Shown piece by piece: positions 1 through 55,788 of a stretch of DNA of 55,788 nt. The position numbers and the translations under genes are program-made. The stretch is from a virus. Position 1 is the stretch's first letter. Each line of letters begins with the position of its first letter. The notes under the pieces are model-generated. The model searched no databases and was not told the origin of the DNA. It saw nothing but the letters and a program-made list of their open reading frames with translations. The DNA lies in IMG/VR virus record IMGVR_UViG_3300041997_000014, positions 1-55,788 of that record; one strand, written 5' to 3'.

Positions 1-127
1 GTGGGATGGCGCGGACCTGACCGACATCACCCGGGTGGCGTACACGTTCTGGAGCGTGGCCGACATGACCGACGCGCTGACCAGCACGGCGCTCGGGGCA
101 TCGTACGGCGACCTGCGATCGCGGCTT
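1..127. repeat. Terminal overlap, first copy
   Basis: These 127 bases are identical to positions 55662-55788. An exact overlap whose length equals a common assembler k-mer (127), with a gene running through it in frame, is what a circular contig looks like. It is most simply an assembly overlap and not a biological terminal repeat. The unit genome is therefore about 55,661 bp. Confidence 0.95.
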
Positions 128-1507
128 GAGGCCGGCGAGTCGCTCATCATGGACGCGGAGCTGCAGGCGATTGCCGGGCTCACGTCGGCAGCCAACAAGG
201 GCATCCAGTTCACCGGCGCCGGCACCGCCGCGACCTTTGACCTGACGGCCGCCGGCAAGGCGCTGCTGGACGATGCCGACGCCGCGGCGCAACGCACGAC
301 GCTGGGGCTCGGCACGGCGGCGACGCTCGCGAGCGACACCGACATCACGCTCGCGGCCGACAGCGACACCGTCGTCGCAACCCAGAAGGCGACCAAGGCG
401 TATGTCGATGCACAGTTCGCTAGCGTCGGCACTGGGGATGTCGTTGGCCCCGCTTCTGCCGTCGATGAGAACTTTGTCTTCTTCGACGGTACCAGCGGAA
501 AAGACATCAAGGACAGCGGGCTTTCGTTCGACACCGACGACACCCTGGCGGCGGACAGTGACCTGGTGATCCCGAGCCAGAAAGCGGTGAAGGCCTACGT
601 CGATGCTTCGCTGACGTCTTCTGCTTCGCGGTGGAAGGATTCTGTCCGAGTCGCCACGACAGCCTCCGGCTCGATCGGCGGCGACTACGAGGACGGCGAC
701 ACGGTGGACGGGGTCGTGTTGGCCACCGGCGATCGCATCCTCATCAAGGACCTCGCCGGCATCGCTGCACCGAACAACGGCATCCGCGTCGTCGCAGCCT
801 CTGGCACGCCCTCAAGGGCCAGCGACTGCAACCACGGCGACGAGGTGTTAGACATGCTGGTCGTGGTGCGCGAGGGCGCGATCAACGGCGGCACCATCTG
901 GCACTGCACGACGCCAGGGCCGATCACGATCGACTCCACCGACCTGGAGTTTGAGCAAGTCGGCAGCCCCCCTTCGGGTGGGACCGCTGGAAAGCACGCG
1001 ATCTACATCGCCGCCGGCTCCATGCTCCCGAGCGCCACCGGCGGATGCGCCGCGTTGGCAGCCATTGCCTCCGCGGCGAATCAGCCAGACATCACGACGC
1101 TGAATTTCGACGCCACAACGCAGGAATACGCGCAGTTCAGCATCGCCATGCCGAAAGCATGGAACGAGAGCACGTTGAGCTTCAAGGCGCACTGGTCGCA
1201 CCCGGCCACCACGACCAACTTCGGTGTGGTGTGGGACCTGCAGGCTGTCGCGGTGGGCGACGACGACGCCATCGCAGTCGCGTTCGGCACCGCACAGACC
1301 TCGACCGACACCGGCGGCACGACGAACGACCTTTACACGTCCCCCGAGTCGTCGGCCATCACGGTGTCGGGCACTCCGGCCGCCGAGGACATGGTGTTCT
1401 TCCGCGTCTCGCGAGTGACCGGCAACGGCTCGGACACGATGGCCGTCGATGCCCGCCTGCACGGGATCACGCTCTACATCACAACCGACGCGGAGAACGA
1501 CGCGTGA
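1..1507 (+). CDS. Tail fibre / receptor-binding protein, 3' part (gene starts at 55261)
   Basis: This is the C-terminal part of a 635-residue protein that starts at 55261 and crosses the circular junction: 401 bases before it plus 1507 after it make 636 codons in frame. Two copies of a tail-fibre motif of the form LAADSD-VV-QKA-KAYVDA lie near residues 250 and 315, preceded by [12 protein letters not shown], a signature of phage fibre shafts. The C-terminal quarter is a Ser/Thr/Ala-rich beta domain of the kind that ends many siphovirus structural proteins. A GTG at position 35 could mimic a start but is internal. The stop overlaps the ATG of the lectin-like gene at 1507, so the two are probably translated together. 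Fibre role is well supported; the receptor is unknown. Confidence 0.85.
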
Positions 1508-2460
1508 TGCTCGACACCGACGCCCCCGCGGGCTACCAGCGCGCGCCCAGCGGCCTCCTGCTGCCAGAGCGCACCCGGCGCCGGCCGCAGCGCGCGATGC
1601 TGCACCAGTTCCAGCAGGGCCAGTTCGGGCGCTCGCAGCGGTCCGTGTCTTCTGCCAACGCCGACGCCTACAACATCTACACGAATTTGCTCGCATGGTG
1701 GGGATTCGAGCAGAACAACTCAGACACCTATTGGGACGACCTGCACACCAATAACCATGATCTGACACTCGCCAATGGCGCGGCCACGTCAGCCAGAAGC
1801 GGCACGTCTGGAATATCTGGCCGGCGGACCTTCAACACAACACCAGGCTCTGCGCTAACAGCAACCAATCACTGTTCGTACATTCTGCGAGCAAATACTG
1901 CGTTCGATTTCGGTGACGTTGATTTCTCAATCATGTTTTGGTTTAAGTCCATTAGTGCGGACTTGCTGAACAACCGCGACTCTATTGGAATAGGTCGGTA
2001 TTACTCCACTGGCGCAGGCCAGCGCAATTATGCGTTTGTAAACACCAAAAGAGCCGGCGTCGATAGCTACGGGTTCATTGTTAGAAACGCGGCCGACAGC
2101 GCGAGCACGGATCTACTTCATCCGTCGATTACCCCTGACACACTTGGTGATACCCACCCATGGGCGCAGGTTGTCTGTGTTCACGACTCAGTAAACGATG
2201 AGTTGCGGCTGTATATCAACAATGTTAAGACCAGCGTCTCTCACTCCGGCGGCGTATATAGCGGCGGCAATCAAAACTTCTGCCTTGGCAATGCGATGCA
2301 TAGTGACACCACCATTATCAGCTATGGTGAGACTTGGTCATTTCAGATGGACGAAACCTGCGTGGCAACGCGCGCGTTTACTGATGCAGACGTCGCTTAT
2401 CTCTACAACGCCGGTGCAGGCAAGTCCTATGCGGCCGTCAAGGCAGACGCCGGATTCTGA
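1507..2460 (+). CDS. Tail-associated LamG/concanavalin A-like lectin-domain protein
   Basis: The protein has 317 residues and its ATG overlaps the stop of the tail fibre gene. The first 45-50 residues are Arg/Pro/Gln-rich and coded in the GC-rich style of the phage. From about residue 55 a LamG/ConA-like jelly roll is recognisable: LLAWWGFE, DFSIMFWFK, WAQVVCVHD, LRLYINNVK, and a closing FTDADVAYLYNAG helix typical of phage LamG proteins. This domain is coded with much lower GC (near 50 per cent, many A/T third positions) than the rest of the genome, which suggests recent acquisition. Position next to the fibre suggests glycan binding at the host surface. Fold confidence is good; ligand unknown. 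Confidence 0.75.
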   Translation: MLDTDAPAGYQRAPSGLLLPERTRRRPQRAMLHQFQQGQFGRSQRSVSSANADAYNIYTNLLAWWGFEQNNSDTYWDDLHTNNHDLTLANGAATSARSGTSGISGRRTFNTTPGSALTATNHCSYILRANTAFDFGDVDFSIMFWFKSISADLLNNRDSIGIGRYYSTGAGQRNYAFVNTKRAGVDSYGFIVRNAADSASTDLLHPSITPDTLGDTHPWAQVVCVHDSVNDELRLYINNVKTSVSHSGGVYSGGNQNFCLGNAMHSDTTIISYGETWSFQMDETCVATRAFTDADVAYLYNAGAGKSYAAVKADAGF

Positions 2461-2490
2461 TTCTCAACCGTCCCAGAAAGGACAAACACC

Positions 2491-2802
2491 ATGACCACCG
2501 TCACCGTAACCACCGCCTTCGGCTCGCAGCAGTTTCCCGCTGGCACGCCGCCCGTCGCGAAGATCCGCTACACGCTGCAGAAGAGCAGCGACGGCGGCGT
2601 GAACTGGGCAGGCTACGGCTCGGCGATCGACGTGGCGCCGGGTCTCGATGGCGTGTTCAGCGTCCCTGACGGGATGTATCGCGCCTCTGCGCAGGCGATG
2701 AGCACGGGCGCATTCCTCGGCACAGCGGTGGTGTCTGATCCATTCACTATCAACACCGCGGTCACGCTCAACGTACCGATCAGCGTCATGGTGGCAATGT
2801 GA
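2491..2802 (+). CDS. Small tail-region protein, beta-rich, unknown function
   Basis: This 103-residue protein has a good Shine-Dalgarno (AGAAAGGA) 10 bases before its ATG. It is beta-rich, with a central segment (GVFSVPDGMYRASAQAMS) that resembles the last strands of Ig/FnIII-like phage domains, and it ends in short alternating hydrophobic strands. It lies between the receptor-binding genes and the lysis genes and so is probably a minor virion or fibre-associated protein. I do not recognise a named family. Confidence 0.6.
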   Translation: MTTVTVTTAFGSQQFPAGTPPVAKIRYTLQKSSDGGVNWAGYGSAIDVAPGLDGVFSVPDGMYRASAQAMSTGAFLGTAVVSDPFTINTAVTLNVPISVMVAM

Positions 2803-2864
2803 GCACGCCAATTCCGGTGAGTCGCAACGTGCCGGTGCGGGTCACCGTCACCGTCAATCGCTGA
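2799..2864 (+). CDS. Possible 21-residue microprotein overlapping the previous stop
   Basis: A GTG-started reading frame of 21 codons begins four bases before the end of the 2491-2802 gene (GTGA overlap), a coupling pattern used throughout this genome. The product would be basic and made of alternating Val/Thr strands (NVPVRVTVTVNR), echoing the NVPISV sequence at the end of the preceding protein. It could be a real coupled microprotein or a relic of a longer C-terminus. No own Shine-Dalgarno is needed if it is coupled. Low certainty. Confidence 0.25.
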   Translation: MSTPIPVSRNVPVRVTVTVNR

Positions 2865-2884
2865 CGAGCCCCGGGAGCCACCCG

Positions 2885-3160
2885 ATGTCCGACGCGCTGA
2901 AGCTCACGATGCTGACCTGGAACGGTCACGTCGGCATCGCCCGGCACGACGGCGTGTCGGTGGAATTCTCCATCTGGCCCGCGGCGGCGCTGCCTGGTGT
3001 GCGCCTGCACTCCATGCGCTACGTCCCCGGGCATCACGAGTTCGAAGTCATCGACGCCATCACCGGGCCGCGCCCGCTGACGCGCGACGAGAAGGCCAGC
3101 TGTTTCACCTTGCTGAAGGCCATGGTGGCCGCGGCACGCACTGCGCTGCTTGGCGCCTGA
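2885..3160 (+). CDS. Hypothetical protein, paralogue of the C-terminal domain encoded at 5761-6306
   Basis: This 91-residue protein follows GGGAGCCACCCG just before the ATG. It contains GVSVEF, a Met-rich middle and a C-terminal helix (KAMVAAARTAL). The same arrangement, with GVSVEL, GVTGLRRIDMLPG and a matching final Ala-rich helix, forms the C-terminal part of the protein at 5761-6306, so the two look like copies of one small domain. Function is unknown. It opens the accessory/lysis block downstream of the tail genes. Confidence 0.6.
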   Translation: MSDALKLTMLTWNGHVGIARHDGVSVEFSIWPAAALPGVRLHSMRYVPGHHEFEVIDAITGPRPLTRDEKASCFTLLKAMVAAARTALLGA

Positions 3161-3164
3161 CGCA

Positions 3165-3665
3165 ATGGGAACACCCGACATGACCCCCTCGCAGATGATG
3201 GCCGAACAGGCCGCCTCGTCCGTCCATCCGGCGGCTGCCGGCCTGGCTGGGAAGATGCTGATGCTGGGCCTGCCCGTCGTGGCGACGCTCATCGCGTGGT
3301 GGCTTGGCATGCGCTTGGTGCCGCCGAAGACCACGCAGGAGACGGTGAACCGCCTGTTGTCGTGCGCAGTGGCGAGCTTCGTTGTCGGGCTGCCGGTGCT
3401 GGTGCTGCTGCGCAAGCACGCGCCGTGGGTCTTCTCGAGCGCGCTCGAACTGGCGCAGGCCGCGCAGCTCGACCCCATCGTCGGCTTCTTCGCGGTGATC
3501 GGGTGCGTGCTGCTGCTGTGCTCGCTGCCCGGGCCCTGGATCATCGTGGCCTACGTGCGGTGGTTCGAGCGCCGCAAGGGCAAGGACCTGGGGCAGATGG
3601 CCGGCGACGCCGCGGTCGACGTGCGCCGCGTGGTGGTGCCATTCCAGAAGGGGCCCGAGCAATGA
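3165..3665 (+). CDS. Three-span membrane protein, putative holin
   Basis: The 166-residue protein has three hydrophobic segments (about residues 24-45, 60-82 and 110-135) separated by short charged loops, and a basic C-terminal tail. A multi-span small membrane protein directly before the lysozyme is the expected place for a holin, which would form inner-membrane lesions that time lysis. The start may instead be the ATG at 3180, which has GGGA nine bases upstream; the 3165 ATG lies four bases after the preceding stop. Holin function is inferred from topology and position only. Confidence 0.6.
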   Translation: MGTPDMTPSQMMAEQAASSVHPAAAGLAGKMLMLGLPVVATLIAWWLGMRLVPPKTTQETVNRLLSCAVASFVVGLPVLVLLRKHAPWVFSSALELAQAAQLDPIVGFFAVIGCVLLLCSLPGPWIIVAYVRWFERRKGKDLGQMAGDAAVDVRRVVVPFQKGPEQ

Positions 3666-3673
3666 AGCTGCTG

Positions 3674-4264
3674 TCAGGGCTTCACCGGGCGGCCGCTCGT
3701 GACCGTCTTCCACAGCGAGCCGTCGCGAATGCGGGTGATGATCTTGATGTCGACACCAGCCACCCGCGCAAGGACCGAAGGGCGAACGCCCTGGGCCAGT
3801 TGGCGACGAATCTCCCTCACCGCCGCGGCGGTCAGCTTTGCCTGATGGTGCGCTTCGCCGCGCCCATTCGGCAGCAGGCCGGATTCCCACTGATGCTGGG
3901 TGTTCCTGCCCAGGGTCACCCACTCCAAGTTTCTCGGCACGTTCCTCGTCTTGTCCCCGTCGATGTGGTTCACCGACAGGCTTTCGTCGAAGCCTGGGAC
4001 GAAGGCCTTGGCCACGAGGCGGTGGACGTACTCCTTGGTCCGCTTGCCGGCGTGCATCACGGCCACACGCAGGTAGCCGGTGCTGCGCTCCATGTGCTGG
4101 CAGACCAGCCGCTCCTTGCGCGTCGCGGTGAGCACAACACCAGGGGCAGCCGCCCTGCAGAACGTCGTGGTTTGAGCGGGTGCTTTCACCCGCCCGTGGT
4201 CAGAAACGATCCAGGTCAGGCCCTTCAATTCGACGCTGGCCCATCGCTCTATGTTTGTGCTCAT
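3674..4264 (-). CDS. NUMOD4-HNH homing endonuclease, inserted antisense in the lysis module
   Basis: The 196-residue protein is read from the opposite strand to every neighbour. Residues 6-28 match a NUMOD4 DNA-binding motif (ERWASVEL, WIVSDHGRVK). Residues 80-116 form an HNH_3-type nuclease core (YVHRLVAKAFVP, NHIDGDKTRN, NLEWVT), with H100 as probable catalytic His. The C-terminus (KLTAAAVREIRRQL to IKIITRIRDGSLW) is a helix-turn-helix of the kind following such nucleases. It fills the gap between holin and lysozyme and ends 27 bases before the lysozyme start. An upstream in-frame ATG at 4273 is an alternative start. It probably acts as a free-standing mobile endonuclease. Confidence 0.88.
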   Translation of the reverse strand: MSTNIERWASVELKGLTWIVSDHGRVKAPAQTTTFCRAAAPGVVLTATRKERLVCQHMERSTGYLRVAVMHAGKRTKEYVHRLVAKAFVPGFDESLSVNHIDGDKTRNVPRNLEWVTLGRNTQHQWESGLLPNGRGEAHHQAKLTAAAVREIRRQLAQGVRPSVLARVAGVDIKIITRIRDGSLWKTVTSGRPVKP

Positions 4265-4290
4265 GGTCCACATTCTATGGGGGCAAAGGC

Positions 4291-5082
4291 GTGAATCCGC
4301 AACTGCCAGACCTGGCCTTGCCGTGGCCCATTGGGCGCACCGCATTGGCCTTGATCGCCATTCGGGAGGGGTGTCACCTGACCGCGTACTTGTGCCCCGC
4401 CGGTCGATATACCTGCGGCTGGGGCCAGACCGGCCCCGACATCCACGAAGGCACGACGTGGACGCAGGAGTACGCCGACCAGCGGCTGCTGCAGACGCTG
4501 ACCGGCCTAGCCCGTGAAGTACGCGAGGCCTGCACGGTGGCGCCGAACCAGAACCAGCTCGGCGCCATGGTGTCCCTGGCCTACAACATAGGCATGGGCT
4601 GGAAGGGCACGAAGAAGCCCGCCGGCGCGAAGGATGGTTTCCGGCAGTCGACGGTGCTGCGCCAGCACAACGCGGGCAACTTCGACGCGGCGGCCGGCGC
4701 CTTCAAGCTGTGGAACAAGGCCGGCGGCAAGGTGCTGTCCGGGCTCACGTCGCGGCGCCTGGCCGAGGCCGCGCTCTACGCCCAGCCGCTGCGCGGCGCT
4801 GCGCCGGCGCCGATGCCGCAGGAGGTCGACGCCGAGTCGAAGCTCACCGCCAGCCCGATCGCGCAGGCCGGCGGCGCCACCGTTGCCACCGGCGCGATCA
4901 GCGTGTTCGGCGTGTTCGCTGACCAGGTAGCGGTGCTCAAGGGCTACGTCGCCACGGTCAAGGGCTTCATCGTCGACACGGTGGGCATTCCCGCCGATGC
5001 GGTGCTGCCGGTGCTGCTGATCGTGGCCGGCGGGGTCGTCATTTACTGGAGATGGCGTCAGCGCCAGGAAGGCTTCGCATGA
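4291..5082 (+). CDS. Endolysin, GH24 lysozyme with E-C-T triad and C-terminal membrane segment
   Basis: This 263-residue muramidase cleaves peptidoglycan during lysis. The active site is visible as IREGCHLTAYLCPAGRYTCG: E26, C35 and T41 have the same spacing as T4 lysozyme E11-D20-T26, with Cys in place of Asp as in the P1 lysozyme. Residues 1-175 cover the GH24 domain, ending in TSRRLAEAALYAQ. An Ala/Gly-rich linker leads to a hydrophobic segment (AVLPVLLIVAGGVVIY) at the extreme C-terminus followed by a basic tail, so the enzyme is probably tethered to the membrane. The GTG at 4291 is chosen because GGGGGCAAAGG precedes it; frames upstream overlap the antisense HNH gene. Confidence 0.9.
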   Translation: MNPQLPDLALPWPIGRTALALIAIREGCHLTAYLCPAGRYTCGWGQTGPDIHEGTTWTQEYADQRLLQTLTGLAREVREACTVAPNQNQLGAMVSLAYNIGMGWKGTKKPAGAKDGFRQSTVLRQHNAGNFDAAAGAFKLWNKAGGKVLSGLTSRRLAEAALYAQPLRGAAPAPMPQEVDAESKLTASPIAQAGGATVATGAISVFGVFADQVAVLKGYVATVKGFIVDTVGIPADAVLPVLLIVAGGVVIYWRWRQRQEGFA

Positions 5083-5282
5083 AAGCCGGCATCGTCATCG
5101 ACGACTGGAAGTTGTCCATCTTCGAGCGGCACTTCAAGCAGTCCGGCTACGCGTTCGAGAACGCCGGAAAGCTGACCACCGGCACGCTGCTGCTGAAGGT
5201 CGAGACCAGCAACCTCGAAGCGCTCAGTGTGGTCGTTAAGGCGGCCAACACCGAGGCCGCCATGACCGGGAAGCCGCAGTGA
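5079..5282 (+). CDS. Small lysis-module protein, unknown function
   Basis: The 67-residue product is coupled by ATGA overlap to the lysozyme and by another overlap to the spanin gene downstream. It has no signal peptide or membrane segment; WKLSIFERHFKQSGY looks like an amphipathic helix followed by a beta hairpin (TTGTLLLKVET). Proteins of this kind recur in lysis cassettes of betaproteobacterial phages, but I cannot assign a role. Confidence 0.65.
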   Translation: MKAGIVIDDWKLSIFERHFKQSGYAFENAGKLTTGTLLLKVETSNLEALSVVVKAANTEAAMTGKPQ

Positions 5283-5764
5283 TCGGCGCCGCCCTGGCCA
5301 TCGTCCGCGGCTTTCACCCGCTGGTGTGGGTGATCGTCGCGGCGCTGGCCTGGGGCACCTACCAGAAGGTGCGGGCCGAGCACCACGCGGCCGCGCGCGA
5401 GAAGGCTGCGGCGCAGACGGCGATCGAGCGCGAGGAGGCCTTGCATGCGTCGATCGCCACCACCCAGCGGCGCATCGCCGCGCAACAGAAGGCGCTTCAC
5501 CATGCGCAGGCTCAAACGACGGTGGCTCGTGCTGCTGCTTCCGCTGCTTCAGCTGCTGCTGATCGGCTGCAGCAGCGCATCGCGGCAGTCCAGGCCCGTG
5601 CCCGAAGCAGTGATCCCGCCGCTGCCGGCGCAAGCGCGACAGACCAGCTCGCCGACGCACTCGGCCGATGCGCAGGCGCGTATCGACAGCTGGCTGACAC
5701 CGCCGACCGCAGCGTCATCGCCGGCCGGGCCTGCGAAGCCGCCTACGACTCCCTGACGCGATGA
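5279..5764 (+). CDS. Rz: Rz-like i-spanin
   Basis: The 161-residue protein has one N-terminal membrane anchor (PLVWVIVAALAWG, residues 14-26), followed by a long Ala/Gln/Arg coiled coil (residues about 32-110) and a short C-terminal domain with two Cys. This is the standard inner-membrane spanin that, with Rz1, fuses the inner and outer membranes in the last step of lysis. A complete Rz1 gene is embedded in another frame (5502-5756). The GTG start overlaps the preceding stop. Confidence 0.88.
   Translation: MIGAALAIVRGFHPLVWVIVAALAWGTYQKVRAEHHAAAREKAAAQTAIEREEALHASIATTQRRIAAQQKALHHAQAQTTVARAAASAASAAADRLQQRIAAVQARARSSDPAAAGASATDQLADALGRCAGAYRQLADTADRSVIAGRACEAAYDSLTR
5502..5756 (+). CDS. Rz1: Rz1-like o-spanin lipoprotein nested within Rz
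   Basis: The 84-residue protein is encoded entirely inside Rz in a different frame. It starts with MRRLKRRW, a hydrophobic stretch and a lipobox LLIGCS with the acylated Cys at residue 23, and the mature part is Pro-rich (PVPEAVIPPLP), as expected of an outer-membrane o-spanin. The fully nested architecture is known from lambda and P2 relatives. The lipobox and proline content make this a confident call despite the lack of an obvious Shine-Dalgarno. Confidence 0.88.
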   Translation: MRRLKRRWLVLLLPLLQLLLIGCSSASRQSRPVPEAVIPPLPAQARQTSSPTHSADAQARIDSWLTPPTAASSPAGPAKPPTTP

Positions 5765-6306
5765 CCACCGCGCATGACGAGGCGGTCGCCGCCTTGCACC
5801 AGCTGCCCGACGGCGAGGCCGCCCGCATCCTGCAATGGGCGCTGGTCGAGCAGCGCTCGACGTGCGAGATCGCCAAGCTGCTGGGCATCAGCGAGATCGA
5901 CGCCGAGACGCGATACCAGCAGGCACTGATCGACCTGCAGACCCGGCGCCGCCAGGACGTGGACGGCATGCTGCTGGTGTGGGACGCACGCGAGGGCCGC
6001 GGCAAGGCCCGGTTCGGCGGCGTCTCGGTCGAGCTGGCGCACGCGCCGGACATCGGCGTCACCGGGCTGCGCCGCATCGACATGCTGCCCGGGCGCGTGG
6101 CCGAGTTGCGCGTGAGCGGCCAGGCCTCGCGCCTGGTGACCGTGGCAGAGCAGGCCCGCGCGCTCGCCTGGTTGCGCCACCTTGCCGCCACGGTGCGCGC
6201 CGCTGTGCGGCCGCTGCTGCTGAACCACGACATCCCGACGGTGACGGCACCCATGCCGCTCACCGACTGGCCGGCCCTCGAAGTCACCAACCGGAGAACC
6301 CCGTGA
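5761..6306 (+). CDS. Two-domain protein: sigma-region-4-like HTH plus small paralogous domain
   Basis: The 181-residue protein starts at an ATG overlapping the Rz stop. Residues 17-60 resemble a sigma70 region 4 / LuxR-type helix-turn-helix (RSTCEIAKLLGISEIDAETR), suggesting DNA or RNA-polymerase contact. Residues about 68-160 match the small domain encoded at 2885-3160. A DNA-binding protein at the end of the late operon is unusual; it could tune late or post-lysis expression. Function is inferred from the HTH alone. Confidence 0.6.
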   Translation: MTTAHDEAVAALHQLPDGEAARILQWALVEQRSTCEIAKLLGISEIDAETRYQQALIDLQTRRRQDVDGMLLVWDAREGRGKARFGGVSVELAHAPDIGVTGLRRIDMLPGRVAELRVSGQASRLVTVAEQARALAWLRHLAATVRAAVRPLLLNHDIPTVTAPMPLTDWPALEVTNRRTP

Positions 6307-6497
6307 AGACGAAGCGCACCCCCAAGGTCGAGACCTACAAGGACAGCGACGGCGAGTGGCGCACCCGCGTGCGCGCCAAGAACGGCCGCATCGTGCTGCC
6401 TCAGGAGTCGCACAAGGACAGCACGAAGGCCAAGCGCGCCATCCGTGCGGCGATCGCGGCCCTCACCGACCCCAGCCTGCGCTGGGTCGACCTCTGA
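6303..6497 (+). CDS. Small DUF1508/YegP-like protein
   Basis: The 64-residue protein begins at a GTG overlapping the preceding stop. The pattern YKDSDGEWRTRVRAKNGRI followed by an Ala-rich helix (KRAIRAAIAAL) fits a single YegP/DUF1508 unit, a small beta-hairpin fold of unknown function. It is probably co-translated with its neighbour. Confidence 0.55.
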   Translation: MKTKRTPKVETYKDSDGEWRTRVRAKNGRIVLPQESHKDSTKAKRAIRAAIAALTDPSLRWVDL

Positions 6498-6509
6498 CCG
6501 GAGCCAGCC

Positions 6510-6848
6510 ATGTCGATCAAGACCTCCACCAAGACCAAGTTGCTGATCGCCCTGGGCGCATGGGTCGTGCTGTACCTGCTGGCCACGGCGTTCAACCCCG
6601 CGAACCCGGCCGAGCCGCCGCGCATCCTCGGCACGGCCGACATGGCCGACGGCTCCACGCTCGTGTTCTACAACGACGCGGGCCCCACCTGCATCGGGCC
6701 GGCCAAGCGCGCCGAGCTCGTCGCGCTCGACGGCGCGCGCATCGGTGCCTGCTGGGTGCCTCGCCCGCAACACCTGGCTGTCGTCTTCTTCGATGGCGAC
6801 ATCGGTGCCGTGCCCGTCAGTGCGCTGAAGCCGCCCAAGGACGTCTGA
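6510..6848 (+). CDS. Membrane-anchored or exported hypothetical protein
   Basis: The 112-residue protein has a basic start (MSIKTSTKTK) and a hydrophobic segment (residues 11-26) that could be a signal anchor. The remainder is a small beta domain with two Cys (residues about 61 and 81) that could form a disulphide in the periplasm. The stop overlaps the next ATG. No family recognised; such post-lysis genes are often prophage cargo. Confidence 0.55.
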   Translation: MSIKTSTKTKLLIALGAWVVLYLLATAFNPANPAEPPRILGTADMADGSTLVFYNDAGPTCIGPAKRAELVALDGARIGACWVPRPQHLAVVFFDGDIGAVPVSALKPPKDV

Positions 6849-7156
6849 TGGACCGCGGCCCCAGCCGGAGCAACTGCCTGCTGTGGGCCGTGGCGTTTTG
6901 GTGGCGCCGCCACCGGAAAGGCTACGAAGGACATGTCACGCTGCGCAAATCACGCTGGGGCTACTTCCCCCACGTCTGCTACCTCGAGCACCGTCCTCGC
7001 ACCGGCACCATCAGGCTGGTCAGCTACAAGCCGCTTTCGCCGCGCAAGCGCCTGGTGCCGCCGCCGATCTTCCACGGCTTCAACGCCTGGGGCGACAATC
7101 CGCATGCGCAGCGCGACCCCCCGCCGGTATCGAACTGCAGCCCGCAGCGCGATTAG
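6848..7156 (+). CDS. Basic small protein of unknown function
   Basis: The 102-residue protein begins with SNCLLWAVAFWWRRHRKGY and continues with SRWGYFPHVCY and ISYKP-like segments rich in Arg, aromatic residues and Pro. This signature recurs in small uncharacterised proteins at the right end of betaproteobacterial phages and prophages. The N-terminal 15 residues are hydrophobic enough for membrane association. Function unknown. Confidence 0.55.
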   Translation: MDRGPSRSNCLLWAVAFWWRRHRKGYEGHVTLRKSRWGYFPHVCYLEHRPRTGTIRLVSYKPLSPRKRLVPPPIFHGFNAWGDNPHAQRDPPPVSNCSPQRD

Positions 7157-7280
7157 CACCACGCTGTTCGCGCTCGGCGTGCTCGTGGTCTACGGTGTGT
7201 TCGCGCTGGCAGGCGCGCTGGGCGCGGTGCTGACGGCGAGCCAGGCGCTTGGCGCGATCGGCAGCCCCGATCGAGGTTGA
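7104..7280 (+). CDS. Possible 58-residue single-span membrane protein
   Basis: A reading frame starting at an ATG inside the end of the previous gene encodes a basic N-terminus followed by a strongly hydrophobic stretch (TLFALGVLVVYGVFALAGAL) and a short tail. The membrane segment is coded downstream of the 7156 stop, in sequence otherwise unexplained. It is the last rightward gene before the attachment site. The start is uncertain. Confidence 0.45.
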   Translation: MRSATPRRYRTAARSAISTTLFALGVLVVYGVFALAGALGAVLTASQALGAIGSPDRG

Positions 7281-7384
7281 TCGTCAGGGCTATTGACGGG
7301 GCGATTTCAGGGGGTTGCCGGGGGTGCCAAGGGGTGCTCGCTTCGTGTTGATACCCCACTAAACCCCTGTCATTCCCCTCTGGT

Positions 7385-7412
7385 TTGGTTCGAGTCCAAT
7401 CGCGCCTACCAA
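7385..7412 (+). other. Putative attP core: 3' end of a tRNA gene (probably tRNA-Val, GAC)
   Basis: The 28 bases from TTGGTTCGAGTCC to TACCAA contain a T-loop (TTCGAGT), the 3' T-stem strand, the acceptor 3' strand (CGCGCCT), a discriminator A and an encoded CCA. No other part of a tRNA is present, so this is a phage copy of a tRNA 3' end. From memory it matches the Val-GAC tRNA of Burkholderiales. It lies 15 bases from the 3' end of the integrase gene, the classic layout for integration into a tRNA gene that restores the tRNA. Confidence 0.85.
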
Positions 7413-7426
7413 TGAGGGGGAATTGT

Positions 7427-8611
7427 TCAGGGCGATTCCTGGGCAATTCCCCCGCCCAGTAGGGCATCCGCCGCAGCGTTCTGCGCGGCGTCGAGCTTCC
7501 CCAATTCCCTGCCGCGGTCGGCCGCGTCGATCCACTTCGCGTAGGTCGAAAACAGCATCTTCGCCGAGCGGTGCCCCATCTGGCGCGAGATATAGGCCGG
7601 GTTGACCCCGCCCATCAGCGCCGAGGTGGCGTAGGTGTGCCGCGTGTTGTAGGCCCGCCGGTGGCGGATGCCAAGCCGCTTGAGCACGGGGCTCCAGTAG
7701 TGGTCGCGTTGGCTGCGCTCGTCGTGCCACGGTCGGCCGGTCACCGGGTTCATGAAGACGTCCGGCTCCTTCTTCATGAAGGTGTGCGGCTTCATCGTTT
7801 TCAGTGCCTCGAGCGCGCGCCGCGTCAGTTCGATGTCGCGCACCTGATAGGTCTTGATCGCCTTCGTCTCGCCGGCCACCCTGGCGCGCTCGATGCGAGC
7901 TGTTCCGTGCTGCCAGTCGATGTCGCCCCAGCGCAGCGCGATCTGCTCTTCAGGGCGCAGCCCGGTGGCGAAGGCGAAAGCGAAGTAGGCCCACACGCGA
8001 GGGTCGCAGTGCTTGTGCATGTGCGCCAGCACGCGGTCGCGCTCCTCGTCGCTGAGAGGATCCGGCGGCGGCTTCTGGTGCTGCACGTTCTCGATGCCGT
8101 CGGTCGGGTCGTCGAGCTTGATGTCACGGCCGGCAAGCCGGAACACCCCACGCAGGCAGATGAGGTAGTTGTTCAGCAGCTTCGGCGATGCCCAGGCATG
8201 CGAGCCGATCTTGGCCGCCATGGCCCCGTGCTTGATCGAGCGGATGGGCGTGGCGGCGCCGAACATGCCCTTCCACACCTCCAGCGCGTTGCGGTACTGG
8301 TCCTTCGTCTTTGTGGCCAGTTGCCCCTTGGATTCAAGGTACTGCTCGCAGGCCTTGCCGAACGTCAGGCTGCCAGCCAGCGGCGCGTGCTTCGAGTCCG
8401 GGAAGAAGGTCGCGTACTCGAAGGTGCCGGCCTTGATGGCGGCGCGCACGTCCTTGGCCAGCCGGCGCGCCACCTTGACGTTGACCGCTGTCGGCAGCTG
8501 CACCACGCCGTCGACCTTGAAGGTTTCTCGGCGGGGCTTCCCGACCGGCCAAGTGAAGGAGATGCGAATCGAACCGTCGCGCACGGTCACGCCGTCGCCG
8601 TCACGCCCCAT
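7427..8611 (-). CDS. int: Tyrosine-recombinase integrase
   Basis: The 394-residue integrase catalyses site-specific recombination between attP and a host tRNA gene. An N-terminal arm-binding domain (about residues 1-75, DUF3596-like) is followed by a SAM-like core-binding domain (80-175) and the catalytic domain. Catalytic residues are visible: R219 (TGLRPEE), probable K250, R324-H325 in YNTRHTY (the usual first His is Tyr), H347 (MGHRS) and nucleophile Y357 (STYAKW). It is the last gene of the leftward early operon, overlaps the excisionase-like gene by 11 bases and ends beside the att core. Confidence 0.95.
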   Translation of the reverse strand: MGRDGDGVTVRDGSIRISFTWPVGKPRRETFKVDGVVQLPTAVNVKVARRLAKDVRAAIKAGTFEYATFFPDSKHAPLAGSLTFGKACEQYLESKGQLATKTKDQYRNALEVWKGMFGAATPIRSIKHGAMAAKIGSHAWASPKLLNNYLICLRGVFRLAGRDIKLDDPTDGIENVQHQKPPPDPLSDEERDRVLAHMHKHCDPRVWAYFAFAFATGLRPEEQIALRWGDIDWQHGTARIERARVAGETKAIKTYQVRDIELTRRALEALKTMKPHTFMKKEPDVFMNPVTGRPWHDERSQRDHYWSPVLKRLGIRHRRAYNTRHTYATSALMGGVNPAYISRQMGHRSAKMLFSTYAKWIDAADRGRELGKLDAAQNAAADALLGGGIAQESP

Positions 8612-8813
8612 GGCCTGCCTCCACCCATTGCTCGAAAGCCTTCATGTCGATGTAGATGTGCCCGTCGGGCGCCTTGCGGTAGTGCTTGCCATCGGTCCAG
8701 TGGCCGTCTTCAATCTTGCGACGGATGGCCTTCTCGGTGAGCCCGATCGCCGGCGCGGCAGCCTTGATGAGGCAATAGCGCGCCGGGCCGATGACGATGA
8801 CGGCTTCAGCCAT
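8601..8813 (-). CDS. Excisionase-like winged-helix DNA-binding protein
   Basis: The 70-residue protein starts at an ATG with a strong Shine-Dalgarno (AAAGGAGA). It has an excisionase/MerR-type winged helix: GLTEKAIRRKIEDGHW as helix-turn-helix, KHYRKAPDGHIYIDM as wing, and a final helix. Size, fold and position directly upstream of int support a recombination directionality factor that bends attachment-site DNA during excision. The overlap with int implies coordinated expression. Confidence 0.8.
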   Translation of the reverse strand: MAEAVIVIGPARYCLIKAAAPAIGLTEKAIRRKIEDGHWTDGKHYRKAPDGHIYIDMKAFEQWVEAGHGA

Positions 8814-9558
8814 GGCCGCTCTCCTTTGCCGTTGGGGGCTGTTGGGTAGCGCGAGAGGCCCGCGCTGCGTCGATGGCGGCGTCAAGGTCGCGCTCATCGC
8901 AGTACCAGGACATGTCGAACCGGCCGCGTGGCACGCCGTTGTAATGGGGCGGCAGCCAGTCGATCTGCTTCTCCTTCAGCCACCGATACCGCTCCGCGTC
9001 TTCCCGCTCATCTCGCCCGCCTGCGGCCGCAGCGAATCGGTGGGCGGCATCGATCGCCACCTCTGCATCCGCTATCACGGCATCCGCCTGTGCAAGCAGT
9101 TTGTCGGTGTCGTCTGGTCGCCCGCCTGCGGGCTCTGCGCGAGCGGCACGGGTGTAGCGATTCAGGACGTTGCGGACACCATTGATAAACGCCTTGCCCA
9201 AGTCAGTGATCTGTCGGTCGCCGTCGCTCAGGTAGGGCTCGGTCAGCCCTTCCACGCCTACATCTTCGGCCGCACGGATCAGGTCCCAGGACTTCGGCTC
9301 GTACTTGGACCGCTCCAAGGCCGGCCCGGTCGGAGCGGGCTCTGCGCGAGTAGCGGCGAGGACAGCGCGGGCGAAGTACCTCAGGTCGCCTGAGTGGACG
9401 GTCTGAAAGCCTCCGTCATAGCCGAGGGCAGTGCGCGCAACCTCCGCGATCTGCTCATCGGTCAGCTCGGTCGGCGCCACCCCTGCGCTCGGCGCGCAAG
9501 ATGCGTTGCCACAGCGACCTTCAGCGTGGCCGGCTTCGCCGCAATCGTTAGAAGCCAT
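8806..9558 (-). CDS. Early-operon hypothetical protein with phage C-terminal DAERYRWL motif
   Basis: The 250-residue protein has GGGAGAG before its ATG and overlaps both neighbours by a few bases. Its middle is helical and acidic; the C-terminal third carries DAERYRWLKEKQIDW and DLDAAIDAARA, a recurrent ending of uncharacterised phage and prophage proteins encoded near recombination genes. No catalytic motif is visible. It may be modular, since the 9548-10660 product is built similarly from recurrent phage segments. Confidence 0.6.
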   Translation of the reverse strand: MASNDCGEAGHAEGRCGNASCAPSAGVAPTELTDEQIAEVARTALGYDGGFQTVHSGDLRYFARAVLAATRAEPAPTGPALERSKYEPKSWDLIRAAEDVGVEGLTEPYLSDGDRQITDLGKAFINGVRNVLNRYTRAARAEPAGGRPDDTDKLLAQADAVIADAEVAIDAAHRFAAAAGGRDEREDAERYRWLKEKQIDWLPPHYNGVPRGRFDMSWYCDERDLDAAIDAARASRATQQPPTAKESGHG

Positions 9559-10660
9559 CGAACTCTCCCAGGTTCTCGAACTCGCGTTCGCTCAAGTACA
9601 CGTCGGCGACCACGTAGGGCGACTCGTCTCCAGCCCCGCGGGCATCGCCCACGTAGGTGTCGCCCTCGGATGGATGCATGACGCAGTGCGCGCCGTTGAG
9701 GCTCACGCGCACGTAGCGGGCGCGCGGCTCACCGAAGGCGTCGAACATCAGGCCATTCGGTTGCGCCACCCCTGCGGTTGCCTGGGGTGCGGCCTGTGCT
9801 GGTGTGGCCTGGAGAGCGGAGTGCAGGATTTCGCCAGCGATGGCAAGGTCTGGTGGCTCAAAATCCTGCAGGGCAGACTGGATGGCGCGGAGCACTTTGT
9901 TGTGCACCGATTCGCGCTTGAGCGCATCATTCAGCGCATCAAGCCGCTCCTGCGTGTGTTCGCCGCAAGTGCACTGATGCTTGGCGCCTTCGTCGTCTTC
10001 AAGCATGCCAAGCAAGCAGGAAGGCCCGTGCTCGGGCGCCTCCTGTGCTGGTGTGGGGTGGGTGGCACGCCCGGCTTCGTACGCTTCCCGAATCGCATCG
10101 AACACGATGGCGGTCGTCCAGCGGGACTCACCCTTCGCGCGGTGTCGGTCCATGATCCGCTCAAGCAAGGCTCCCGGCGCCCCTTGAGCTGCCGTCTCGG
10201 CCGGCACCCCCTCCTGTGCCCCGGACAGGAGCGCTTCGAGCTTCGCCTCGGCATCGTGCGCGCGGCGCAGCGCCTCGTCGCCACGCTGGTCGGCCTGCTT
10301 CACCTGGATGCGCAGCTGCGCGATCTCCGAGACGCGATCGCGCCAGCCGGGGATGAATTCGTCCAGCTCGCCAGTGCCGAAGCCACCGCGGCAGCCACGA
10401 CCCTCAAGGTCGATCAGCGCCGGCTGCGGGCCCCAGCGTTTGCAGTAGGCCGCATAGGCCTCCAGATGCAGCGACCAGGGGATGCCCTGCGGCCAGCCTT
10501 GCACGGGCGCGGTCTTCTCGACCGGCCGTCGCGCCAGCAGCGCGCGAGCCGCGGCGTAGACGTAGGGCTTCAGATCGTCGCAGCCCGGCTTGATCGTGAA
10601 CCCGTTGGCGAGGAAGACCTCGCGGATGTCAGCGTCGTTCATGATGTTGCTTGCGGTCAT
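9548..10660 (-). CDS. Large early-operon hypothetical protein
   Basis: The 370-residue protein starts at an ATG preceded by AGGAGCACCGACCCC. The N-terminal domain (ADIREVFLANGFTIK to YVYAAARALL) is common in betaproteobacterial phage early proteins. The middle contains a helical, probably coiled-coil stretch (about residues 110-150) and a Cys pair (HQCTCGEH). The C-terminus (about 315-370) is a beta-rich unit ending in LSEREFENLGEFDGF. Function unknown; probably a regulatory or host-takeover accessory in the PL operon. Confidence 0.6.
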   Translation of the reverse strand: MTASNIMNDADIREVFLANGFTIKPGCDDLKPYVYAAARALLARRPVEKTAPVQGWPQGIPWSLHLEAYAAYCKRWGPQPALIDLEGRGCRGGFGTGELDEFIPGWRDRVSEIAQLRIQVKQADQRGDEALRRAHDAEAKLEALLSGAQEGVPAETAAQGAPGALLERIMDRHRAKGESRWTTAIVFDAIREAYEAGRATHPTPAQEAPEHGPSCLLGMLEDDEGAKHQCTCGEHTQERLDALNDALKRESVHNKVLRAIQSALQDFEPPDLAIAGEILHSALQATPAQAAPQATAGVAQPNGLMFDAFGEPRARYVRVSLNGAHCVMHPSEGDTYVGDARGAGDESPYVVADVYLSEREFENLGEFDGF

Positions 10661-11148
10661 GGGGTCGGTGCTCCTGGGCAAACGATCGGGGTCCAGTGGG
10701 TGTGGTGGCCGGTCCAGCTTTCGCAGTTCGGGTGGCCGACGTAGGGGTCCTCCTCGAGGGGGAACTTCCACCACAGCACGCAGCTGTCTTCCTCGTTCCA
10801 CTCGTCGAGCGGGCGCGGGCGTGGGCTGGCCAGCTGGGCTGCGGTGGCCGCAAACCGAACGACCTGGGCGTCGGACTTCTCCAGCTCGTCGGCGGCCTCC
10901 TGCATCAGCTGGTCGGCCTGGTTGAGCGCAACGGCGCGCTCGACCGTGTAGCCCGCGAAGCGCTCGGGATAGTCCGCCTGGTGCTGGCGCAGCCACTCGC
11001 GCGCCCCTCGCTCCGGGTCGAGCACCGCGTCAGGCCCCTCGCGGCTGAACCACATGGCCATGCCCTTGCGGTCGGGCGTCACGATGCGCCATTCGATGCG
11101 GCCTGCGCTGGCCTCGCGCAGGCGGCGGATGAGGTCGGCGTTGATCAT
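10657..11148 (-). CDS. Early-operon hypothetical protein
   Basis: The 163-residue protein is coupled at both ends by ATGA overlaps. It begins MINADLIRRLREAS, is mainly helical, and contains a Trp/Cys-rich C-terminal segment (CVLWWKFPLEEDPY, CESWTGHHTHW) with His residues that might bind metal. No family recognised. The overlaps suggest stoichiometric expression with the flanking genes. Confidence 0.6.
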   Translation of the reverse strand: MINADLIRRLREASAGRIEWRIVTPDRKGMAMWFSREGPDAVLDPERGAREWLRQHQADYPERFAGYTVERAVALNQADQLMQEAADELEKSDAQVVRFAATAAQLASPRPRPLDEWNEEDSCVLWWKFPLEEDPYVGHPNCESWTGHHTHWTPIVCPGAPTP

Positions 11149-11663
11149 GCTGGGAACCCGTCGTGCGTCGCGCCATCGAGCAGGCGGCCGGCGGCCTTCT
11201 TGCGGAGGCGGCCGCGCGACTGGTTCAGGTCGACCATTTCGTCGCGCATGCGGTCGCGCTCGTGCGACGGATCGAAGTGCGGGCCGTACCACGGGAACGG
11301 GTCATCGAAACGCCCTTCCTCCAGGTGCTCCCACAACTGCAGCGCGAGCCATGCATGCTCCCGCTTGATCAGCAGGTACGGCTCCAGAAGCTCGATGATT
11401 CGAGCCGCGACACCACCCTGGCGGGACCACTGGAATTGGTGCCGATGGCCGGGGTTGGCCGGGGCATAGCACGACACCGTGCCACCCCACAGCGAGGCGG
11501 CCAGGTCGTGCGGCTCGCGACGGGTGCCGGCGATGCCGACCTGAGGCGCGTGGTACACCTTGCCGGCGCGCACGCTGCGGTTGATCGTGATGTAGCCGTC
11601 GCCGTCGATCATGCCGGCGAGATAGGCGAGCGTCGTCGCCTCGATGCTGGTGTTCTCGGCCAT
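11145..11663 (-). CDS. LAGLIDADG-family endonuclease-like protein
   Basis: The 172-residue protein carries one LAGLIDADG helix (LAGMIDGDGYI, residues 15-25, acidic D22 in the catalytic position) followed by the alternating beta strands of a single-motif homing endonuclease, which would act as a homodimer. GGAGGG precedes the ATG. It overlaps the downstream gene by ATGA and is embedded in a collinear operon, so it may be domesticated for a regulatory role. Nuclease activity is plausible but unproven. Confidence 0.75.
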   Translation of the reverse strand: MAENTSIEATTLAYLAGMIDGDGYITINRSVRAGKVYHAPQVGIAGTRREPHDLAASLWGGTVSCYAPANPGHRHQFQWSRQGGVAARIIELLEPYLLIKREHAWLALQLWEHLEEGRFDDPFPWYGPHFDPSHERDRMRDEMVDLNQSRGRLRKKAAGRLLDGATHDGFPA

Positions 11664-11665
11664 GG

Positions 11666-12307
11666 TCAAGCCCTCCGAAATTCGATGGCCCATACCCAGG
11701 GATTCGCCTCCACGCTGCCCGGGCCGTTGATGGCCTCCCACAGCGATAGGTACGACTGGCAGGGGTTATGGCAGTGAAAGTGCGTGCCGTCCTCGACGTG
11801 CCACCCCATCAGCGAATTGCTGAAGACGATGCCCTCGGCCTTGGCGTCAGTGCCGCTGATGTCCTGCAGCCGCTCGATGCGGACGCCGGTCACCTCCAGC
11901 GTGATGCGGCTGGCGGCGCGCGGCATGTGGATGCTGGGTTTCCATCCGCGGCAGGCGTGCCTGACGATTGCATCCAGCGTTCGGGCCAAGTCTTCGCTGC
12001 GCGGGTCGGCTCGGTAGAGGAAGCGCTCATCGCTACCGCGGCACCACGTCTCGCGCACCCACAGCCGATCGCCGGGCTTGCCGTAGGGGCACGCGATCGG
12101 CGACTCGATGTCGTAGCCCTTCGAGTCCCGGTAGAAGCTGCTCTCCCCATCACCGCTGCGATAGGGAACCGGGCCGCGGCCGTAGTCCTGCAGCACAAAG
12201 CCCTCATCGTTGCCGACCGGCTTCACCGCCCGCCGCGTCTGCGTCTTCGTGCCGGCCAGGATCGCGCGCACCATCGGCGCGCTGAAGAGGATGGGGATGT
12301 CCTTCAT
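11666..12307 (-). CDS. ASCH-like phage protein
   Basis: The 213-residue protein shows a recurrent phage pattern: ILFSAPMVRAILAGTKTQTRR, then CPYGKPGDRLWVRETW, PSIHMPRAASRITLEVTGV, ERLQDIS and the closing NPWVWAIEFRR. This belongs to the ASCH/PUA-like beta-barrel group, which probably binds RNA or modified nucleotides. It is two bases from the LAGLIDADG gene and overlaps the DUF1643 gene. The molecular role is unknown. Confidence 0.75.
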   Translation of the reverse strand: MKDIPILFSAPMVRAILAGTKTQTRRAVKPVGNDEGFVLQDYGRGPVPYRSGDGESSFYRDSKGYDIESPIACPYGKPGDRLWVRETWCRGSDERFLYRADPRSEDLARTLDAIVRHACRGWKPSIHMPRAASRITLEVTGVRIERLQDISGTDAKAEGIVFSNSLMGWHVEDGTHFHCHNPCQSYLSLWEAINGPGSVEANPWVWAIEFRRA

Positions 12308-12807
12308 TGCGCTCCCCCGAGAAGTGGCACGGGCGTGCAGCTGTAGGGCAGCATCAGCGGGTGCTCGGGAATGCCGTCAGCGAGCAGGCGCAGCGCGCGC
12401 AGGCGCACGCCGGCAAGCGCGAGATACGAGGCCAGTTCGCGCGGCCGGTTGAGGTTGCGGGCGTTGGCGCCCCACGCGCAGATGACGTAGCCGCGCTCGT
12501 GCGCCTGCATCGCCTCAAGGCGCCCGGTGATGATGCTGTCGTTGTCGGGGCCGATCGGATACCCGGCATTGCGCAGGTCGGCGGGCTTGGTGGCGCGGAA
12601 GGCGAAGAGGTTGAACACCTCGATGCCGCCGAACCCGAGGCGCGTGGCGAAGCCGATGCACTTGCGGATGGTGGGGTCGTCCTCGGCCGCGTCGGCGGTG
12701 CTCGGGTTGAGCATGATGAAGACGAGCGGCTTCAGCGCCGAGTCCCACTCGCGCGTGAGGCGGTACCGGAAGCGACCGCAGTCGCTGATGGTGGCGTCGC
12801 GCTTCAT
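12304..12807 (-). CDS. DUF1643 family protein
   Basis: The 167-residue protein has the DUF1643 signature: FIMLNPSTADAAEDDPTIRKC near residue 30, GFGGIEVFNLFAFRATKP and a mid-protein GPDNDSII, then YVICAWGANA. Members occur in phages and mobile elements and their biochemical function is unknown. The gene is coupled to the ASCH-like gene by ATGA. Confidence 0.8.
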   Translation of the reverse strand: MKRDATISDCGRFRYRLTREWDSALKPLVFIMLNPSTADAAEDDPTIRKCIGFATRLGFGGIEVFNLFAFRATKPADLRNAGYPIGPDNDSIITGRLEAMQAHERGYVICAWGANARNLNRPRELASYLALAGVRLRALRLLADGIPEHPLMLPYSCTPVPLLGGAQ

Positions 12808-12810
12808 GGC

Positions 12811-13173
12811 TCAGTCCGTCGGCCCGAAGGGCGTTCCGCTGCGATCGCCCATCCAGCCGCGCTGCGGCAGCGGCTCGATCATCTGGTTGACCATCGGCCC
12901 GTTCATGAAGACCGGGCCCTGCACCACGGGCGAGAAGCGCACGTAGGCGGGCAGGATCGCCGGCAGCGTCATCTCGTCGCGCACCGTGCTGGGCAGCAGC
13001 AGCACCCAGCCCTGGTCGGGCGGGCAGCCCTTGCGGACCATGAACTCGCGGAAGGGCTCCGGCGGCGTCTCGGCGAGCAGCTTGGCCGCGCGCTGGATAG
13101 CTTCCAGCGTGAGCGGCCCGGTGGTGCCCGTGCTGGCGGTGCTGGCGCTGGTACAGGGGTCGTCGTCGATCAC
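12811..13173 (-). CDS. Early-operon hypothetical protein
   Basis: The 120-residue protein has a Ser/Thr-rich N-terminus, a helix (LEAIQRAAKLLAETPPEPFREFM) and a Pro/Met-rich C-terminal half (VVQGPVFMNGPMVNQMIEPL). It starts 126 bases downstream of the preceding gene in a stretch with no recognisable promoter. No family recognised. Confidence 0.5.
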   Translation of the reverse strand: MIDDDPCTSASTASTGTTGPLTLEAIQRAAKLLAETPPEPFREFMVRKGCPPDQGWVLLLPSTVRDEMTLPAILPAYVRFSPVVQGPVFMNGPMVNQMIEPLPQRGWMGDRSGTPFGPTD

Positions 13174-13299
13174 AAGGACTCCAGGTGTGGGGTGGGGCCG
13201 GACGTACCGGGAAACACGAGCCGCGCGGATGTGAAGGAGGTGACGAGGAATTGCAACCCCGCCGCGCGCGTCGTGACCGCCGGGCCGGCCCCGTTGAAC

Positions 13300-13602
13300 T
13301 CAGGTGGTGGCCGCGCTGGGTGCTGCGGCCTGGGCGCGCGCCTGGCCGGTCTGGTAGGGCATCCAGGTCGCCACGTAGTCGCCGGCGCCGTGCCGGTCGT
13401 CGGCGCCCGGATCGCGCAGCGGCACCGAGCAGCGCGCGAAGGTGTTGCCCTGGTGGTCCGTGACTCGCAGGTTCACGCAGGTGTCGCCCCACACGTAGAC
13501 GATGGTGGCGTCGAACGGCACCGTGGGGTTGTTGATGTTGCCGGCGAGGGTCGGCTCGTAGAACCAGACCTTGCGGCCGATCGTGGGCTTGATGCTGCTC
13601 AT
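13300..13602 (-). CDS. Small beta-barrel-like phage protein
   Basis: The 100-residue protein begins KPTIGRKVWFYEP and continues with PFDATIVYVWGDTCVNLRVTDHQGN and a C-terminal ATWMPYQ. This arrangement is typical of a small SH3-like phage protein common in early operons of betaproteobacterial and pseudomonad phages. Function unknown. The Shine-Dalgarno is weak. Confidence 0.6.
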   Translation of the reverse strand: MSSIKPTIGRKVWFYEPTLAGNINNPTVPFDATIVYVWGDTCVNLRVTDHQGNTFARCSVPLRDPGADDRHGAGDYVATWMPYQTGQARAQAAAPSAATT

Positions 13603-13663
13603 GAGGTGCTTTCAGAGAGTTGAAGGGAATGGGCCGCGCTCCACCGGCGCGCGGCGGGGCCGG

Positions 13664-13999
13664 TCAGCGGCAGGCCTTGCGGTGCCGCTTCTGGTTGCGC
13701 TTCTTGCGGGCCATGCGCTGGCCCTGGCGGACGGACCAGCCGTCGTTGGCCAGGTACTTCCACCGGCGCGTGGTCCACGGGCGCCGCGCCCAGGCCTCCT
13801 TCTCAGACAACCCGCCGCGGCGGGCGTCCGAGTTGGTGTCGCCGGTGCCGACGGTGCCGCCGGTGGCGACCGTGGTGCGCGTCGATCGCGCGCCATCGGT
13901 CGACGACTGCGCAACGGCGGGTGCGGGCGCCGGCACCGCGCTGGCGCCCAGCAGCGCCAAGGCGCCGATGGCCAGCAGGTTGGAGCGTGAGCTGCGCAT
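13664..13999 (-). CDS. Secreted basic hypothetical protein
   Basis: The 111-residue protein starts with a plausible signal peptide: basic start, hydrophobic LLAIGALALLGASAV, Ala-rich end with cleavage near AVAQS. The mature part is Ser/Thr/Gly-rich and then strongly basic (ARKKRNQKRHRKACR). It starts two bases after the stop of the DUF2303 gene. Export of so basic a protein is odd; membrane or nucleic-acid contact is possible. Confidence 0.5.
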   Translation of the reverse strand: MRSSRSNLLAIGALALLGASAVPAPAPAVAQSSTDGARSTRTTVATGGTVGTGDTNSDARRGGLSEKEAWARRPWTTRRWKYLANDGWSVRQGQRMARKKRNQKRHRKACR

Positions 14000-14001
14000 G
14001 G

Positions 14002-14868
14002 TCAGTCGCAGGAGCCCATCAGCAGCGGCACCGCGCCCAGGCCCTGGCGCACGGTGCTGATGAGGTCGTCAGCCGCAGCCTTGTGGGCCTTGTCCAGGCG
14101 CTGCAGCTCGTAGTAGAACGACAGCTTCCCGGCGTTGTTCCGGTACTTCAGCCGCGCCACGAGCGAGCTGGCCATCAGGTCACCGTGGAACACGGGGATG
14201 GCGATGCCGAAGCGCTCGAACAGCTGCATTGCCTCGGTGGTGCCCGCGTCCGCATCGGCGATGTACGTCAGGCGTTGGCCACCGCTTTGCAGCTTCACCG
14301 CGGACTTGAAGACCTTCTCCTCGTTCATCACGAAGTTGGTGGCCATTTCCATCAACTGGATGCTCGTGGGCAGGCTGTTGGAGCCGCTGTTGATGTCTTC
14401 CTCGTGGTCCTGCAGCCACTGCGCGAAGTCGACCTGCGAGAACCCCTTCCGGTCCATCGCCTTCCAGGCTTTCCACTCCGCGCTCATGTCGGGAGTGAAC
14501 GTGGCCTTGTGGCGGCGCCAGCCGGCGGTGCCCTTGACGTGCTCGTCGATCACGCCGGTGAACGACAGCGCGAACGTCTGCGGGTCGAACGAGCACCAGA
14601 CCACGGAGCCATCGTCGGTGGCGTGGCGCTTCATGTAGGCCAGGAAACTCGCGGAGTGCGAGAAGACGGCGGTGGCCTCGGTGGCGCGCGGGTGCGCCAG
14701 GTGTTCCTCAAGGTCCACTTCGAGCTTCCTGACGTCAGTGCCCTTCGGCACGGCCGCGTGCAGGATCTTGAGCCCGGTCACGCCGGTGTCGACGGTGTCG
14801 AGCACCTGGGCCTTCGGCAGCACTTCGGCCAACGTCTCGGCCAAGTTCTTCGCGTTTTGCATGTCCAT
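14002..14868 (-). CDS. DUF2303 family protein
   Basis: The 288-residue protein fits DUF2303: a central FSHSASFLAYMKRHATDDGSVVW-type segment, then LSFTGVIDEH, WRRHKATF and a helix DFAQWLQDHEEDINSG, with a C-terminal beta region ending in a helix. DUF2303 proteins are commonly encoded in recombination/replication operons of temperate phages; the function is unknown. AGGAGAA precedes the ATG. It is paired with the gene at 14908-15312. Confidence 0.8.
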   Translation of the reverse strand: MDMQNAKNLAETLAEVLPKAQVLDTVDTGVTGLKILHAAVPKGTDVRKLEVDLEEHLAHPRATEATAVFSHSASFLAYMKRHATDDGSVVWCSFDPQTFALSFTGVIDEHVKGTAGWRRHKATFTPDMSAEWKAWKAMDRKGFSQVDFAQWLQDHEEDINSGSNSLPTSIQLMEMATNFVMNEEKVFKSAVKLQSGGQRLTYIADADAGTTEAMQLFERFGIAIPVFHGDLMASSLVARLKYRNNAGKLSFYYELQRLDKAHKAAADDLISTVRQGLGAVPLLMGSCD

Positions 14869-14907
14869 GGGAATGGGTTCTCCTGTGTCGTTGGTGGTGG
14901 TGGGGAA

Positions 14908-15312
14908 TCAGCCGGCGGCGACGCTGGTCACGACACCCGTGTCGGGGTCGACGTGCTCGCGCATGGTTTCGCGCAGCGCGCGCTCGGGCGTCTGCTCGCC
15001 GCGCACCTCGCGCCTGGTCTCGGCCACGCGCAGGTCCAGCTTGCGCTGCTTGGGGTTGTCCACCGAGAGGTCGAACTCCTCGGTGACGTAGAACATGTCG
15101 GCGTCGGGCGCCTTCTCGGGCGTCTTGTCGGTGACCTTGGCCAGGATCGACACCAGCGCGTTGACCTTCTTGACGTCCAATGTGATCGTCAGTTTCCCGG
15201 GCTTGCCGGTCTCCTCGACCATGCGGAGCACGTTGGCGAACAGGTCGCTGCAGGTGTCGACGAACAGGCCGTTTTGCAGCTTGTTCAGGTGGTGGGTGAT
15301 GGGCTTGCCCAT
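14908..15312 (-). CDS. Conserved partner of DUF2303, unknown function
   Basis: The 134-residue protein starts with MGKPITHHLNKLQNGLFVD, followed by a beta-rich segment (KLTITLDVKK) and an Arg/Glu-rich region. It lies 39 bases upstream of the DUF2303 gene, a neighbour pairing seen in other phages. AAGGA precedes the ATG. No motif indicates an activity. Confidence 0.6.
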   Translation of the reverse strand: MGKPITHHLNKLQNGLFVDTCSDLFANVLRMVEETGKPGKLTITLDVKKVNALVSILAKVTDKTPEKAPDADMFYVTEEFDLSVDNPKQRKLDLRVAETRREVRGEQTPERALRETMREHVDPDTGVVTSVAAG

Positions 15313-15364
15313 GGGTGCTGGTCCTTTTCAATCGTTGGTTGCGGGGCGGCGGTGGAGCGGAAAG

Positions 15365-16027
15365 TCAGGCGCGCTGCCGCCGGTGCAGCGCGTTTTCGTT
15401 GGCGGCCAAGCTCGGAACGAACTCCAGCGTGAGGAGCCTCTGCGCGCGGTTGCGCTGATAGCGCCGCGTCGATTCAAGGCTCGTGATTGGCGTGGGGCGT
15501 GGGGCGTCGGTGCCTCCAGCCTTCAGGCTATAAAGGGCAGTTGGGGTACCGTTGCAGTGCATGCGCGGTTCCCATTCGGTGATGCGGGCCAGCCGCGCCT
15601 CGCGCAGCGCGCGCACTGTCTGGCTCGCATACCTGACGTTGAGGCCGCTTGCCTCTGATAGCTCGGCCAGGCTGGCGTCACCTTCTTCCAGGCGCTTCAG
15701 CAGATTGACGAACGCGATCAGGTTCGTTCCCGCGTGCGCGGTCATGGCGCTGCCCTTCTTGCCGGGATATGGCGCGTCAGGCTGCCGGCCGTAGCCGTAG
15801 CGGGGCACGTACATTCCGAGGCCGGCCTCGCGCACCCATTTGCGGACGTGAATGAAGCCGTGCTTCCACAGCGTGTTCAGGAGGTAGCGCAGGTTGCAGG
15901 CGTTGTTCACCTCCAGCGCTGCAGCGACGTCACGCAGCGTCGCAGGGCGCCAGTGCAGTCGCGCCAGGATGCGCACGTAGCCGGTGAGGCCGAGGCGGCC
16001 TGATTGCTTCTTGAGCATGGTGGTCAT
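15365..16027 (-). CDS. Tandem winged-helix regulator-like protein
   Basis: The 220-residue protein contains two winged-helix-like units. The first spans about residues 13-65 (TLRDVAAALEVNNACNLRYL, then HGFIHVRKW) and the second about 105-150 (SLAELSEASGLNVRYASQTV, then ARLARITEW). The C-terminal 50 residues are basic and probably disordered. Two wHTH units in one chain suggest binding of a composite DNA site. It begins two bases after the SSB stop, so it is co-expressed with SSB. Confidence 0.65.
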   Translation of the reverse strand: MTTMLKKQSGRLGLTGYVRILARLHWRPATLRDVAAALEVNNACNLRYLLNTLWKHGFIHVRKWVREAGLGMYVPRYGYGRQPDAPYPGKKGSAMTAHAGTNLIAFVNLLKRLEEGDASLAELSEASGLNVRYASQTVRALREARLARITEWEPRMHCNGTPTALYSLKAGGTDAPRPTPITSLESTRRYQRNRAQRLLTLEFVPSLAANENALHRRQRA

Positions 16028-16029
16028 TT

Positions 16030-16560
16030 CTAGAACGGGATGTCGTCGTCCATGTCGTCGAAGCCGGTCGACGGCCGAGACGACGGGGCAGGGCGGCGCG
16101 GCTGGTTGCCGCTGTTGGCGGGCTGGCGCTGGCCGGCAGCGCGCTCGGGGTGGTACTCGCCGGAGGCGTCGGTGCCCTCGTTGCGCGGGCGCTCGCGGCG
16201 CGGCTGCTTGCCGCCGCCCTCACCGTCCTCGCGCGAGCCGAGCAACTGAAGCGACTCGACGATGATTTCGGTGGTGTAGTGGGTGACGCCGTCCTTCTCC
16301 CACTGGCGGGTCTTGAGGCGCCCCTCGCAATAGACCGGGCGACCCTTCTGCAGGTACTCCCCCGCAATCTCGGCCACGCGCCCGAAGCAGCTCATCCGGT
16401 GCCACTCGGTTTCCTCCTCGCGCTCGCCGGACTGCTTGTTCTTCCACTGCCGCGACGTGGCGACGGAGAAGTTGCACACCGGGTCGCCGTTGGCCATGTA
16501 GCGCAGCTCGGGATCGCGCCCGAGGTGGCCGAGGATGATGACTTTGTTGACGCTCGGCAT
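16030..16560 (-). CDS. ssb: Single-stranded DNA-binding protein
   Basis: The 176-residue SSB has an N-terminal OB fold ([48 protein letters not shown]) over residues 1-110, a Gly/Pro/Arg-rich linker, and the acidic interaction tip DDDIPF at the C-terminus. It coats single-stranded DNA and recruits repair and replication partners through that tip. It belongs to a recombination cluster with the exonuclease and the annealase. Confidence 0.96.
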
Positions 16561-16565
16561 GGCCT

Positions 16566-18239
16566 TCAGGCCCCCGCGCCGAGGTAGGCGTCCAGGCGCG
16601 GCGCTGCGGCATCGCAGTGCTCGCGCAGCGCCTGCCACCAGCCCGCGGGGACTTCGCCCAGGCCCGAGCGCACCAGGCGTACGAGCTCGCGGTAGTCGGT
16701 GACGAGCTGGTCCGGGTCCGGTGCGTCGTCCGGCTCCAGCAGGATCACGCGCGTGGGCGTCGCCGCCACCATCGGCGCCACGTCGATGCCGCCCTCGTCG
16801 TCGTCGTCGTCGGGACCGTCGAACGAGGCCGACAGCGCGATGGCGCCGATGCGCTCGGCCTCGGCGGCGTCGGGGCACACCGCGACGGCCACCTCATCGA
16901 TGCGCAGGTCTTCGTCGTTGAATCGGAGCACCTGATCGGGCTGCAGCAGGCCGCGAAGGCTTGCCAGCGGGGCGGACACCGGCGCGCTGTGATCGGCGCG
17001 CGCCGTGCCCTCATCACCACTCGGCGAGGCTTCAGCCGCTTCGGCCTCGCTGCTGGCACACAGGGCTGCTGCAGCAGCCACAGACCCGTCGTGGGCGTTC
17101 GGGTTGACCTGGGCGGCTTCGGCACAGGTGCCAGGGTTCTCCGCCTCCCCGGCTGCGGCCCCAGCAGCATGGGAGACAGCTTCGGCGGCTGCCTGCGCCT
17201 CGACGGCATCTGCCGCCGACACGGTTTTCGGGAAAGGCCACACCGGCCGCGTCGCGGGCGCGGGGGCGTGGGCCTGCAGCGCATCCAGCGCGTCGATGTA
17301 GGCCCGCAGGTGGTCCGGGTGCACGCGCTTGCCCGACTCGTCCGGGTGCGCTGCCAGGAAGCGGTCACGCACCGCGTAGGCGAGCTCGGCACCGCAGCGG
17401 TCCCAGGCGCGGTCGAAGGCTTCGGTGACCTCGGCCTGCAGCTTCACGGCCGCCTCGCGCTCGGCCAGCTGGCGATCGCGCTCGGCCTGCTCGGCAGCGA
17501 TGCGCGCGGCCTCGACGCGTGCGGCTTCCAGCCGCGCCGCTTCCTCGCGCGCCGCGGCCTGCTGCTTCAGGCCGTCCATCCGCTTCAGCGTGTCGGCCTT
17601 CGCGACGCGCCAGTGCTCGGCCACGTCGAAGGCAATTTCCGGCGTCGGGACCAGCTCCAGCTTCTGGATACCGTGGCCGATGCGATCGGACGTCATGCCA
17701 TCCTGACCGCACAAGGTGATCCAGCTGGCCAGCGCCTCGTCCACCTGGTCGCGCAGGCCCTGCAGGCGCGCATCCTCGGCCCGCTGCTTGGCTTTCGCCT
17801 CTTCGGCCTTGCGGATCTCCTCGGCGTCGATCTCGGCCTGGCGGTCGTCGATCAGCTTCGTGAGCGGCGCGGCCAGTTCCTTGTACGCGGTGACCTTCTC
17901 GGCCTGCTCGGCGCGGACCAGCTTTGACACCGCGGTCAGCTTGGTCACCAGCGCATTGCCCACCTTGTTGGCCTCGGCCTGGGGCGCCGCGCACTCGCGC
18001 TCACGGAAGGACTTGATGTCCTTCATGCCCTTGGCAGTGGACAGGTCCCACGCGATGGTGGCGTGCTGCACCTTGGCCTCGGCAATGGCCTTGCGCCAGT
18101 CGCCGAACTTGGCCAGCGCCACGTCGGCCAGGTCGATGGTCGACAGGTCCAGCGCACCCGCGGCGGCCACGGCCACCTCGGTGCGCGGGATGAGGTCCGG
18201 CTGAATGGCCGGCAACGGGGAATCGAGAACAGCGCTCAC
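16566..18239 (-). CDS. Large coiled-coil protein of the recombination operon
   Basis: The 557-residue protein lies between SSB and the exonuclease. Residues about 30-150 are helical with DUF1351-like character, about 115-290 form a long Ala/Glu/Arg coiled coil, about 330-420 are Ala-rich and low in complexity, and the C-terminus is acidic ([11 protein letters not shown]) followed by a small folded unit. Similar proteins accompany phage recombinases. A structural or recruiting role is inferred; no enzymatic motif is visible. Confidence 0.6.
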
Positions 18240-18250
18240 AGCGTGCTCCT

Positions 18251-19156
18251 TCAGAAGGCGGGTTGCAGGAGGGAGGGGAGGGGGGCTTGCTCGACGCTCG
18301 CTTCGGCGGGTAGCCAGGGCGGCGTGTCGTGCGCAGCGGGGGCGGCGGCATCGGCGGCCGGCGCGTCCTTGCGGGCGCCGGTGAGCTTCATCGGCGTGCG
18401 CAGGATTTCCAGGTTCCGATCAACCATGCGCATGAAGTCGATGAGGCCGGACTCCAGCGCCTCGATGCGCTCTTCGTTGCGGAAGATCCGCTTGACGAAC
18501 AGGTCCTTGCCGACGGGCGCGAGCCAGGGGCAGTAGATGACCAGGTCGCACCACTGCCGGCCGGTGATCCACAGCTGCCCGTCGATCTGGTGCAGGTACT
18601 CCAGGTGGGCCGTCTCGGGGTGCTCCCACACCTGGCCAATCTTCTCGGGCGAGAAAGGGCACTTCACCTCGACCAGCCCGTCGTCGTCGACCATGCCGTC
18701 GCAGCTCGCGCCGAAGCGCTCGTCGTCGGTGAGGATCAGGCTCACGTCGTCGATGAAGCGGCCGGTGCGGTGCTCGTAGACGCGCTTGGCCTGCGGCTCC
18801 AGCTCCTGGCCGCGGCGCATGGCGAAGGTCACAAACGTCTCGTCCAGCGGCTCGCGCGCCACCGTCTCCAGCGCGATGAGCCAGGCGTAGGCGATGGCGT
18901 CGGCGCCCGGCTTGCTGGTGTCCAGGCCTTCGAGCGCGCGCTGAATCACCTCGGCGCGCGGCATCGCCCTGTAGCCGGCGGTCAGGTAGGCGTCCTTCTC
19001 GGACATGCCCTTGCGCACTGCGTCGACGTAGGCCTGCTGCTTCTCGTCCAGGCCGCCGACCTTGGACACCGCCTCCTTGAAGCGGGAGGCGGTGGCAGCG
19101 CCCGCCCGGGCGCGCAACCAGTCCTGGGAACCCTGGGGGTGGTTGAGGACGATCAT
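18251..19156 (-). CDS. YqaJ/lambda-exonuclease family 5'-3' exonuclease
   Basis: The 301-residue nuclease resects double-stranded ends to feed the annealase. PD-(D/E)XK residues are visible: E118/E120 in GQELEP, D153 in SCDGMVDDD, and E163-V-K165 (LVEVKCP). The N-terminal GSQDWLRARAGAATASR matches YqaJ enzymes. Residues about 37-75 form an insertion (EKQQAYVDAVRKGMSEKDAY) that resembles a small-terminase-type helix-turn-helix, not a usual part of the fold. The gene overlaps the Erf-like gene by ATGA, pairing exonuclease and annealase. Confidence 0.92.
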   Translation of the reverse strand: MIVLNHPQGSQDWLRARAGAATASRFKEAVSKVGGLDEKQQAYVDAVRKGMSEKDAYLTAGYRAMPRAEVIQRALEGLDTSKPGADAIAYAWLIALETVAREPLDETFVTFAMRRGQELEPQAKRVYEHRTGRFIDDVSLILTDDERFGASCDGMVDDDGLVEVKCPFSPEKIGQVWEHPETAHLEYLHQIDGQLWITGRQWCDLVIYCPWLAPVGKDLFVKRIFRNEERIEALESGLIDFMRMVDRNLEILRTPMKLTGARKDAPAADAAAPAAHDTPPWLPAEASVEQAPLPSLLQPAF

Positions 19157-20085
19157 TGCGCCGCCTCGGGATGCTTCACGCCAGCATCGGCGGCCTTGGC
19201 TGCCTTGCGCAGCTTGTTCCCGTGCTCAACCCAAAACGCTTCGCTTGGCACGTTGGCGTCGTAGAACGCCCGCAGCGCAGCGGTGCCCTTGATCGCCTCG
19301 GCCTCGAAGCGGTCCAGCAGCGTCGGCTCGCGCACCGCATCGAGCGCCAGCCGCTTCATCATCCGGTACTCGCTGTCTTCGCCGCCGGCGGCAGTGCCGG
19401 TGATCGAGAGCATTGACTGCCGCTTCATGTACGAGCCCGACGACTGCATTTCCTGCATCGGCGTCTTGCGGCCTGACGTGTCGGGCGGGCCTTCGAGCGA
19501 CAGCGTCTCGGTGTGGCCGTCGACGTGGTCCAGGTAGCACTTGACGTACACCCACGGAATCTGGTTGTTAGGGTCCTCCGGGGTCGGCCATGCCTTGAAC
19601 CCGAACACCTCGTCGTGGCGGATGGTCAGGCCGTTGTCGGCCAGCCCGGGCGTGAGCAACTCGCACACCACGTCGAATTCCGCTTGCCAGAAGCTGGGCG
19701 CGGCCTTGCTCTCGTCCTTGCTGGTCTGCTTCACCTCCTTGGTCTTGGGGATGATGATGTTCAGCTTGCGGAAGCCCAGGAACGCGCGCCGGAAGGCCAG
19801 TTCGTTCTGCCGCTTCTGCTCGGCCACCGCGTGCTTGCGCTGCTCGACCTGCAGGGCCAGCATGCGCTCTGCCACCGCCAGCAGGCTCTGCATCTGCTCG
19901 GGCGTGGCGCCTGCCATCGCGGCGCGTGCAATGACGTCTTCGACCGTCACCGGGCCGGCCGGCATCGGCGGCTGAACCGGCGCGATGGGCGCGGCCTCCA
20001 TCACGCGCATGGCGCCGGTGACGGGCTTGGGGTCGAAGGCGGCGAGGTCGAGCTGCTGCACGCGCTCGGCGGTGGCGGTCTGCAT
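19153..20085 (-). CDS. Erf-like single-strand annealing protein
   Basis: The 310-residue protein shows the Erf superfamily pattern: KDESKAAPSFWQAEFDVVCE, TPGLADNGLTI, VKCYLDHVDGHTE and SSGSYMKRQSMLSITG, an equivalent of the usual S-TY-KR block followed by the acidic GGEDSEY. A helical N-terminal region (Gln/Ala/Arg coiled coil, residues 75-110) precedes the core. It would anneal complementary strands made by the adjacent exonuclease, giving a RecA-independent recombination system. The ATG at 20085 has AGGGA upstream. Confidence 0.85.
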   Translation of the reverse strand: MQTATAERVQQLDLAAFDPKPVTGAMRVMEAAPIAPVQPPMPAGPVTVEDVIARAAMAGATPEQMQSLLAVAERMLALQVEQRKHAVAEQKRQNELAFRRAFLGFRKLNIIIPKTKEVKQTSKDESKAAPSFWQAEFDVVCELLTPGLADNGLTIRHDEVFGFKAWPTPEDPNNQIPWVYVKCYLDHVDGHTETLSLEGPPDTSGRKTPMQEMQSSGSYMKRQSMLSITGTAAGGEDSEYRMMKRLALDAVREPTLLDRFEAEAIKGTAALRAFYDANVPSEAFWVEHGNKLRKAAKAADAGVKHPEAAQ

Positions 20086-20099
20086 GATCTGAAATCCCT

Positions 20100-20306
20100 T
20101 CAGCGGTGAATGCGGCCGCGCAACCGGGCCGCGTGGGCGCGCGAGATGGACGCGCGCTTGAGGAAGTAGCTGGCTTGGCGCTCGAAAAGCACCGCATCGC
20201 GCTCGGCGCCGCGGATGCCGCGCTCGTGCCACCAGCCGCGCGTGGCGTCCAGCAGGCGACGGGCCAGCCGCGCCGGGGCTGGCGCCTGTGTTCGGATCGT
20301 GCGCAT
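20100..20306 (-). CDS. Small basic hypothetical protein
   Basis: The 68-residue protein is Arg/Ala-rich and helical (ARLARRLLDATRGWWHERG, YFLKRASISRAHAARLRGRI). Its ATG overlaps the stop of the membrane peptide gene upstream (TGATG). High positive charge suggests nucleic-acid binding. No family recognised. Confidence 0.5.
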   Translation of the reverse strand: MRTIRTQAPAPARLARRLLDATRGWWHERGIRGAERDAVLFERQASYFLKRASISRAHAARLRGRIHR

Positions 20307-20410
20307 CACTGGTCGTGAGGGCTCATGACCCGGGCCATGGCGCGAAGGCCCAGCCACAGGCCGGCAACCACGAGCACCAGCAGGCCGAGGGCGGACAGGA
20401 CGGCGGTCAT
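20306..20410 (-). CDS. 34-residue single-span membrane peptide
   Basis: A short reading frame encodes MTAVLSALGLLVLVVAG, continuing to a basic and polar tail ending SPHDQ. Both ends overlap neighbouring genes in the ATGA/TGATG style seen throughout this operon, and every codon fits the local GC-rich usage. The single hydrophobic helix of about 20 residues indicates an inner-membrane micropeptide. Function unknown. Confidence 0.65.
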   Translation of the reverse strand: MTAVLSALGLLVLVVAGLWLGLRAMARVMSPHDQ

Positions 20411-20874
20411 GCCTGCTGTTCCGTTTCGTCCAGCCAGCCCAGCGCCTCGGCTTCATCCTGCGTCAGCGGGTTGCAGCAGGCGCCGCACGGGGGCGAGATG
20501 AAGCAGGTGCAGCCGCCGCGATGCTCGCGCAGCCGTGCGTACATGCCTTCGTCGTTGCACACGCGCTCGGCCAGGGCATCGAGCGGGTCTACCGCCAGCG
20601 ATGATGTCTTCGGCCGCTGCGGGATCAGCTCGCCGCTCAGGCCCTTGGGGCCGTGGTGCTGGAACGCGAAGTCAGCGGGCTGGTACGGCGGATCGCGCGG
20701 CTTGCTGGCGCTGGCGGGCGCCTTCATCGACTTGTAGGCCTCGGCGTCGGCGGCCTGGGCCTTCCTGCGCGCTTCGGCCAGCTCCGCAGCGATCTGCGAC
20801 GGGGTCTTCGCCGGATCAGCCATCTGCGCGCACGCGGCAGGGATGGCGTTGTAGTCAACGAAGTGGCGGTTCAT
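20407..20874 (-). CDS. Hypothetical protein with C-terminal Cys cluster
   Basis: The 155-residue protein has an Ala/Lys-rich helical N-terminal half (AAELAEARRKAQAADAEAY) and a C-terminal segment with five Cys in a short span (GGCTCFISPPCGACC), suggesting a metal-binding knot. It is coupled by ATGA to both neighbours. No family recognised. Confidence 0.6.
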   Translation of the reverse strand: MNRHFVDYNAIPAACAQMADPAKTPSQIAAELAEARRKAQAADAEAYKSMKAPASASKPRDPPYQPADFAFQHHGPKGLSGELIPQRPKTSSLAVDPLDALAERVCNDEGMYARLREHRGGCTCFISPPCGACCNPLTQDEAEALGWLDETEQQA

Positions 20875-21254
20875 GCCTGCACCTCGGCGTCATCGTTTCC
20901 GGCCACCATGCGCAGGCGCTGCAGCAACCGCTGCCGCGCCTGAACGTCTGTCATCGGCACCGGGTCGTCCTGGTGCGCCACGTCCGACAGGTGAAAGTCA
21001 TCGGCGAAGGCTTCCACCTCGTCGAAGCTCATCGGCCGCGGGTGCGACTGGTCCTCGATGTGTATGACGATGCCGGCCGCCAGCGCGATCAGGAGCCCGC
21101 AGACGATCACCAGCGGCGTGGGCAGCATGTGGCCGAAGCAGCCCAGCGCCACCACGGCCACCAGCAACACGGTCATCACGTCCACGTAGTGGCGGACGAT
21201 GAACTCGGCCAGCGACACCGGGCCGGTGCGGCGGATGAGGTTCAGGCTGCGCAT
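20871..21254 (-). CDS. Two-span membrane protein
   Basis: The 127-residue protein has two adjacent hydrophobic helices (about residues 26-44 and 48-66) after a basic N-terminus, then an acidic cytoplasmic-type tail (FDEVEAFADDFHLSDVAHQDD) and a helix rich in Gln/Arg. Early membrane proteins expressed from a PL-type promoter can block superinfection or alter the host membrane, but no specific family is recognised. Confidence 0.6.
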   Translation of the reverse strand: MRSLNLIRRTGPVSLAEFIVRHYVDVMTVLLVAVVALGCFGHMLPTPLVIVCGLLIALAAGIVIHIEDQSHPRPMSFDEVEAFADDFHLSDVAHQDDPVPMTDVQARQRLLQRLRMVAGNDDAEVQA

Positions 21255-21619
21255 GCTGCGTCCTCCCGAGCCCGGTCCAGCACGCGCTCGATGGCGTTGC
21301 GCCAGAGGCTCTGCACGGCGGTGGAGAAGTCGGAGGCCTCCATCTCGACGCCGCCGACGAACACAGCGCCGAGGATCGCCTCGCCGGCGCTCGTCTCTTC
21401 GTAGACCACGGTGGCCGTGCCGGTGCCGAGGTCCAGTTCCATCGACGGGTAGTCGGGGTCCGGCGTGCGCGGGTCCATCGGGTGGCCGCGGTATGCGCCC
21501 AGGTCAGGGTCGACGGGCAGGCGCAGCGCGCCGCGGATGGAGTGCGTCAGTGCGGCGTCAGAGGCGGCGCATTCGGCGCGTTGGGTCTTGGTCAGCAGCT
21601 GGTCGAGAAGGGCGCTCAT
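21242..21619 (-). CDS. First gene of the leftward early operon, unknown function
   Basis: The 125-residue protein is the first product of the PL-like promoter, with GGAGA ahead of the ATG and a leader of about 19 bases. It has a helical N-terminus (ALLDQLLTKTQRAECAAS), a central beta region (SMELDLGTGTATVVYEE) and a C-terminal helix (VQSLWRNAIERVLDRARE). The lambda counterpart in this position is N, but no Arg-rich N-like motif is visible. Confidence 0.6.
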   Translation of the reverse strand: MSALLDQLLTKTQRAECAASDAALTHSIRGALRLPVDPDLGAYRGHPMDPRTPDPDYPSMELDLGTGTATVVYEETSAGEAILGAVFVGGVEMEASDFSTAVQSLWRNAIERVLDRAREDAACAA

Positions 21620-21644
21620 GTGGGTCTCCGAGTGCGTGGAGACC

Positions 21645-21673
21645 ACTGTAAGCGCGCCGCTTATTGAAGTCAA
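21645..21673 (-). promoter_or_regulatory. PL-like leftward early promoter
   Basis: On the minus strand TTGACT (21668-21673) and TACAGT (21645-21650) are separated by 17 bases, a good sigma70 promoter. Both boxes are overlapped by palindromic operators. Transcription would start near 21638 and run through the recombination genes to int. The -35 box and 17-base spacer are identical in form to those of the rightward promoter at 23441. Confidence 0.8.
21649..21663. promoter_or_regulatory. Operator-like palindrome over the PL -10 region
   Basis: TAAGCG-CGC-CGCTTA is a perfect 6+3+6 dyad overlapping the end of the -10 box and the spacer. Its centre lies 22 bases from the next site, two helical turns, the same spacing as the paired sites near 23450. 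The probable ligand is the CI-like repressor and/or the YdaS/Cro-like protein. Confidence 0.8.
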
Positions 21674-21685
21674 GCGGTCCGCTTA
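21671..21685. promoter_or_regulatory. Operator-like palindrome over the PL -35 box
   Basis: CAAGCG-GTC-CGCTTA matches the same dyad with one mismatch in the outermost base. It overlaps the -35 box, so binding would block polymerase directly. Confidence 0.75.
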
Positions 21686-21709
21686 AGTCTTTCGCTTTGC
21701 TGGCCCGTG

Positions 21710-21733
21710 AAAAAGCCGCCTCGGTGGGCGGCT
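21710..21733 (-). terminator. Intrinsic terminator downstream of the exported-protein gene
   Basis: On the minus strand AGCCGCC and GGCGGCT form a 7-base-pair stem with a 6-base loop followed by TTTTTC. It lies 37 bases past the stop of the gene at 21770-22174 and insulates the PL promoter region from immunity-region transcription. Confidence 0.85.
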
Positions 21734-21769
21734 GGAAAATTGGAGCAGCGACCGGGGGTGGGCCTGGCC

Positions 21770-22174
21770 CTACGGCATGGCAACCCACAACGACCCGCTG
21801 CCAAACACGACGCGCACCATCGAGATGCCGCCTGTATATGGCTGCCGTTCGAGCACCTTGAATGGGCCCGTCAGCCTGCGGCAGTTCTCTCGCGAAAGCT
21901 TGGCGAATCGCTCCAAGGCGACGTTCTCGAGCTGCATTAACGCCGGCGGCACGGCGACGCCTTGCTGCCTCCCAAGGCCGATTTGCATCGCAATTTTCAG
22001 TGATGACCACCGGCCTTGAGCCGCCTCAAGGGTGTCGCAGCCGACCTCTCCGTCAAGGTTGAGAGAGCGCGGTGGCGCGGCGACGACAGCGCAACAGCAG
22101 AGCGCAAGCGTGGTGACCTGCAGCCGGGCGCCACGCGCCACTGCATACGCCACCTTCTGCGTCAAGCTCCGCAT
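21770..22174 (-). CDS. Exported protein in the immunity region (possible lysogenic-conversion gene)
   Basis: The 134-residue protein has GAGGGA ahead of its ATG and a signal-peptide-like start: basic region, then VTTLALCCCAVVAAPP. The mature part has two Cys (near residues 47 and 100) and a helix ALERFAKLSREN. It is transcribed alone between a possible extended -10 promoter and a strong terminator, on the repressor strand, so it may be expressed in the lysogen and act in the envelope, for example in superinfection exclusion. That role is inference; no family recognised. Confidence 0.6.
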   Translation of the reverse strand: MRSLTQKVAYAVARGARLQVTTLALCCCAVVAAPPRSLNLDGEVGCDTLEAAQGRWSSLKIAMQIGLGRQQGVAVPPALMQLENVALERFAKLSRENCRRLTGPFKVLERQPYTGGISMVRVVFGSGSLWVAMP

Positions 22175-22493
22175 TCCGCCATCCCTCTGTGTTGTGGACA
22201 GCTCAACATACCAGCGCCAGCAACCGGACCGCATCATCGCTTTGTCCCGTTGGCCATGGGAGCAATCTCCTATGCCCCCCCGAGGGGCTGATGTCGAAGG
22301 GGGCGGCAGCGCTCCCGAGGCACAAGGGAATTTGTCACTCCGCGCCCCGGGTCCGGTGTCAGGGAATCTTGATATCCGTCTGCTGGCTCACGGAATGAGC
22401 GACCAAGAGCCTTATCGTTGCGACCAGGTAAAGGGTGCAGCAAGTGCTGCTCCGTGCTACAAATCAGCAAATCTTGCAAGGGGCGGCGGAAGC
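22175..22493. promoter_or_regulatory. Divergent intergenic region (319 bp) with possible extended -10 for the exported gene
   Basis: This stretch separates two divergent genes. On the minus strand TGGTATGTT (22205-22213) fits an extended -10 element that would give a leader of about 24 bases to the gene at 22174; no good -35 is present. For the rightward gene at 22494 I see AAGGGG near its start but no convincing promoter. No operator dyad of the TAAGCG type is present here, so these genes may escape repression. Confidence 0.35.
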
Positions 22494-22910
22494 ATGGATT
22501 TCAAGCCGACAACCCACGCGGCGATGCGTGGGGAGGTCTTGGTGCTCACGGTGAAGGGTTTGCTGCGAGGCATGCCCGGCATCACCGAGGTGCGCTCACA
22601 GGTGATCAGGGAGATCGACGATCACCCGGCGGCGCGGGCAGTGGTCATCGACCTGCTGAAGGCCATCCCTGCAATCTCGCTGAGCGACTGGATGGCCTTC
22701 AAGGCGTCCGGGCCCAGCGTGCCGATCAGACCGACGCTACCGATCGCGCTCGTGGTCTCGCCTGACTTCATCGGGTATGGCTGCGAGTACACCGTGGCCA
22801 TGGCTGAGCACGACCTGCGGCGCTTCTTCTTCATTTCGCCCGCTGACGCCTTTTCGTGGGCGGCTGCCCGCCTGGAGCGTTTGCCGCATCTTTCAGGCGC
22901 GCTGCAGTAG
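22494..22910 (+). CDS. STAS/SpoIIAA-like protein
   Basis: The 138-residue protein begins MDFKPTTHAAMRGEVLVLTV and has a STAS-like alternation: a first strand, a helix, AARAVVIDLLKAIPAISLSDW (strand-loop-helix), IALVVSPDF and a final strand RRFFFISPADAFSWAAARL, matching the usual phi-F-x-D-x-x-A-W ending. It is rightward while its neighbours are leftward, and its last 80 bases overlap the end of the repressor gene head-on. It may be prophage cargo; a phosphorelay-like partner is not present. Family assignment is tentative. Confidence 0.5.
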   Translation: MDFKPTTHAAMRGEVLVLTVKGLLRGMPGITEVRSQVIREIDDHPAARAVVIDLLKAIPAISLSDWMAFKASGPSVPIRPTLPIALVVSPDFIGYGCEYTVAMAEHDLRRFFFISPADAFSWAAARLERLPHLSGALQ

Positions 22911-23370
22911 ACACGCTCTTCGCGCGCGGCAGGATTTCGGCGACGTGCATGGCAGCCTCTGCGGCCACATCGCTGGCGACGGTCGGCGTGCGTGCGGGTT
23001 GCGCGGACTTGCCGGCGTTGTTCACGGCTGCACGCAGCACCGCTTCCCGGATGTCGCGGGCCACTGCTGAAGGCAGCATCCGGTAGGCGTTGAGGATCGT
23101 CACCTCGTCCTCATTGAGGATGGCACCGGCTGCCGCGGCGTGGTCGTGATCCATCCAGTTCTCCGGCTTCCCCATGGCCTGTTCCAGCCGGCGCGCCATG
23201 TCCGTGCCCAGCTCCCGCGGCCTTCCGCTCTTGTGGTCCTGGATGCGGTTGACGACCTGGCTTAGGTAGATCGGCGTCGTCTCTGCTCGTTCAGCAAGCG
23301 CGTGCTGTGTTCCAGCCTCCTTGATCAGCGCCAGCAAGTTGGCCAGCCGAATTTCGGCGATCGATTTCAT
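22831..23370 (-). CDS. CI-like HTH repressor lacking a peptidase domain
   Basis: The 179-residue protein has an XRE-type HTH (residues about 5-65: LANLLALIKEAGTQHALAERAETTPIYLSQVVN) with adjacent RRLEQAMGKPENWM, typical of prophage repressors. The rest is a helical Ala-rich C-terminus ending in a basic tail; there is no S24/LexA-type Ser-Lys autoprotease, so classical RecA-stimulated self-cleavage is not expected. It sits divergent from the Cro-like gene with three operator-like dyads between. The ATG at 23370 fits family N-termini; an upstream ATG near 23469 would read across the operators and is rejected. Confidence 0.8.
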   Translation of the reverse strand: MKSIAEIRLANLLALIKEAGTQHALAERAETTPIYLSQVVNRIQDHKSGRPRELGTDMARRLEQAMGKPENWMDHDHAAAAGAILNEDEVTILNAYRMLPSAVARDIREAVLRAAVNNAGKSAQPARTPTVASDVAAEAAMHVAEILPRAKSVSTAARLKDAANAPGGQPPTKRRQRAK

Positions 23371-23378
23371 GCCGCGGA

Positions 23379-23403
23379 TTGTTAGCGCGCCGCTACGTTC
23401 CGC
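23379..23403 (-). promoter_or_regulatory. PRM-like promoter for the repressor, giving a leaderless mRNA
   Basis: On the minus strand TAACAA (23379-23384) is the only -10-like box close to the repressor ATG, and the ATG follows it by eight bases, so a transcript from here would start at or next to the AUG. No Shine-Dalgarno is present. The -35 is poor, as in activator-dependent PRM promoters. The operator-like site 23382-23396 overlaps the -10, allowing negative autoregulation. Confidence 0.4.
23382..23396. promoter_or_regulatory. Degenerate operator-like dyad near the repressor start
   Basis: TTAGCG-CGC-CGCTAC keeps the AGCG/CGCT core of the operators but deviates symmetrically at the outer positions, which suggests weaker binding. 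Its centre is 47 bases from the next site. It is placed like the OR3 site of lambda. Confidence 0.55.
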
Positions 23404-23428
23404 GAAGAAGCAGGCCGCTTCCGGCCTG

Positions 23429-23443
23429 TAAGCGGGCCGCTTG
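23429..23443. promoter_or_regulatory. Operator-like dyad over the PR -35 box
   Basis: TAAGCG-GGC-CGCTTG matches the dyad with one outer mismatch and overlaps the first three bases of TTGACT. Its centre is 22 bases from the next site. Confidence 0.8.
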
Positions 23444-23469
23444 ACTTCGATAAGCGCGTCGCTTAGCAT
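23441..23469 (+). promoter_or_regulatory. PR-like rightward early promoter with start site at the cro AUG
   Basis: TTGACT (23441-23446), a 17-base spacer and TAGCAT (23464-23469) form a sigma70 promoter. The expected start site is about seven bases after the -10, which is exactly the A of the ATG at 23476. The cro-like mRNA would therefore be leaderless, and no Shine-Dalgarno precedes the ATG. Confidence 0.8.
23451..23465. promoter_or_regulatory. Operator-like dyad in the PR spacer and -10
   Basis: TAAGCG-CGT-CGCTTA is a perfect 6+3+6 dyad lying in the PR spacer and touching the -10 box. With the site centred 22 bases away it mirrors the pair at the leftward promoter. Confidence 0.8.
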
Positions 23470-23475
23470 GATTGC

Positions 23476-23751
23476 ATGGACCTCAAGTCGTACCTGGAAG
23501 GTGAGGGGCGTGGCAGGCTGACGCTGCTCGCCGCCTCTATCGCCGCGCAATCGCAGCTCGTGTGGCAGTGGGCGAACGGCGTCCGATCCGTGCCGGACAT
23601 CCGCTGCCCATCGATCGAGCGCGCCACCGACGGTGCCGTGACCTGCGAAGAGCTTCGCCCCGATGTGAAGTGGTCGCGCATCAAGGACAAGGCCTGGCCG
23701 CACCCACAAGGCCGCCCGGTGATCGATGTGGCGCGCGTGGAAGCTACCTGA
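23476..23751 (+). CDS. YdaS/Cro-like DNA-binding protein
   Basis: The 91-residue protein begins MDLKSYLEGEGRGRLTLLAA, followed by IAAQSQLVWQWANGVRSVP and CPSIERATDGAVTCEELRPD, the complete YdaS-antitoxin/Cro HTH pattern used by many lambdoid prophages as Cro. A C-terminal extension follows. It is divergent from the repressor and is the first gene from PR. The start is fixed by family alignment and by an in-frame stop four codons upstream, so the leader has effectively no length. Confidence 0.85.
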   Translation: MDLKSYLEGEGRGRLTLLAASIAAQSQLVWQWANGVRSVPDIRCPSIERATDGAVTCEELRPDVKWSRIKDKAWPHPQGRPVIDVARVEAT

Positions 23752-23859
23752 TGACCGATGCTCATCCCGCCGCTACGGCAATCGCCGCTCCCATGAACGC
23801 CCGCGCAAGCCTTGAGCGTGCATTCGCAGCACGGCAGGAGCAAGACCGCCAAGCCTGGG

Positions 23860-23955
23860 CTACCCGCCGAGCCGCCGCAGCCGCTCGCGCAGCTGATGCC
23901 GTTCGCGATACCTGCGCGACAGGCGCAGCAGCAGCAGGTGCAGCCAATTCGGCAT
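23860..23955 (-). CDS. 31-residue basic, hydrophobic microprotein antisense to the early transcript
   Basis: The reading frame MPNWLHLLLLRLSRRYRE, continuing to LRRLGG, has GGGAGG six bases... that is GGGAGGCGAC immediately before its ATG, a strong Shine-Dalgarno. Of 31 codons 27 end in G or C, typical of genuine genes here. The sequence is an amphipathic helix with a Leu face and an Arg face. It lies ten bases after the stop of another microORF on the same strand and downstream of a CII box, so it would be carried on a PRE-like transcript. It could be membrane-active or a regulator; unproven. Confidence 0.5.
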   Translation of the reverse strand: MPNWLHLLLLRLSRRYRERHQLRERLRRLGG

Positions 23956-23965
23956 GTCGCCTCCC

Positions 23966-24082
23966 TCACCGCTGCCCGAACTGCCTGAGTTGCCGGCGCG
24001 CGTGTTCGACGGCGGCTTGCCGCAACAGTCTCGCGAGCCACCAAGCCACCGCCAGTTTCGCCCAGTCCTGATCCGATAACAC
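23966..24082 (-). CDS. 38-residue microprotein antisense to the early transcript
   Basis: This GTG-started frame (MLSDQDWAKLAVAWWLARLL, then RQAAVEHARRQLRQFGQR) has TGAGGA eight bases upstream of the start. Thirty of 38 codons end in G or C, whereas the overlapping rightward frame has near-random third positions. The product is a Trp-rich amphipathic helix with a basic C-terminus. It is the first gene downstream of the CII box at 24197-24210 and is followed by a second microORF. Function unknown. Confidence 0.5.
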   Translation of the reverse strand: MLSDQDWAKLAVAWWLARLLRQAAVEHARRQLRQFGQR

Positions 24083-24196
24083 GTTGGGTTTCCTCAATAT
24101 GGTTGAAGCAGCGTTTGCCGCCCTCTCAGCGGCTGGAGCATTTGCCAAGCCGCGCGAAAAGGCACGCAAAAACAGCGTGGTTCACGTTTCTCATGC

Positions 24197-24210
24197 GCAA
24201 TTACACGCAA
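24197..24210 (-). promoter_or_regulatory. CII box of a PRE-like leftward promoter
   Basis: On the minus strand the sequence is TTGC-GTGTAA-TTGC, the TTGC-N6-TTGC direct repeat bound by lambda CII; from memory it equals the site in lambda pI. It sits 14 bases upstream of the cII-like start, as pRE does in lambda, and points leftward across the two microORFs, antisense to cro, toward the repressor gene. The -10 is not obvious, which is normal for CII-dependent promoters. Confidence 0.7.
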
Positions 24211-24223
24211 CGGGCACGCCAAC

Positions 24224-24547
24224 GTGAGCGCCGCCCCCCCGACCGTCACCGACCTTCAGCAGCGCAACCTGAGCGCGATCCTGAAGGCGCTGGCCGAGAT
24301 CAGCCAGGTCCGCGTGGCCGAGCGAATGGGCCTCAGTGGCACCACCGTCTCGCGCATGAAGGACGAGGAACTGGAGCGCTTCGCGCTGCTGCTGGCGGCC
24401 TGCAATCTGGTCGTGCAGCCGCGCAGCTATCAGGCAATCGACCCGGAAAAGCTCCGGGCCCTGAAGGTGCTGGCGCGCGACTCGCTGGAGCAGGAAACCC
24501 GCGGTGACTCGTGGGGCAGTGGAGGCTTCGATGCAGACCGCTCTTGA
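24224..24547 (+). CDS. CII-like transcriptional activator
   Basis: The 107-residue protein carries the CII pattern: RNLSAILKALAEISQVRVAE, the HTH ERMGLSGTTVSRMKDEEL and RFALLLAACNLVV, with a C-terminal tetramerisation-type helix. In lambda CII activates pRE and pI and so drives lysogeny. A matching TTGC-N6-TTGC box lies just upstream of this gene. The GTG start is supported by alignment, with little Shine-Dalgarno. Confidence 0.8.
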   Translation: MSAAPPTVTDLQQRNLSAILKALAEISQVRVAERMGLSGTTVSRMKDEELERFALLLAACNLVVQPRSYQAIDPEKLRALKVLARDSLEQETRGDSWGSGGFDADRS

Positions 24548-24920
24548 CTTCGGATTGCCACCGCTGGCCCAGGCCCGCGCAATGGGCGACACCGGCATGC
24601 AGCGCGCCGCAGAAGCTGCAGAGCGGCGCATCCCATCGTTCAGCGAGAGAGCCCAGGCGCTGATCCTGGAGAAGTTGCGCCGTGGCCCGGCCAGCGGCGA
24701 GGACATCACCGACTACGTGCGGCAGGTCCTGCCGATGAAGGATGGGCGAGCGCTGGGCAAGGCCTTCGCGTCGCTGTCGCAGCGGGGGCTGATTCAGCAG
24801 GTGGGCGAATGCCCCAGGCGTAAGGGACACGGTGGAGCAGGTGGGCGCATTTGGTCGCTCACCGAGTCCGGCCGCCTTCTTCGTGACGAACAGGGCCGGT
24901 TTGCGCCGGTAGCCGCATGA
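24531..24920 (+). CDS. Winged-helix protein of the rightward early operon
   Basis: The 129-residue protein has GGAGG seven bases before the ATG, which lies inside the end of the CII-like gene. The core is a winged helix: SERAQALILEKLRRGPASGEDITDYV, then LGKAFASLSQRGLIQQVGEC and a Gly-rich wing ending IWSLTESG. It probably binds DNA; in other phages such proteins lie between cII and the replication genes. Specific target unknown. Confidence 0.65.
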   Translation: MQTALDFGLPPLAQARAMGDTGMQRAAEAAERRIPSFSERAQALILEKLRRGPASGEDITDYVRQVLPMKDGRALGKAFASLSQRGLIQQVGECPRRKGHGGAGGRIWSLTESGRLLRDEQGRFAPVAA

Positions 24921-25402
24921 GCATCTTCAATCGCATTGCCGAGTGGCTGATCGCGCGCGCGCAGCGCCGCTCCCCCGACTTCGTCATCGGTCAGGGCAAC
25001 CCGCTGGGCCCCTACCTGAACCGCTGGTGGCTGATCCCGCGCAACCGCTTCTTCAACGTCTACCTGCACCAGTTCCTGCGCAGCGATGACGACCGCGCGC
25101 TGCACGATCACCCGTGGGCGAACTGCAGCGTGCTGCTGCGCGGCTGCTACGTTGAGCACACCATCGACGCGGGCGGAATCAACCGGCGCACGTTCCGCAT
25201 CGCAGGCGATGTCGTCATCCGACGCAGCGGCCGCATGGCGCACCGCGTCGAACTGGTCGACAGTCCGTGCTGGACTGTCTTCATCACCGGCCCGCGATAC
25301 CGCGAGTGGGGATTCCATTGCCCTGAGCAAGGCTGGGTCCACTGGCAGCGTTTCACCGCGCCCACGAACCGCGGTGATGTCGGCGCGGGGTGCGACGCAT
25401 GA
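24917..25402 (+). CDS. Cupin-like phage protein
   Basis: The 161-residue protein matches a widely distributed phage cupin-like protein: PYLNRWWLIPRNRFFNVYLHQFLRSDDDRALHDHP, SVLLRGCYVEH, AHRVEL, WTVFITGPRYREWGFHCP and WVHWQRF. His-rich HDHP and the later His fit the metal site of a cupin barrel. The biological role is unknown. ATGA overlap with the upstream gene. Confidence 0.75.
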   Translation: MSIFNRIAEWLIARAQRRSPDFVIGQGNPLGPYLNRWWLIPRNRFFNVYLHQFLRSDDDRALHDHPWANCSVLLRGCYVEHTIDAGGINRRTFRIAGDVVIRRSGRMAHRVELVDSPCWTVFITGPRYREWGFHCPEQGWVHWQRFTAPTNRGDVGAGCDA

Positions 25403-25611
25403 AGCTGCTCCAGACCAAAGAATTCGAGGCCGTGGTGGCCGGCGGCGTCGAGATCGCTGTGCACGACGCCGACACGCTGCGCATCGTGGCCGAGCGGCTG
25501 GTGGCGCGCGCTGCGGCGCTGGGCCTGGTGCTGACGGTGGAACAGCACCCCCTGCCGCCGCTGGCCATGGGCCGCCACGAAACCGTCGTCTCTACGAGGC
25601 CCGCGAGGTGA
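25399..25611 (+). CDS. Small hypothetical early protein
   Basis: The 70-residue protein is coupled by ATGA to the cupin-like gene. It is a plausible mixed alpha/beta domain (EAVVAGGVEIAVHDADTL, ERLVARAAALGLVLTVEQ). No motif or family recognised. Confidence 0.5.
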   Translation: MKLLQTKEFEAVVAGGVEIAVHDADTLRIVAERLVARAAALGLVLTVEQHPLPPLAMGRHETVVSTRPAR

Positions 25612-25614
25612 GCC

Positions 25615-25905
25615 ATGCCGATGAACGCCTGGCTCTCGAAGCGCGGCAAGTTGTGCCACGGCCGCCAGTTCGGGCTGCACCCCGACGAGGTGGCGCGACT
25701 GCTGGGCCAGCCCACCGGCGAGCAGCTGCTGCAGGCCGAGCAGGAAGCCAAGCGCGAGGCCAGCCGCAAGGCCTTCGCCGAAGAGCAAGAGCGAATCCGC
25801 GCCGCCATTGCTGCGCGCCGTGAGCGCAAGCGGTACGAGCAGATCGCGCGCGAAGCGCATGCAGAACGCACGCAGCAACCCAACACCGAGGAACAGCAGC
25901 CGTGA
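25615..25905 (+). CDS. Small charged helical protein
   Basis: The 96-residue protein has a folded N-terminus (GRQFGLHPDEVARLLGQPTG) and a long charged helix (LLQAEQEAKREASRKAFAEE to RRERKRYEQIAREAHAE). It is coupled at its 3' end by ATGA to the next gene. Unknown function. Confidence 0.55.
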   Translation: MPMNAWLSKRGKLCHGRQFGLHPDEVARLLGQPTGEQLLQAEQEAKREASRKAFAEEQERIRAAIAARRERKRYEQIAREAHAERTQQPNTEEQQP

Positions 25906-26105
25906 CTGTCGACCAACTGCGCGAAGCGATTGCCAGGATGCCAGGCCACTGGCCCGTGCACATCGAGATCGTGACCAACGGCATGAGCCAGGTCGACGGC
26001 AAGGGAGGCGTCACCGACTACTACTACACGCTCGACTGCATCACCAGCAACTTCCCGAAGCAGGGCGGCATGGCTGTGATCCGCCTTAACTACGAGCCGA
26101 CATGA
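25902..26105 (+). CDS. Small hypothetical early protein
   Basis: The 67-residue protein starts MTVDQLREAIARMPGHWPVHI, followed by a beta-rich part with DYYYTLDCITSNFP. This pattern of a short Leu-rich helix and beta meander is common in small phage early proteins. It overlaps both neighbours by four bases. Unknown function. Confidence 0.55.
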   Translation: MTVDQLREAIARMPGHWPVHIEIVTNGMSQVDGKGGVTDYYYTLDCITSNFPKQGGMAVIRLNYEPT

Positions 26106-26290
26106 GCACCTGGGCCGACGAATACATGACGCTGATCGAGGACTGCGAAAAACGCGAGTCCCGCCTCAACGACTGGCAACGCACGTTCATCGACTCCATG
26201 CGTCGCCAGATCGAAGCTGGCTACCGCCCCACGCCAAAGCAGATCGAAGCGCTTGATGACGTGTGGGAACACGCCACGAAGAAGGGCTGA
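26102..26290 (+). CDS. Small helical early protein with recurrent phage C-terminus
   Basis: The 62-residue protein has the recurrent phage segment LNDWQRTFIDSMRRQIEAGY followed by TPKQIEALDDVW. This unit is found alone or at the end of larger early proteins in many phages. No catalytic residues. It is two bases from the methyltransferase start and probably co-translated. Confidence 0.6.
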   Translation: MSTWADEYMTLIEDCEKRESRLNDWQRTFIDSMRRQIEAGYRPTPKQIEALDDVWEHATKKG

Positions 26291-26292
26291 CC

Positions 26293-28092
26293 ATGCTGAC
26301 CCCGCAATTCATGCTCCCGCTTGCACACGAACTGGTCATTGATTTGTTCGCAGGAGGAGGGGGCGCCAGCACCGGCATCGAGCAGGCCATCGGCCGGCAC
26401 GTCGACATCGCGGTCAACCACGACCCCGATGCCGTCGGCATGCACGAGGCGAACCACCCGCAGACGAAGCACTACCTGTGCGACGTGTTCGAGGTGGACC
26501 CGCTGGAGGCGACGCAGGGCCGCCCGGTGGGCCTGCTGCACGCCAGCCCGGACTGCACCCACCACAGCCAGGCGCTGGGCGGGCAGCCGCGCAGTCGCGC
26601 CATCCGCAGCCTGGCCTGGGCTGTGCACAAGTGGGTCGGCAAGCTCGTTGCGCGTGGGCTTGGGCCCTGCGTCGTCACGCTGGAGAACGTCAAGCAGATG
26701 ATGCTGTGGGCGCCGCTGGTGGCGAAGCGCGACAAGGCCACCGGCCGCGTCGTGCGCGTCGATGGCAGCGTGGCCGCGAAGGGCGAGCGCGTGCCGGTGA
26801 ATGAGCAGTGGCTGGTGCCGTGCCCGAAGCGCACGGGCCGCAACTGGCAGCACTTCATCGACGGCCTGCGCGCCATGGGTGCCACCGCCATTCAGTGGCG
26901 CGTGATCGTCAATGCGAACCTCGGCGCGCACAGCACGCGCGAGCGCCTGTACGTGGTGATTCGCTTCGACGGCGAGCCGATCGTGTGGCCCGAGCAAACG
27001 CACGCGAAGAGCCCGAAGAAAGGCCAGCAGCGCTGGAAGCCGGCGGCCGACTGCATCGACTGGAGCATCCCGGGCCGCAGCATCTTCGACCGGCCGAAGC
27101 CGCTGGCCGACGCGACGATGCGCCGCATCGCCTTCGGCATGCATCGGTTCGTGCTGGATGCGCCGGAGCCGTTCATCGTGCCGGCGACGCACACGGACGC
27201 CAGCAACCGCACGCGGCCACTGAGCGAGCCCATGCCCACCGTCACGGCGGCCAACCGCGGGGAACTGATGCTGCTGGCGCCGACGCTGGTGCCCGTGACG
27301 CACAGCCGCGACACAGCCTTCGATCCGCGCGACCCGTTGCGCACCATCACCACCGCCAAAGGCGGCGAAACAGCGCTCGCGGCGGCAACCCTGGTGCAGA
27401 TGTGCTACGGCGAGCGCAAAGGCCAGGCGCCGCGCGCGCTCGACCTTGGCCAGCCCCTCGGCACCGTGGTGGCCGGCGGCCAAAAGCATGGGCTGACGAC
27501 GGCCTTCATGGTGCAAGCCAACGGCGGCTTCAACGACACCCATGCGCGCGCCCTGCGCGCCCCGATGTCCACCGTGACCACCACCGGCAGCCAGCAGCAG
27601 CTGATCGCCGCGCATCTCACCGCGCTGCGCCGGCACAGCACCGGCAGTGACCTGCGCGGGCCTGCCCCAACGATCACGGCCGGCGGCGAGCATCACGCGC
27701 TGGTGCAGTACCACCTGGCGCAGGAGCAGGAAGCCGGAGCGCTGCGCGTGGCCGCGTTCCTGATGCGCTACCACGGCACCGGCGGCCAGTGGGCCGACCT
27801 GCGCGACCCGATGACCACCGTGACCACGCACGACCGCCTGGCGCTGGTCACCGTGTGGATTCGTGGCGAGCCATGGGTGATCGTGGACATCTGCCTGCGC
27901 ATGCTGGTGCCGCGCGAGCTCTACAACGCGCAGGACTTCCCGCCCACCTACATCATCGACCGCACCGCTGCCGGCAAGGTGCTCACGAAGACCGCGCAGG
28001 TGCGCATGTGCGGCAACTCGGTTTCGCCCTTGCCGTTGCGCCTCATCGTCGCTGGCAACTACGCCGAGCAGGTAATGCGGAGGGCCGCTTGA
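26293..28092 (+). CDS. C5 cytosine DNA methyltransferase with repeated target-recognition region
   Basis: The 599-residue enzyme methylates cytosine C5 in DNA using SAM. Motif I is DLFAGGGGAS (from residue 17), motif IV is ASPDCTHHSQ with nucleophile C88, motif VI is LENV (E131), motif VIII is WRVIVNANLGAHSTRERLYVV and motif X is GNSVSPLPLRLI near the C-terminus. Between VIII and X lie six degenerate repeats of the form P-x-x-T-(V/I)-T/V, at about residues 313, 347, 387, 423, 456 and 505, where this family normally has one or two. They enlarge the recognition domain and may give several specificities. It probably protects phage DNA from host restriction. Confidence 0.92.
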   Translation: MLTPQFMLPLAHELVIDLFAGGGGASTGIEQAIGRHVDIAVNHDPDAVGMHEANHPQTKHYLCDVFEVDPLEATQGRPVGLLHASPDCTHHSQALGGQPRSRAIRSLAWAVHKWVGKLVARGLGPCVVTLENVKQMMLWAPLVAKRDKATGRVVRVDGSVAAKGERVPVNEQWLVPCPKRTGRNWQHFIDGLRAMGATAIQWRVIVNANLGAHSTRERLYVVIRFDGEPIVWPEQTHAKSPKKGQQRWKPAADCIDWSIPGRSIFDRPKPLADATMRRIAFGMHRFVLDAPEPFIVPATHTDASNRTRPLSEPMPTVTAANRGELMLLAPTLVPVTHSRDTAFDPRDPLRTITTAKGGETALAAATLVQMCYGERKGQAPRALDLGQPLGTVVAGGQKHGLTTAFMVQANGGFNDTHARALRAPMSTVTTTGSQQQLIAAHLTALRRHSTGSDLRGPAPTITAGGEHHALVQYHLAQEQEAGALRVAAFLMRYHGTGGQWADLRDPMTTVTTHDRLALVTVWIRGEPWVIVDICLRMLVPRELYNAQDFPPTYIIDRTAAGKVLTKTAQVRMCGNSVSPLPLRLIVAGNYAEQVMRRAA

Positions 28093-28655
28093 GCGACTAC
28101 AGCGCATTTCTGGCGCGCGGCACCTTTGCAGCGATCCTTGCCAGCAAGTCAGAAGAGGTGGGTGATTGCCTGGAGTGGGTGGGGTTGTACGGCGCCGGTT
28201 CCACGGCGAGCGTGCCGCTCATCAAGACGCGATTCGACCGCGGCAACACACAGAACCTGATCGTTCCTCGGCTGGTGTGGCTGGCCGCGCATGGCGAGAT
28301 CCCGGACGGCAGGATCGTGTACCGGCACCACTGCTGCAACGATCGCTGCGTGCTGCTGGAGCACCTGAAGCTCGGCCGGCGTGGCGACCAGCTACGCCGC
28401 CGCGCCGCGCTCGGCATGGCCAAGCACATGCAGTCCACGCGGGCCGCCATCACGCGCAGCGCGCGCAATCGCAGCACCACGCGATACAGCGAGGAGCAGG
28501 CCAGGGCCATCCGCGAACTCGCTGCCGCTGGCGTTCCTGACCAACTGATTGCGGGCGCTACCGACGTTGCCCTTTCGATGGTCGGTGACATCCGGCGTGG
28601 CGATGCATGGGCTGATCGTGCGCCGGCCGCAAGCGTCTTCGGGTGGAGGCCTTGA
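28089..28655 (+). CDS. HNH endonuclease with C-terminal HTH
   Basis: The 188-residue protein has an HNH_3-type zinc-binding core: CLEWVG, then LVWLAAHGEIPDGRIVYRHH, CCNDRCVLLEHLKLGRRGDQ, where C-C/H pairs and H form the nuclease fold. The C-terminus (YSEEQARAIRELAAAGVPDQ to VGDIRRGDAW) is a helix-turn-helix. The TTG at 28089 overlaps the methyltransferase stop and follows GGAGGG; no ATG fits. It lies between the methyltransferase and replication genes and is probably a free-standing homing endonuclease. Confidence 0.8.
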   Translation: MSDYSAFLARGTFAAILASKSEEVGDCLEWVGLYGAGSTASVPLIKTRFDRGNTQNLIVPRLVWLAAHGEIPDGRIVYRHHCCNDRCVLLEHLKLGRRGDQLRRRAALGMAKHMQSTRAAITRSARNRSTTRYSEEQARAIRELAAAGVPDQLIAGATDVALSMVGDIRRGDAWADRAPAASVFGWRP

Positions 28656-28659
28656 CGGC

Positions 28660-29565
28660 ATGACCGAGCCCCTGACTCCACCCGACCTGCGGGAGCCGCC
28701 ATACCCGGCGGACACCCGAGCGCGTGGGTGGCGGTTCGAGCTGGACTACGAGCAGATCGAGCAGTCAGACACCTGGGACCTGGCTGCCGAACTGCCAATG
28801 GCGCAGCACGCGCTGCTGATGATGTGGCTGGTGGCCTGGAAACAGGACCCGTGCGGATCGCTGCCGGCCGACGAAGACGTGATCCGCGCCAAATGCAAGA
28901 TCCCGCCGGCAATATGGGCGAAGGTCCGTGCCGTGCTCATGCGCGGCTGGTGGCCGGCTTCAGATGGTCGCCTGTATCACGACACGCTGACGAAGCGCGT
29001 GCGCGAGATGCTGGAGTACCGCCGAAAGAACGCGGATCGCGTCGCGAAGTTCAAGGCAGCAAAGCGTGAGCAACAGGACGGTAATGCATTACCAACAGGT
29101 GAGTCACGCGCGAAGAACGACACCGGAACCGGAACCGGAACCGGAACCAGTGGGATAGAACCTGGCGGTTCTACCCCACCCGGGTCGGGCGCGACGCATT
29201 CGGCCGGCGGGGAATACATCGCCGACGACCCGATCCCGCAAGGCCCGACAGCCTACGGCGAAATCGCGGGCGCCATTCGACGCGCTGGGCTGCCAGCCGT
29301 CGACAGCGGATTCCCGGCCTTCCGTACTCTCGTCGACGCGGGGGCTGCAGCCGAGGAATTCACCGCCTTCGTGCCGGCCGCCCTACTGCGGGCCCACCCC
29401 TTCACCTGGCTGATCGGCGCCGTGGCTGGGGAGCGAAAGCGCGCAAAGACGATGGCCGGTGATCTGCACCGCGGCGCCATGCCGAACAAGCAGGAAGCCC
29501 TAGAAAACCGCAATCGCTCAGTCGCCGACGAGTGGGCACAGGAGGCCGCCAATGGAAGCCGCTGA
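28660..29565 (+). CDS. DUF1376-type replication initiation protein
   Basis: The 301-residue protein has an N-terminal DUF1376 winged-helix domain: WRFELDYEQIEQSDTWDLAA, ALLMMWLVAWKQDPCGSLP, and LTKRVREMLEYRRKNADRVA to about residue 135. A low-complexity Thr/Gly/Pro linker (about 140-195) follows, then a helical C-terminal domain ending before the loader-like gene. DUF1376 proteins act as lambda-O-like initiators. The linker DNA holds a palindrome, four hexamer repeats and a hairpin that may be the origin. GGAGG lies 12 bases before the ATG. Confidence 0.75.
   Translation: MTEPLTPPDLREPPYPADTRARGWRFELDYEQIEQSDTWDLAAELPMAQHALLMMWLVAWKQDPCGSLPADEDVIRAKCKIPPAIWAKVRAVLMRGWWPASDGRLYHDTLTKRVREMLEYRRKNADRVAKFKAAKREQQDGNALPTGESRAKNDTGTGTGTGTSGIEPGGSTPPGSGATHSAGGEYIADDPIPQGPTAYGEIAGAIRRAGLPAVDSGFPAFRTLVDAGAAAEEFTAFVPAALLRAHPFTWLIGAVAGERKRAKTMAGDLHRGAMPNKQEALENRNRSVADEWAQEAANGSR
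29080..29177. other. Candidate replication origin inside the initiator gene
   Basis: Three structures cluster here. GGTAATGCATTACC (29080-29093) is a perfect 14-base palindrome. Four tandem CCGGAA hexamers fill 29123-29146. TAGAACC and GGTTCTA (29156-29173) form a 7-base-pair hairpin with a 4-base loop, extended by GGG/CCC. They fall in the flexible linker of the initiator, as lambda ori lies inside gene O. Local sequence is also less GC-rich. Function is inferred. Confidence 0.45.
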
Positions 29566-30187
29566 CCGCGCAGAGTTCGCGCGCATGCTGACTGACGCGC
29601 TGGCGTTCTATCGCCAGGACGTGAGCAAGTTCGCCCTGTCCGTGTGGTGGGAGGCCTGCAAACCCTTCGACATGGAGCAGGTCAGCAAGGCGTTGACGGC
29701 GCACGCGCTGGACCCTGAGCGCGGCCAGTTCGCACCGAAGCCGGCGGACATGATCCGCGTGCTGCGCGGCACGCAGACCGACCGCGCGCTGGTGGCCTGG
29801 GGCAAGGTCTATGAGGCGATCGGCGCGGCCGGCGCCTACCAGTCCGTGGTCTTCGACGATCCGCTGATCCATGCGGCCATCGTCGACCTGGGCGGCTGGA
29901 CGACGGTGTGCCGCTCGCCGGGCGACGAACTGCCGCACCTGCAGCGCCGGTTCTGCGACAGCTACCGGGCCTATGCTCGCCGGCCGGATGTGGTCTATCC
30001 GCCCAAGCTCATCGGCGAGTCGGAAGCCGCTAATGCGCACCTGGGCCGTGCCGTCGCGGCCCCGCTGCTGCTGGGCAACCGCGAGGCGGCGCTGCAGGTC
30101 TTCCGCAGCGGCAGCGAATCCGGGCGGCTGCCGATGGTGGCCATGGACGCGCTGCCGGCGATGCAGCAGATTGGCCGCGCCGCATGA
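29552..30187 (+). CDS. DUF6475-like / lambda P-type helicase-loader candidate
   Basis: The 211-residue protein overlaps the initiator gene by 14 bases. It contains ALAFYRQDVSKFALSVWWEA, MEQVSKALTAHALDPERGQF, PKPADMIRVLRGTQTDRAL and a C-terminal segment with LIGESEAANA, the pattern of a conserved phage replication protein in Burkholderia and related phages that takes the place of lambda P. A role in loading the host helicase DnaB is inferred from gene order. Confidence 0.7.
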   Translation: MEAADRAEFARMLTDALAFYRQDVSKFALSVWWEACKPFDMEQVSKALTAHALDPERGQFAPKPADMIRVLRGTQTDRALVAWGKVYEAIGAAGAYQSVVFDDPLIHAAIVDLGGWTTVCRSPGDELPHLQRRFCDSYRAYARRPDVVYPPKLIGESEAANAHLGRAVAAPLLLGNREAALQVFRSGSESGRLPMVAMDALPAMQQIGRAA

Positions 30188-30396
30188 ACGCCACCCTGGA
30201 CGCCCTGGTCGGCTGGGACTTCTACGTCGTGAGCCAGGGCATGCGGGCCTTGCGCCTGGCCGGATCGAAGCCCCAGCGCACTGCCGTGCTCGATGCGCTC
30301 GAGCGCGACAACCCGCCCGAGGGCCAGCGCCTGCGCAAGCTCACGGAAGCCGCGTTCGCCGAGGAGTGGAAAGCCCGCAAGGAGGCGCAATCGTGA
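30184..30396 (+). CDS. Small hypothetical protein of the replication operon
   Basis: The 70-residue helical protein (DALVGWDFYVVSQGMRALRL, TAVLDALERDNPPEGQ) is coupled by ATGA to the loader-like gene and by GTGA to the next. No family recognised. Confidence 0.5.
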   Translation: MNATLDALVGWDFYVVSQGMRALRLAGSKPQRTAVLDALERDNPPEGQRLRKLTEAAFAEEWKARKEAQS

Positions 30397-30608
30397 GGGC
30401 GAAGTACACCCAGCGCCACGACGGCGAAGGCTTCACCGTGCCAAGCGGCGAGCTTTACCGCATCGCCTGCTGTGACTGCGGCCTCGTGCATGACTTCGTG
30501 TTCGTCAGCGAGGACGGCAAGCCCATCGGGGTCGCGGCCAGTAGAAACGCGCGCTCCACCGCGCAGCGCCGACGTGCCGCCGCCAGCAAGCAAAAGGCGC
30601 GGCCATGA
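30393..30608 (+). CDS. Small protein with Cys-Cys pair, unknown function
   Basis: The 71-residue protein starts at a GTG with AAGGAGG upstream. ELYRIACCDCGLVHDFVFV contains a CCxC cluster and a His that could bind zinc, followed by a basic tail (RRRAAASKQKARP). Similar small phage proteins with this CDCGLVHDF motif are common in early operons. Function unknown. Confidence 0.6.
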   Translation: MRAKYTQRHDGEGFTVPSGELYRIACCDCGLVHDFVFVSEDGKPIGVAASRNARSTAQRRRAAASKQKARP

Positions 30609-30781
30609 GCTACCGCAAGGTGCGTGACCAGCTCGTCGACCAGCGAACGCGCGAGCGCGCCGAGGAGGCCCGCCAGCGCCTGAAGGCGCTGCGCGACAAG
30701 CTGGCTCAGGAGCAGCGCGACCGCGACCGCGGCCGGCTCGACCGGGACCCGAAACCGATGGAGGGCCGCCGCCGTGGCTGA
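30605..30781 (+). CDS. 58-residue charged coiled-coil protein
   Basis: A short frame coupled by ATGA to the previous gene encodes MSYRKVRDQLVDQRTRERAE, a continuous Arg/Glu/Gln helix and a basic tail. Its end overlaps the NinB-like start by eight bases. High charge and heptad-like Leu/Ala spacing suggest a coiled coil. No family recognised. Confidence 0.6.
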   Translation: MSYRKVRDQLVDQRTRERAEEARQRLKALRDKLAQEQRDRDRGRLDRDPKPMEGRRRG

Positions 30782-31358
30782 CAAGCGAACCCTGCTGCTG
30801 GCCGACGATGACGTCGTGCTGTACGCCGACGCGGCGCCGGAAGCCATCCGCGGCGCCATGGTGCAGCTGTACCGCGTCGCGCAGGAGCGCAGCGCGGCCG
30901 CCGGGCCCGAGCGGATCGACGCTGATGGCGAGGTGCACCCGCGGCGCTGGCGCTTCACCTTCGGCGAGGACCAGGAAGACCTGACGGTGCGGCAGCGCGG
31001 CTTTCTCCATGCCGCGGTCTTTCCGCAGATCGCCGACCAGGTGGCGGTCGACGGCGTGCGCTACGTGGCCAAGGTGTGGAAGGAGTACTTCCGCGCGCTG
31101 TTCCTCGGCAGCCGGTGGGAATCGCTTCGCCTTCCGGGCCAGAAGCGTGCCACGCCGCGCAAGGTCCGCATCAGCACCGAGGACCTGACGGTCAAGCATT
31201 ACAGCGAGCACATCGACAAGGTGATTGCGCACGCGGTTTCCGAATTCGGCGTGGTCTTCAACTTCGACCAGCAGGAGCGCGAGGCAGTGCGCTGGAAGCC
31301 GAAGAAGCGCGCGAAGCCAGCGGCCGCGGCGCCGGCCGGAGAGGCGGTGACCGCATGA
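30774..31358 (+). CDS. NinB/Orf-like recombination mediator protein
   Basis: The 194-residue protein contains a NinB-like core: LTVRQRGFLHAAVFPQIADQ, GVRYVAKVWKEYFRALFLG, STEDLTVKHYSEHIDKVIAH and FNFDQQEREAVRWKPK. In lambda NinB (Orf) is a RecFOR-like mediator that loads recombinase onto SSB-coated DNA; here it would serve the Erf/exonuclease system. The C-terminus is a Lys/Ala-rich tail. GATGGAGG precedes the GTG start. Confidence 0.7.
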   Translation: MADKRTLLLADDDVVLYADAAPEAIRGAMVQLYRVAQERSAAAGPERIDADGEVHPRRWRFTFGEDQEDLTVRQRGFLHAAVFPQIADQVAVDGVRYVAKVWKEYFRALFLGSRWESLRLPGQKRATPRKVRISTEDLTVKHYSEHIDKVIAHAVSEFGVVFNFDQQEREAVRWKPKKRAKPAAAAPAGEAVTA

Positions 31359-31389
31359 AGCAACCCACCAGCAACAGCCTGGAGGTCGC

Positions 31390-31596
31390 ATGACCCGATA
31401 CGCCCACGACTACCTAACAATCAAGATGCGCGTTCGCCAGTTCTTCGAGCAGAACCCGCACGAGGAATTGTCGGTCGAGGACATGTGCACCAAGTTCGAG
31501 TGCTCAGTAGACACGATCCAGGCCGCCATCAAGGAGATGAAGGACGCCGGCTTCCTGCGGCGGTCGATCATCTACCGGCGCACGGAGGCCGCGTGA
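31390..31596 (+). CDS. Small winged-helix protein
   Basis: The 68-residue protein is a compact winged helix: LTIKMRVRQFFEQNPHEELS, VEDMCTKFECSVDTIQAAIK and the wing GFLRRSIIYRR. A CTGGAGGTC Shine-Dalgarno precedes the ATG within a stretch holding only a 12-codon frame. Probable DNA-binding regulator of the Nin-like region; target unknown. Confidence 0.65.
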   Translation: MTRYAHDYLTIKMRVRQFFEQNPHEELSVEDMCTKFECSVDTIQAAIKEMKDAGFLRRSIIYRRTEAA

Positions 31597-32051
31597 CTTT
31601 CGGCCGCAAGCCCTATGTCAAGCCCGAGCGCGCGCCGGTCACGCGCAGCAGCATCCCGCTGTGCACGCCCGTGCGCATGGCCGATGCGCAGTCCTTCGTA
31701 CGCACGCCCGCTGCGCAGGCTGCGCGCGCCGTTGCGCCGAAGACTCCCGGCCGCGTGCAGCAGGCGGTGCGCGATGCCGCGCGGGACGAGTTGTGCACAG
31801 TGCGCCTGCCCGGCTGCCCGGCGGACCCAGCCATGTCCATCTGGAGCCACAACCGCCACGAGCGCGCCGGCAAGGGCAAGAGCATCAAGGCACTGGACCT
31901 GAACGGCGCCATCGCATGCACCTACTGCGATTCGATCTACGACGGCCAAAGGCCGCGCCCGGCCGGCATGACGGTCGAGCAGGTGGAGCTGGCTTGGTAT
32001 CACGGACACGCCGAGTCGCTGGTGCGGCTGCGGCAGAAAGGCTTGATATGA
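31593..32051 (+). CDS. DUF1364/YbcO-type nuclease-like protein
   Basis: The 152-residue protein has the DUF1364 pattern: RDAARDELCTVRLPGCPADP, WSHNRHERAGKG and DLNGAIACTYCDSIYDG, with three or four Cys and two His placed as in HNH-like YbcO proteins of lambdoid Nin regions. It probably processes recombination intermediates. GTG start overlaps the preceding stop. Confidence 0.8.
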   Translation: MTFGRKPYVKPERAPVTRSSIPLCTPVRMADAQSFVRTPAAQAARAVAPKTPGRVQQAVRDAARDELCTVRLPGCPADPAMSIWSHNRHERAGKGKSIKALDLNGAIACTYCDSIYDGQRPRPAGMTVEQVELAWYHGHAESLVRLRQKGLI

Positions 32052-32461
32052 GCGCTGAGTTTGAGCGGCTGTTTGACCAGATCGGCCACGACCTGGGCTG
32101 GCATGACCACAACATGCGGCGCGATCGGCCGTACAGCGGGCAGTGCCACACCGACACGGGTGAGCGCGGTCGGCAGGAGATCCGCGGCATCACGATGCGC
32201 GACCTGCGCGACTGCTTCATCCGCGCGTTCATCCACAGCCACCAGGTCTACAAGAGCGGCACGATCGAAGAGATCCAGCCGAATGCCACTCTCTCGCGCG
32301 AAGCCGACAAGGGCGAGCACGCGGCCATCTGCGAAAACGACCTGTACGGCCTGATCGGTGACATCGATCCGATCGCCATCGCGCAGAACCTCACCTGCGA
32401 GGTCGAGAAGATCATGGGCATCTTTCCCAACGTGCCGAAGCTGCAGGTGAGGGGCGAATGA
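32048..32461 (+). CDS. Hypothetical protein of the Nin-like region
   Basis: The 137-residue protein begins MSAEFERLFDQIGHDLGWHD and contains ITMRDLRDCFIRAFIHSH and a C-terminal MGIFPNVPKLQ. Acidic and mainly helical. It overlaps both neighbours by four bases. I do not recognise a characterised family. Confidence 0.55.
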   Translation: MSAEFERLFDQIGHDLGWHDHNMRRDRPYSGQCHTDTGERGRQEIRGITMRDLRDCFIRAFIHSHQVYKSGTIEEIQPNATLSREADKGEHAAICENDLYGLIGDIDPIAIAQNLTCEVEKIMGIFPNVPKLQVRGE

Positions 32462-32949
32462 CGCGCGGCCACCAGCGGCGCGCACCGCGCACGAAGCGCC
32501 AGCGCCAGCGCATCCGCAACCTCACGCACCCGACCCGCTCGCTGCCGGCGCGCCGCGTGCGCGTGCACCCGGACCCGCGCCGACCCTTCGTGGTCGAGGT
32601 ACGCATCGCGCGCAACCGCCGCCACATGCACGAAGAGATCCGCCGCCTGGACCGCCAGGACGAAGACCCGCGCACGCAGGGCATGGTCCGCTGCTGGTAC
32701 AGCACCTTGCGCTGGCGGCCGCTGATCCGCCCGCGCGGCGTCATCGCTCGCATGTACCTCAACGTGGCCGACCTGCGTCGCCGGCCCAGCGAGATCGTCA
32801 GCCACGAGGCCACCCACGCCGGCCTGGCCTGGGGCCGCCTTCAGCGCGCCAACCTGGACCGCATGGCCGGCGAGGAGATCGTCTGCCACGCGGTAGGCCA
32901 GCTCATGCGCCAGATCAACCACCACTGCTTCGCGTTGGGCGTGTGGTGA
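32458..32949 (+). CDS. Zincin-type metallopeptidase-like protein
   Basis: The 163-residue protein has a HExxH zinc site in EIVSHEATHAGLAWG (H116, E117, H120), followed 19-20 residues later by E139-E140 (GEEIVCHAVGQL), which can supply the third ligand, as in SprT/gluzincin folds. The N-terminal 50 residues are very basic and may bind nucleic acid. A protease among Nin-region genes is unusual. Substrate unknown. Confidence 0.65.
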   Translation: MTRGHQRRAPRTKRQRQRIRNLTHPTRSLPARRVRVHPDPRRPFVVEVRIARNRRHMHEEIRRLDRQDEDPRTQGMVRCWYSTLRWRPLIRPRGVIARMYLNVADLRRRPSEIVSHEATHAGLAWGRLQRANLDRMAGEEIVCHAVGQLMRQINHHCFALGVW

Positions 32950-32974
32950 ACCACCGACCACCAGGAGAACCGAC

Positions 32975-33205
32975 ATGGAAATGATGAACCGCGCGATCGA
33001 GGACGCTTCAGCGTTCACTGACTTCCGCGACCGGCTGCTGCGCGATGAGCAGCGCCGGCTGCGCGAGGCGATGCTGGCGGGCGATCCACCTTCGGCCGAA
33101 ACCACGCCGCAACTGGGCGCCGAGCGCCAGGCCGGCGAGAACCGTGCAGCGCACCGTGCGCGCCTGAAGGCCGAGCGCCGCATCACTTCGAAAGCTGCGC
33201 GATGA
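32975..33205 (+). CDS. Small charged hypothetical protein
   Basis: The 76-residue protein follows CAGGAGAACCGAC. It is helical (FRDRLLRDEQRRLREAMLAG) with a basic C-terminus (HRARLKAERRITSKAAR), and overlaps the next gene by ATGA. No family recognised. Confidence 0.5.
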   Translation: MEMMNRAIEDASAFTDFRDRLLRDEQRRLREAMLAGDPPSAETTPQLGAERQAGENRAAHRARLKAERRITSKAAR

Positions 33206-33462
33206 ACAGGCAGCAGGCCGTACAGGTCAGCATCTCGCTGCAGGAGCTGGCCAGCGTCGTCAATGACTTCCTGGAGGCGCGGGCCGGCGAGACGGTGGCG
33301 TTCGTGCTGATGGTCGCCACCGATGGCGTGACGCAGTACGTCAGCAACGCCAGCCGCGCCGACGGCACCGCCATGGTTGAGTCGCTGCTCGCACGCTGGA
33401 AGGCCGGCCGTGCCGACATCCCGGCGCACATGAATCCGGATCTGAAGCCGCCGACGGCGTAG
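33202..33462 (+). CDS. Small alpha/beta hypothetical protein
   Basis: The 86-residue protein has a helix ISLQELASVVNDFLEARAGE, a strand TVAFVLMVATDGVTQYV and a helix MVESLLARWKAG, a compact fold seen in several uncharacterised phage proteins. Function unknown. Confidence 0.5.
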   Translation: MNRQQAVQVSISLQELASVVNDFLEARAGETVAFVLMVATDGVTQYVSNASRADGTAMVESLLARWKAGRADIPAHMNPDLKPPTA

Positions 33463-33474
33463 AGGAGAAAGCGC

Positions 33475-34290
33475 ATGACCGAAGACGAAGCCCCGTCGAC
33501 CGCCGAGCTCTACATCCGGGCCCAGGAGAGCAATCACCTGGAGGTCACCGTTCTGCGGACCCGAGCGATCGACCGCATCATCGCCGCCGGCTGGGTGGGT
33601 GACACCCTCGGCGCGCTGCTGTACCGCGTGCTGGCCGAATACGACGCTGTGAAGGGCGAGAAGGCGCTCTACGAAGCCGAGGCCATGCGCCTGAGCGAGC
33701 TGCACCGCCAGGCCCTGAAGCGCCGGGAAACCGCGCGCAAGCAGATGGAAGAGGAATGCTGCCCATCCGTCGACCAGTACCGCGCCTGGGCCGCACACGC
33801 CGAAGAAGCCCGCCAGCTGGCCGCCCAGGTCCGCAGCGAGATCACCACCGGCCGGGCCATGGTGCTGATGCGCGTGCGCTCGCTGCATGACGCGAAGCAG
33901 GCGCTGGGCCGGTTCGCGATGATCCACGCGCAGACCTCGCGCCGCGCGCAGGCTCCGCGCACGCATCTGCTGGTGCGCTACCTCGGCGCCGAGGTCAGCC
34001 TGCCCGTCATCGACGATGCGGTCGTGCTGGCGCTGGCCGGCCGTGTGCTGGACGTCTTCCTCGATGGCGACTGCGGCCACTGCCAGGGCAGGGGATCGAA
34101 CGGCGGCCGCCACCGCGGCGAGAAGCTCGAGCTTTGCCGGCCTTGTCACGGCTCCGGGAAGCGGAGCGAGAGCATCGGCCACAACCGCACCGAGCAGCAC
34201 TTCGCCGCCAGCCTGATGGTCGAGATGAGCATCCGCCTGAACGAGGCCGAGCGCTCGATGCGCGCCTTTCTGCGCACGTTCGACGCTTGA
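33475..34290 (+). CDS. Zinc-finger protein in the position of antiterminator Q
   Basis: The 271-residue protein has a helical N-terminal two thirds with a coiled coil (about residues 65-120) and a C-terminal CxxCxGxG pair: C200/C203 (CGHCQGRGS) and C221/C224 (CRPCHGSGK), the DnaJ-type knuckle found in Phage_antitermQ proteins. It is the last early gene, directly upstream of a structured leader and intrinsic terminator before the late operon, exactly the place of Q. Antitermination is inferred from motif plus position; a generic zinc-knuckle protein is the alternative. AGGAGAAAGCGC precedes the ATG. Confidence 0.55.
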   Translation: MTEDEAPSTAELYIRAQESNHLEVTVLRTRAIDRIIAAGWVGDTLGALLYRVLAEYDAVKGEKALYEAEAMRLSELHRQALKRRETARKQMEEECCPSVDQYRAWAAHAEEARQLAAQVRSEITTGRAMVLMRVRSLHDAKQALGRFAMIHAQTSRRAQAPRTHLLVRYLGAEVSLPVIDDAVVLALAGRVLDVFLDGDCGHCQGRGSNGGRHRGEKLELCRPCHGSGKRSESIGHNRTEQHFAASLMVEMSIRLNEAERSMRAFLRTFDA

Positions 34291-34299
34291 CAGCCGATC

Positions 34300-34308
34300 T
34301 GGCATACT
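34300..34308 (+). promoter_or_regulatory. Possible late promoter (extended -10)
   Basis: TGG-CATACT fits an extended -10 element just after the stop of the Q-like gene. TTGACA occurs at 34287-34292, but only 10 bases upstream, too close to be a standard -35. Transcription would start near 34315, at the edge of the structured leader. Weak on sequence alone; position is the main support. Confidence 0.3.
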
Positions 34309-34436
34309 GCGCGCCAATTCGTTGCACCCCCGCCTGACCAGCCGCGCGCCCGTCAGGTGAATTCGCCCGGCGCGCGATGCGCCTAACTCGGTTTCGACCC
34401 GAGAGCCATTCAGGGGCGCAGCCATCCCCCAATCCG

Positions 34437-34465
34437 ACCCGGCACATGCCGGGTTTCTCGTTTCT
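34437..34465 (+). terminator. Intrinsic terminator upstream of the late genes (tR'-like)
   Basis: ACCCGGC and GCCGGGT form a 7-base-pair stem with a 4-base loop (34437-34454 including the closing pairs), followed by a pyrimidine run TTCTCGTTTCT. It stands about 145 bases after the putative late promoter, like lambda tR', and before the first late gene. Readthrough would need an antiterminator such as the Q-like protein. Confidence 0.75.
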
Positions 34466-34704
34466 GGCGCCGTGCTCACGCAGAGCCAGGTGCAAACCGC
34501 GCTCGCTGGTAGCCACCGGCCGGCGCCGCCACGTTTCCACGCCCCGCCGGATGCCGCCTCCCCACTTGGAGGTGCCGACGCAGGACCAGCCAGCCGGCGG
34601 TGCAGCCAACACCGGCATCCGCTGACGACCGCACGAGACGGACGACTCCTCCCTACCTCGCGCACGGGCGGCGGAACACAACCTCCCAACCGGGAAACCA
34701 CCAC

Positions 34705-35202
34705 ATGGCACCCTTCTATGTCTACGAACTCGTCGACCCGCGGGACGGGTCCGTGTTCTACGTCGGGAAGGGCAAGGGTCGCCGTATCTCGCACCACGTC
34801 AGGACCGCACGCCGCGGCATCGTGGACAACGCCGAGAAGTTCAAGCGCATCGAGGCGATCCACGAAGCCAGCCTGATCGTCGAAGAGAGGATCATCTCGC
34901 GCCACGTCAGCGAAAGCGATGCCTACGCCGCGGAGCGCGAGCGCATCGCTGAACTGCGAGGCAGCCTGACCAACATCGTCGGCGGCGTCGTCACGAACGA
35001 AGAGAGGCGCCGCGAACAAGCCAAAGCGGCGCTTGCGCGGTTGAAGCCCTACGACGAATGGGTTTCCGGTATGCATGAAGACCAGCGCCGGTCAGCTGAA
35101 TTCCTCGGCGGCGAGCGCTACATCTACGACACGGTGTGCAAACAACTCGCGATGATCGCGAATGGGGCCGACACATGGGGCGCCCGAGCAAGTTCACGCT
35201 GA
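34705..35202 (+). CDS. GIY-YIG endonuclease next to the terminase genes
   Basis: The 165-residue protein shows a GIY-YIG core: FYVYELVDPRDGSVFYVGKG (residues 4-23), the following basic GKGRRISHH with catalytic-type Arg, and ERIISRHVSESDAYAAERER carrying the acidic helix. This resembles LEM3/SLX1-like single-domain nucleases. It overlaps the start of terS by 28 bases. Its place directly before the terminase fits a homing endonuclease or a packaging-associated nuclease. Confidence 0.8.
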   Translation: MAPFYVYELVDPRDGSVFYVGKGKGRRISHHVRTARRGIVDNAEKFKRIEAIHEASLIVEERIISRHVSESDAYAAERERIAELRGSLTNIVGGVVTNEERRREQAKAALARLKPYDEWVSGMHEDQRRSAEFLGGERYIYDTVCKQLAMIANGADTWGARASSR

Positions 35203-35639
35203 AGGTTGCGGACGCCATCTGCGAGCGGCTGGCCGGCGGGGAAAGCCTGCGCACGATCTGCAAGGGCGAAACCATGCCGCCGATGGCAACCGTTTTCCGA
35301 TGGCTCGCCGCCCATCGGTCGTTTCGTGACCAGTACGCGCGTGCGCGCGAAGCCCAGGCCGACGCGCTGGCTGACGAGATCCTGAACATTGCCGACGACT
35401 CTACCGGCGACACGTACACCGACGACGATGGCGTCGAGCACACGAATCACGAGGTCGTCGCGCGCTCGAAACTGCGTGTCGATGCCCGCAAGTGGCTGGC
35501 CGCGAAGCTGCGGCCGAAGGTCTACGGCGAGAAGATCCAGCAGGAGTTGAGCGGGCCGAATGGAGGGCCGATCGCTCAGGTCAGTATGTCGAACCGCCAG
35601 TTCGAGGAGATCGCCCGGAACCTTCTCGCCGAGGTTTGA
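35175..35639 (+). CDS. terS: Terminase small subunit
   Basis: The 154-residue protein starts MGRPSKFTLKVADAICERLA and has an HTH (SLRTICKGETMPPMATVFRW), a central coiled oligomerisation region (REAQADALADEILNIADD) and a C-terminal GEKIQQELSGPNGGPI segment typical of small terminases. It recognises the packaging start site and loads the large subunit. The gene overlaps the GIY-YIG gene and abuts terL (TGATG). Confidence 0.9.
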   Translation: MGRPSKFTLKVADAICERLAGGESLRTICKGETMPPMATVFRWLAAHRSFRDQYARAREAQADALADEILNIADDSTGDTYTDDDGVEHTNHEVVARSKLRVDARKWLAAKLRPKVYGEKIQQELSGPNGGPIAQVSMSNRQFEEIARNLLAEV

Positions 35640-37042
35640 TGCGCGAGTACGGCGCGGAGGAGCGCCACACCGCCGGCTTGCTGGCCCGCAAGGACCTGTA
35701 CTTCTTCAGCCGCTGGACGTTCCAGCAGCGCAAACGCTACCAGTGGCAGCGGGCGCCACACCATCGGCTCATCTGCGACGCGCTGATGCGCGTGTTCCGC
35801 GGCGAGTGCCGGCGGTTGATCATCAACATCCCGCCGCGGTACTCGAAGACCGAGCTCGCGGTCGTCAACTTCATCGCCTGGGCCATGGGCCAGGTGCCGG
35901 ACAGCGAGTTCATCCACGTCAGCTACTCCGGCGAGCTGGCGCAGAGCAACTCGAGCAACGTGCTGCAGGTGATGCGGCACGAGGCCTACCGCGAGATTTT
36001 CCCGGCCGTCGAGCTGGCGTCCGATGCAAAGCACCACTGGCGCACCACCAGCGGCGGCGTGCTGTACACGGCCGGCGTCGGCGGCACGCTGACCGGCTTC
36101 GGCGCCGGCAAGGAGCGCGAGGGATTCGGCGGCGCGATCATCATCGACGACCCGCACAAGGCCGACGAGGCCAGGTCGGACACGATCCGCAAGAACGTGC
36201 TGGAGTGGTTCCAGAACACGCTCGAAAGCCGGAAGAACAGCCCGGCGCGGACGCCGGTGATCCTGATCATGCAGCGGCTGCACGCCGAGGACCTGGCGGG
36301 CTGGCTGCTCGATGGCGGCAACGGCGAGCAGTGGGAGCACCTCTGCCTGCCGGCGCTGCAGGAAGACGGCACGGCCCTGTGGCCGGAGAAGCACAAGGTC
36401 GAAGACCTGCGCCGCATGGAGACCGCGGCGCCGTATACGTTCGCTGGGCAGTACCAGCAGCGTCCGAGCCCAGGCGAAGGCGGGGTGTTCAAGCCCGGAG
36501 CGATCCAGATCATCGACGCGGTGCCGGCCGGCGCGATCCGGTGGTGTCGCGGCTGGGACCTGGGGTCGACGGTCGACGGCGACTACACGGCAGGGCCAAA
36601 GCTGGGGAAGCTGCCGGACGGCCGCTACGTCATTGCCGACGTGCAGCGCGAGCGACTCGGCCCGGATGAGCGAGACGCGCTGATCGTCAACACCGCGGCG
36701 GCCGACGGCAAGTCGGTGCGGGTCGGAATCCCGCAGGACCCTGGCCAGGCCGGCAGAACGCAGGTGCTGTACCTCACCCGGCAGCTGGCCGGCTACACGG
36801 TGAAGACCTCGCCCGAGTCCGGCGACAAGGTGACGCGCGCCGAGCCCTTCGCGGCCCAGGTCAACGTCGGCAATGTGCTGATGGTGCGGGGCAAGTGGAA
36901 CAAGGCGCTAACAGACGAAATGCGCGACTTCCCCAACGGCAAGTACGACGACCAGATCGACGGCGCGTCGCGCGCTTTCTCGGAACTGCTGGCCCCGAGC
37001 CAGGCCATGGACATCAACCTGGGCACCGCAACGAATGGCTGA
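35639..37042 (+). CDS. terL: Terminase large subunit
   Basis: The 467-residue packaging motor has an ATPase domain with the variant Walker A PPRYSKTE (residues 65-72), Walker B AIIIDD (D170-D171) and a nuclease domain beginning WDLGST (D307) and closing with KYDDQIDGASRAF. ATP hydrolysis drives DNA into the prohead and the nuclease cuts the concatemer. It directly follows terS and precedes the portal, standard packaging order. Confidence 0.97.
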   Translation: MREYGAEERHTAGLLARKDLYFFSRWTFQQRKRYQWQRAPHHRLICDALMRVFRGECRRLIINIPPRYSKTELAVVNFIAWAMGQVPDSEFIHVSYSGELAQSNSSNVLQVMRHEAYREIFPAVELASDAKHHWRTTSGGVLYTAGVGGTLTGFGAGKEREGFGGAIIIDDPHKADEARSDTIRKNVLEWFQNTLESRKNSPARTPVILIMQRLHAEDLAGWLLDGGNGEQWEHLCLPALQEDGTALWPEKHKVEDLRRMETAAPYTFAGQYQQRPSPGEGGVFKPGAIQIIDAVPAGAIRWCRGWDLGSTVDGDYTAGPKLGKLPDGRYVIADVQRERLGPDERDALIVNTAAADGKSVRVGIPQDPGQAGRTQVLYLTRQLAGYTVKTSPESGDKVTRAEPFAAQVNVGNVLMVRGKWNKALTDEMRDFPNGKYDDQIDGASRAFSELLAPSQAMDINLGTATNG

Positions 37043-38438
37043 AAACGACGTCACCTTCAGCCGCATTCCTGCCGTCATGGCGGAGCGCTGGGCGCTGGTG
37101 CGTGCGGTGTGCAGCAGCGACGAGGCGGCGCTGCAGAAGTTCCTGCCGTATCTGAACGCAAAGGACCAGACGCCGGCGAACCAGGCGCGCAACAAGGCCT
37201 ACCAAGAGAACGCAGTCCTCTACAACGTCACGCGCCACACGCGCGAGGGCCTGATCGGCCTTGCCTTCAGCCGCGAGCCGAACGCCGAGGGCATGCCGGA
37301 GCGGCTGAAGTACCTGCTGACCGACGCCGACGGCGCCGGCGTGAGCCTGAGCCAGCAGTCCCAGGCCGCGCTCGGTTCCGTGCTCGAAACCGGCCGGCAT
37401 GGCCTGCTGGTGGACTTCAGCGAGGCCCTGTCGCGGCCGGTGATCAAGGCCTACCAGGCCGAGGACATCATCAATTGGCGCCCGGCGCTGATCGGCGGCC
37501 GCATCGTGCTGACGATGGTGGTGCTGCACGAGATGGCCGAGATCGACGACGGCTACGCGGTGACCTTCGTCGACCAGTGGCGCGAGTACCGCCTCAACGA
37601 CGGCGCCTGCATCTGTAAGGTCTGGCAGCGGCCGGACCCGAAGAAGCCGCCGGTTCAGATCGGCGGCGACATCGCGGTGCGCTCGCCGGGCCGCCCGTTC
37701 GACAGCATTCCGTTCCGATTCATCGGCGCGCAGAACAACGACGCGTCCATCGACGACCCGCCGCTGTATCCGCTGGCCTACCTGAACCGGCACCACTTCC
37801 GCAATTCCGCCGACTACGAGGACAGCGTGTTCTACGTCGGCCAGGCACAGCCCTGGATGTCTGGGCTCACGGAAGAGTGGCGCGACTGGATGCAGGAAAA
37901 GGGCATCTACGTCGGCTCGCGCGCGCCGATCCTGCTGCCGGCCGGCGGTGAATTCGGCTTCGCCCAAGCCCAGCCGAACCAGCTGGCCATGGAGGCGATG
38001 AAGCACAAGGAAGAGCAGATGCGCGCCCTCGGCGCCCGGCTCGTGGAAGAGAAGACGGCCCACACCGCCACGCAGAGCGACAACGACAAGGAAGCCAGCA
38101 CATCGGTGCTGTCGACCTGCGTGGGCAACGTGACCGCCGGCTACCAAGCCGCGATCGACTTGTGCTGCCGGTACATGGACACCGAGCCGAAGCCGGACGC
38201 CTTCGCGATCAACAAGGACTTCGTGCGCCTGCTGGCCGACGCGCAGACCGTGACCTCGATGGTCGATGCATGGCAGCGCGGCGTGATCGCCAAAGCAGAC
38301 GTTCGCTCTTTCATGCGCGAGCGCAGTTTCGTCCCGCCGGATCGCACCGATGCGGACATCGACAAGGACATCGCGGCCGAGCCGAAGCCCCCGGCGCCCG
38401 CACCGAATCCGGCTCCGGCCAAAGGCCAGGCGGCTTGA
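37035..38438 (+). CDS. Portal protein (DUF4055 family)
   Basis: The 467-residue protein fits DUF4055 portals: YNVTRHTREGLIGLAFSREP near residue 63, ALGSVLETGRHGLLVDF, AEDIINWR, FRFIGAQNND, a conserved HFRNSADYEDSVFYVGQAQP and a long helical C-terminal region. It forms the dodecameric ring at the capsid vertex for DNA entry and exit. It overlaps terL by eight bases. Confidence 0.92.
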   Translation: MAENDVTFSRIPAVMAERWALVRAVCSSDEAALQKFLPYLNAKDQTPANQARNKAYQENAVLYNVTRHTREGLIGLAFSREPNAEGMPERLKYLLTDADGAGVSLSQQSQAALGSVLETGRHGLLVDFSEALSRPVIKAYQAEDIINWRPALIGGRIVLTMVVLHEMAEIDDGYAVTFVDQWREYRLNDGACICKVWQRPDPKKPPVQIGGDIAVRSPGRPFDSIPFRFIGAQNNDASIDDPPLYPLAYLNRHHFRNSADYEDSVFYVGQAQPWMSGLTEEWRDWMQEKGIYVGSRAPILLPAGGEFGFAQAQPNQLAMEAMKHKEEQMRALGARLVEEKTAHTATQSDNDKEASTSVLSTCVGNVTAGYQAAIDLCCRYMDTEPKPDAFAINKDFVRLLADAQTVTSMVDAWQRGVIAKADVRSFMRERSFVPPDRTDADIDKDIAAEPKPPAPAPNPAPAKGQAA

Positions 38439-38503
38439 TCTCGTCTCCACACTTCGCGGCCTAGGGCCGTTTCTCTCAACTGTCCCAAGGGGACGCACAG
38501 CCC

Positions 38504-39250
38504 ATGTTCAAACGCACGCTCCTCGGTCGCCTGATTTCCTTCCTGAACCCCTCCGTCGTCGATGACAGCGGTGGTGGTGGTGGCGGCGGCCCGACGATCA
38601 CGCCAGAAGTCCAAGCGCTGATCGACTCCGCCGTGTCTGGGCTCAAGGCCAAGAACGGCGAGTTGATCGGCAAGCTCAAGGACGCCACCACCAACCTCCA
38701 GCGCTTCGACGGCATCGACCCCGATGCCGTGCGCACGATCCTGTCGAAGTTCGCCAGCGACGAAGAAGCCGCGTTGATCGCCAAGGGCGACATCGACACG
38801 GTGCTTTCGAAGCGCACCGAGCGCATGCAGGCCGACTTCGCCAAGAAGGAAAAAGGCTGGACGGACGCCGACGCGCGCAAGGACGCCAAGATCAAGAAGC
38901 TGGAGTCCGGCAAGGTCTCTGGCGCACTGACCGCGGCGGCTTCGAAGGCCGGCGCGCTGCCCGAGGCGATGGAAGACATCGTCTTGCGCGGCCAAAGCAC
39001 CTGGCGCGTGAATGACGACGGAGACGTCGTCGCCATGAACGGTGATGAGGTGGTGCTCGGCAAGGACGGCAAGACGCCACTGACGCCGATTGAATGGGCT
39101 GAATCCCTGCGGGAAGCCGCGCCGCATCTCTGGCCGAAGGCTCAGGGCACGGGCGCACCTGGCTCCAGCACGCAGCCGAGATCCGGCAGCGAAATCTTCA
39201 AACTCTCGCCCGTGGAGCGCATGAACGCGGCACGGGCGCAACGAAAGTAA
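38504..39250 (+). CDS. Capsid scaffolding protein
   Basis: The 248-residue protein lies between portal and major capsid. After an N-terminal segment and a Gly-rich spacer, the region IDSAVSGLKAKNGELIGKLK to about residue 130 is a charged coiled coil, followed by a helical FASDEEAALIAKGD-type unit and a C-terminal helix-turn-helix (SPVERMNAARAQRK) typical of scaffold C-termini that bind the capsid shell. It directs prohead assembly and then leaves the head. Confidence 0.85.
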   Translation: MFKRTLLGRLISFLNPSVVDDSGGGGGGGPTITPEVQALIDSAVSGLKAKNGELIGKLKDATTNLQRFDGIDPDAVRTILSKFASDEEAALIAKGDIDTVLSKRTERMQADFAKKEKGWTDADARKDAKIKKLESGKVSGALTAAASKAGALPEAMEDIVLRGQSTWRVNDDGDVVAMNGDEVVLGKDGKTPLTPIEWAESLREAAPHLWPKAQGTGAPGSSTQPRSGSEIFKLSPVERMNAARAQRK

Positions 39251-39253
39251 ATC

Positions 39254-40180
39254 ATGGCCCTGACCCTTGTCGAAGCCGCGAAGCTGGAAACCGGTGATGC
39301 CGTCCGCTCCGCGATCATCGAGCTGTACGCCGGCTCGTCCTCCATCCTCGCGAACCTGCCGTTCGAGACCATCGCCGGCAACGCGCTGAAGTACAACCGC
39401 GAAGACGCGCTGCCCGGCGTCGGCTTCCGCGGCGTGAACGAGAGCTACACGCCTTCGACCGGCATCCTGAACCCGATCACCGAATCGCTGGTGATCGCCG
39501 GAGGCGACCTCGACGTCGACAAGTTCATCGTCGACACGATGGGCGCGGCGCAGCGCTCGACCCACGAGGCGATGAAGGTGCGCGCCTTGGCCCTGGCCTG
39601 GACGAAGAAGTTCATCAAGGGCGACACGGCGAGCGACCCGCGCGAGTTCGACGGCTTGCAGGTCCGCGTGACCGGCAACCAGAAGATCGCGGCCGGCTCG
39701 ACCGCCAACGGCACCGCCCTGTCGCTGGCCAAGCTCGACGAGGCGATCGATCAGACGCTGAACCCCACGCACCTGATCATGAGCAAGGCCATGGCGCGCA
39801 AGTTCAGCGCGGCGGCGCGCAGCACGTCGGTGGCCGGCTACGTCACCTACAGCAAGGACGCCCTCGGCCGTCGGGTGATGCAGTACAACGACCTGCCGAT
39901 CCTCACGGTGGACCTCGACAACGCCGGCGCCGCCATCCTGCCGTTCACCGAGGCCGCCACCAGCGGCACCGCGACCGCCACCTCGATCTACGTGGTGAGC
40001 ATGGGCTCGGACGGCCTGACCGGCCTGCAGAACGGCGGCATCGACGTGCGCGACCTGGGCGAGCTCCAGACTGCGCCGGTCTACCGCACGCGCGTCGAGT
40101 GGTATCCCGGCATGGCCATCTTCAATGGCCGCGCCGTGACCCGCCTCTGGTCGATCGCCGACGCCGCGATCGTCGCCTGA
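39254..40180 (+). CDS. Major capsid protein
   Basis: The 308-residue protein begins only four bases after the scaffold. It has the arrangement of HK97-fold capsids of this portal/scaffold type: helical N-terminal MALTLVEAAKLETGDAVRSA, a beta region ending LPGVGFRGVNESYTPSTG, the spine helix DTMGAAQRSTHEAMKVRALA, and the A-domain near LPILTVDLDNAG and YVVSMGSDGLTGLQNGG. The closing RVEWYPGMAIFNGRAVTRLW is typical. It forms the icosahedral shell. Confidence 0.93.
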   Translation: MALTLVEAAKLETGDAVRSAIIELYAGSSSILANLPFETIAGNALKYNREDALPGVGFRGVNESYTPSTGILNPITESLVIAGGDLDVDKFIVDTMGAAQRSTHEAMKVRALALAWTKKFIKGDTASDPREFDGLQVRVTGNQKIAAGSTANGTALSLAKLDEAIDQTLNPTHLIMSKAMARKFSAAARSTSVAGYVTYSKDALGRRVMQYNDLPILTVDLDNAGAAILPFTEAATSGTATATSIYVVSMGSDGLTGLQNGGIDVRDLGELQTAPVYRTRVEWYPGMAIFNGRAVTRLWSIADAAIVA

Positions 40181-40211
40181 TTCACCGCCTGACGCCTGAA
40201 AGGAAAGCATC

Positions 40212-40628
40212 ATGGCCAACCTGCATTCGCAGTTCACTTACGACGACGCCCTGGTCCTCAAGGACGCCGGCCTCGTCGCCTCGACCACCACGGAAAGCAC
40301 CATCCTCGATCTGGGCTCCGGCTTCGTGGATGGCTTTCTCGTGGTCGACGTGTCGGCGTGTGAAGTCGCCACCGGCGACGAGAAGTACACGATCCACCTC
40401 GAGGGTTCGAACGTCGCAGCGATGAGCTCCGGTTCGGTCTCGCTGGCCGCGTTCTTCATGGGCAACCTCACGGCCCCCATGGACGCAGCCACTGGCACCG
40501 GCCGCTTCGTGATCCCGTTCACCAACGAGCAGAACGGCACGGTCTACCGCTACGTGCGCCTGTACACGCTGGTGGCCGGCGACATCGCCACGGGCATCAA
40601 CTACTCGGCGTTCGTCGCCAAGCGCTGA
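40212..40628 (+). CDS. Bbp16-like capsid cement protein
   Basis: The 138-residue beta-rich protein follows the capsid gene with AAAGGAAAGC upstream. STTTESTILDLGSGFVDGFL and VYRYVRLYTLVAGDIATG resemble Bbp16-type cement proteins, which trimerise on the outside of the capsid and stabilise it. Position right after the major capsid supports this. Confidence 0.65.
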   Translation: MANLHSQFTYDDALVLKDAGLVASTTTESTILDLGSGFVDGFLVVDVSACEVATGDEKYTIHLEGSNVAAMSSGSVSLAAFFMGNLTAPMDAATGTGRFVIPFTNEQNGTVYRYVRLYTLVAGDIATGINYSAFVAKR

Positions 40629-40629
40629 C

Positions 40630-41244
40630 ATGACCGCGCGCAACGTGGCCGGGACGCTCCCGGTCAATGCCAACGTCAACCGCGTCCGGCAATTCGACCT
40701 GCAGGCCTCGCAAGAGGGCTACGGGTCGGTTCCTGGCGCGGTGTCGGCCAACGTCACCGCGACCGAGGCGGGTGTCGGCGTCGTTCACCAGACGACGCTG
40801 ACGCTTTCCGCGCTCGCGCAGGCTGTGGCCAACGGCACCGAGTACCAGGGCACCAAGATCTACGACTTCCCCGAGGGTCGGATCTTGGTCTTGGGCGTGG
40901 TGGCCACGCTCCAGCAGACCACCACCAGCGCCCTCGCTGGCACGCTGAACGCGAGCTCGACCGGCGCGGTGGCGCTCGGCACGGCGACCGCGTCGAACGT
41001 CTCGCTGACCTCGACGATGGTCGACCTGCTGCCGTCGACCGCGTTCACCTCGTCGGCCACGGTCGACGTGGCGGGCACGGCTGTCGCTGCCGCGCTCGCC
41101 GCGTCGGCGCAGTTCGACGGCCGCAGCACGGCGAAGGACGTTTACCTGAACTCGGCCTTCGCCACGACCACCGACGTGGACGGTGATGCGTCGATGACCT
41201 GGTCGGGCAGCGTCACCATCACCTGGATCAACCTGGGCGACTGA
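40630..41244 (+). CDS. Head-associated structural protein
   Basis: The 204-residue protein is Ala/Thr/Ser-rich and beta-structured, with VVHQTTLTLSALAQAVANGT and a closing DASMTWSGSVTITWINLGD. Such sequences, placed between cement and connector genes, are usually minor capsid or head-decoration proteins. It starts one base after the preceding stop. Exact role unknown. Confidence 0.6.
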   Translation: MTARNVAGTLPVNANVNRVRQFDLQASQEGYGSVPGAVSANVTATEAGVGVVHQTTLTLSALAQAVANGTEYQGTKIYDFPEGRILVLGVVATLQQTTTSALAGTLNASSTGAVALGTATASNVSLTSTMVDLLPSTAFTSSATVDVAGTAVAAALAASAQFDGRSTAKDVYLNSAFATTTDVDGDASMTWSGSVTITWINLGD

Positions 41245-41249
41245 GGACC

Positions 41250-41492
41250 ATGACCAAGCAAGTCACACACACCGTTTACGACGCTGCTGGGAAGCCGCAC
41301 ACCGTCGAGCCCGTCGACGCTCGGGAGTACGTGGCTTCGGGCCACTACTTCCGCGAGCCGCCGGAGGCCCAGAAGGTTGCGCCCGCCGCGCCGGCTGCGC
41401 CTGAACCGGCACCGACGCCGACGCCGACGCCGGCCGAGCAGGTGGTTGCCGAGGCGAAGGCTGCTGACGCCAAGACGAAGGCGAAGGGCTGA
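41250..41492 (+). CDS. Small Pro/Ala-rich virion-region protein
   Basis: The 80-residue protein has a short folded N-terminus (VYDAAGKPHTVEPVDAREYV) and a disordered tail with PTPTPTP and Lys/Ala-rich helix. Similar short proteins occur between capsid and connector genes in many phages without known role. Confidence 0.55.
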   Translation: MTKQVTHTVYDAAGKPHTVEPVDAREYVASGHYFREPPEAQKVAPAAPAAPEPAPTPTPTPAEQVVAEAKAADAKTKAKG

Positions 41493-41495
41493 CCC

Positions 41496-41876
41496 GTGAC
41501 CCTGACCGACGCGCAGATCGTCGACCTGCGGCGCTGGCTCGGCTACCCGCTGGCCAGCGCCACAGGCGTCGAGACGGTCTACACGCCGGACTCGCCGCGC
41601 GTGTCGTTCACGGCCCGCCTGGAGGCGTTGTCGGCCAGCGAGGAAACGGTGCTGGTCGAGCGCTTCCTGGACAAGCTGGCGCTGCTTGAGCAGGCGATCC
41701 TCGATGCGGCTGACAACCTCGACACGGACACCGCCGGCCCGTGGAAGGCGAACCATCGCGAGATCTCGCAGCGCAAGTCGCTGTACAACAGCACGCGGCG
41801 CGAGATGTGCGCGTTCCTGGGCTTCGAGCCCGGCCCGAGCCTGGGCACCGGCGCGATCTTCGCGACGCGCTGCTGA
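41496..41876 (+). CDS. Head-tail connector-like protein
   Basis: The 126-residue protein is helical: TDAQIVDLRRWLGYPL at the N-terminus, then VERFLDKLALLEQAILDAAD, and REMCAFLGFEPGP at the end. Size, helical make-up and position after the capsid genes fit an adaptor protein of the head-tail interface. Inferred from synteny. Confidence 0.6.
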   Translation: MTLTDAQIVDLRRWLGYPLASATGVETVYTPDSPRVSFTARLEALSASEETVLVERFLDKLALLEQAILDAADNLDTDTAGPWKANHREISQRKSLYNSTRREMCAFLGFEPGPSLGTGAIFATRC

Positions 41877-41880
41877 CACC

Positions 41881-42507
41881 ATGGACGGCGAGACGCTCCA
41901 GGCCCGGATCTACGCGGGCTACGGCAAGGCTGCGTCACGCGTTGGCCGCTCCTATTCCGTGTACCGCGCTGCGACGCCGGTGAGCCCGCTGGAGGCCGGC
42001 AACCTGGTTGGTTCGGTCGACTGCTTCTTCGCCGCTGACCAGAAGTTCAACAGCGTCCACAAGTACAAGAACGTCGAGCGGTACATGTGGGCCGATGGCC
42101 GCGAGTTGCAGCAGCGCGACATCCTGCTGGGGCCATACGGCACCTTCTACGTCGGCGACATGCAGCCGAACCTGCCGATCCAGGCCATCTGGTGCAACGA
42201 GGTCGTGAAGATCGAGCGCCCGACCTATCAGGGCACAACCATGGTGCCGGAGCAGATCGCCTTCGGCCTGCCGTGCTTCCGCCAGCTGAAGAAGGTCGAC
42301 CAGAAGCCTGTCGGCCAGGCCTTCGGCGCCAGCACCGCGGCCACGCCGATCGGCGAGTGGTTCGTCTTCCTGCCCATCGAGCAGGGACTGGTGCAGCAGG
42401 GTGACATCGTGACCGACCAGATCGGCCGCCTGTTCTCGCTCGACACGATCGACAACACCGAGATCGGCGTGGTGATCACCATGCGCCAGTCGGACACCGC
42501 CGAATGA
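41881..42507 (+). CDS. Head completion / stopper-like protein
   Basis: The 208-residue beta-rich protein has YSVYRAATPVSPLEAGNLV, MWADGRELQQRDILLGPYGT, and IERPTYQGTTMVPEQIAFGL. Its place after the adaptor-like gene and before the gpG-like morphogenesis protein suits a head-closure protein. It is coupled downstream by ATGA. Family not named with confidence. Confidence 0.55.
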   Translation: MDGETLQARIYAGYGKAASRVGRSYSVYRAATPVSPLEAGNLVGSVDCFFAADQKFNSVHKYKNVERYMWADGRELQQRDILLGPYGTFYVGDMQPNLPIQAIWCNEVVKIERPTYQGTTMVPEQIAFGLPCFRQLKKVDQKPVGQAFGASTAATPIGEWFVFLPIEQGLVQQGDIVTDQIGRLFSLDTIDNTEIGVVITMRQSDTAE

Positions 42508-42950
42508 TCACGATCGACGCCGCCGCCACGCTGCTGCAGCTGAACGCGATGCTGGCGCGCATGCGCAACCCCGAGCCAGCCTTCTCGGTCATCGGCTACC
42601 AGCAGCGCGACGCGATCCGCCGGCGCATCCAGCGCGAGAAGCGCGACCCTGACGGCAACGCCTGGGCGCCATGGGCCGATGCCACGCTGCACGGCTTCGG
42701 CCCTTTCCCGGGCCGCGAGGACAAGGGCAACGTCGCGCAGGGACTTCTGTGGGACGACGGCACGCTGCTGGATGCGATCCAGTCGAAGTCCACCGCCAAG
42801 GGCGTGGACATCACGGCCGACACGCCCTATGCGGGCTACCTGCAGGACGGCACCCGCAAGATGCCGGCCCGGCCCTTCATGGGCTGGACCGATGACGACA
42901 CGCAGCAGGCCGAGATGACGGTGCTGCACTACATCGAGGGCGTGCTGTGA
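42504..42950 (+). CDS. Virion morphogenesis / tail completion protein (Mu gpG/P2 gpS-like)
   Basis: The 148-residue protein resembles phage virion morphogenesis proteins: basic helix GYQQRDAIRRRIQREKRDPDG followed by NAWAPWADAT, a central beta region, and YAGYLQDGTRKMPARPFMGW, where the GT-K-PARPFMG signature is diagnostic. It probably completes the tail at the head-proximal end. Confidence 0.85.
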   Translation: MITIDAAATLLQLNAMLARMRNPEPAFSVIGYQQRDAIRRRIQREKRDPDGNAWAPWADATLHGFGPFPGREDKGNVAQGLLWDDGTLLDAIQSKSTAKGVDITADTPYAGYLQDGTRKMPARPFMGWTDDDTQQAEMTVLHYIEGVL

Positions 42951-43402
42951 TCGCCGAGATCGCCGCCGACCTGCTGGCCAAGGTGCAGAGCGTGCCCAGC
43001 CTGGAGACGAGCGCGGGCCTGTCGATCGGCGGCCGCAGCCAGGACCCGGGCCTGCTGAAGGTGCCGCTGCCGGCCGCCTGGTGCAGCCTGAAGACGGACC
43101 AGACCGACGAGCAGGACTACACCCACGGCCAATCAAGCGGCATCGTCATCCGCGAGCAGCGAATGATGGGGACGTGGGCCGTGATGGTCTTCATCCCCTA
43201 CATCGACGACGCCAACCTGCTGGCCGTGCAGTTCCCGCTGCTGGAGGCCGTGGCCAACGCGGTGCACGGCACCACAACCCCGTCCGGCTTCGCCTGGCGC
43301 TACCTCGGCCAGCGCATCGCACTGGTCTACCCCGACCGCCTCGCCTACGAGCAGCGCTTCACGTTGCACTACGCGATGAATTCCGACCCCATCACCAACT
43401 GA
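42947..43402 (+). CDS. Tail terminator / Gp37-like protein
   Basis: The 151-residue protein starts MIAEIAADLLAKVQSVPSLE and has FIPYIDDANLLAVQFPLLEA, then VYPDRLAYEQRFTLHYAM, a layout of Mu Gp37-like tail terminator proteins that cap the growing tail tube. ATGA overlap with the morphogenesis gene. Confidence 0.7.
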   Translation: MIAEIAADLLAKVQSVPSLETSAGLSIGGRSQDPGLLKVPLPAAWCSLKTDQTDEQDYTHGQSSGIVIREQRMMGTWAVMVFIPYIDDANLLAVQFPLLEAVANAVHGTTTPSGFAWRYLGQRIALVYPDRLAYEQRFTLHYAMNSDPITN

Positions 43403-43423
43403 CCCTCCCGCGAAAGGCCTGCC

Positions 43424-44212
43424 ATGGCAATCATCTCTAACTCCGACCTGCAGGCCATCTGCGACAAGCTCGCGCGTTGGGCTGCCATGAGCGTCGGCGA
43501 CGACGCATTTGACGACTCCTTCAATGCTGGCATGGCTGCGGCCAATGCGGCCGTGATGACCGGCTCGGGCTCGCTGCAGACGTACCTGTTCGAGACGGTC
43601 ACGGACGCCGACGTCGCGGCCGATCTGCTGGGCGCTGCGCGCGACCTCGAGGAAAGCCAGCCGGTCCCGCCGACCCGCTTCATGATCGGCATTGCCGGCA
43701 TCTCGGCGTTCTTCGCGGCGCTGAACCGGCACATCGCCCGGTACTCGGTCTACTCGACGCTCGATGCGTACCTGACCAGCCTGAATGCCTCGTCGCCGAC
43801 GCTGCGTGTGCACCAGGCGCTGCACGACCACCTGAAGGCGTTCAGCCGCAAGAACGTGTTCATCGCGAACGACACGGTCCTGGCCACCATCAGCATCACC
43901 GGCGCCGCGGCTGGCACGTTCGCCAGCGTGGCGACGATCGGCAGCGCCTACGCCGGCGCCAAGCTCGTTGCGAAGAACCAGGGCGCGACGGACAGCGATG
44001 CGGTGCTCAGCATCACCGGCAAGAAGGTCGACGGCACGACCCAGGTGCTGACCGTCACCTGCAGCACGAACACCGACGACGCGGAGCACGACCTGTCGAG
44101 CACCGCGAAGCTGTTCACCGAGGTGACCGCGATCAGCGTCACCAGCGACGGCACGAACGGCAACGTGATCGAGATCGTTGCCAAGACCGACCGCGACATC
44201 AGCGCCGCCTGA
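43424..44212 (+). CDS. Tail-region structural protein, unknown
   Basis: The 262-residue protein has a helical N-terminal half (LQAICDKLARWAAMSVGDDA, FFAALNRHIARYSVYSTLDA) and a beta-rich Ig-like C-terminal half (about 160-262: ITGKKVDGTTQVLTVTCSTN, AISVTSDGTNGNVIEIVAKT). It is encoded immediately before the tail tube protein. It is likely a virion component; the C-terminal domain may decorate the tail. Confidence 0.6.
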   Translation: MAIISNSDLQAICDKLARWAAMSVGDDAFDDSFNAGMAAANAAVMTGSGSLQTYLFETVTDADVAADLLGAARDLEESQPVPPTRFMIGIAGISAFFAALNRHIARYSVYSTLDAYLTSLNASSPTLRVHQALHDHLKAFSRKNVFIANDTVLATISITGAAAGTFASVATIGSAYAGAKLVAKNQGATDSDAVLSITGKKVDGTTQVLTVTCSTNTDDAEHDLSSTAKLFTEVTAISVTSDGTNGNVIEIVAKTDRDISAA

Positions 44213-44251
44213 TCCCTACCTCTCGCACCTCACCACTGAAAGGGCCGCATC

Positions 44252-45028
44252 ATGGCATCCCCGTACACCGATTCCTCGCAAGGCCTCTTTCAGGGGGTCC
44301 TCTACATCGCCGAACGCGCTTTCAACGGCGCTCAGCTCACCGGCTTCATGGACCTGGGACAGGTCGACATGTTCAGCATCGACCCGAAGCCGAAGCACGA
44401 GGACATCATGGACTCGCGCACGAGCCCTTCGGGCGTCATCAACCACATCCTCGTGGAGATGACGCACGCGACCAAGTTCCGCTCTCTCGACATCGCCATG
44501 AAGCACTGGGCCCGCGCCGTCTGGGGCGAGTGGGGCGGTGCCGTGGAAGGCGCGTCGGTCGCCGACGAGGCGATCACCCTCTACAACGGCTGCATGACGC
44601 CGTTGGCGCACCCGGGCGTCAGCAACGTCGTGATTTCCGGCGCGACGATCGACACGGACTACACGGTCAATGCAGCGGCCGGCGCGATCAATGTGAAGAC
44701 GACCTCGCCCGCGGCTCCGGACGGCACGCCGCTCGAGACGACCGTGGCCTACGACTTCGCCGACTACAACGGCGTGGTGCAGGCCTTCACTGTGCCGCAG
44801 AAGTACTTCACGCTGCGCCTGCATGGCATCAACGTCGCGCAGGGCGGCCAGCCGGTCATCGTGACGGTGCACCAGTGGGCGCCGGACCCGGTCGCGGTGC
44901 TCAACTTCATCGACAAGAAGCATCACGTCCACGAGCTCGGCGGGATGGTGCTGAAGGATGAGTTGGTCGACGAGCCGGTGGCCGGCAACGGCGACCGGTC
45001 GCAGTACTTCACGATCGCCAAGCGCTGA
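44252..45028 (+). CDS. Major tail protein (tail tube)
   Basis: The 258-residue protein lies directly before the tail-assembly chaperones, the fixed place of the tube protein. It has VDMFSIDPKPKHEDIMDSRT, LVEMTHATKFRSLDIAMKHW and AVLNFIDKKHHVHELGGMVL, a beta-sandwich pattern with a late DRSQYFTIAKR ending typical of tube subunits. No sheath gene is present, so the tail is non-contractile. Confidence 0.82.
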   Translation: MASPYTDSSQGLFQGVLYIAERAFNGAQLTGFMDLGQVDMFSIDPKPKHEDIMDSRTSPSGVINHILVEMTHATKFRSLDIAMKHWARAVWGEWGGAVEGASVADEAITLYNGCMTPLAHPGVSNVVISGATIDTDYTVNAAAGAINVKTTSPAAPDGTPLETTVAYDFADYNGVVQAFTVPQKYFTLRLHGINVAQGGQPVIVTVHQWAPDPVAVLNFIDKKHHVHELGGMVLKDELVDEPVAGNGDRSQYFTIAKR

Positions 45029-45068
45029 AAGCGCTGCGGCATCAGACTCGAAGCCGAGGAGCCAAGCC

Positions 45069-45578
45069 TTGAGCGATACCAAGAACGACATGGACATCCT
45101 CTTTCCTGGAGAGGATGTCACAGTGCGCCTGCGTGGCAACGCGGAGCCGGAGGTAGTCCGCGTCGAGCCGTTCTACTCGACGCAGCTGAAGCCGGCCGCG
45201 AAGCTCATGCGGCCACTGGCCGAGACGCTGTTCGGCGCGGGCCTGTTGGACGTGAAGCGCGCGGCCGATGGCAAGGTGACGATGGAGATCGGCACCAACA
45301 TCATGGGCGCCATCTTCGCGATCCTGGAGGACGGGAGCGACCAGCTGATCGACTTCGTGGGCTTCGCGATCGGCAAGCCGCGCGACTGGTTCGACGGCCT
45401 GCCGCCAGATGGGCTGATCGAACTCGCGGAGGCCGTCTACCGGCAGAACAGCGATTTTTTCAAGCAGCGCATCCTGCCCAAGCTCCAGGCGTGGATGCCC
45501 GAGGCGCTGCCGATTGGGGCGCAGTCTTCGCAAGACTCATCGAACACGGCCACAGCCGCGCCGACATCGACCGAATGA
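45069..45578 (+). CDS. Tail assembly chaperone, short form (gpG-like)
   Basis: The 169-residue protein starts at a TTG with GGAG seven bases upstream; the ATG at 45090 is an alternative. It contains VVRVEPFYSTQLKPAAKLMR and QLIDFVGFAIGKPRDWFDGL, matching lambda gpG-type chaperones before the tape measure. A slippery TTTTTTC at 45455-45461 lies 39 codons before its stop; slipping back one base fuses the first 131 residues to a second frame ending at 45685, making the gpGT form of 205 residues. Confidence 0.88.
   Translation: MSDTKNDMDILFPGEDVTVRLRGNAEPEVVRVEPFYSTQLKPAAKLMRPLAETLFGAGLLDVKRAADGKVTMEIGTNIMGAIFAILEDGSDQLIDFVGFAIGKPRDWFDGLPPDGLIELAEAVYRQNSDFFKQRILPKLQAWMPEALPIGAQSSQDSSNTATAAPTSTE
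45455..45461 (+). other. Slippery heptamer for programmed -1 frameshift
   Basis: In the chaperone frame the bases read T-TTT-TTC (last base of GAT, then TTT TTC), a canonical X-XXY-YYZ heptamer. The -1 frame is open from here to 45685, while the zero frame ends at 45578. The arrangement is that of gpG/gpGT in lambda-like tails. Confidence 0.88.
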
Positions 45579-45685
45579 CGCTGGCGCAGATGACGCTGTT
45601 CCTTGAGCATGGCGAAAAGCTGGTGGAGCTGCGCCACAAGCAGCTGGCCAACCGCGTCGCGGTGACCCTCTTCGGCTCGGACTAG
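45461..45685 (+). CDS. Tail assembly chaperone, frameshift extension (T part)
   Basis: This 74-codon extension is reached by the -1 frameshift. It reads into DWGAVFARLIEHGHSRADID, RMTLAQMTLFLEHGEKLVEL and HKQLANRVAVTLFGSD, helical and rich in charged residues as expected of the T domain that recruits the tail tube to the tape measure. An internal GTG at 45491 could start a separate protein, but coupling through the slip site is more likely. The stop overlaps the antisense Mrr stop by two bases within CTAG. Confidence 0.85.
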   Translation, partial: QAAHPAQAPGVDARGAADWGAVFARLIEHGHSRADIDRMTLAQMTLFLEHGEKLVELRHKQLANRVAVTLFGSD

Positions 45686-46200
45686 GGCACGCGCGCCAGT
45701 CGCTCCAGCGCAGGCAGATCCACATGGCTCAGCAGCATCACCGCGTTGCTGTGTGCAAGCTGCTGGGCGGCCAGGGTGTAGCCCGCTGGGCAGGCGACGA
45801 CGGCGATCTGGCATCCGTGGTGCCGCTGGCCGGCCACGACCTGCTGCACAGCCGCGTTGCCGGCCGGGCGGGTGTACTTCTTGGCCTGCAGCGCCACGCG
45901 CGTGCCGCGCAGTTCCGCGATGACGTCGACGCCCTGGTCGCCGATACCGCCGATCACGGTGACGCGCCAGCCGGCGGCCCGGAGCAGCTCGGCGCAGTGG
46001 GCCTCGTACTCGATGGGGCTCATCGTGGACAGGTCCAGGCCGAGGATGTGGCGCTTCCGGCGCTCGTTCTCGCGCACCGCGAAGACGACCAGCAGCGCCA
46101 CGAATCCGGCGGTTGGCCACGGGTGCTCGATGGCAATGCCGACCAGCAGCGCGAGCCCGAGTCCGATGGCCACCAGGCCGCCTGAGATCACCCGAAACAT
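45682..46200 (-). CDS. Membrane-anchored Mrr-type restriction endonuclease, antisense in the tail operon
   Basis: The 172-residue protein has two N-terminal membrane segments (about residues 4-24 and 30-42) followed by a basic stop-transfer RENERRKRH. The cytoplasmic domain is an Mrr/restriction endonuclease-like fold: SPIEYEAHCAELLRAAGW (with E64), GDQGVDVIAE (D92) and VALQAKKY (Q105-x-K107), forming the D-QxK site. It lies between the chaperones and the tape measure and ends in CTAG shared with the chaperone stop. It probably attacks incoming or modified DNA; its own promoter is not evident. Confidence 0.85.
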   Translation of the reverse strand: MFRVISGGLVAIGLGLALLVGIAIEHPWPTAGFVALLVVFAVRENERRKRHILGLDLSTMSPIEYEAHCAELLRAAGWRVTVIGGIGDQGVDVIAELRGTRVALQAKKYTRPAGNAAVQQVVAGQRHHGCQIAVVACPAGYTLAAQQLAHSNAVMLLSHVDLPALERLARVP

Positions 46201-46216
46201 CCCGTCAAGGTAGCAC

Positions 46217-49200
46217 ATGGCCAACATGAATGTCGCGATGTCGCTGACGCTGGCGGACACCGCCAGCGCGCCGCTGCGTGCGTTCATCGGCATCGTCGAG
46301 CGCCTGCAGACCACCGCGAACCGTCTGGTGCCGCGGCTGGAGGCCATGGCTGCTGGCATCACGAACGTGATCCGCGCGGCCAGCAACAGCAGCGCCGTGG
46401 AGCGGCTGGCCGGCCACGTCGGCACGTTGAACGCCGCGCTCGGGAACACCCAGGCCGCGGCCCGTGGCGCGGCGACCGGCATTGGCAACGTGAGCGCGCG
46501 CGCATCGTCCGGGGGAACTGCGGTCTATGCGCTCGAGCAGGCCGTTGCGGCCATGACCGGAGCGCTGACCCGCGCCGCCGGTGTGATGACTTCGACGGCT
46601 GCAGGCATGCAGCAGATGGGCGCCGGCGCGCGGACTGGCGCCGGGCACCTGAACGCCGCCGGCGCTGCCGCGCAGACCGCGAACCAGCACTTCAGCTCGC
46701 TCCGGCAGACCATGGTCGGCATGGCGCAGCTGTGGGGCGCCATGAAGCTCAAGGACGGCTTCGTGGCTTCGGTCACCGGCGCGTCCGCCTTCGAGACCAG
46801 CAAAGCCCGCGCGCAGACGATGGGCCTGACGGACAGCGAGCGCGCGCGCATCGAGACCGCAGCGCTCGCGGCGAAAACGCTGGTGCCGCAGTTCGACCGC
46901 CGGCAGACGTTCGAGATGGCGATCGACCTCAAGAACGCCATGAACTCGCTCGACAACGCCCTGAAGGTGTTGCCCGAGATGGCCCAGTTCGCGCAGAACC
47001 TGAAGAGCCAGACCAAGGACGGGAAGATCGACGACAACATCCTCGTCAACGTCGGCAAGATCCTCCAGCAGCGCGGCGCCGTGACCGATCCGGCCAAGAT
47101 GCGCGCCGAGGCCGACATGCTGCTCAAGATCATGACAGCCACGCAGGGCCGCGTGAACGTCGAGACGATGTTCAGCAACCTGTCCCAGATGAAGGGCGCG
47201 CTGTCGGGCGACAACGTCAGCCGCGACTTCCTGCCGGTGCTCGCCGGCCTGGCCGAGATGAACCGCAACGGCAACGGCGGCACGCTGGGCACGCAGCTGA
47301 CGACCATGGCCCGCTACGTGATGGGCAACGTCGCGAACGGCATGAGCGCCAAGGAGGCGCACCGCCTGGGCCTGCTCGAGCATGAGCCGCAGTGGAACAC
47401 CCTGGGCAACATCGACCTGAAGAAGTCCGAGTTGCGCATGAAGGGCTCGGCGCTGTTCCAGCAGAACCCGCTGGAGTGGGTCAAGCAGTTCCTGCTGCCA
47501 GCCATCGCGCGGTCCGGCGCCGACATGGGCGACGCGAACGAGATCAACGCCATCATCAACCGGATCTTCAAGGACCGGAATGCCGGCGAGATCGCCGGCA
47601 CCATGGCGACGAAGCACCGCCAACTCGACGCCGACGCGGCCAACGTGAACCGCGCGCTGGGCAGCAAGGAGCAGACCGAGATCAACTCCCAGACCTCGCA
47701 GGCGAAGTGGGACGCGCTGACCGGCAAGCTGCGCGACCTGGCGATCGTCGTCGGCGAGAAGCTGCTCCCCCCGCTGCGCCTCGTGGCCGACGTGCTCGCG
47801 AAGATGTTCGACGGCGTCGGTGCCTTCTTCAAGGCCTTCCCGGCCAGCGCGACGTTCCTCGTCTGGGTCACGGCACTCGGTGCTGTCGGCCTGGCGGTGC
47901 GCGGCTTCATGGGCCTGTTCGGGATCCTTGGCACCTTCAGCGGGCTGATCGGTGGCGTGGGCACCGCGGCCACTGCCGCGGGCGCCGCGGCCGGTACCGG
48001 TTTCTTCGCCCGGCTGGCCGCCGGGTTCGCTTCCTTCGGTGGCTTCGGCGTGCTGATGACCAGGCTCGCCGGCGTGGTGGCTTTCGCCTTCACGCGCATG
48101 ATCCCGCTGGTCGGGGTGCTGCTGCTGGCCTGGGACTTCGCGAAGATCCTCGGCAACGTCGAAGTCTTCGGCAAGAGCCTGAAGGCCTGGGCCGGCGACT
48201 TGGTGGACTTCATCATCGGCCGCTTCAAGTCGATGTTCAGCTTCATGGCCGCGGCCTTCGAGGCTGGCCACGCCGCTGGGCGCGCCATCGCTGACGCGCT
48301 CCGCATCCCGAGCGGTGACGCGCGCCCCGGCCCGCGCCGCGGCGGCAACGCTGCGGAGCGCCGCGGGCTGGTCTACGTGGCGGCGGGGGAGGGTGGCACG
48401 GCCGGCGACTTCGCTCGGGTCGATCGCGCGCCTGACGCTGGCCGCCTCGATGGCCGCGCCGTTTTCGACGGCGCCTACCGCGGCATGCGGTCGGACGCGC
48501 GCGCGCCGGCAGCCCCTTCGATTGGTGCTGGGACTGGCGCCGCGGGCTCAACTGGCGGCGGCGGTGGTGGTGGTGGTGGGATGCGTGCTGTCCGCACGCC
48601 TGATGGCGCCATCGTGCTGACCCCTGTCGAGCCGCGCAATGCGCCTTCGTCCATCGACAGCCTGGGACCGATCACCGTCGATGCTCCGAGCGTCGGCAGC
48701 GCCATCGGCGCGCTGCCAAGCCCCGAGGTGTTGACGCAGGTCGCAGCCGCGGTGGTGGAGGTGACCCGGGCCACCAGCGACATGTCGCGCTCGATGGCCG
48801 ACGCGGCGCGCTCCGGCTTCGGTGACATGTTCTCCAGCATCCTGCGCGGCAGCGAGAGCGGCGGCAAGGCGATCGAGCGCTTCTTTCAGAACATGAAGAA
48901 CCGCTTCCTGGACATGATCGGCCAGAAGCTCGGCGACGCCCTCTTCGAGTCGCTGTTCGGCAGCATGCTCAGTGGAGGCAAGGGCGGCAAGGGCGGCGGC
49001 GACGGCGGCTGGCTGGGCATGCTGTTCAAGGGTGTCGGCATGCTGTTCGGTGGCAGCAGCAGCGGCGGCGGCGCGAGCGGCGCCAGCATGGACGGCTGGG
49101 TCAGCGGCGGCGGGTACTCGGTGGGTGGCGCCGGCGCCGGCATGGCCACCGGCACGAACTACGTGCCGCGCGACATGGTGGCGGTGATCCACAAGGGCGA

Positions 49201-49363
49201 GGCGATCGTGCCGGCGAAGTTCAACCCGGCCGCGATGGGCCTGGGCGCCGGCGGAGGCATGCCCAGCAGCCTCAACGTCACGTTCGACCGCAGCATGCGC
49301 AACGAACGCGTCATCGACCTGCTGGACGCGCACATCCAGCGCGAGCTGGCCACGCGCGGCTGA
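46217..49363 (+). CDS. Tape measure protein
   Basis: The 1048-residue protein sets tail length. Helical Ala-rich repeats fill the first 250 residues, charged helices follow to about 520, a hydrophobic group (about 545-660, with FLVWVTALGAVGLAVRGFMG and MIPLVGVLLLAWDFAKILG) forms membrane-type segments, then a Gly/Pro-rich linker with a GGGGGGGG run near 780, and a C-terminal domain with the characteristic DMVAVIHKGEAIVPAKF. The last part is trimmed in some phages. It follows the frameshifted chaperones, as in lambda H. Confidence 0.95.
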   Translation: MANMNVAMSLTLADTASAPLRAFIGIVERLQTTANRLVPRLEAMAAGITNVIRAASNSSAVERLAGHVGTLNAALGNTQAAARGAATGIGNVSARASSGGTAVYALEQAVAAMTGALTRAAGVMTSTAAGMQQMGAGARTGAGHLNAAGAAAQTANQHFSSLRQTMVGMAQLWGAMKLKDGFVASVTGASAFETSKARAQTMGLTDSERARIETAALAAKTLVPQFDRRQTFEMAIDLKNAMNSLDNALKVLPEMAQFAQNLKSQTKDGKIDDNILVNVGKILQQRGAVTDPAKMRAEADMLLKIMTATQGRVNVETMFSNLSQMKGALSGDNVSRDFLPVLAGLAEMNRNGNGGTLGTQLTTMARYVMGNVANGMSAKEAHRLGLLEHEPQWNTLGNIDLKKSELRMKGSALFQQNPLEWVKQFLLPAIARSGADMGDANEINAIINRIFKDRNAGEIAGTMATKHRQLDADAANVNRALGSKEQTEINSQTSQAKWDALTGKLRDLAIVVGEKLLPPLRLVADVLAKMFDGVGAFFKAFPASATFLVWVTALGAVGLAVRGFMGLFGILGTFSGLIGGVGTAATAAGAAAGTGFFARLAAGFASFGGFGVLMTRLAGVVAFAFTRMIPLVGVLLLAWDFAKILGNVEVFGKSLKAWAGDLVDFIIGRFKSMFSFMAAAFEAGHAAGRAIADALRIPSGDARPGPRRGGNAAERRGLVYVAAGEGGTAGDFARVDRAPDAGRLDGRAVFDGAYRGMRSDARAPAAPSIGAGTGAAGSTGGGGGGGGGMRAVRTPDGAIVLTPVEPRNAPSSIDSLGPITVDAPSVGSAIGALPSPEVLTQVAAAVVEVTRATSDMSRSMADAARSGFGDMFSSILRGSESGGKAIERFFQNMKNRFLDMIGQKLGDALFESLFGSMLSGGKGGKGGGDGGWLGMLFKGVGMLFGGSSSGGGASGASMDGWVSGGGYSVGGAGAGMATGTNYVPRDMVAVIHKGEAIVPAKFNPAAMGLGAGGGMPSSLNVTFDRSMRNERVIDLLDAHIQRELATRG

Positions 49364-49584
49364 TGGCATCCCTGACCGCCTATCCGCGGAACGTGCGCGC
49401 GGACGGCACGGCGCTGCTCGTGTTCAAGGGGCCACCCGACGTCGCGGTCGCCTGGGCGGTGAGCGGCTCGGGGGCCATTTCGGACGAGAGCCTCTACACC
49501 GACTCGCAAGGCCTGGCTTCGGCGAAGTACACGCCCGGCACGGTCGGCGCGACGGTGACGGTCACGGTGACGCATGGCGCTTGA
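49363..49584 (+). CDS. Single Ig-like domain protein
   Basis: The 73-residue protein is one bacterial Ig-like (Big_1/invasin-type) domain: LTAYPRNVRADGTALLVFKG, AVSGSGAISDESLYTDSQGL and GATVTVTVTHG. The same domain type forms the C-termini of the next two proteins. The ATG overlaps the tape measure stop and its end overlaps the next gene. Probably a virion protein exposed on the tail. Confidence 0.7.
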   Translation: MASLTAYPRNVRADGTALLVFKGPPDVAVAWAVSGSGAISDESLYTDSQGLASAKYTPGTVGATVTVTVTHGA

Positions 49585-50515
49585 ACTGCTGCACGGCCCG
49601 GCGCCGATCCAGAAGCTGGACGAGACGGCGATCACCGACTGCACCGGCTGGCATCAGGCGGCCTGGGACGACTCGGTCGGCCTCATGACGTACAGCCTGA
49701 CCATGGGTGGCATGTGCGTCGTGCAGATGGACGGCACGATCTGCCTGCGCAGCTCCTACGCGCCGCAGACCATCGCGCTCGACCTGCAGGACGACGGCCA
49801 CTACCTCACGGTGCACGGGACGAATCAGTACATCTCCGACTTCCGCAAGCAGTCCTGCACGCGCGGCGACCTGATCGGCAGCGGTGCTGTGAACTACGCC
49901 TACCAGATCGTCTGCCGCACCGATGATCGCTACATCCAGGCCATCGGCAACCTGATCCATTCGAAGGTGCTGGCCAGCAGCGCGACCAACACCTTCCCGC
50001 TCGAGTACACGCTGTCGATCACGCGCTCGCTGCCGGGGTTTGGCGCCGCGGTGTCGAAGATGGCCGAGCACGATGTGATCGCCATCGCGCTGCAGAGCGG
50101 TGAGATCGTCTACTACAACGTCGCCACCCAGACGCAGCTCGACCGGCACGACTACATCCCGGCGAACAAGGGCGCGTGGTACTCGCAGAAGCACGGCGTG
50201 TTCGTCGCGCTGTTCGCCGACGGCACCATCAGCGTCTATGCCGCCACGCCGCTGCCGGACTCGCTGTCGGACATCGAAGACGACGACTCGGACCCGGACC
50301 GCGGCCAGGTGTTCAAGGTCAAGGTGCAGGTGCTGGGCGACGAAGGCGAGCCGTGCCCGGGTGAACTGATCGAATGGTCGAAGCTCGGCTCCGGCGACCT
50401 GACCGCGACGCAGAGCGAGACCGACGCAGATGGCTGGGCCCGCACCGGCTACGCGATCCCGACCAGCGCCACTGTGGGCGGCAGTTTCGACATCACCGCC
50501 GAGTTGAAGTTCTGA
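49574..50515 (+). CDS. Tail protein with C-terminal Ig-like domain
   Basis: The 313-residue protein has a beta-rich main domain (about residues 1-235; includes YQIVCRTDDRYIQAIGNLIH and IIYYNVATQTQLDRH-type segments) and a C-terminal Ig-like domain (about 250-313: FKVKVQVLGDEGEPCPGELI, ATQSETDADGWARTGY, SFDITAELKF). It follows the tape measure, where distal tail or tail-tip proteins are encoded. The main domain probably folds as a propeller or sandwich. Confidence 0.65.
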   Translation: MALELLHGPAPIQKLDETAITDCTGWHQAAWDDSVGLMTYSLTMGGMCVVQMDGTICLRSSYAPQTIALDLQDDGHYLTVHGTNQYISDFRKQSCTRGDLIGSGAVNYAYQIVCRTDDRYIQAIGNLIHSKVLASSATNTFPLEYTLSITRSLPGFGAAVSKMAEHDVIAIALQSGEIVYYNVATQTQLDRHDYIPANKGAWYSQKHGVFVALFADGTISVYAATPLPDSLSDIEDDDSDPDRGQVFKVKVQVLGDEGEPCPGELIEWSKLGSGDLTATQSETDADGWARTGYAIPTSATVGGSFDITAELKF

Positions 50516-50520
50516 GAGCC

Positions 50521-51657
50521 ATGTTCCGACAGAACTTCACCTCAGACCTGATCCAGTACCGGGACTGGCCGGAGGATTGGGTCGAGACGGTGCACGGCGA
50601 CGGCGGCACGGTCACCTACGTGACGCGCAGCTACACGCCCGTCTACTGGCCAGACCTCTGGCCGCTGAACCAGGTCGAGAGCATCGCGTTCGTGCGCGGC
50701 ATGTTCACGATGCCGCAGCCGACGCCGACGTCGCCGTTCATCATCTGCGTGCTGGCGCAGCACCTGATCACGTCGTTCCCAGCCAACGAAGGCCGAATCC
50801 ATCAGTGGGACGGCATGACCGGGGCGTACATCGGGGCGGTCCTGAACCCCGATGGCGGGTTGGGCGAACTCTTCAACGGCGCGCTGACGCAGGGCCCGGA
50901 TGGCGCGATCTGGCAGGAGTCGCACTACATCACCTCGAGCTTTTTCGAGAAGAGCCGGACCACGTTCGCAGAGATCCCTGGGACGCGGCACTACGCCTCC
51001 GAGTTCGGGCAGACCGCGCTGTTCCATCACCTGGTCGACAAGTCGGTCAGCCCGAACCTGCTGGTCACAACGACCGGCACCGACCTGGCGCTCGCCATCC
51101 TCAACGTCTTCGACATGACCTCCAAAGAGGTGGTGCGGCAAATCCACTTGAGCGGCAACGTGCGCCAGCTCGTGGCCGAAGACGATGGCAAGTGCTTCGC
51201 GGTGCTCACCAACAACATGGTCAACAGCGTCAACTACCTGACGGGCGAGATCCTCGCGACATTCAGGGCACCGCTGGACTATCACGCGAGCACGCTATAT
51301 GCGTGGTCGAAACAGCTGCGCCGGTTCCTGGCGTTCTCCTACGAGGAAGACGACGAGGCCGGCGAGTGCCAGTGCCGAGTCATCGGCTTCCACCCAGTAC
51401 CGCTGGCGGTGAAGCTGACCGCGCCGATCCCGCTGCGGGCGCCTCGCAAGCACCGCAAGATCCCGGTCCTCGTGCGCGCCATCGGTGACGCCGGCGAGCC
51501 CATCTCTTCCACCCGCATCACCGTCACCGCCAGCGATGGCGCGACGTTGGTGCGCTTCGCGCAGCCTGACGCGGCCGGCGACGCGCTGATCACGATCCAG
51601 TGCGATGCCGACGGCGATGGCACCGTGAACGCGAGCGCCGAGGTAATCGACACATGA
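50521..51657 (+). CDS. Tail protein: probable beta-propeller plus Ig-like domain
   Basis: The 378-residue protein begins MFRQNFTSDLIQYRDWPEDW. Residues 40-290 repeat short blade-like units (IHQWDGMTGAYIGAVLNPDG, LAILNVFDMTSKEVVRQIHL, VNSVNYLTGEILATFRAPLD) consistent with a WD/PQQ-type propeller. Residues about 305-378 are an Ig-like domain (IPVLVRAIGDAGEPISSTRI, TVNASAEVID). Paralogous in architecture to the protein at 49574-50515. Likely tail tip; target unknown. Confidence 0.65.
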   Translation: MFRQNFTSDLIQYRDWPEDWVETVHGDGGTVTYVTRSYTPVYWPDLWPLNQVESIAFVRGMFTMPQPTPTSPFIICVLAQHLITSFPANEGRIHQWDGMTGAYIGAVLNPDGGLGELFNGALTQGPDGAIWQESHYITSSFFEKSRTTFAEIPGTRHYASEFGQTALFHHLVDKSVSPNLLVTTTGTDLALAILNVFDMTSKEVVRQIHLSGNVRQLVAEDDGKCFAVLTNNMVNSVNYLTGEILATFRAPLDYHASTLYAWSKQLRRFLAFSYEEDDEAGECQCRVIGFHPVPLAVKLTAPIPLRAPRKHRKIPVLVRAIGDAGEPISSTRITVTASDGATLVRFAQPDAAGDALITIQCDADGDGTVNASAEVIDT

Positions 51658-52193
51658 CGACGCTCACCACGACCGGCACCTTCACGATCGGCGACGGCAC
51701 GCTGGCCGAAACGTCCACCACCCTGCACATCCTGCCCGCGGCCGGCGTCGGCTCCGGCCCTGGCCGGCTGATTCACCCGACGCTGGGCACCTACGACTAC
51801 GCCCGCCCGCCTGACGTGTGGGTCAACGTCGACGGCGACGTGATCATCCCGCCGGTGTGGGCTTCGGCGAAGACGCTCAAGGGGGCGGCGAACACGCTCT
51901 TCGCTGGCGACATCCGCGATGTGGTGGTCGACGAGCAATGGACCCAGTCGGTGGCCGTGGAACTGGCCATGGCGCGCATGCTGATTGCGATGTGGCAGAG
52001 CCCGCCCGACCCGGCCGACGGCTTCGTGCAGTGGTATCCCAGCTATGCGAACGACCTCGGCTTCAAGGTCGTGCTGCTGGACCTGACGATCGGGCAGGGC
52101 GGCGGCATCTCCTTCACGCCGCTGGTCAAGAACGGTAGCGGCTTCGTGCGTGGGCCCGTGCGGCTCAAGATGCGCATCGTCGATCGGGTCTGA
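51654..52193 (+). CDS. Tail-tip protein, unknown function
   Basis: The 179-residue protein is beta-rich (TTTGTFTIGDGTLAETSTTL) with a helix VAVELAMARMLIAMWQSPPD and a closing strand region LTIGQGGGISFTPLVKNGSG. It sits between the propeller protein and the hub-like protein and overlaps the former by ATGA. No family named. Confidence 0.55.
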   Translation: MTTLTTTGTFTIGDGTLAETSTTLHILPAAGVGSGPGRLIHPTLGTYDYARPPDVWVNVDGDVIIPPVWASAKTLKGAANTLFAGDIRDVVVDEQWTQSVAVELAMARMLIAMWQSPPDPADGFVQWYPSYANDLGFKVVLLDLTIGQGGGISFTPLVKNGSGFVRGPVRLKMRIVDRV

Positions 52194-52194
52194 C

Positions 52195-53640
52195 GTGGAT
52201 TCGGACTGGTCGCCCATCGCGCTGGATTCCAAGCGCGAGGTCACGGTGTTCCTGCACGACGCCACGCCGCTGGAGGTGCTGCAGGAGAGCAGCACCGGTG
52301 TCGACATCACCCGGCACGTCGAATCGGGCCGGCAGTCAGCGAAGGAATGCAGCCTCACGCTGCGCTGGCACCACGAGCTCACCGGCGTCGACGAGCCGAC
52401 CATCGACCAGGTGATCGAGGTCCGGCTGTCGGACCAGCAGCTGTGGGTCGGCGTCCTGCAGACGATCGACGACTACCGCACCGAGAGCGGCGAGCGGTCG
52501 ATGCGCGTCGTGGCCCGGTCGCGCGATGCCACGCCGTTGTGGCGCAACACCCGGCGCGTGACGCCGATCTACCCCCTGGCCACGTCGGTCAGCTACATCG
52601 CCGAGCAGGTGGCGCTGGCGATCGGTCTGGACGCCGCGGAGATCAGCCTGCCAGACGTCGGCATCTACACGGTGCACAGCAACACCCAGCTGGCCGACCT
52701 GACGCCATGGCAGATGCTGACGACGCTGCTGCAGCCGGCCGGCCTGGAGCCCTTCGTCACGGCGCGCGGCCGGCTCGGCGCGATCAGCCGCGACACGCAG
52801 CGACCGGCCGACATCGTGATCGCCGACGAGCGCCGCCTGCTGCGAATCGGTGGCTCGAAAGGCCGCCCGACCATCTCCGAGGTGCAGGTGAAGTGGCTCG
52901 ATCCGCTGCTGACCGAGGTGGCGCAGCAGACGCAGATCCTCGGGCAGGCGACGATCACTGCCGGCTTCTTCCAGGTGAAGCAGAAGAAGAAGATCACTTT
53001 CAGCCAGGATGAGCGGCAGCGCGCGCGCGACACCTACCTGGTGGTCCGCCAGTCGGCGAACTCCGGCCTCCTGCGGGTGTGCAAGGAAGAGTATGCGCAG
53101 ACGACCCAGCAGGCCGGCGAGATCAGGCTCACCACGCACTACTGGGTGCCGGCGCTGGCCACCTATGCGATGTTCCTGAAGCTGCAGGCGCACTCGACGC
53201 CAGACGGCGTGGCCGGCGCGGCCACCATCCCCGCGGGCCGGCTGATGGAGTACGCAGCCGACGCCACGCTGTTCCTGACGATGATGTCCATCGGCACCGG
53301 GCAGTACGAGGTCTGGGGCACGCCTTTCGACTACGTCCACGCCCGCAATACGACGTCGGCCTACAACAAGGCCACGAAGCCCTGGGCCGTCAACGTCGCC
53401 GAGATCGAAAACGACTTCGTGACCAACGACGCGCAGGCCAAGTCGTTCGCGGTGCGCGAACTGATCTACGAGTACCGCGCGGCATCGTCGTGGGGCCTGA
53501 CGATCGTCGATGACCCGCGCATCGAGCCGGGCGACATCATCGAGATGCCGGAAGGCGAGCGGGTCTACGTGACCGACTATGCGCGCGAGATCAAGAACGG
53601 CGCGCCGGCCGTGCTCGACGTGCAGGGTTTCAGGGTCTGA
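52195..53640 (+). CDS. Baseplate/tail hub protein (gpD/gp44-like)
   Basis: The 481-residue protein resembles hub proteins of the late-control D type: VFLHDATPLEVLQESSTGVD, then a first barrel LWVGVLQTIDDYRTESGERS, a helical linker with VSYIAEQVALAIGLDAAEI, LADLTPWQMLTTLLQPAGLE and a second barrel ILGQATITAGFFQVKQKKKI, and a C-terminal barrel with RIEPGDIIEMPEGERVYVTD. It would form the centre of the tail tip. The GTG start follows the preceding stop by one base. Confidence 0.7.
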   Translation: MDSDWSPIALDSKREVTVFLHDATPLEVLQESSTGVDITRHVESGRQSAKECSLTLRWHHELTGVDEPTIDQVIEVRLSDQQLWVGVLQTIDDYRTESGERSMRVVARSRDATPLWRNTRRVTPIYPLATSVSYIAEQVALAIGLDAAEISLPDVGIYTVHSNTQLADLTPWQMLTTLLQPAGLEPFVTARGRLGAISRDTQRPADIVIADERRLLRIGGSKGRPTISEVQVKWLDPLLTEVAQQTQILGQATITAGFFQVKQKKKITFSQDERQRARDTYLVVRQSANSGLLRVCKEEYAQTTQQAGEIRLTTHYWVPALATYAMFLKLQAHSTPDGVAGAATIPAGRLMEYAADATLFLTMMSIGTGQYEVWGTPFDYVHARNTTSAYNKATKPWAVNVAEIENDFVTNDAQAKSFAVRELIYEYRAASSWGLTIVDDPRIEPGDIIEMPEGERVYVTDYAREIKNGAPAVLDVQGFRV

Positions 53641-53643
53641 GGC

Positions 53644-55251
53644 ATGGGCACGCTCACCTACCTGATGCGCGCCCAGTTGCGCGACGCGCGCAAGGAACTG
53701 AACGGCAAGATCCTGACGCGGCCGCAGCTGCTGGTCACCGATGGCACCAACCTGATCTATGCCTGCGACGTCGACATCGGCGTGCGCGATCCGAAGGGCG
53801 ACGACCAGGTGAACCTCCTGGTCGATCAATTCAACACGATCCTTCGGAACGTCCCGGTCGCTCGCTCTGACTACCAGCTGATTTACGCGGAGGTGGGCGC
53901 AGCGGTGCGCTTGCGGCGCAACGACTCGGGCCAGTACGAGATCTTCGGATTCAGCGACGAGATGCCGGGCAAGTACGTGCGCATCGGCGTCGACCTCGAG
54001 GACCTGGCGCTCGACCCGGACGAGGATGTGTCCGTCGTTGGCCGCGTGGTCGCCTATGGCGACCTGATCGACTTCGGCCTCTACGGCGAGGTGCCCTACG
54101 GCATGACCGCGCTGTACGTCGGTGACACCCTGATCGACACCAGCGCACCGCCGACGCCGCCGGAGTCCGAAGAGGACGACGGCACGCTGATCGGCGAGGG
54201 CGAGATCACCGAGCCGACGCAGCCGATCAACGGCACCGGCTGGGATGTGGTCGAGAGCCGGATCCTGCGCAACATCCTGTCGAGTGGCGGCACCGTCACG
54301 CACGTCTATTTCCAGTACCTCTTCAACACGACGTCGAGCGAATGGGAGTGGGTCGAGATCAAGAACCTGACCGGCTCGAGCCTCGATGCGTGGTTCAACC
54401 AGGCGAGCGCGAAGTTCGCAATCGCCAACGGCTGGAGCCTGAGCCTCACGCCGCTGGCGGTCGGCGTGCACGCGGTGCGCTGGAAGAAGGATCAGGTCGA
54501 GGTCTTCGACGGCATCACCTACGGCGACGTGATGCGCGACCCCGAGTTGGTCACGCCGTCGATCGCCTTCGAGTTCCCGCGGGTCATGGGCTCCGACGGC
54601 AGCAAGTTCGTGCTGATCGGCGACGACAGCCACGTCTACAGCTCGACCGACGGCGAGACCTGGACGAGCGAGGGAGCGATGGCTGGGCCCAGTTTCCCGG
54701 CGCACATCGGCAGCGCCACGGACGTCACAGCCGACATCAACAGCGGGCTGCTGAACATCAGCGGGCGCTGGTTCCTGGCCTACGGCCAGGGCCTGTACTA
54801 CACCGACGACGGCGATGCCCAAGCGGGCTGGGGCAGGCCGCTCGGGCTGCCGTCCGAACTGACCTCGGGCCGGTACGCGAACACGCTGATCGTGCACAGC
54901 GGCTACCTCTATGCGGCGGTGGTTGGCGAAGCGGCCGGCATGACGCAGATCTACCGTTCCGACGACCTCGGCGACACCTTCACGCTGCACTCGGCGATCC
55001 CGGGCGAGATCTTCCGATTCCACGTCGGGGTGCTGGGCAACCTGTACGCGATCACGAAGAACTACACCGCCTTCCGGCTCTCTGGCGGCGCCTGGGTCGT
55101 GGACACCGACATGCGCGTGCCGTACCCAGCCTTCCGGCACGACGACGACAACACCTACTTCACCGCGCTCGCGCCGAGCGGCCTGGTGGGGGCGTACTTC
55201 GCCAACTCCGAAACCATCGTTCCGATCGTGCCGCCGGCGGCATTCGGTTGA
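53644..55251 (+). CDS. Tail-tip protein with BNR/Asp-box beta-propeller
   Basis: The 535-residue protein has an N-terminal tail-attachment domain (about residues 1-165) and a linker, then from about 300 a propeller with Asp-box-like motifs: VYSSTDGETWTSEG, LYYTDDGDAQAGW and IYRSDDLGDTFTLH. Such sialidase-type propellers bind or trim glycans. It lies directly before the fibre gene, so a role in receptor recognition is likely. Catalytic residues of sialidases are not evident. Confidence 0.75.
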   Translation: MGTLTYLMRAQLRDARKELNGKILTRPQLLVTDGTNLIYACDVDIGVRDPKGDDQVNLLVDQFNTILRNVPVARSDYQLIYAEVGAAVRLRRNDSGQYEIFGFSDEMPGKYVRIGVDLEDLALDPDEDVSVVGRVVAYGDLIDFGLYGEVPYGMTALYVGDTLIDTSAPPTPPESEEDDGTLIGEGEITEPTQPINGTGWDVVESRILRNILSSGGTVTHVYFQYLFNTTSSEWEWVEIKNLTGSSLDAWFNQASAKFAIANGWSLSLTPLAVGVHAVRWKKDQVEVFDGITYGDVMRDPELVTPSIAFEFPRVMGSDGSKFVLIGDDSHVYSSTDGETWTSEGAMAGPSFPAHIGSATDVTADINSGLLNISGRWFLAYGQGLYYTDDGDAQAGWGRPLGLPSELTSGRYANTLIVHSGYLYAAVVGEAAGMTQIYRSDDLGDTFTLHSAIPGEIFRFHVGVLGNLYAITKNYTAFRLSGGAWVVDTDMRVPYPAFRHDDDNTYFTALAPSGLVGAYFANSETIVPIVPPAAFG

Positions 55252-55260
55252 GGAAAGCTC

Positions 55261-55788
55261 ATGACCCTATCGCTCCAGCTGCTGGCGAACGGTGACACCA
55301 ACTACGTCACCAAGCACAACTCCAACCTCGCCAACATCAAGTCCGCAATCGAGGCGCTGCAGTCGCTTCTCTCGGCCCAGATCTCCTATGCCCAGGGGCC
55401 GGGCGGGCTGATGAATGGCCAGTACGGCACCGACGTCGCTCTGATCGGTGGCGGCAGCTACGAGCCGAGCGAATCAGGCGACACGCTGACGGTCGCCGCG
55501 GGCGCTGCCTGGCTGCCATCTGCGGCGACGGTGGTGATCAAGACCAGCCCGACGCCGTTCAGCTTCACAGGCCAGCCCGCCGACACCTACTACATCACCG
55601 CGGACAACTCGGGCAACCCGGTGCGCAGCACCGACTCGACTGATGCGCTGTGGTCGGTCGAGTGGGATGGCGCGGACCTGACCGACATCACCCGGGTGGC
55701 GTACACGTTCTGGAGCGTGGCCGACATGACCGACGCGCTGACCAGCACGGCGCTCGGGGCATCGTACGGCGACCTGCGATCGCGGCTT
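55261..55788 (+). CDS. Tail fibre / receptor-binding protein, 5' part (continues at 1-1507)
   Basis: The gene begins at an ATG with GAGGAAAG upstream, nine bases after the propeller gene. The N-terminus (LLANGDTNYVTKHNSNLANI) is a tail-attachment segment typical of fibres in this phage group, followed by a small beta domain to about residue 130. The frame is open to the window end and continues at position 128 through the 127-base overlap, giving 635 residues in the circle. Confidence 0.9.
   Translation, partial: MTLSLQLLANGDTNYVTKHNSNLANIKSAIEALQSLLSAQISYAQGPGGLMNGQYGTDVALIGGGSYEPSESGDTLTVAAGAAWLPSAATVVIKTSPTPFSFTGQPADTYYITADNSGNPVRSTDSTDALWSVEWDGADLTDITRVAYTFWSVADMTDALTSTALGASYGDLRSRL
55662..55788. 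repeat. Terminal overlap, second copy
   Basis: These bases repeat positions 1-127 exactly; count them only once when computing genome size. Confidence 0.95.

Follow-up and report, generated by a model that had tools for sequence, protein, structure and literature searches.

The region between the cro-like and cII-like genes of a 55.8-kb virus record from the IMG/VR collection is best described as part of a lambda-type lysis/lysogeny control region with a putative CII-activated leftward transcript, and two short minus-strand frames that lie between these genes are probably chance open reading frames (ORFs) in the leader of that transcript. We assign to this reading a probability of about 70%. 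The window, by which we mean the whole stretch of 55,788 nucleotides that was analysed, has a GC content of 67%, and the features on which the argument turns are as follows.

22831 to 23370, minus strand: cI-type repressor of 179 amino acids (phrog_12107, transcriptional repressor, E 5.8e-18), the gene on which the leftward transcript would presumably act
23476 to 23751, plus strand: YdaS/Cro-like protein of 91 amino acids (PF15943, YdaS, E 7.4e-17; P22_Cro, E 0.007)
23752 to 24223, no strand assigned: cro-cII gap of 472 nt, with no clearly coding frame
23751 to 24071, plus strand: 106-codon frame whose ATG overlaps the cro stop (TGATG); codon score -21.85
23860 to 23955, minus strand: 31-codon frame starting with ATG, with GGGAGG 4 nt upstream; probably a chance ORF, with a borderline codon score of +2.48
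23966 to 24082, minus strand: 38-codon frame starting with GTG, with TGAGGA 8 nt upstream; probably a chance ORF, with a codon score of -6.36 that is not coding-like
24197 to 24210, minus strand: CII box, TTGC-N6-TTGC (TTGCGTGTAATTGC), in the lambda pRE orientation
24224 to 24547, plus strand: CII-like activator of 107 amino acids with a GTG start (phrog_725, CII-like regulator, E 4e-19)

Judged by its gene content the neighbourhood is a lambda-type (CI/Cro/CII) immunity region, because CI-, YdaS/Cro- and CII-like identities are found in this order. The product of 24224-24547 is, by homology over the DNA-binding domain, an activator of the CII family. When 13 CII homologues, headed by the window protein, are combined in a profile, the lambda CII structures 1xwr and 1zs4 are retrieved at E about 1e-13 (1.4e-13 for 1xwr); the single protein scores 18.9 bits against PF05269, under the Pfam cut-off of 21.3. 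Its single-sequence structural model has a mean pLDDT of 58.7, too low to support a fold search, and a search with the single protein in a sample of about 770 genomes, drawn from one order and the class to which it belongs, gave six CII homologues with at most 42% identity. No close relative of the window was found among deposited phages for the stretches searched. The phage has been assembled at least twice, since the IMG/VR collection contains a second contig that matches the window at 99.99% identity over 13,089 nt; this contig covers only positions 33140-46228 and not the gap.

Two further observations concern the surroundings of the gap. The sole promoter match in the region, TTGACT-17-TAGCAT on the plus strand at 23441-23476, ends 7 nt 5' of the cro ATG, and with a start point predicted from this match the cro mRNA may be leaderless. 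To the right, at 24917-25402, there is a gene with DNA similarity to annotated cysteine dioxygenase genes (up to 91% identity over about 100 nt), and matches of this kind occur in many unrelated phages (Mycobacterium, Gordonia, Xanthomonas, Clavibacter).

The CII box reads GCAATTACACGCAA on the plus strand at 24197-24210, corresponding to a leftward TTGC-N6-TTGC that lies 27 nt upstream of the cII start, and it is present on the strand of the two short frames and upstream of them, as the initial annotation had stated. Over the entire window the motif is not unusual (4 sites on both strands versus 2.0 expected); at the window-wide chance rate about 0.009 boxes are expected in this gap and orientation. 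A right-oriented TTGC-N6-TTGC is also found within cI, at 22999-23012, and such sites are near chance window-wide. Among relatives, left-oriented boxes at or near the cII start are seen at -119 in Xanthomonas phage Rb1, at -3 in locus L076 and at +27 in L089; no such box was found near the cII start in L085-L088, L005, the two Pseudomonas phages examined or Gifsy-2.

The correctly oriented box beside cII, together with the CI/Cro/CII context, makes the pRE-like leftward transcript proposed in the initial annotation plausible, and we consider a functional pRE likely. What speaks against the proposal is the rest of the promoter: the hexamer at lambda spacing, GAACCA, has one match to TATAAT and is a poor -10, and a consensus scan of the region gave no leftward promoter. 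By lambda spacing transcription would be expected to start near 24169, which would place both short frames inside the leader.

A separate pattern is seen within cII genes. Six divergent CII homologues (L005, L085, L086, L087, L088 and L105) carry TTGC-N6-TTGC inside cII on its sense strand, at +57 or +75 from the start codon and over the same codons (L-[QR]-x-[LV]-A), where it is spelled by the leucine and valine codons TTG, CTT and GTT; the joint chance of this is about 0.005-0.16 per locus for the five loci tested. L105 has an additional left-oriented box at +37. The intragenic sense-strand box is absent from the window and from two other eligible homologues (L003, which is phage Rb1, and L104). 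Where present it may be a second CII site within cII, opposed to pRE.

According to the reading that we prefer, rightward transcription through cro after infection would lead to production of the CII-like protein, which would bind the box just upstream of its own gene. We infer that CII bound there would activate leftward transcription from near 24169, giving an RNA that is antisense to the gap and to cro and that continues into cI to provide cI mRNA. The 472-nt gap would then be mostly the untranslated leader of this transcript, and the two short frames with Shine-Dalgarno (SD) motifs would be chance ORFs of no function. Such ORFs are unsurprising, because several pairs of this kind are expected in any 56-kb sequence at 67% GC.

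In the initial annotation the two frames had been taken for a pair of microgenes, and its description of their anatomy is correct. The 38-codon frame (23966-24082; context on the minus strand ATTGAGGAAACCCAACGTG) has TGAGGA 8 nt before the GTG at 24082, the 31-codon frame (23860-23955; GGTGAGGGAGGCGACATG) has GGGAGG 4 nt before the ATG at 23955, and the frames are separated by 10 nt. In one respect the earlier description must be amended, as in the ORF listing the 38-codon frame forms the 3' end of a longer frame, 23966-24169, of 67 codons with a TTG start. The GTG with its SD motif is probably the better candidate start, because the TTG sits at the expected start of the transcript.

The principal argument for coding had been the GC content at third codon positions (GC3), and here too the counts of 30/38 and 27/31 are accurate. 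We reject GC3 as evidence for coding, however, since antisense fragments of confident genes reach the same values in 31% of cases at the level of the 38-codon frame and 23% at that of the 31-codon frame, so that the measure fails to discriminate. The contrast that had been drawn with the overlapping rightward frame is numerically there (66/106 for the latter) and yet lends no support to coding on the minus strand, the rightward frame being itself probably non-coding with its score of -21.85.

That frame deserves consideration in its own right, as the gap might code rightward for a small gene translationally coupled to cro. Its ATG at 23751 overlaps the cro stop in the sequence TGATG, a geometry that resembles that of a coupled gene, and three cro relatives (L007, L008 and L009) have an ORF whose start coincides with the cro stop or is no more than a few bases away from it. 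Set against this are the codon score of -21.85 and a GC3 of 62%, and there is no family match, nor any similarity to the three downstream ORFs in the search made, so that we consider a coupled rightward gene improbable.

Codon usage was evaluated with a model trained on 48 confident genes of the window, with cI and cro outside the training set; the distribution of scores for true fragments is somewhat flattering, because it derives from the same genes that trained the model. The 38-codon frame, at -6.36, falls below 98% of length-matched fragments of true genes, and 53% of antisense fragments reach its score. The 31-codon frame is borderline, its score of +2.48 lying below 93% of true fragments and being reached by 16% of antisense fragments. 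Expressed per codon, the scores are -0.17 and +0.08 for the 38- and 31-codon frames, versus +0.13 for cI and +0.20 for cro; neither frame has the codon usage of the phage's genes. In favor of the shorter one, its score is +2.5 over 31 codons versus -14.1 over the 46 in-frame codons upstream of its ATG, and the minus-strand frame to which it belongs is the top-scoring one in part of the gap.

The tandem arrangement was assessed from the number of ORF pairs, in the window and in 100 dinucleotide shuffles of it, in which each member has at least 30 codons and an SD motif before it and the distance between the two does not exceed 25 nt. The window contains 10 such pairs (3 of them antisense to confident genes) and the shuffled windows contain 8.67 on average, so that the arrangement of SD motifs and starts does not exceed chance. 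When the gap is considered by itself a minus-strand pair occurs in 0.5% of shuffles; the fair yardstick is nonetheless the window-wide rate, because the gap was chosen after the whole window had been read. Amphipathicity was rejected as evidence as well, since 17% and 25% of spurious ORFs have moments at least as high as those of the two peptides, and an arginine content of 29%, as in the 31-residue peptide, is attained by 0.6% of true segments.

Neither peptide has a significant homologue in Pfam, PHROGs, the phage collection or IMG/VR pattern searches, and the four sequences that match the start of the 31-residue peptide exactly in the pattern search proved to be unrelated. Relatives of the gap DNA were not found in the phages, plasmids, IMG/VR or records searched. 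Eight viral and five genomic loci were retrieved by Cro, and in none of these was a CII homologue found downstream of the Cro-relative gene; the closest Cro relatives have other ORFs downstream of cro. Terminase searches provided 56 loci, and the whole records of 40 loci, taken from the two kinds of search, contained no match to the gap DNA.

How these results weigh on the microgene proposal can now be stated. If both frames were real genes on a CII-dependent leader, their arginine-rich, amphipathic products would act early in lysogeny establishment, with the membrane, host RNA polymerase or proteases as examples of possible sites of action. The spacing from SD motif to start, stop, second SD motif and second start is clean, other frames in the gap lack a convincing coding signal, the score drops upstream of the 31-codon start, and an antisense repressor transcript with coding ORFs is already on record (PMC9936078). 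Yet the codon scores of both frames fall within the antisense null, pairs of this kind occur at chance frequency, the arginine content of the 31-residue peptide is one that few true segments attain, and no homologue was found in the collections searched. We therefore regard a pair of functional microgenes as unlikely, and the claim for microproteins as it had been made is unsupported, with GC3 non-discriminating, codon usage poor or borderline, pairing at chance level and amphipathicity ordinary. A review of antisense proteins cautions that short, young genes can show unusual codon usage (PMC7457138), and this caution, together with the codon scores that favor the 31-codon frame, leaves the proposal with a low probability. 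In its boldest version the lysogeny-establishment transcript would encode two tiny amphipathic proteins ahead of cI that serve as transient effectors, and orphan, young genes of this sort would explain both the poor codon usage and the missing relatives; we think this version very improbable.

One or both frames might instead be translated as a leader device, in which ribosomes would block Rho on the antisense segment or tune cI and the sequence of the peptides would be irrelevant. The position of the frames at the head of the inferred transcript and the strong GGGAGG motif are consistent with such a role, as is the finding that a scan of 23300-24700 gave no intrinsic terminator on the leftward path, the gap included. 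The leftward leader RNA folds slightly better than its shuffles (z -1.7), although the signal is weak, with 6 of 100 shuffles equally stable, and the rightward RNA of the gap is not more stable than shuffles. We consider such a leader device doubtful as well, and chance ORFs in a mostly untranslated leader remain the reading that we favor.

Should the frames be translated, proteins would be coming unnoticed from the leader of a lysogeny-establishment transcript, and it would be possible to examine this position across many temperate phages. More generally, in GC-rich phage genomes neither a high GC3 nor an SD-like motif says much in favor of a microORF, since both also arise in antisense frames and by chance. 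The immunity region is useful in its own right as a newly described CII system in which cro and cII are far apart. In the best reading it adds one more case to a regulatory layout that is already known, the ORFs in its leader having arisen by chance.

In phage lambda the pRE box lies inside the first codons of cII, and the leftward pRE transcript is antisense to cro and reaches cI. The window resembles this arrangement in having a CII-family gene to the right of cro, with a leftward box next to the cII start, and in a putative leftward transcript that would likewise run antisense to cro and reach cI. It differs in that its box is 27 nt upstream of cII and not inside the first codons, in a cro-cII gap of 472 nt, in a Cro-like protein of the YdaS family and in a poor -10 match.

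Xanthomonas phage Rb1 (PQ569993) also has cI, cro, a gap (353 nt) without an annotated gene, and CII, and its gap contains a left-oriented GCAA-N6-GCAA box. A counterpart of the window's two frames is absent from Rb1. Inspection of its gap by eye shows a short ORF after cro and, near 2250-2276, a hairpin followed by a few T residues that resembles a terminator, whereas no terminator was found in the gap of the window.

In Pseudomonas phage Fc02, a B3-like (Mu-like) phage, the ORFs olg1 and olg2 are part of the repressor transcript and lie antisense to ner and to gene 10; when expressed from a plasmid, olg1, which has an SD-spaced AUG, yields a polypeptide of 7.9 kDa that shows exclusion activity (PMC9936078). 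As in the window, where the transcript is putative, two ORFs are found at the head of a repressor transcript and antisense to early lytic genes. The Fc02 transcript is made from pC1 in the lysogen, CII is not described, and olg1 and olg2 overlap each other (PMC9936078), unlike the putative frames of the window, which are 10 nt apart. The initial annotation had regarded a coding leader on such a transcript as new, and olg1 weakens this novelty (PMC9936078), although the Fc02 transcript is not described as CII-driven.

The YdaS-YdaT system of CP-933P resembles the window in that its Cro equivalent belongs to the YdaS family and that a PRE, only putative in the window, points leftward from between the genes of Cro and CII type (PMC9986795). 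YdaT is structurally unrelated to CII and recognises the inverted repeat TTGATT-N6-AATCAA (PMC9986795); where CP-933P has YdaT, the window carries a protein of the CII family.
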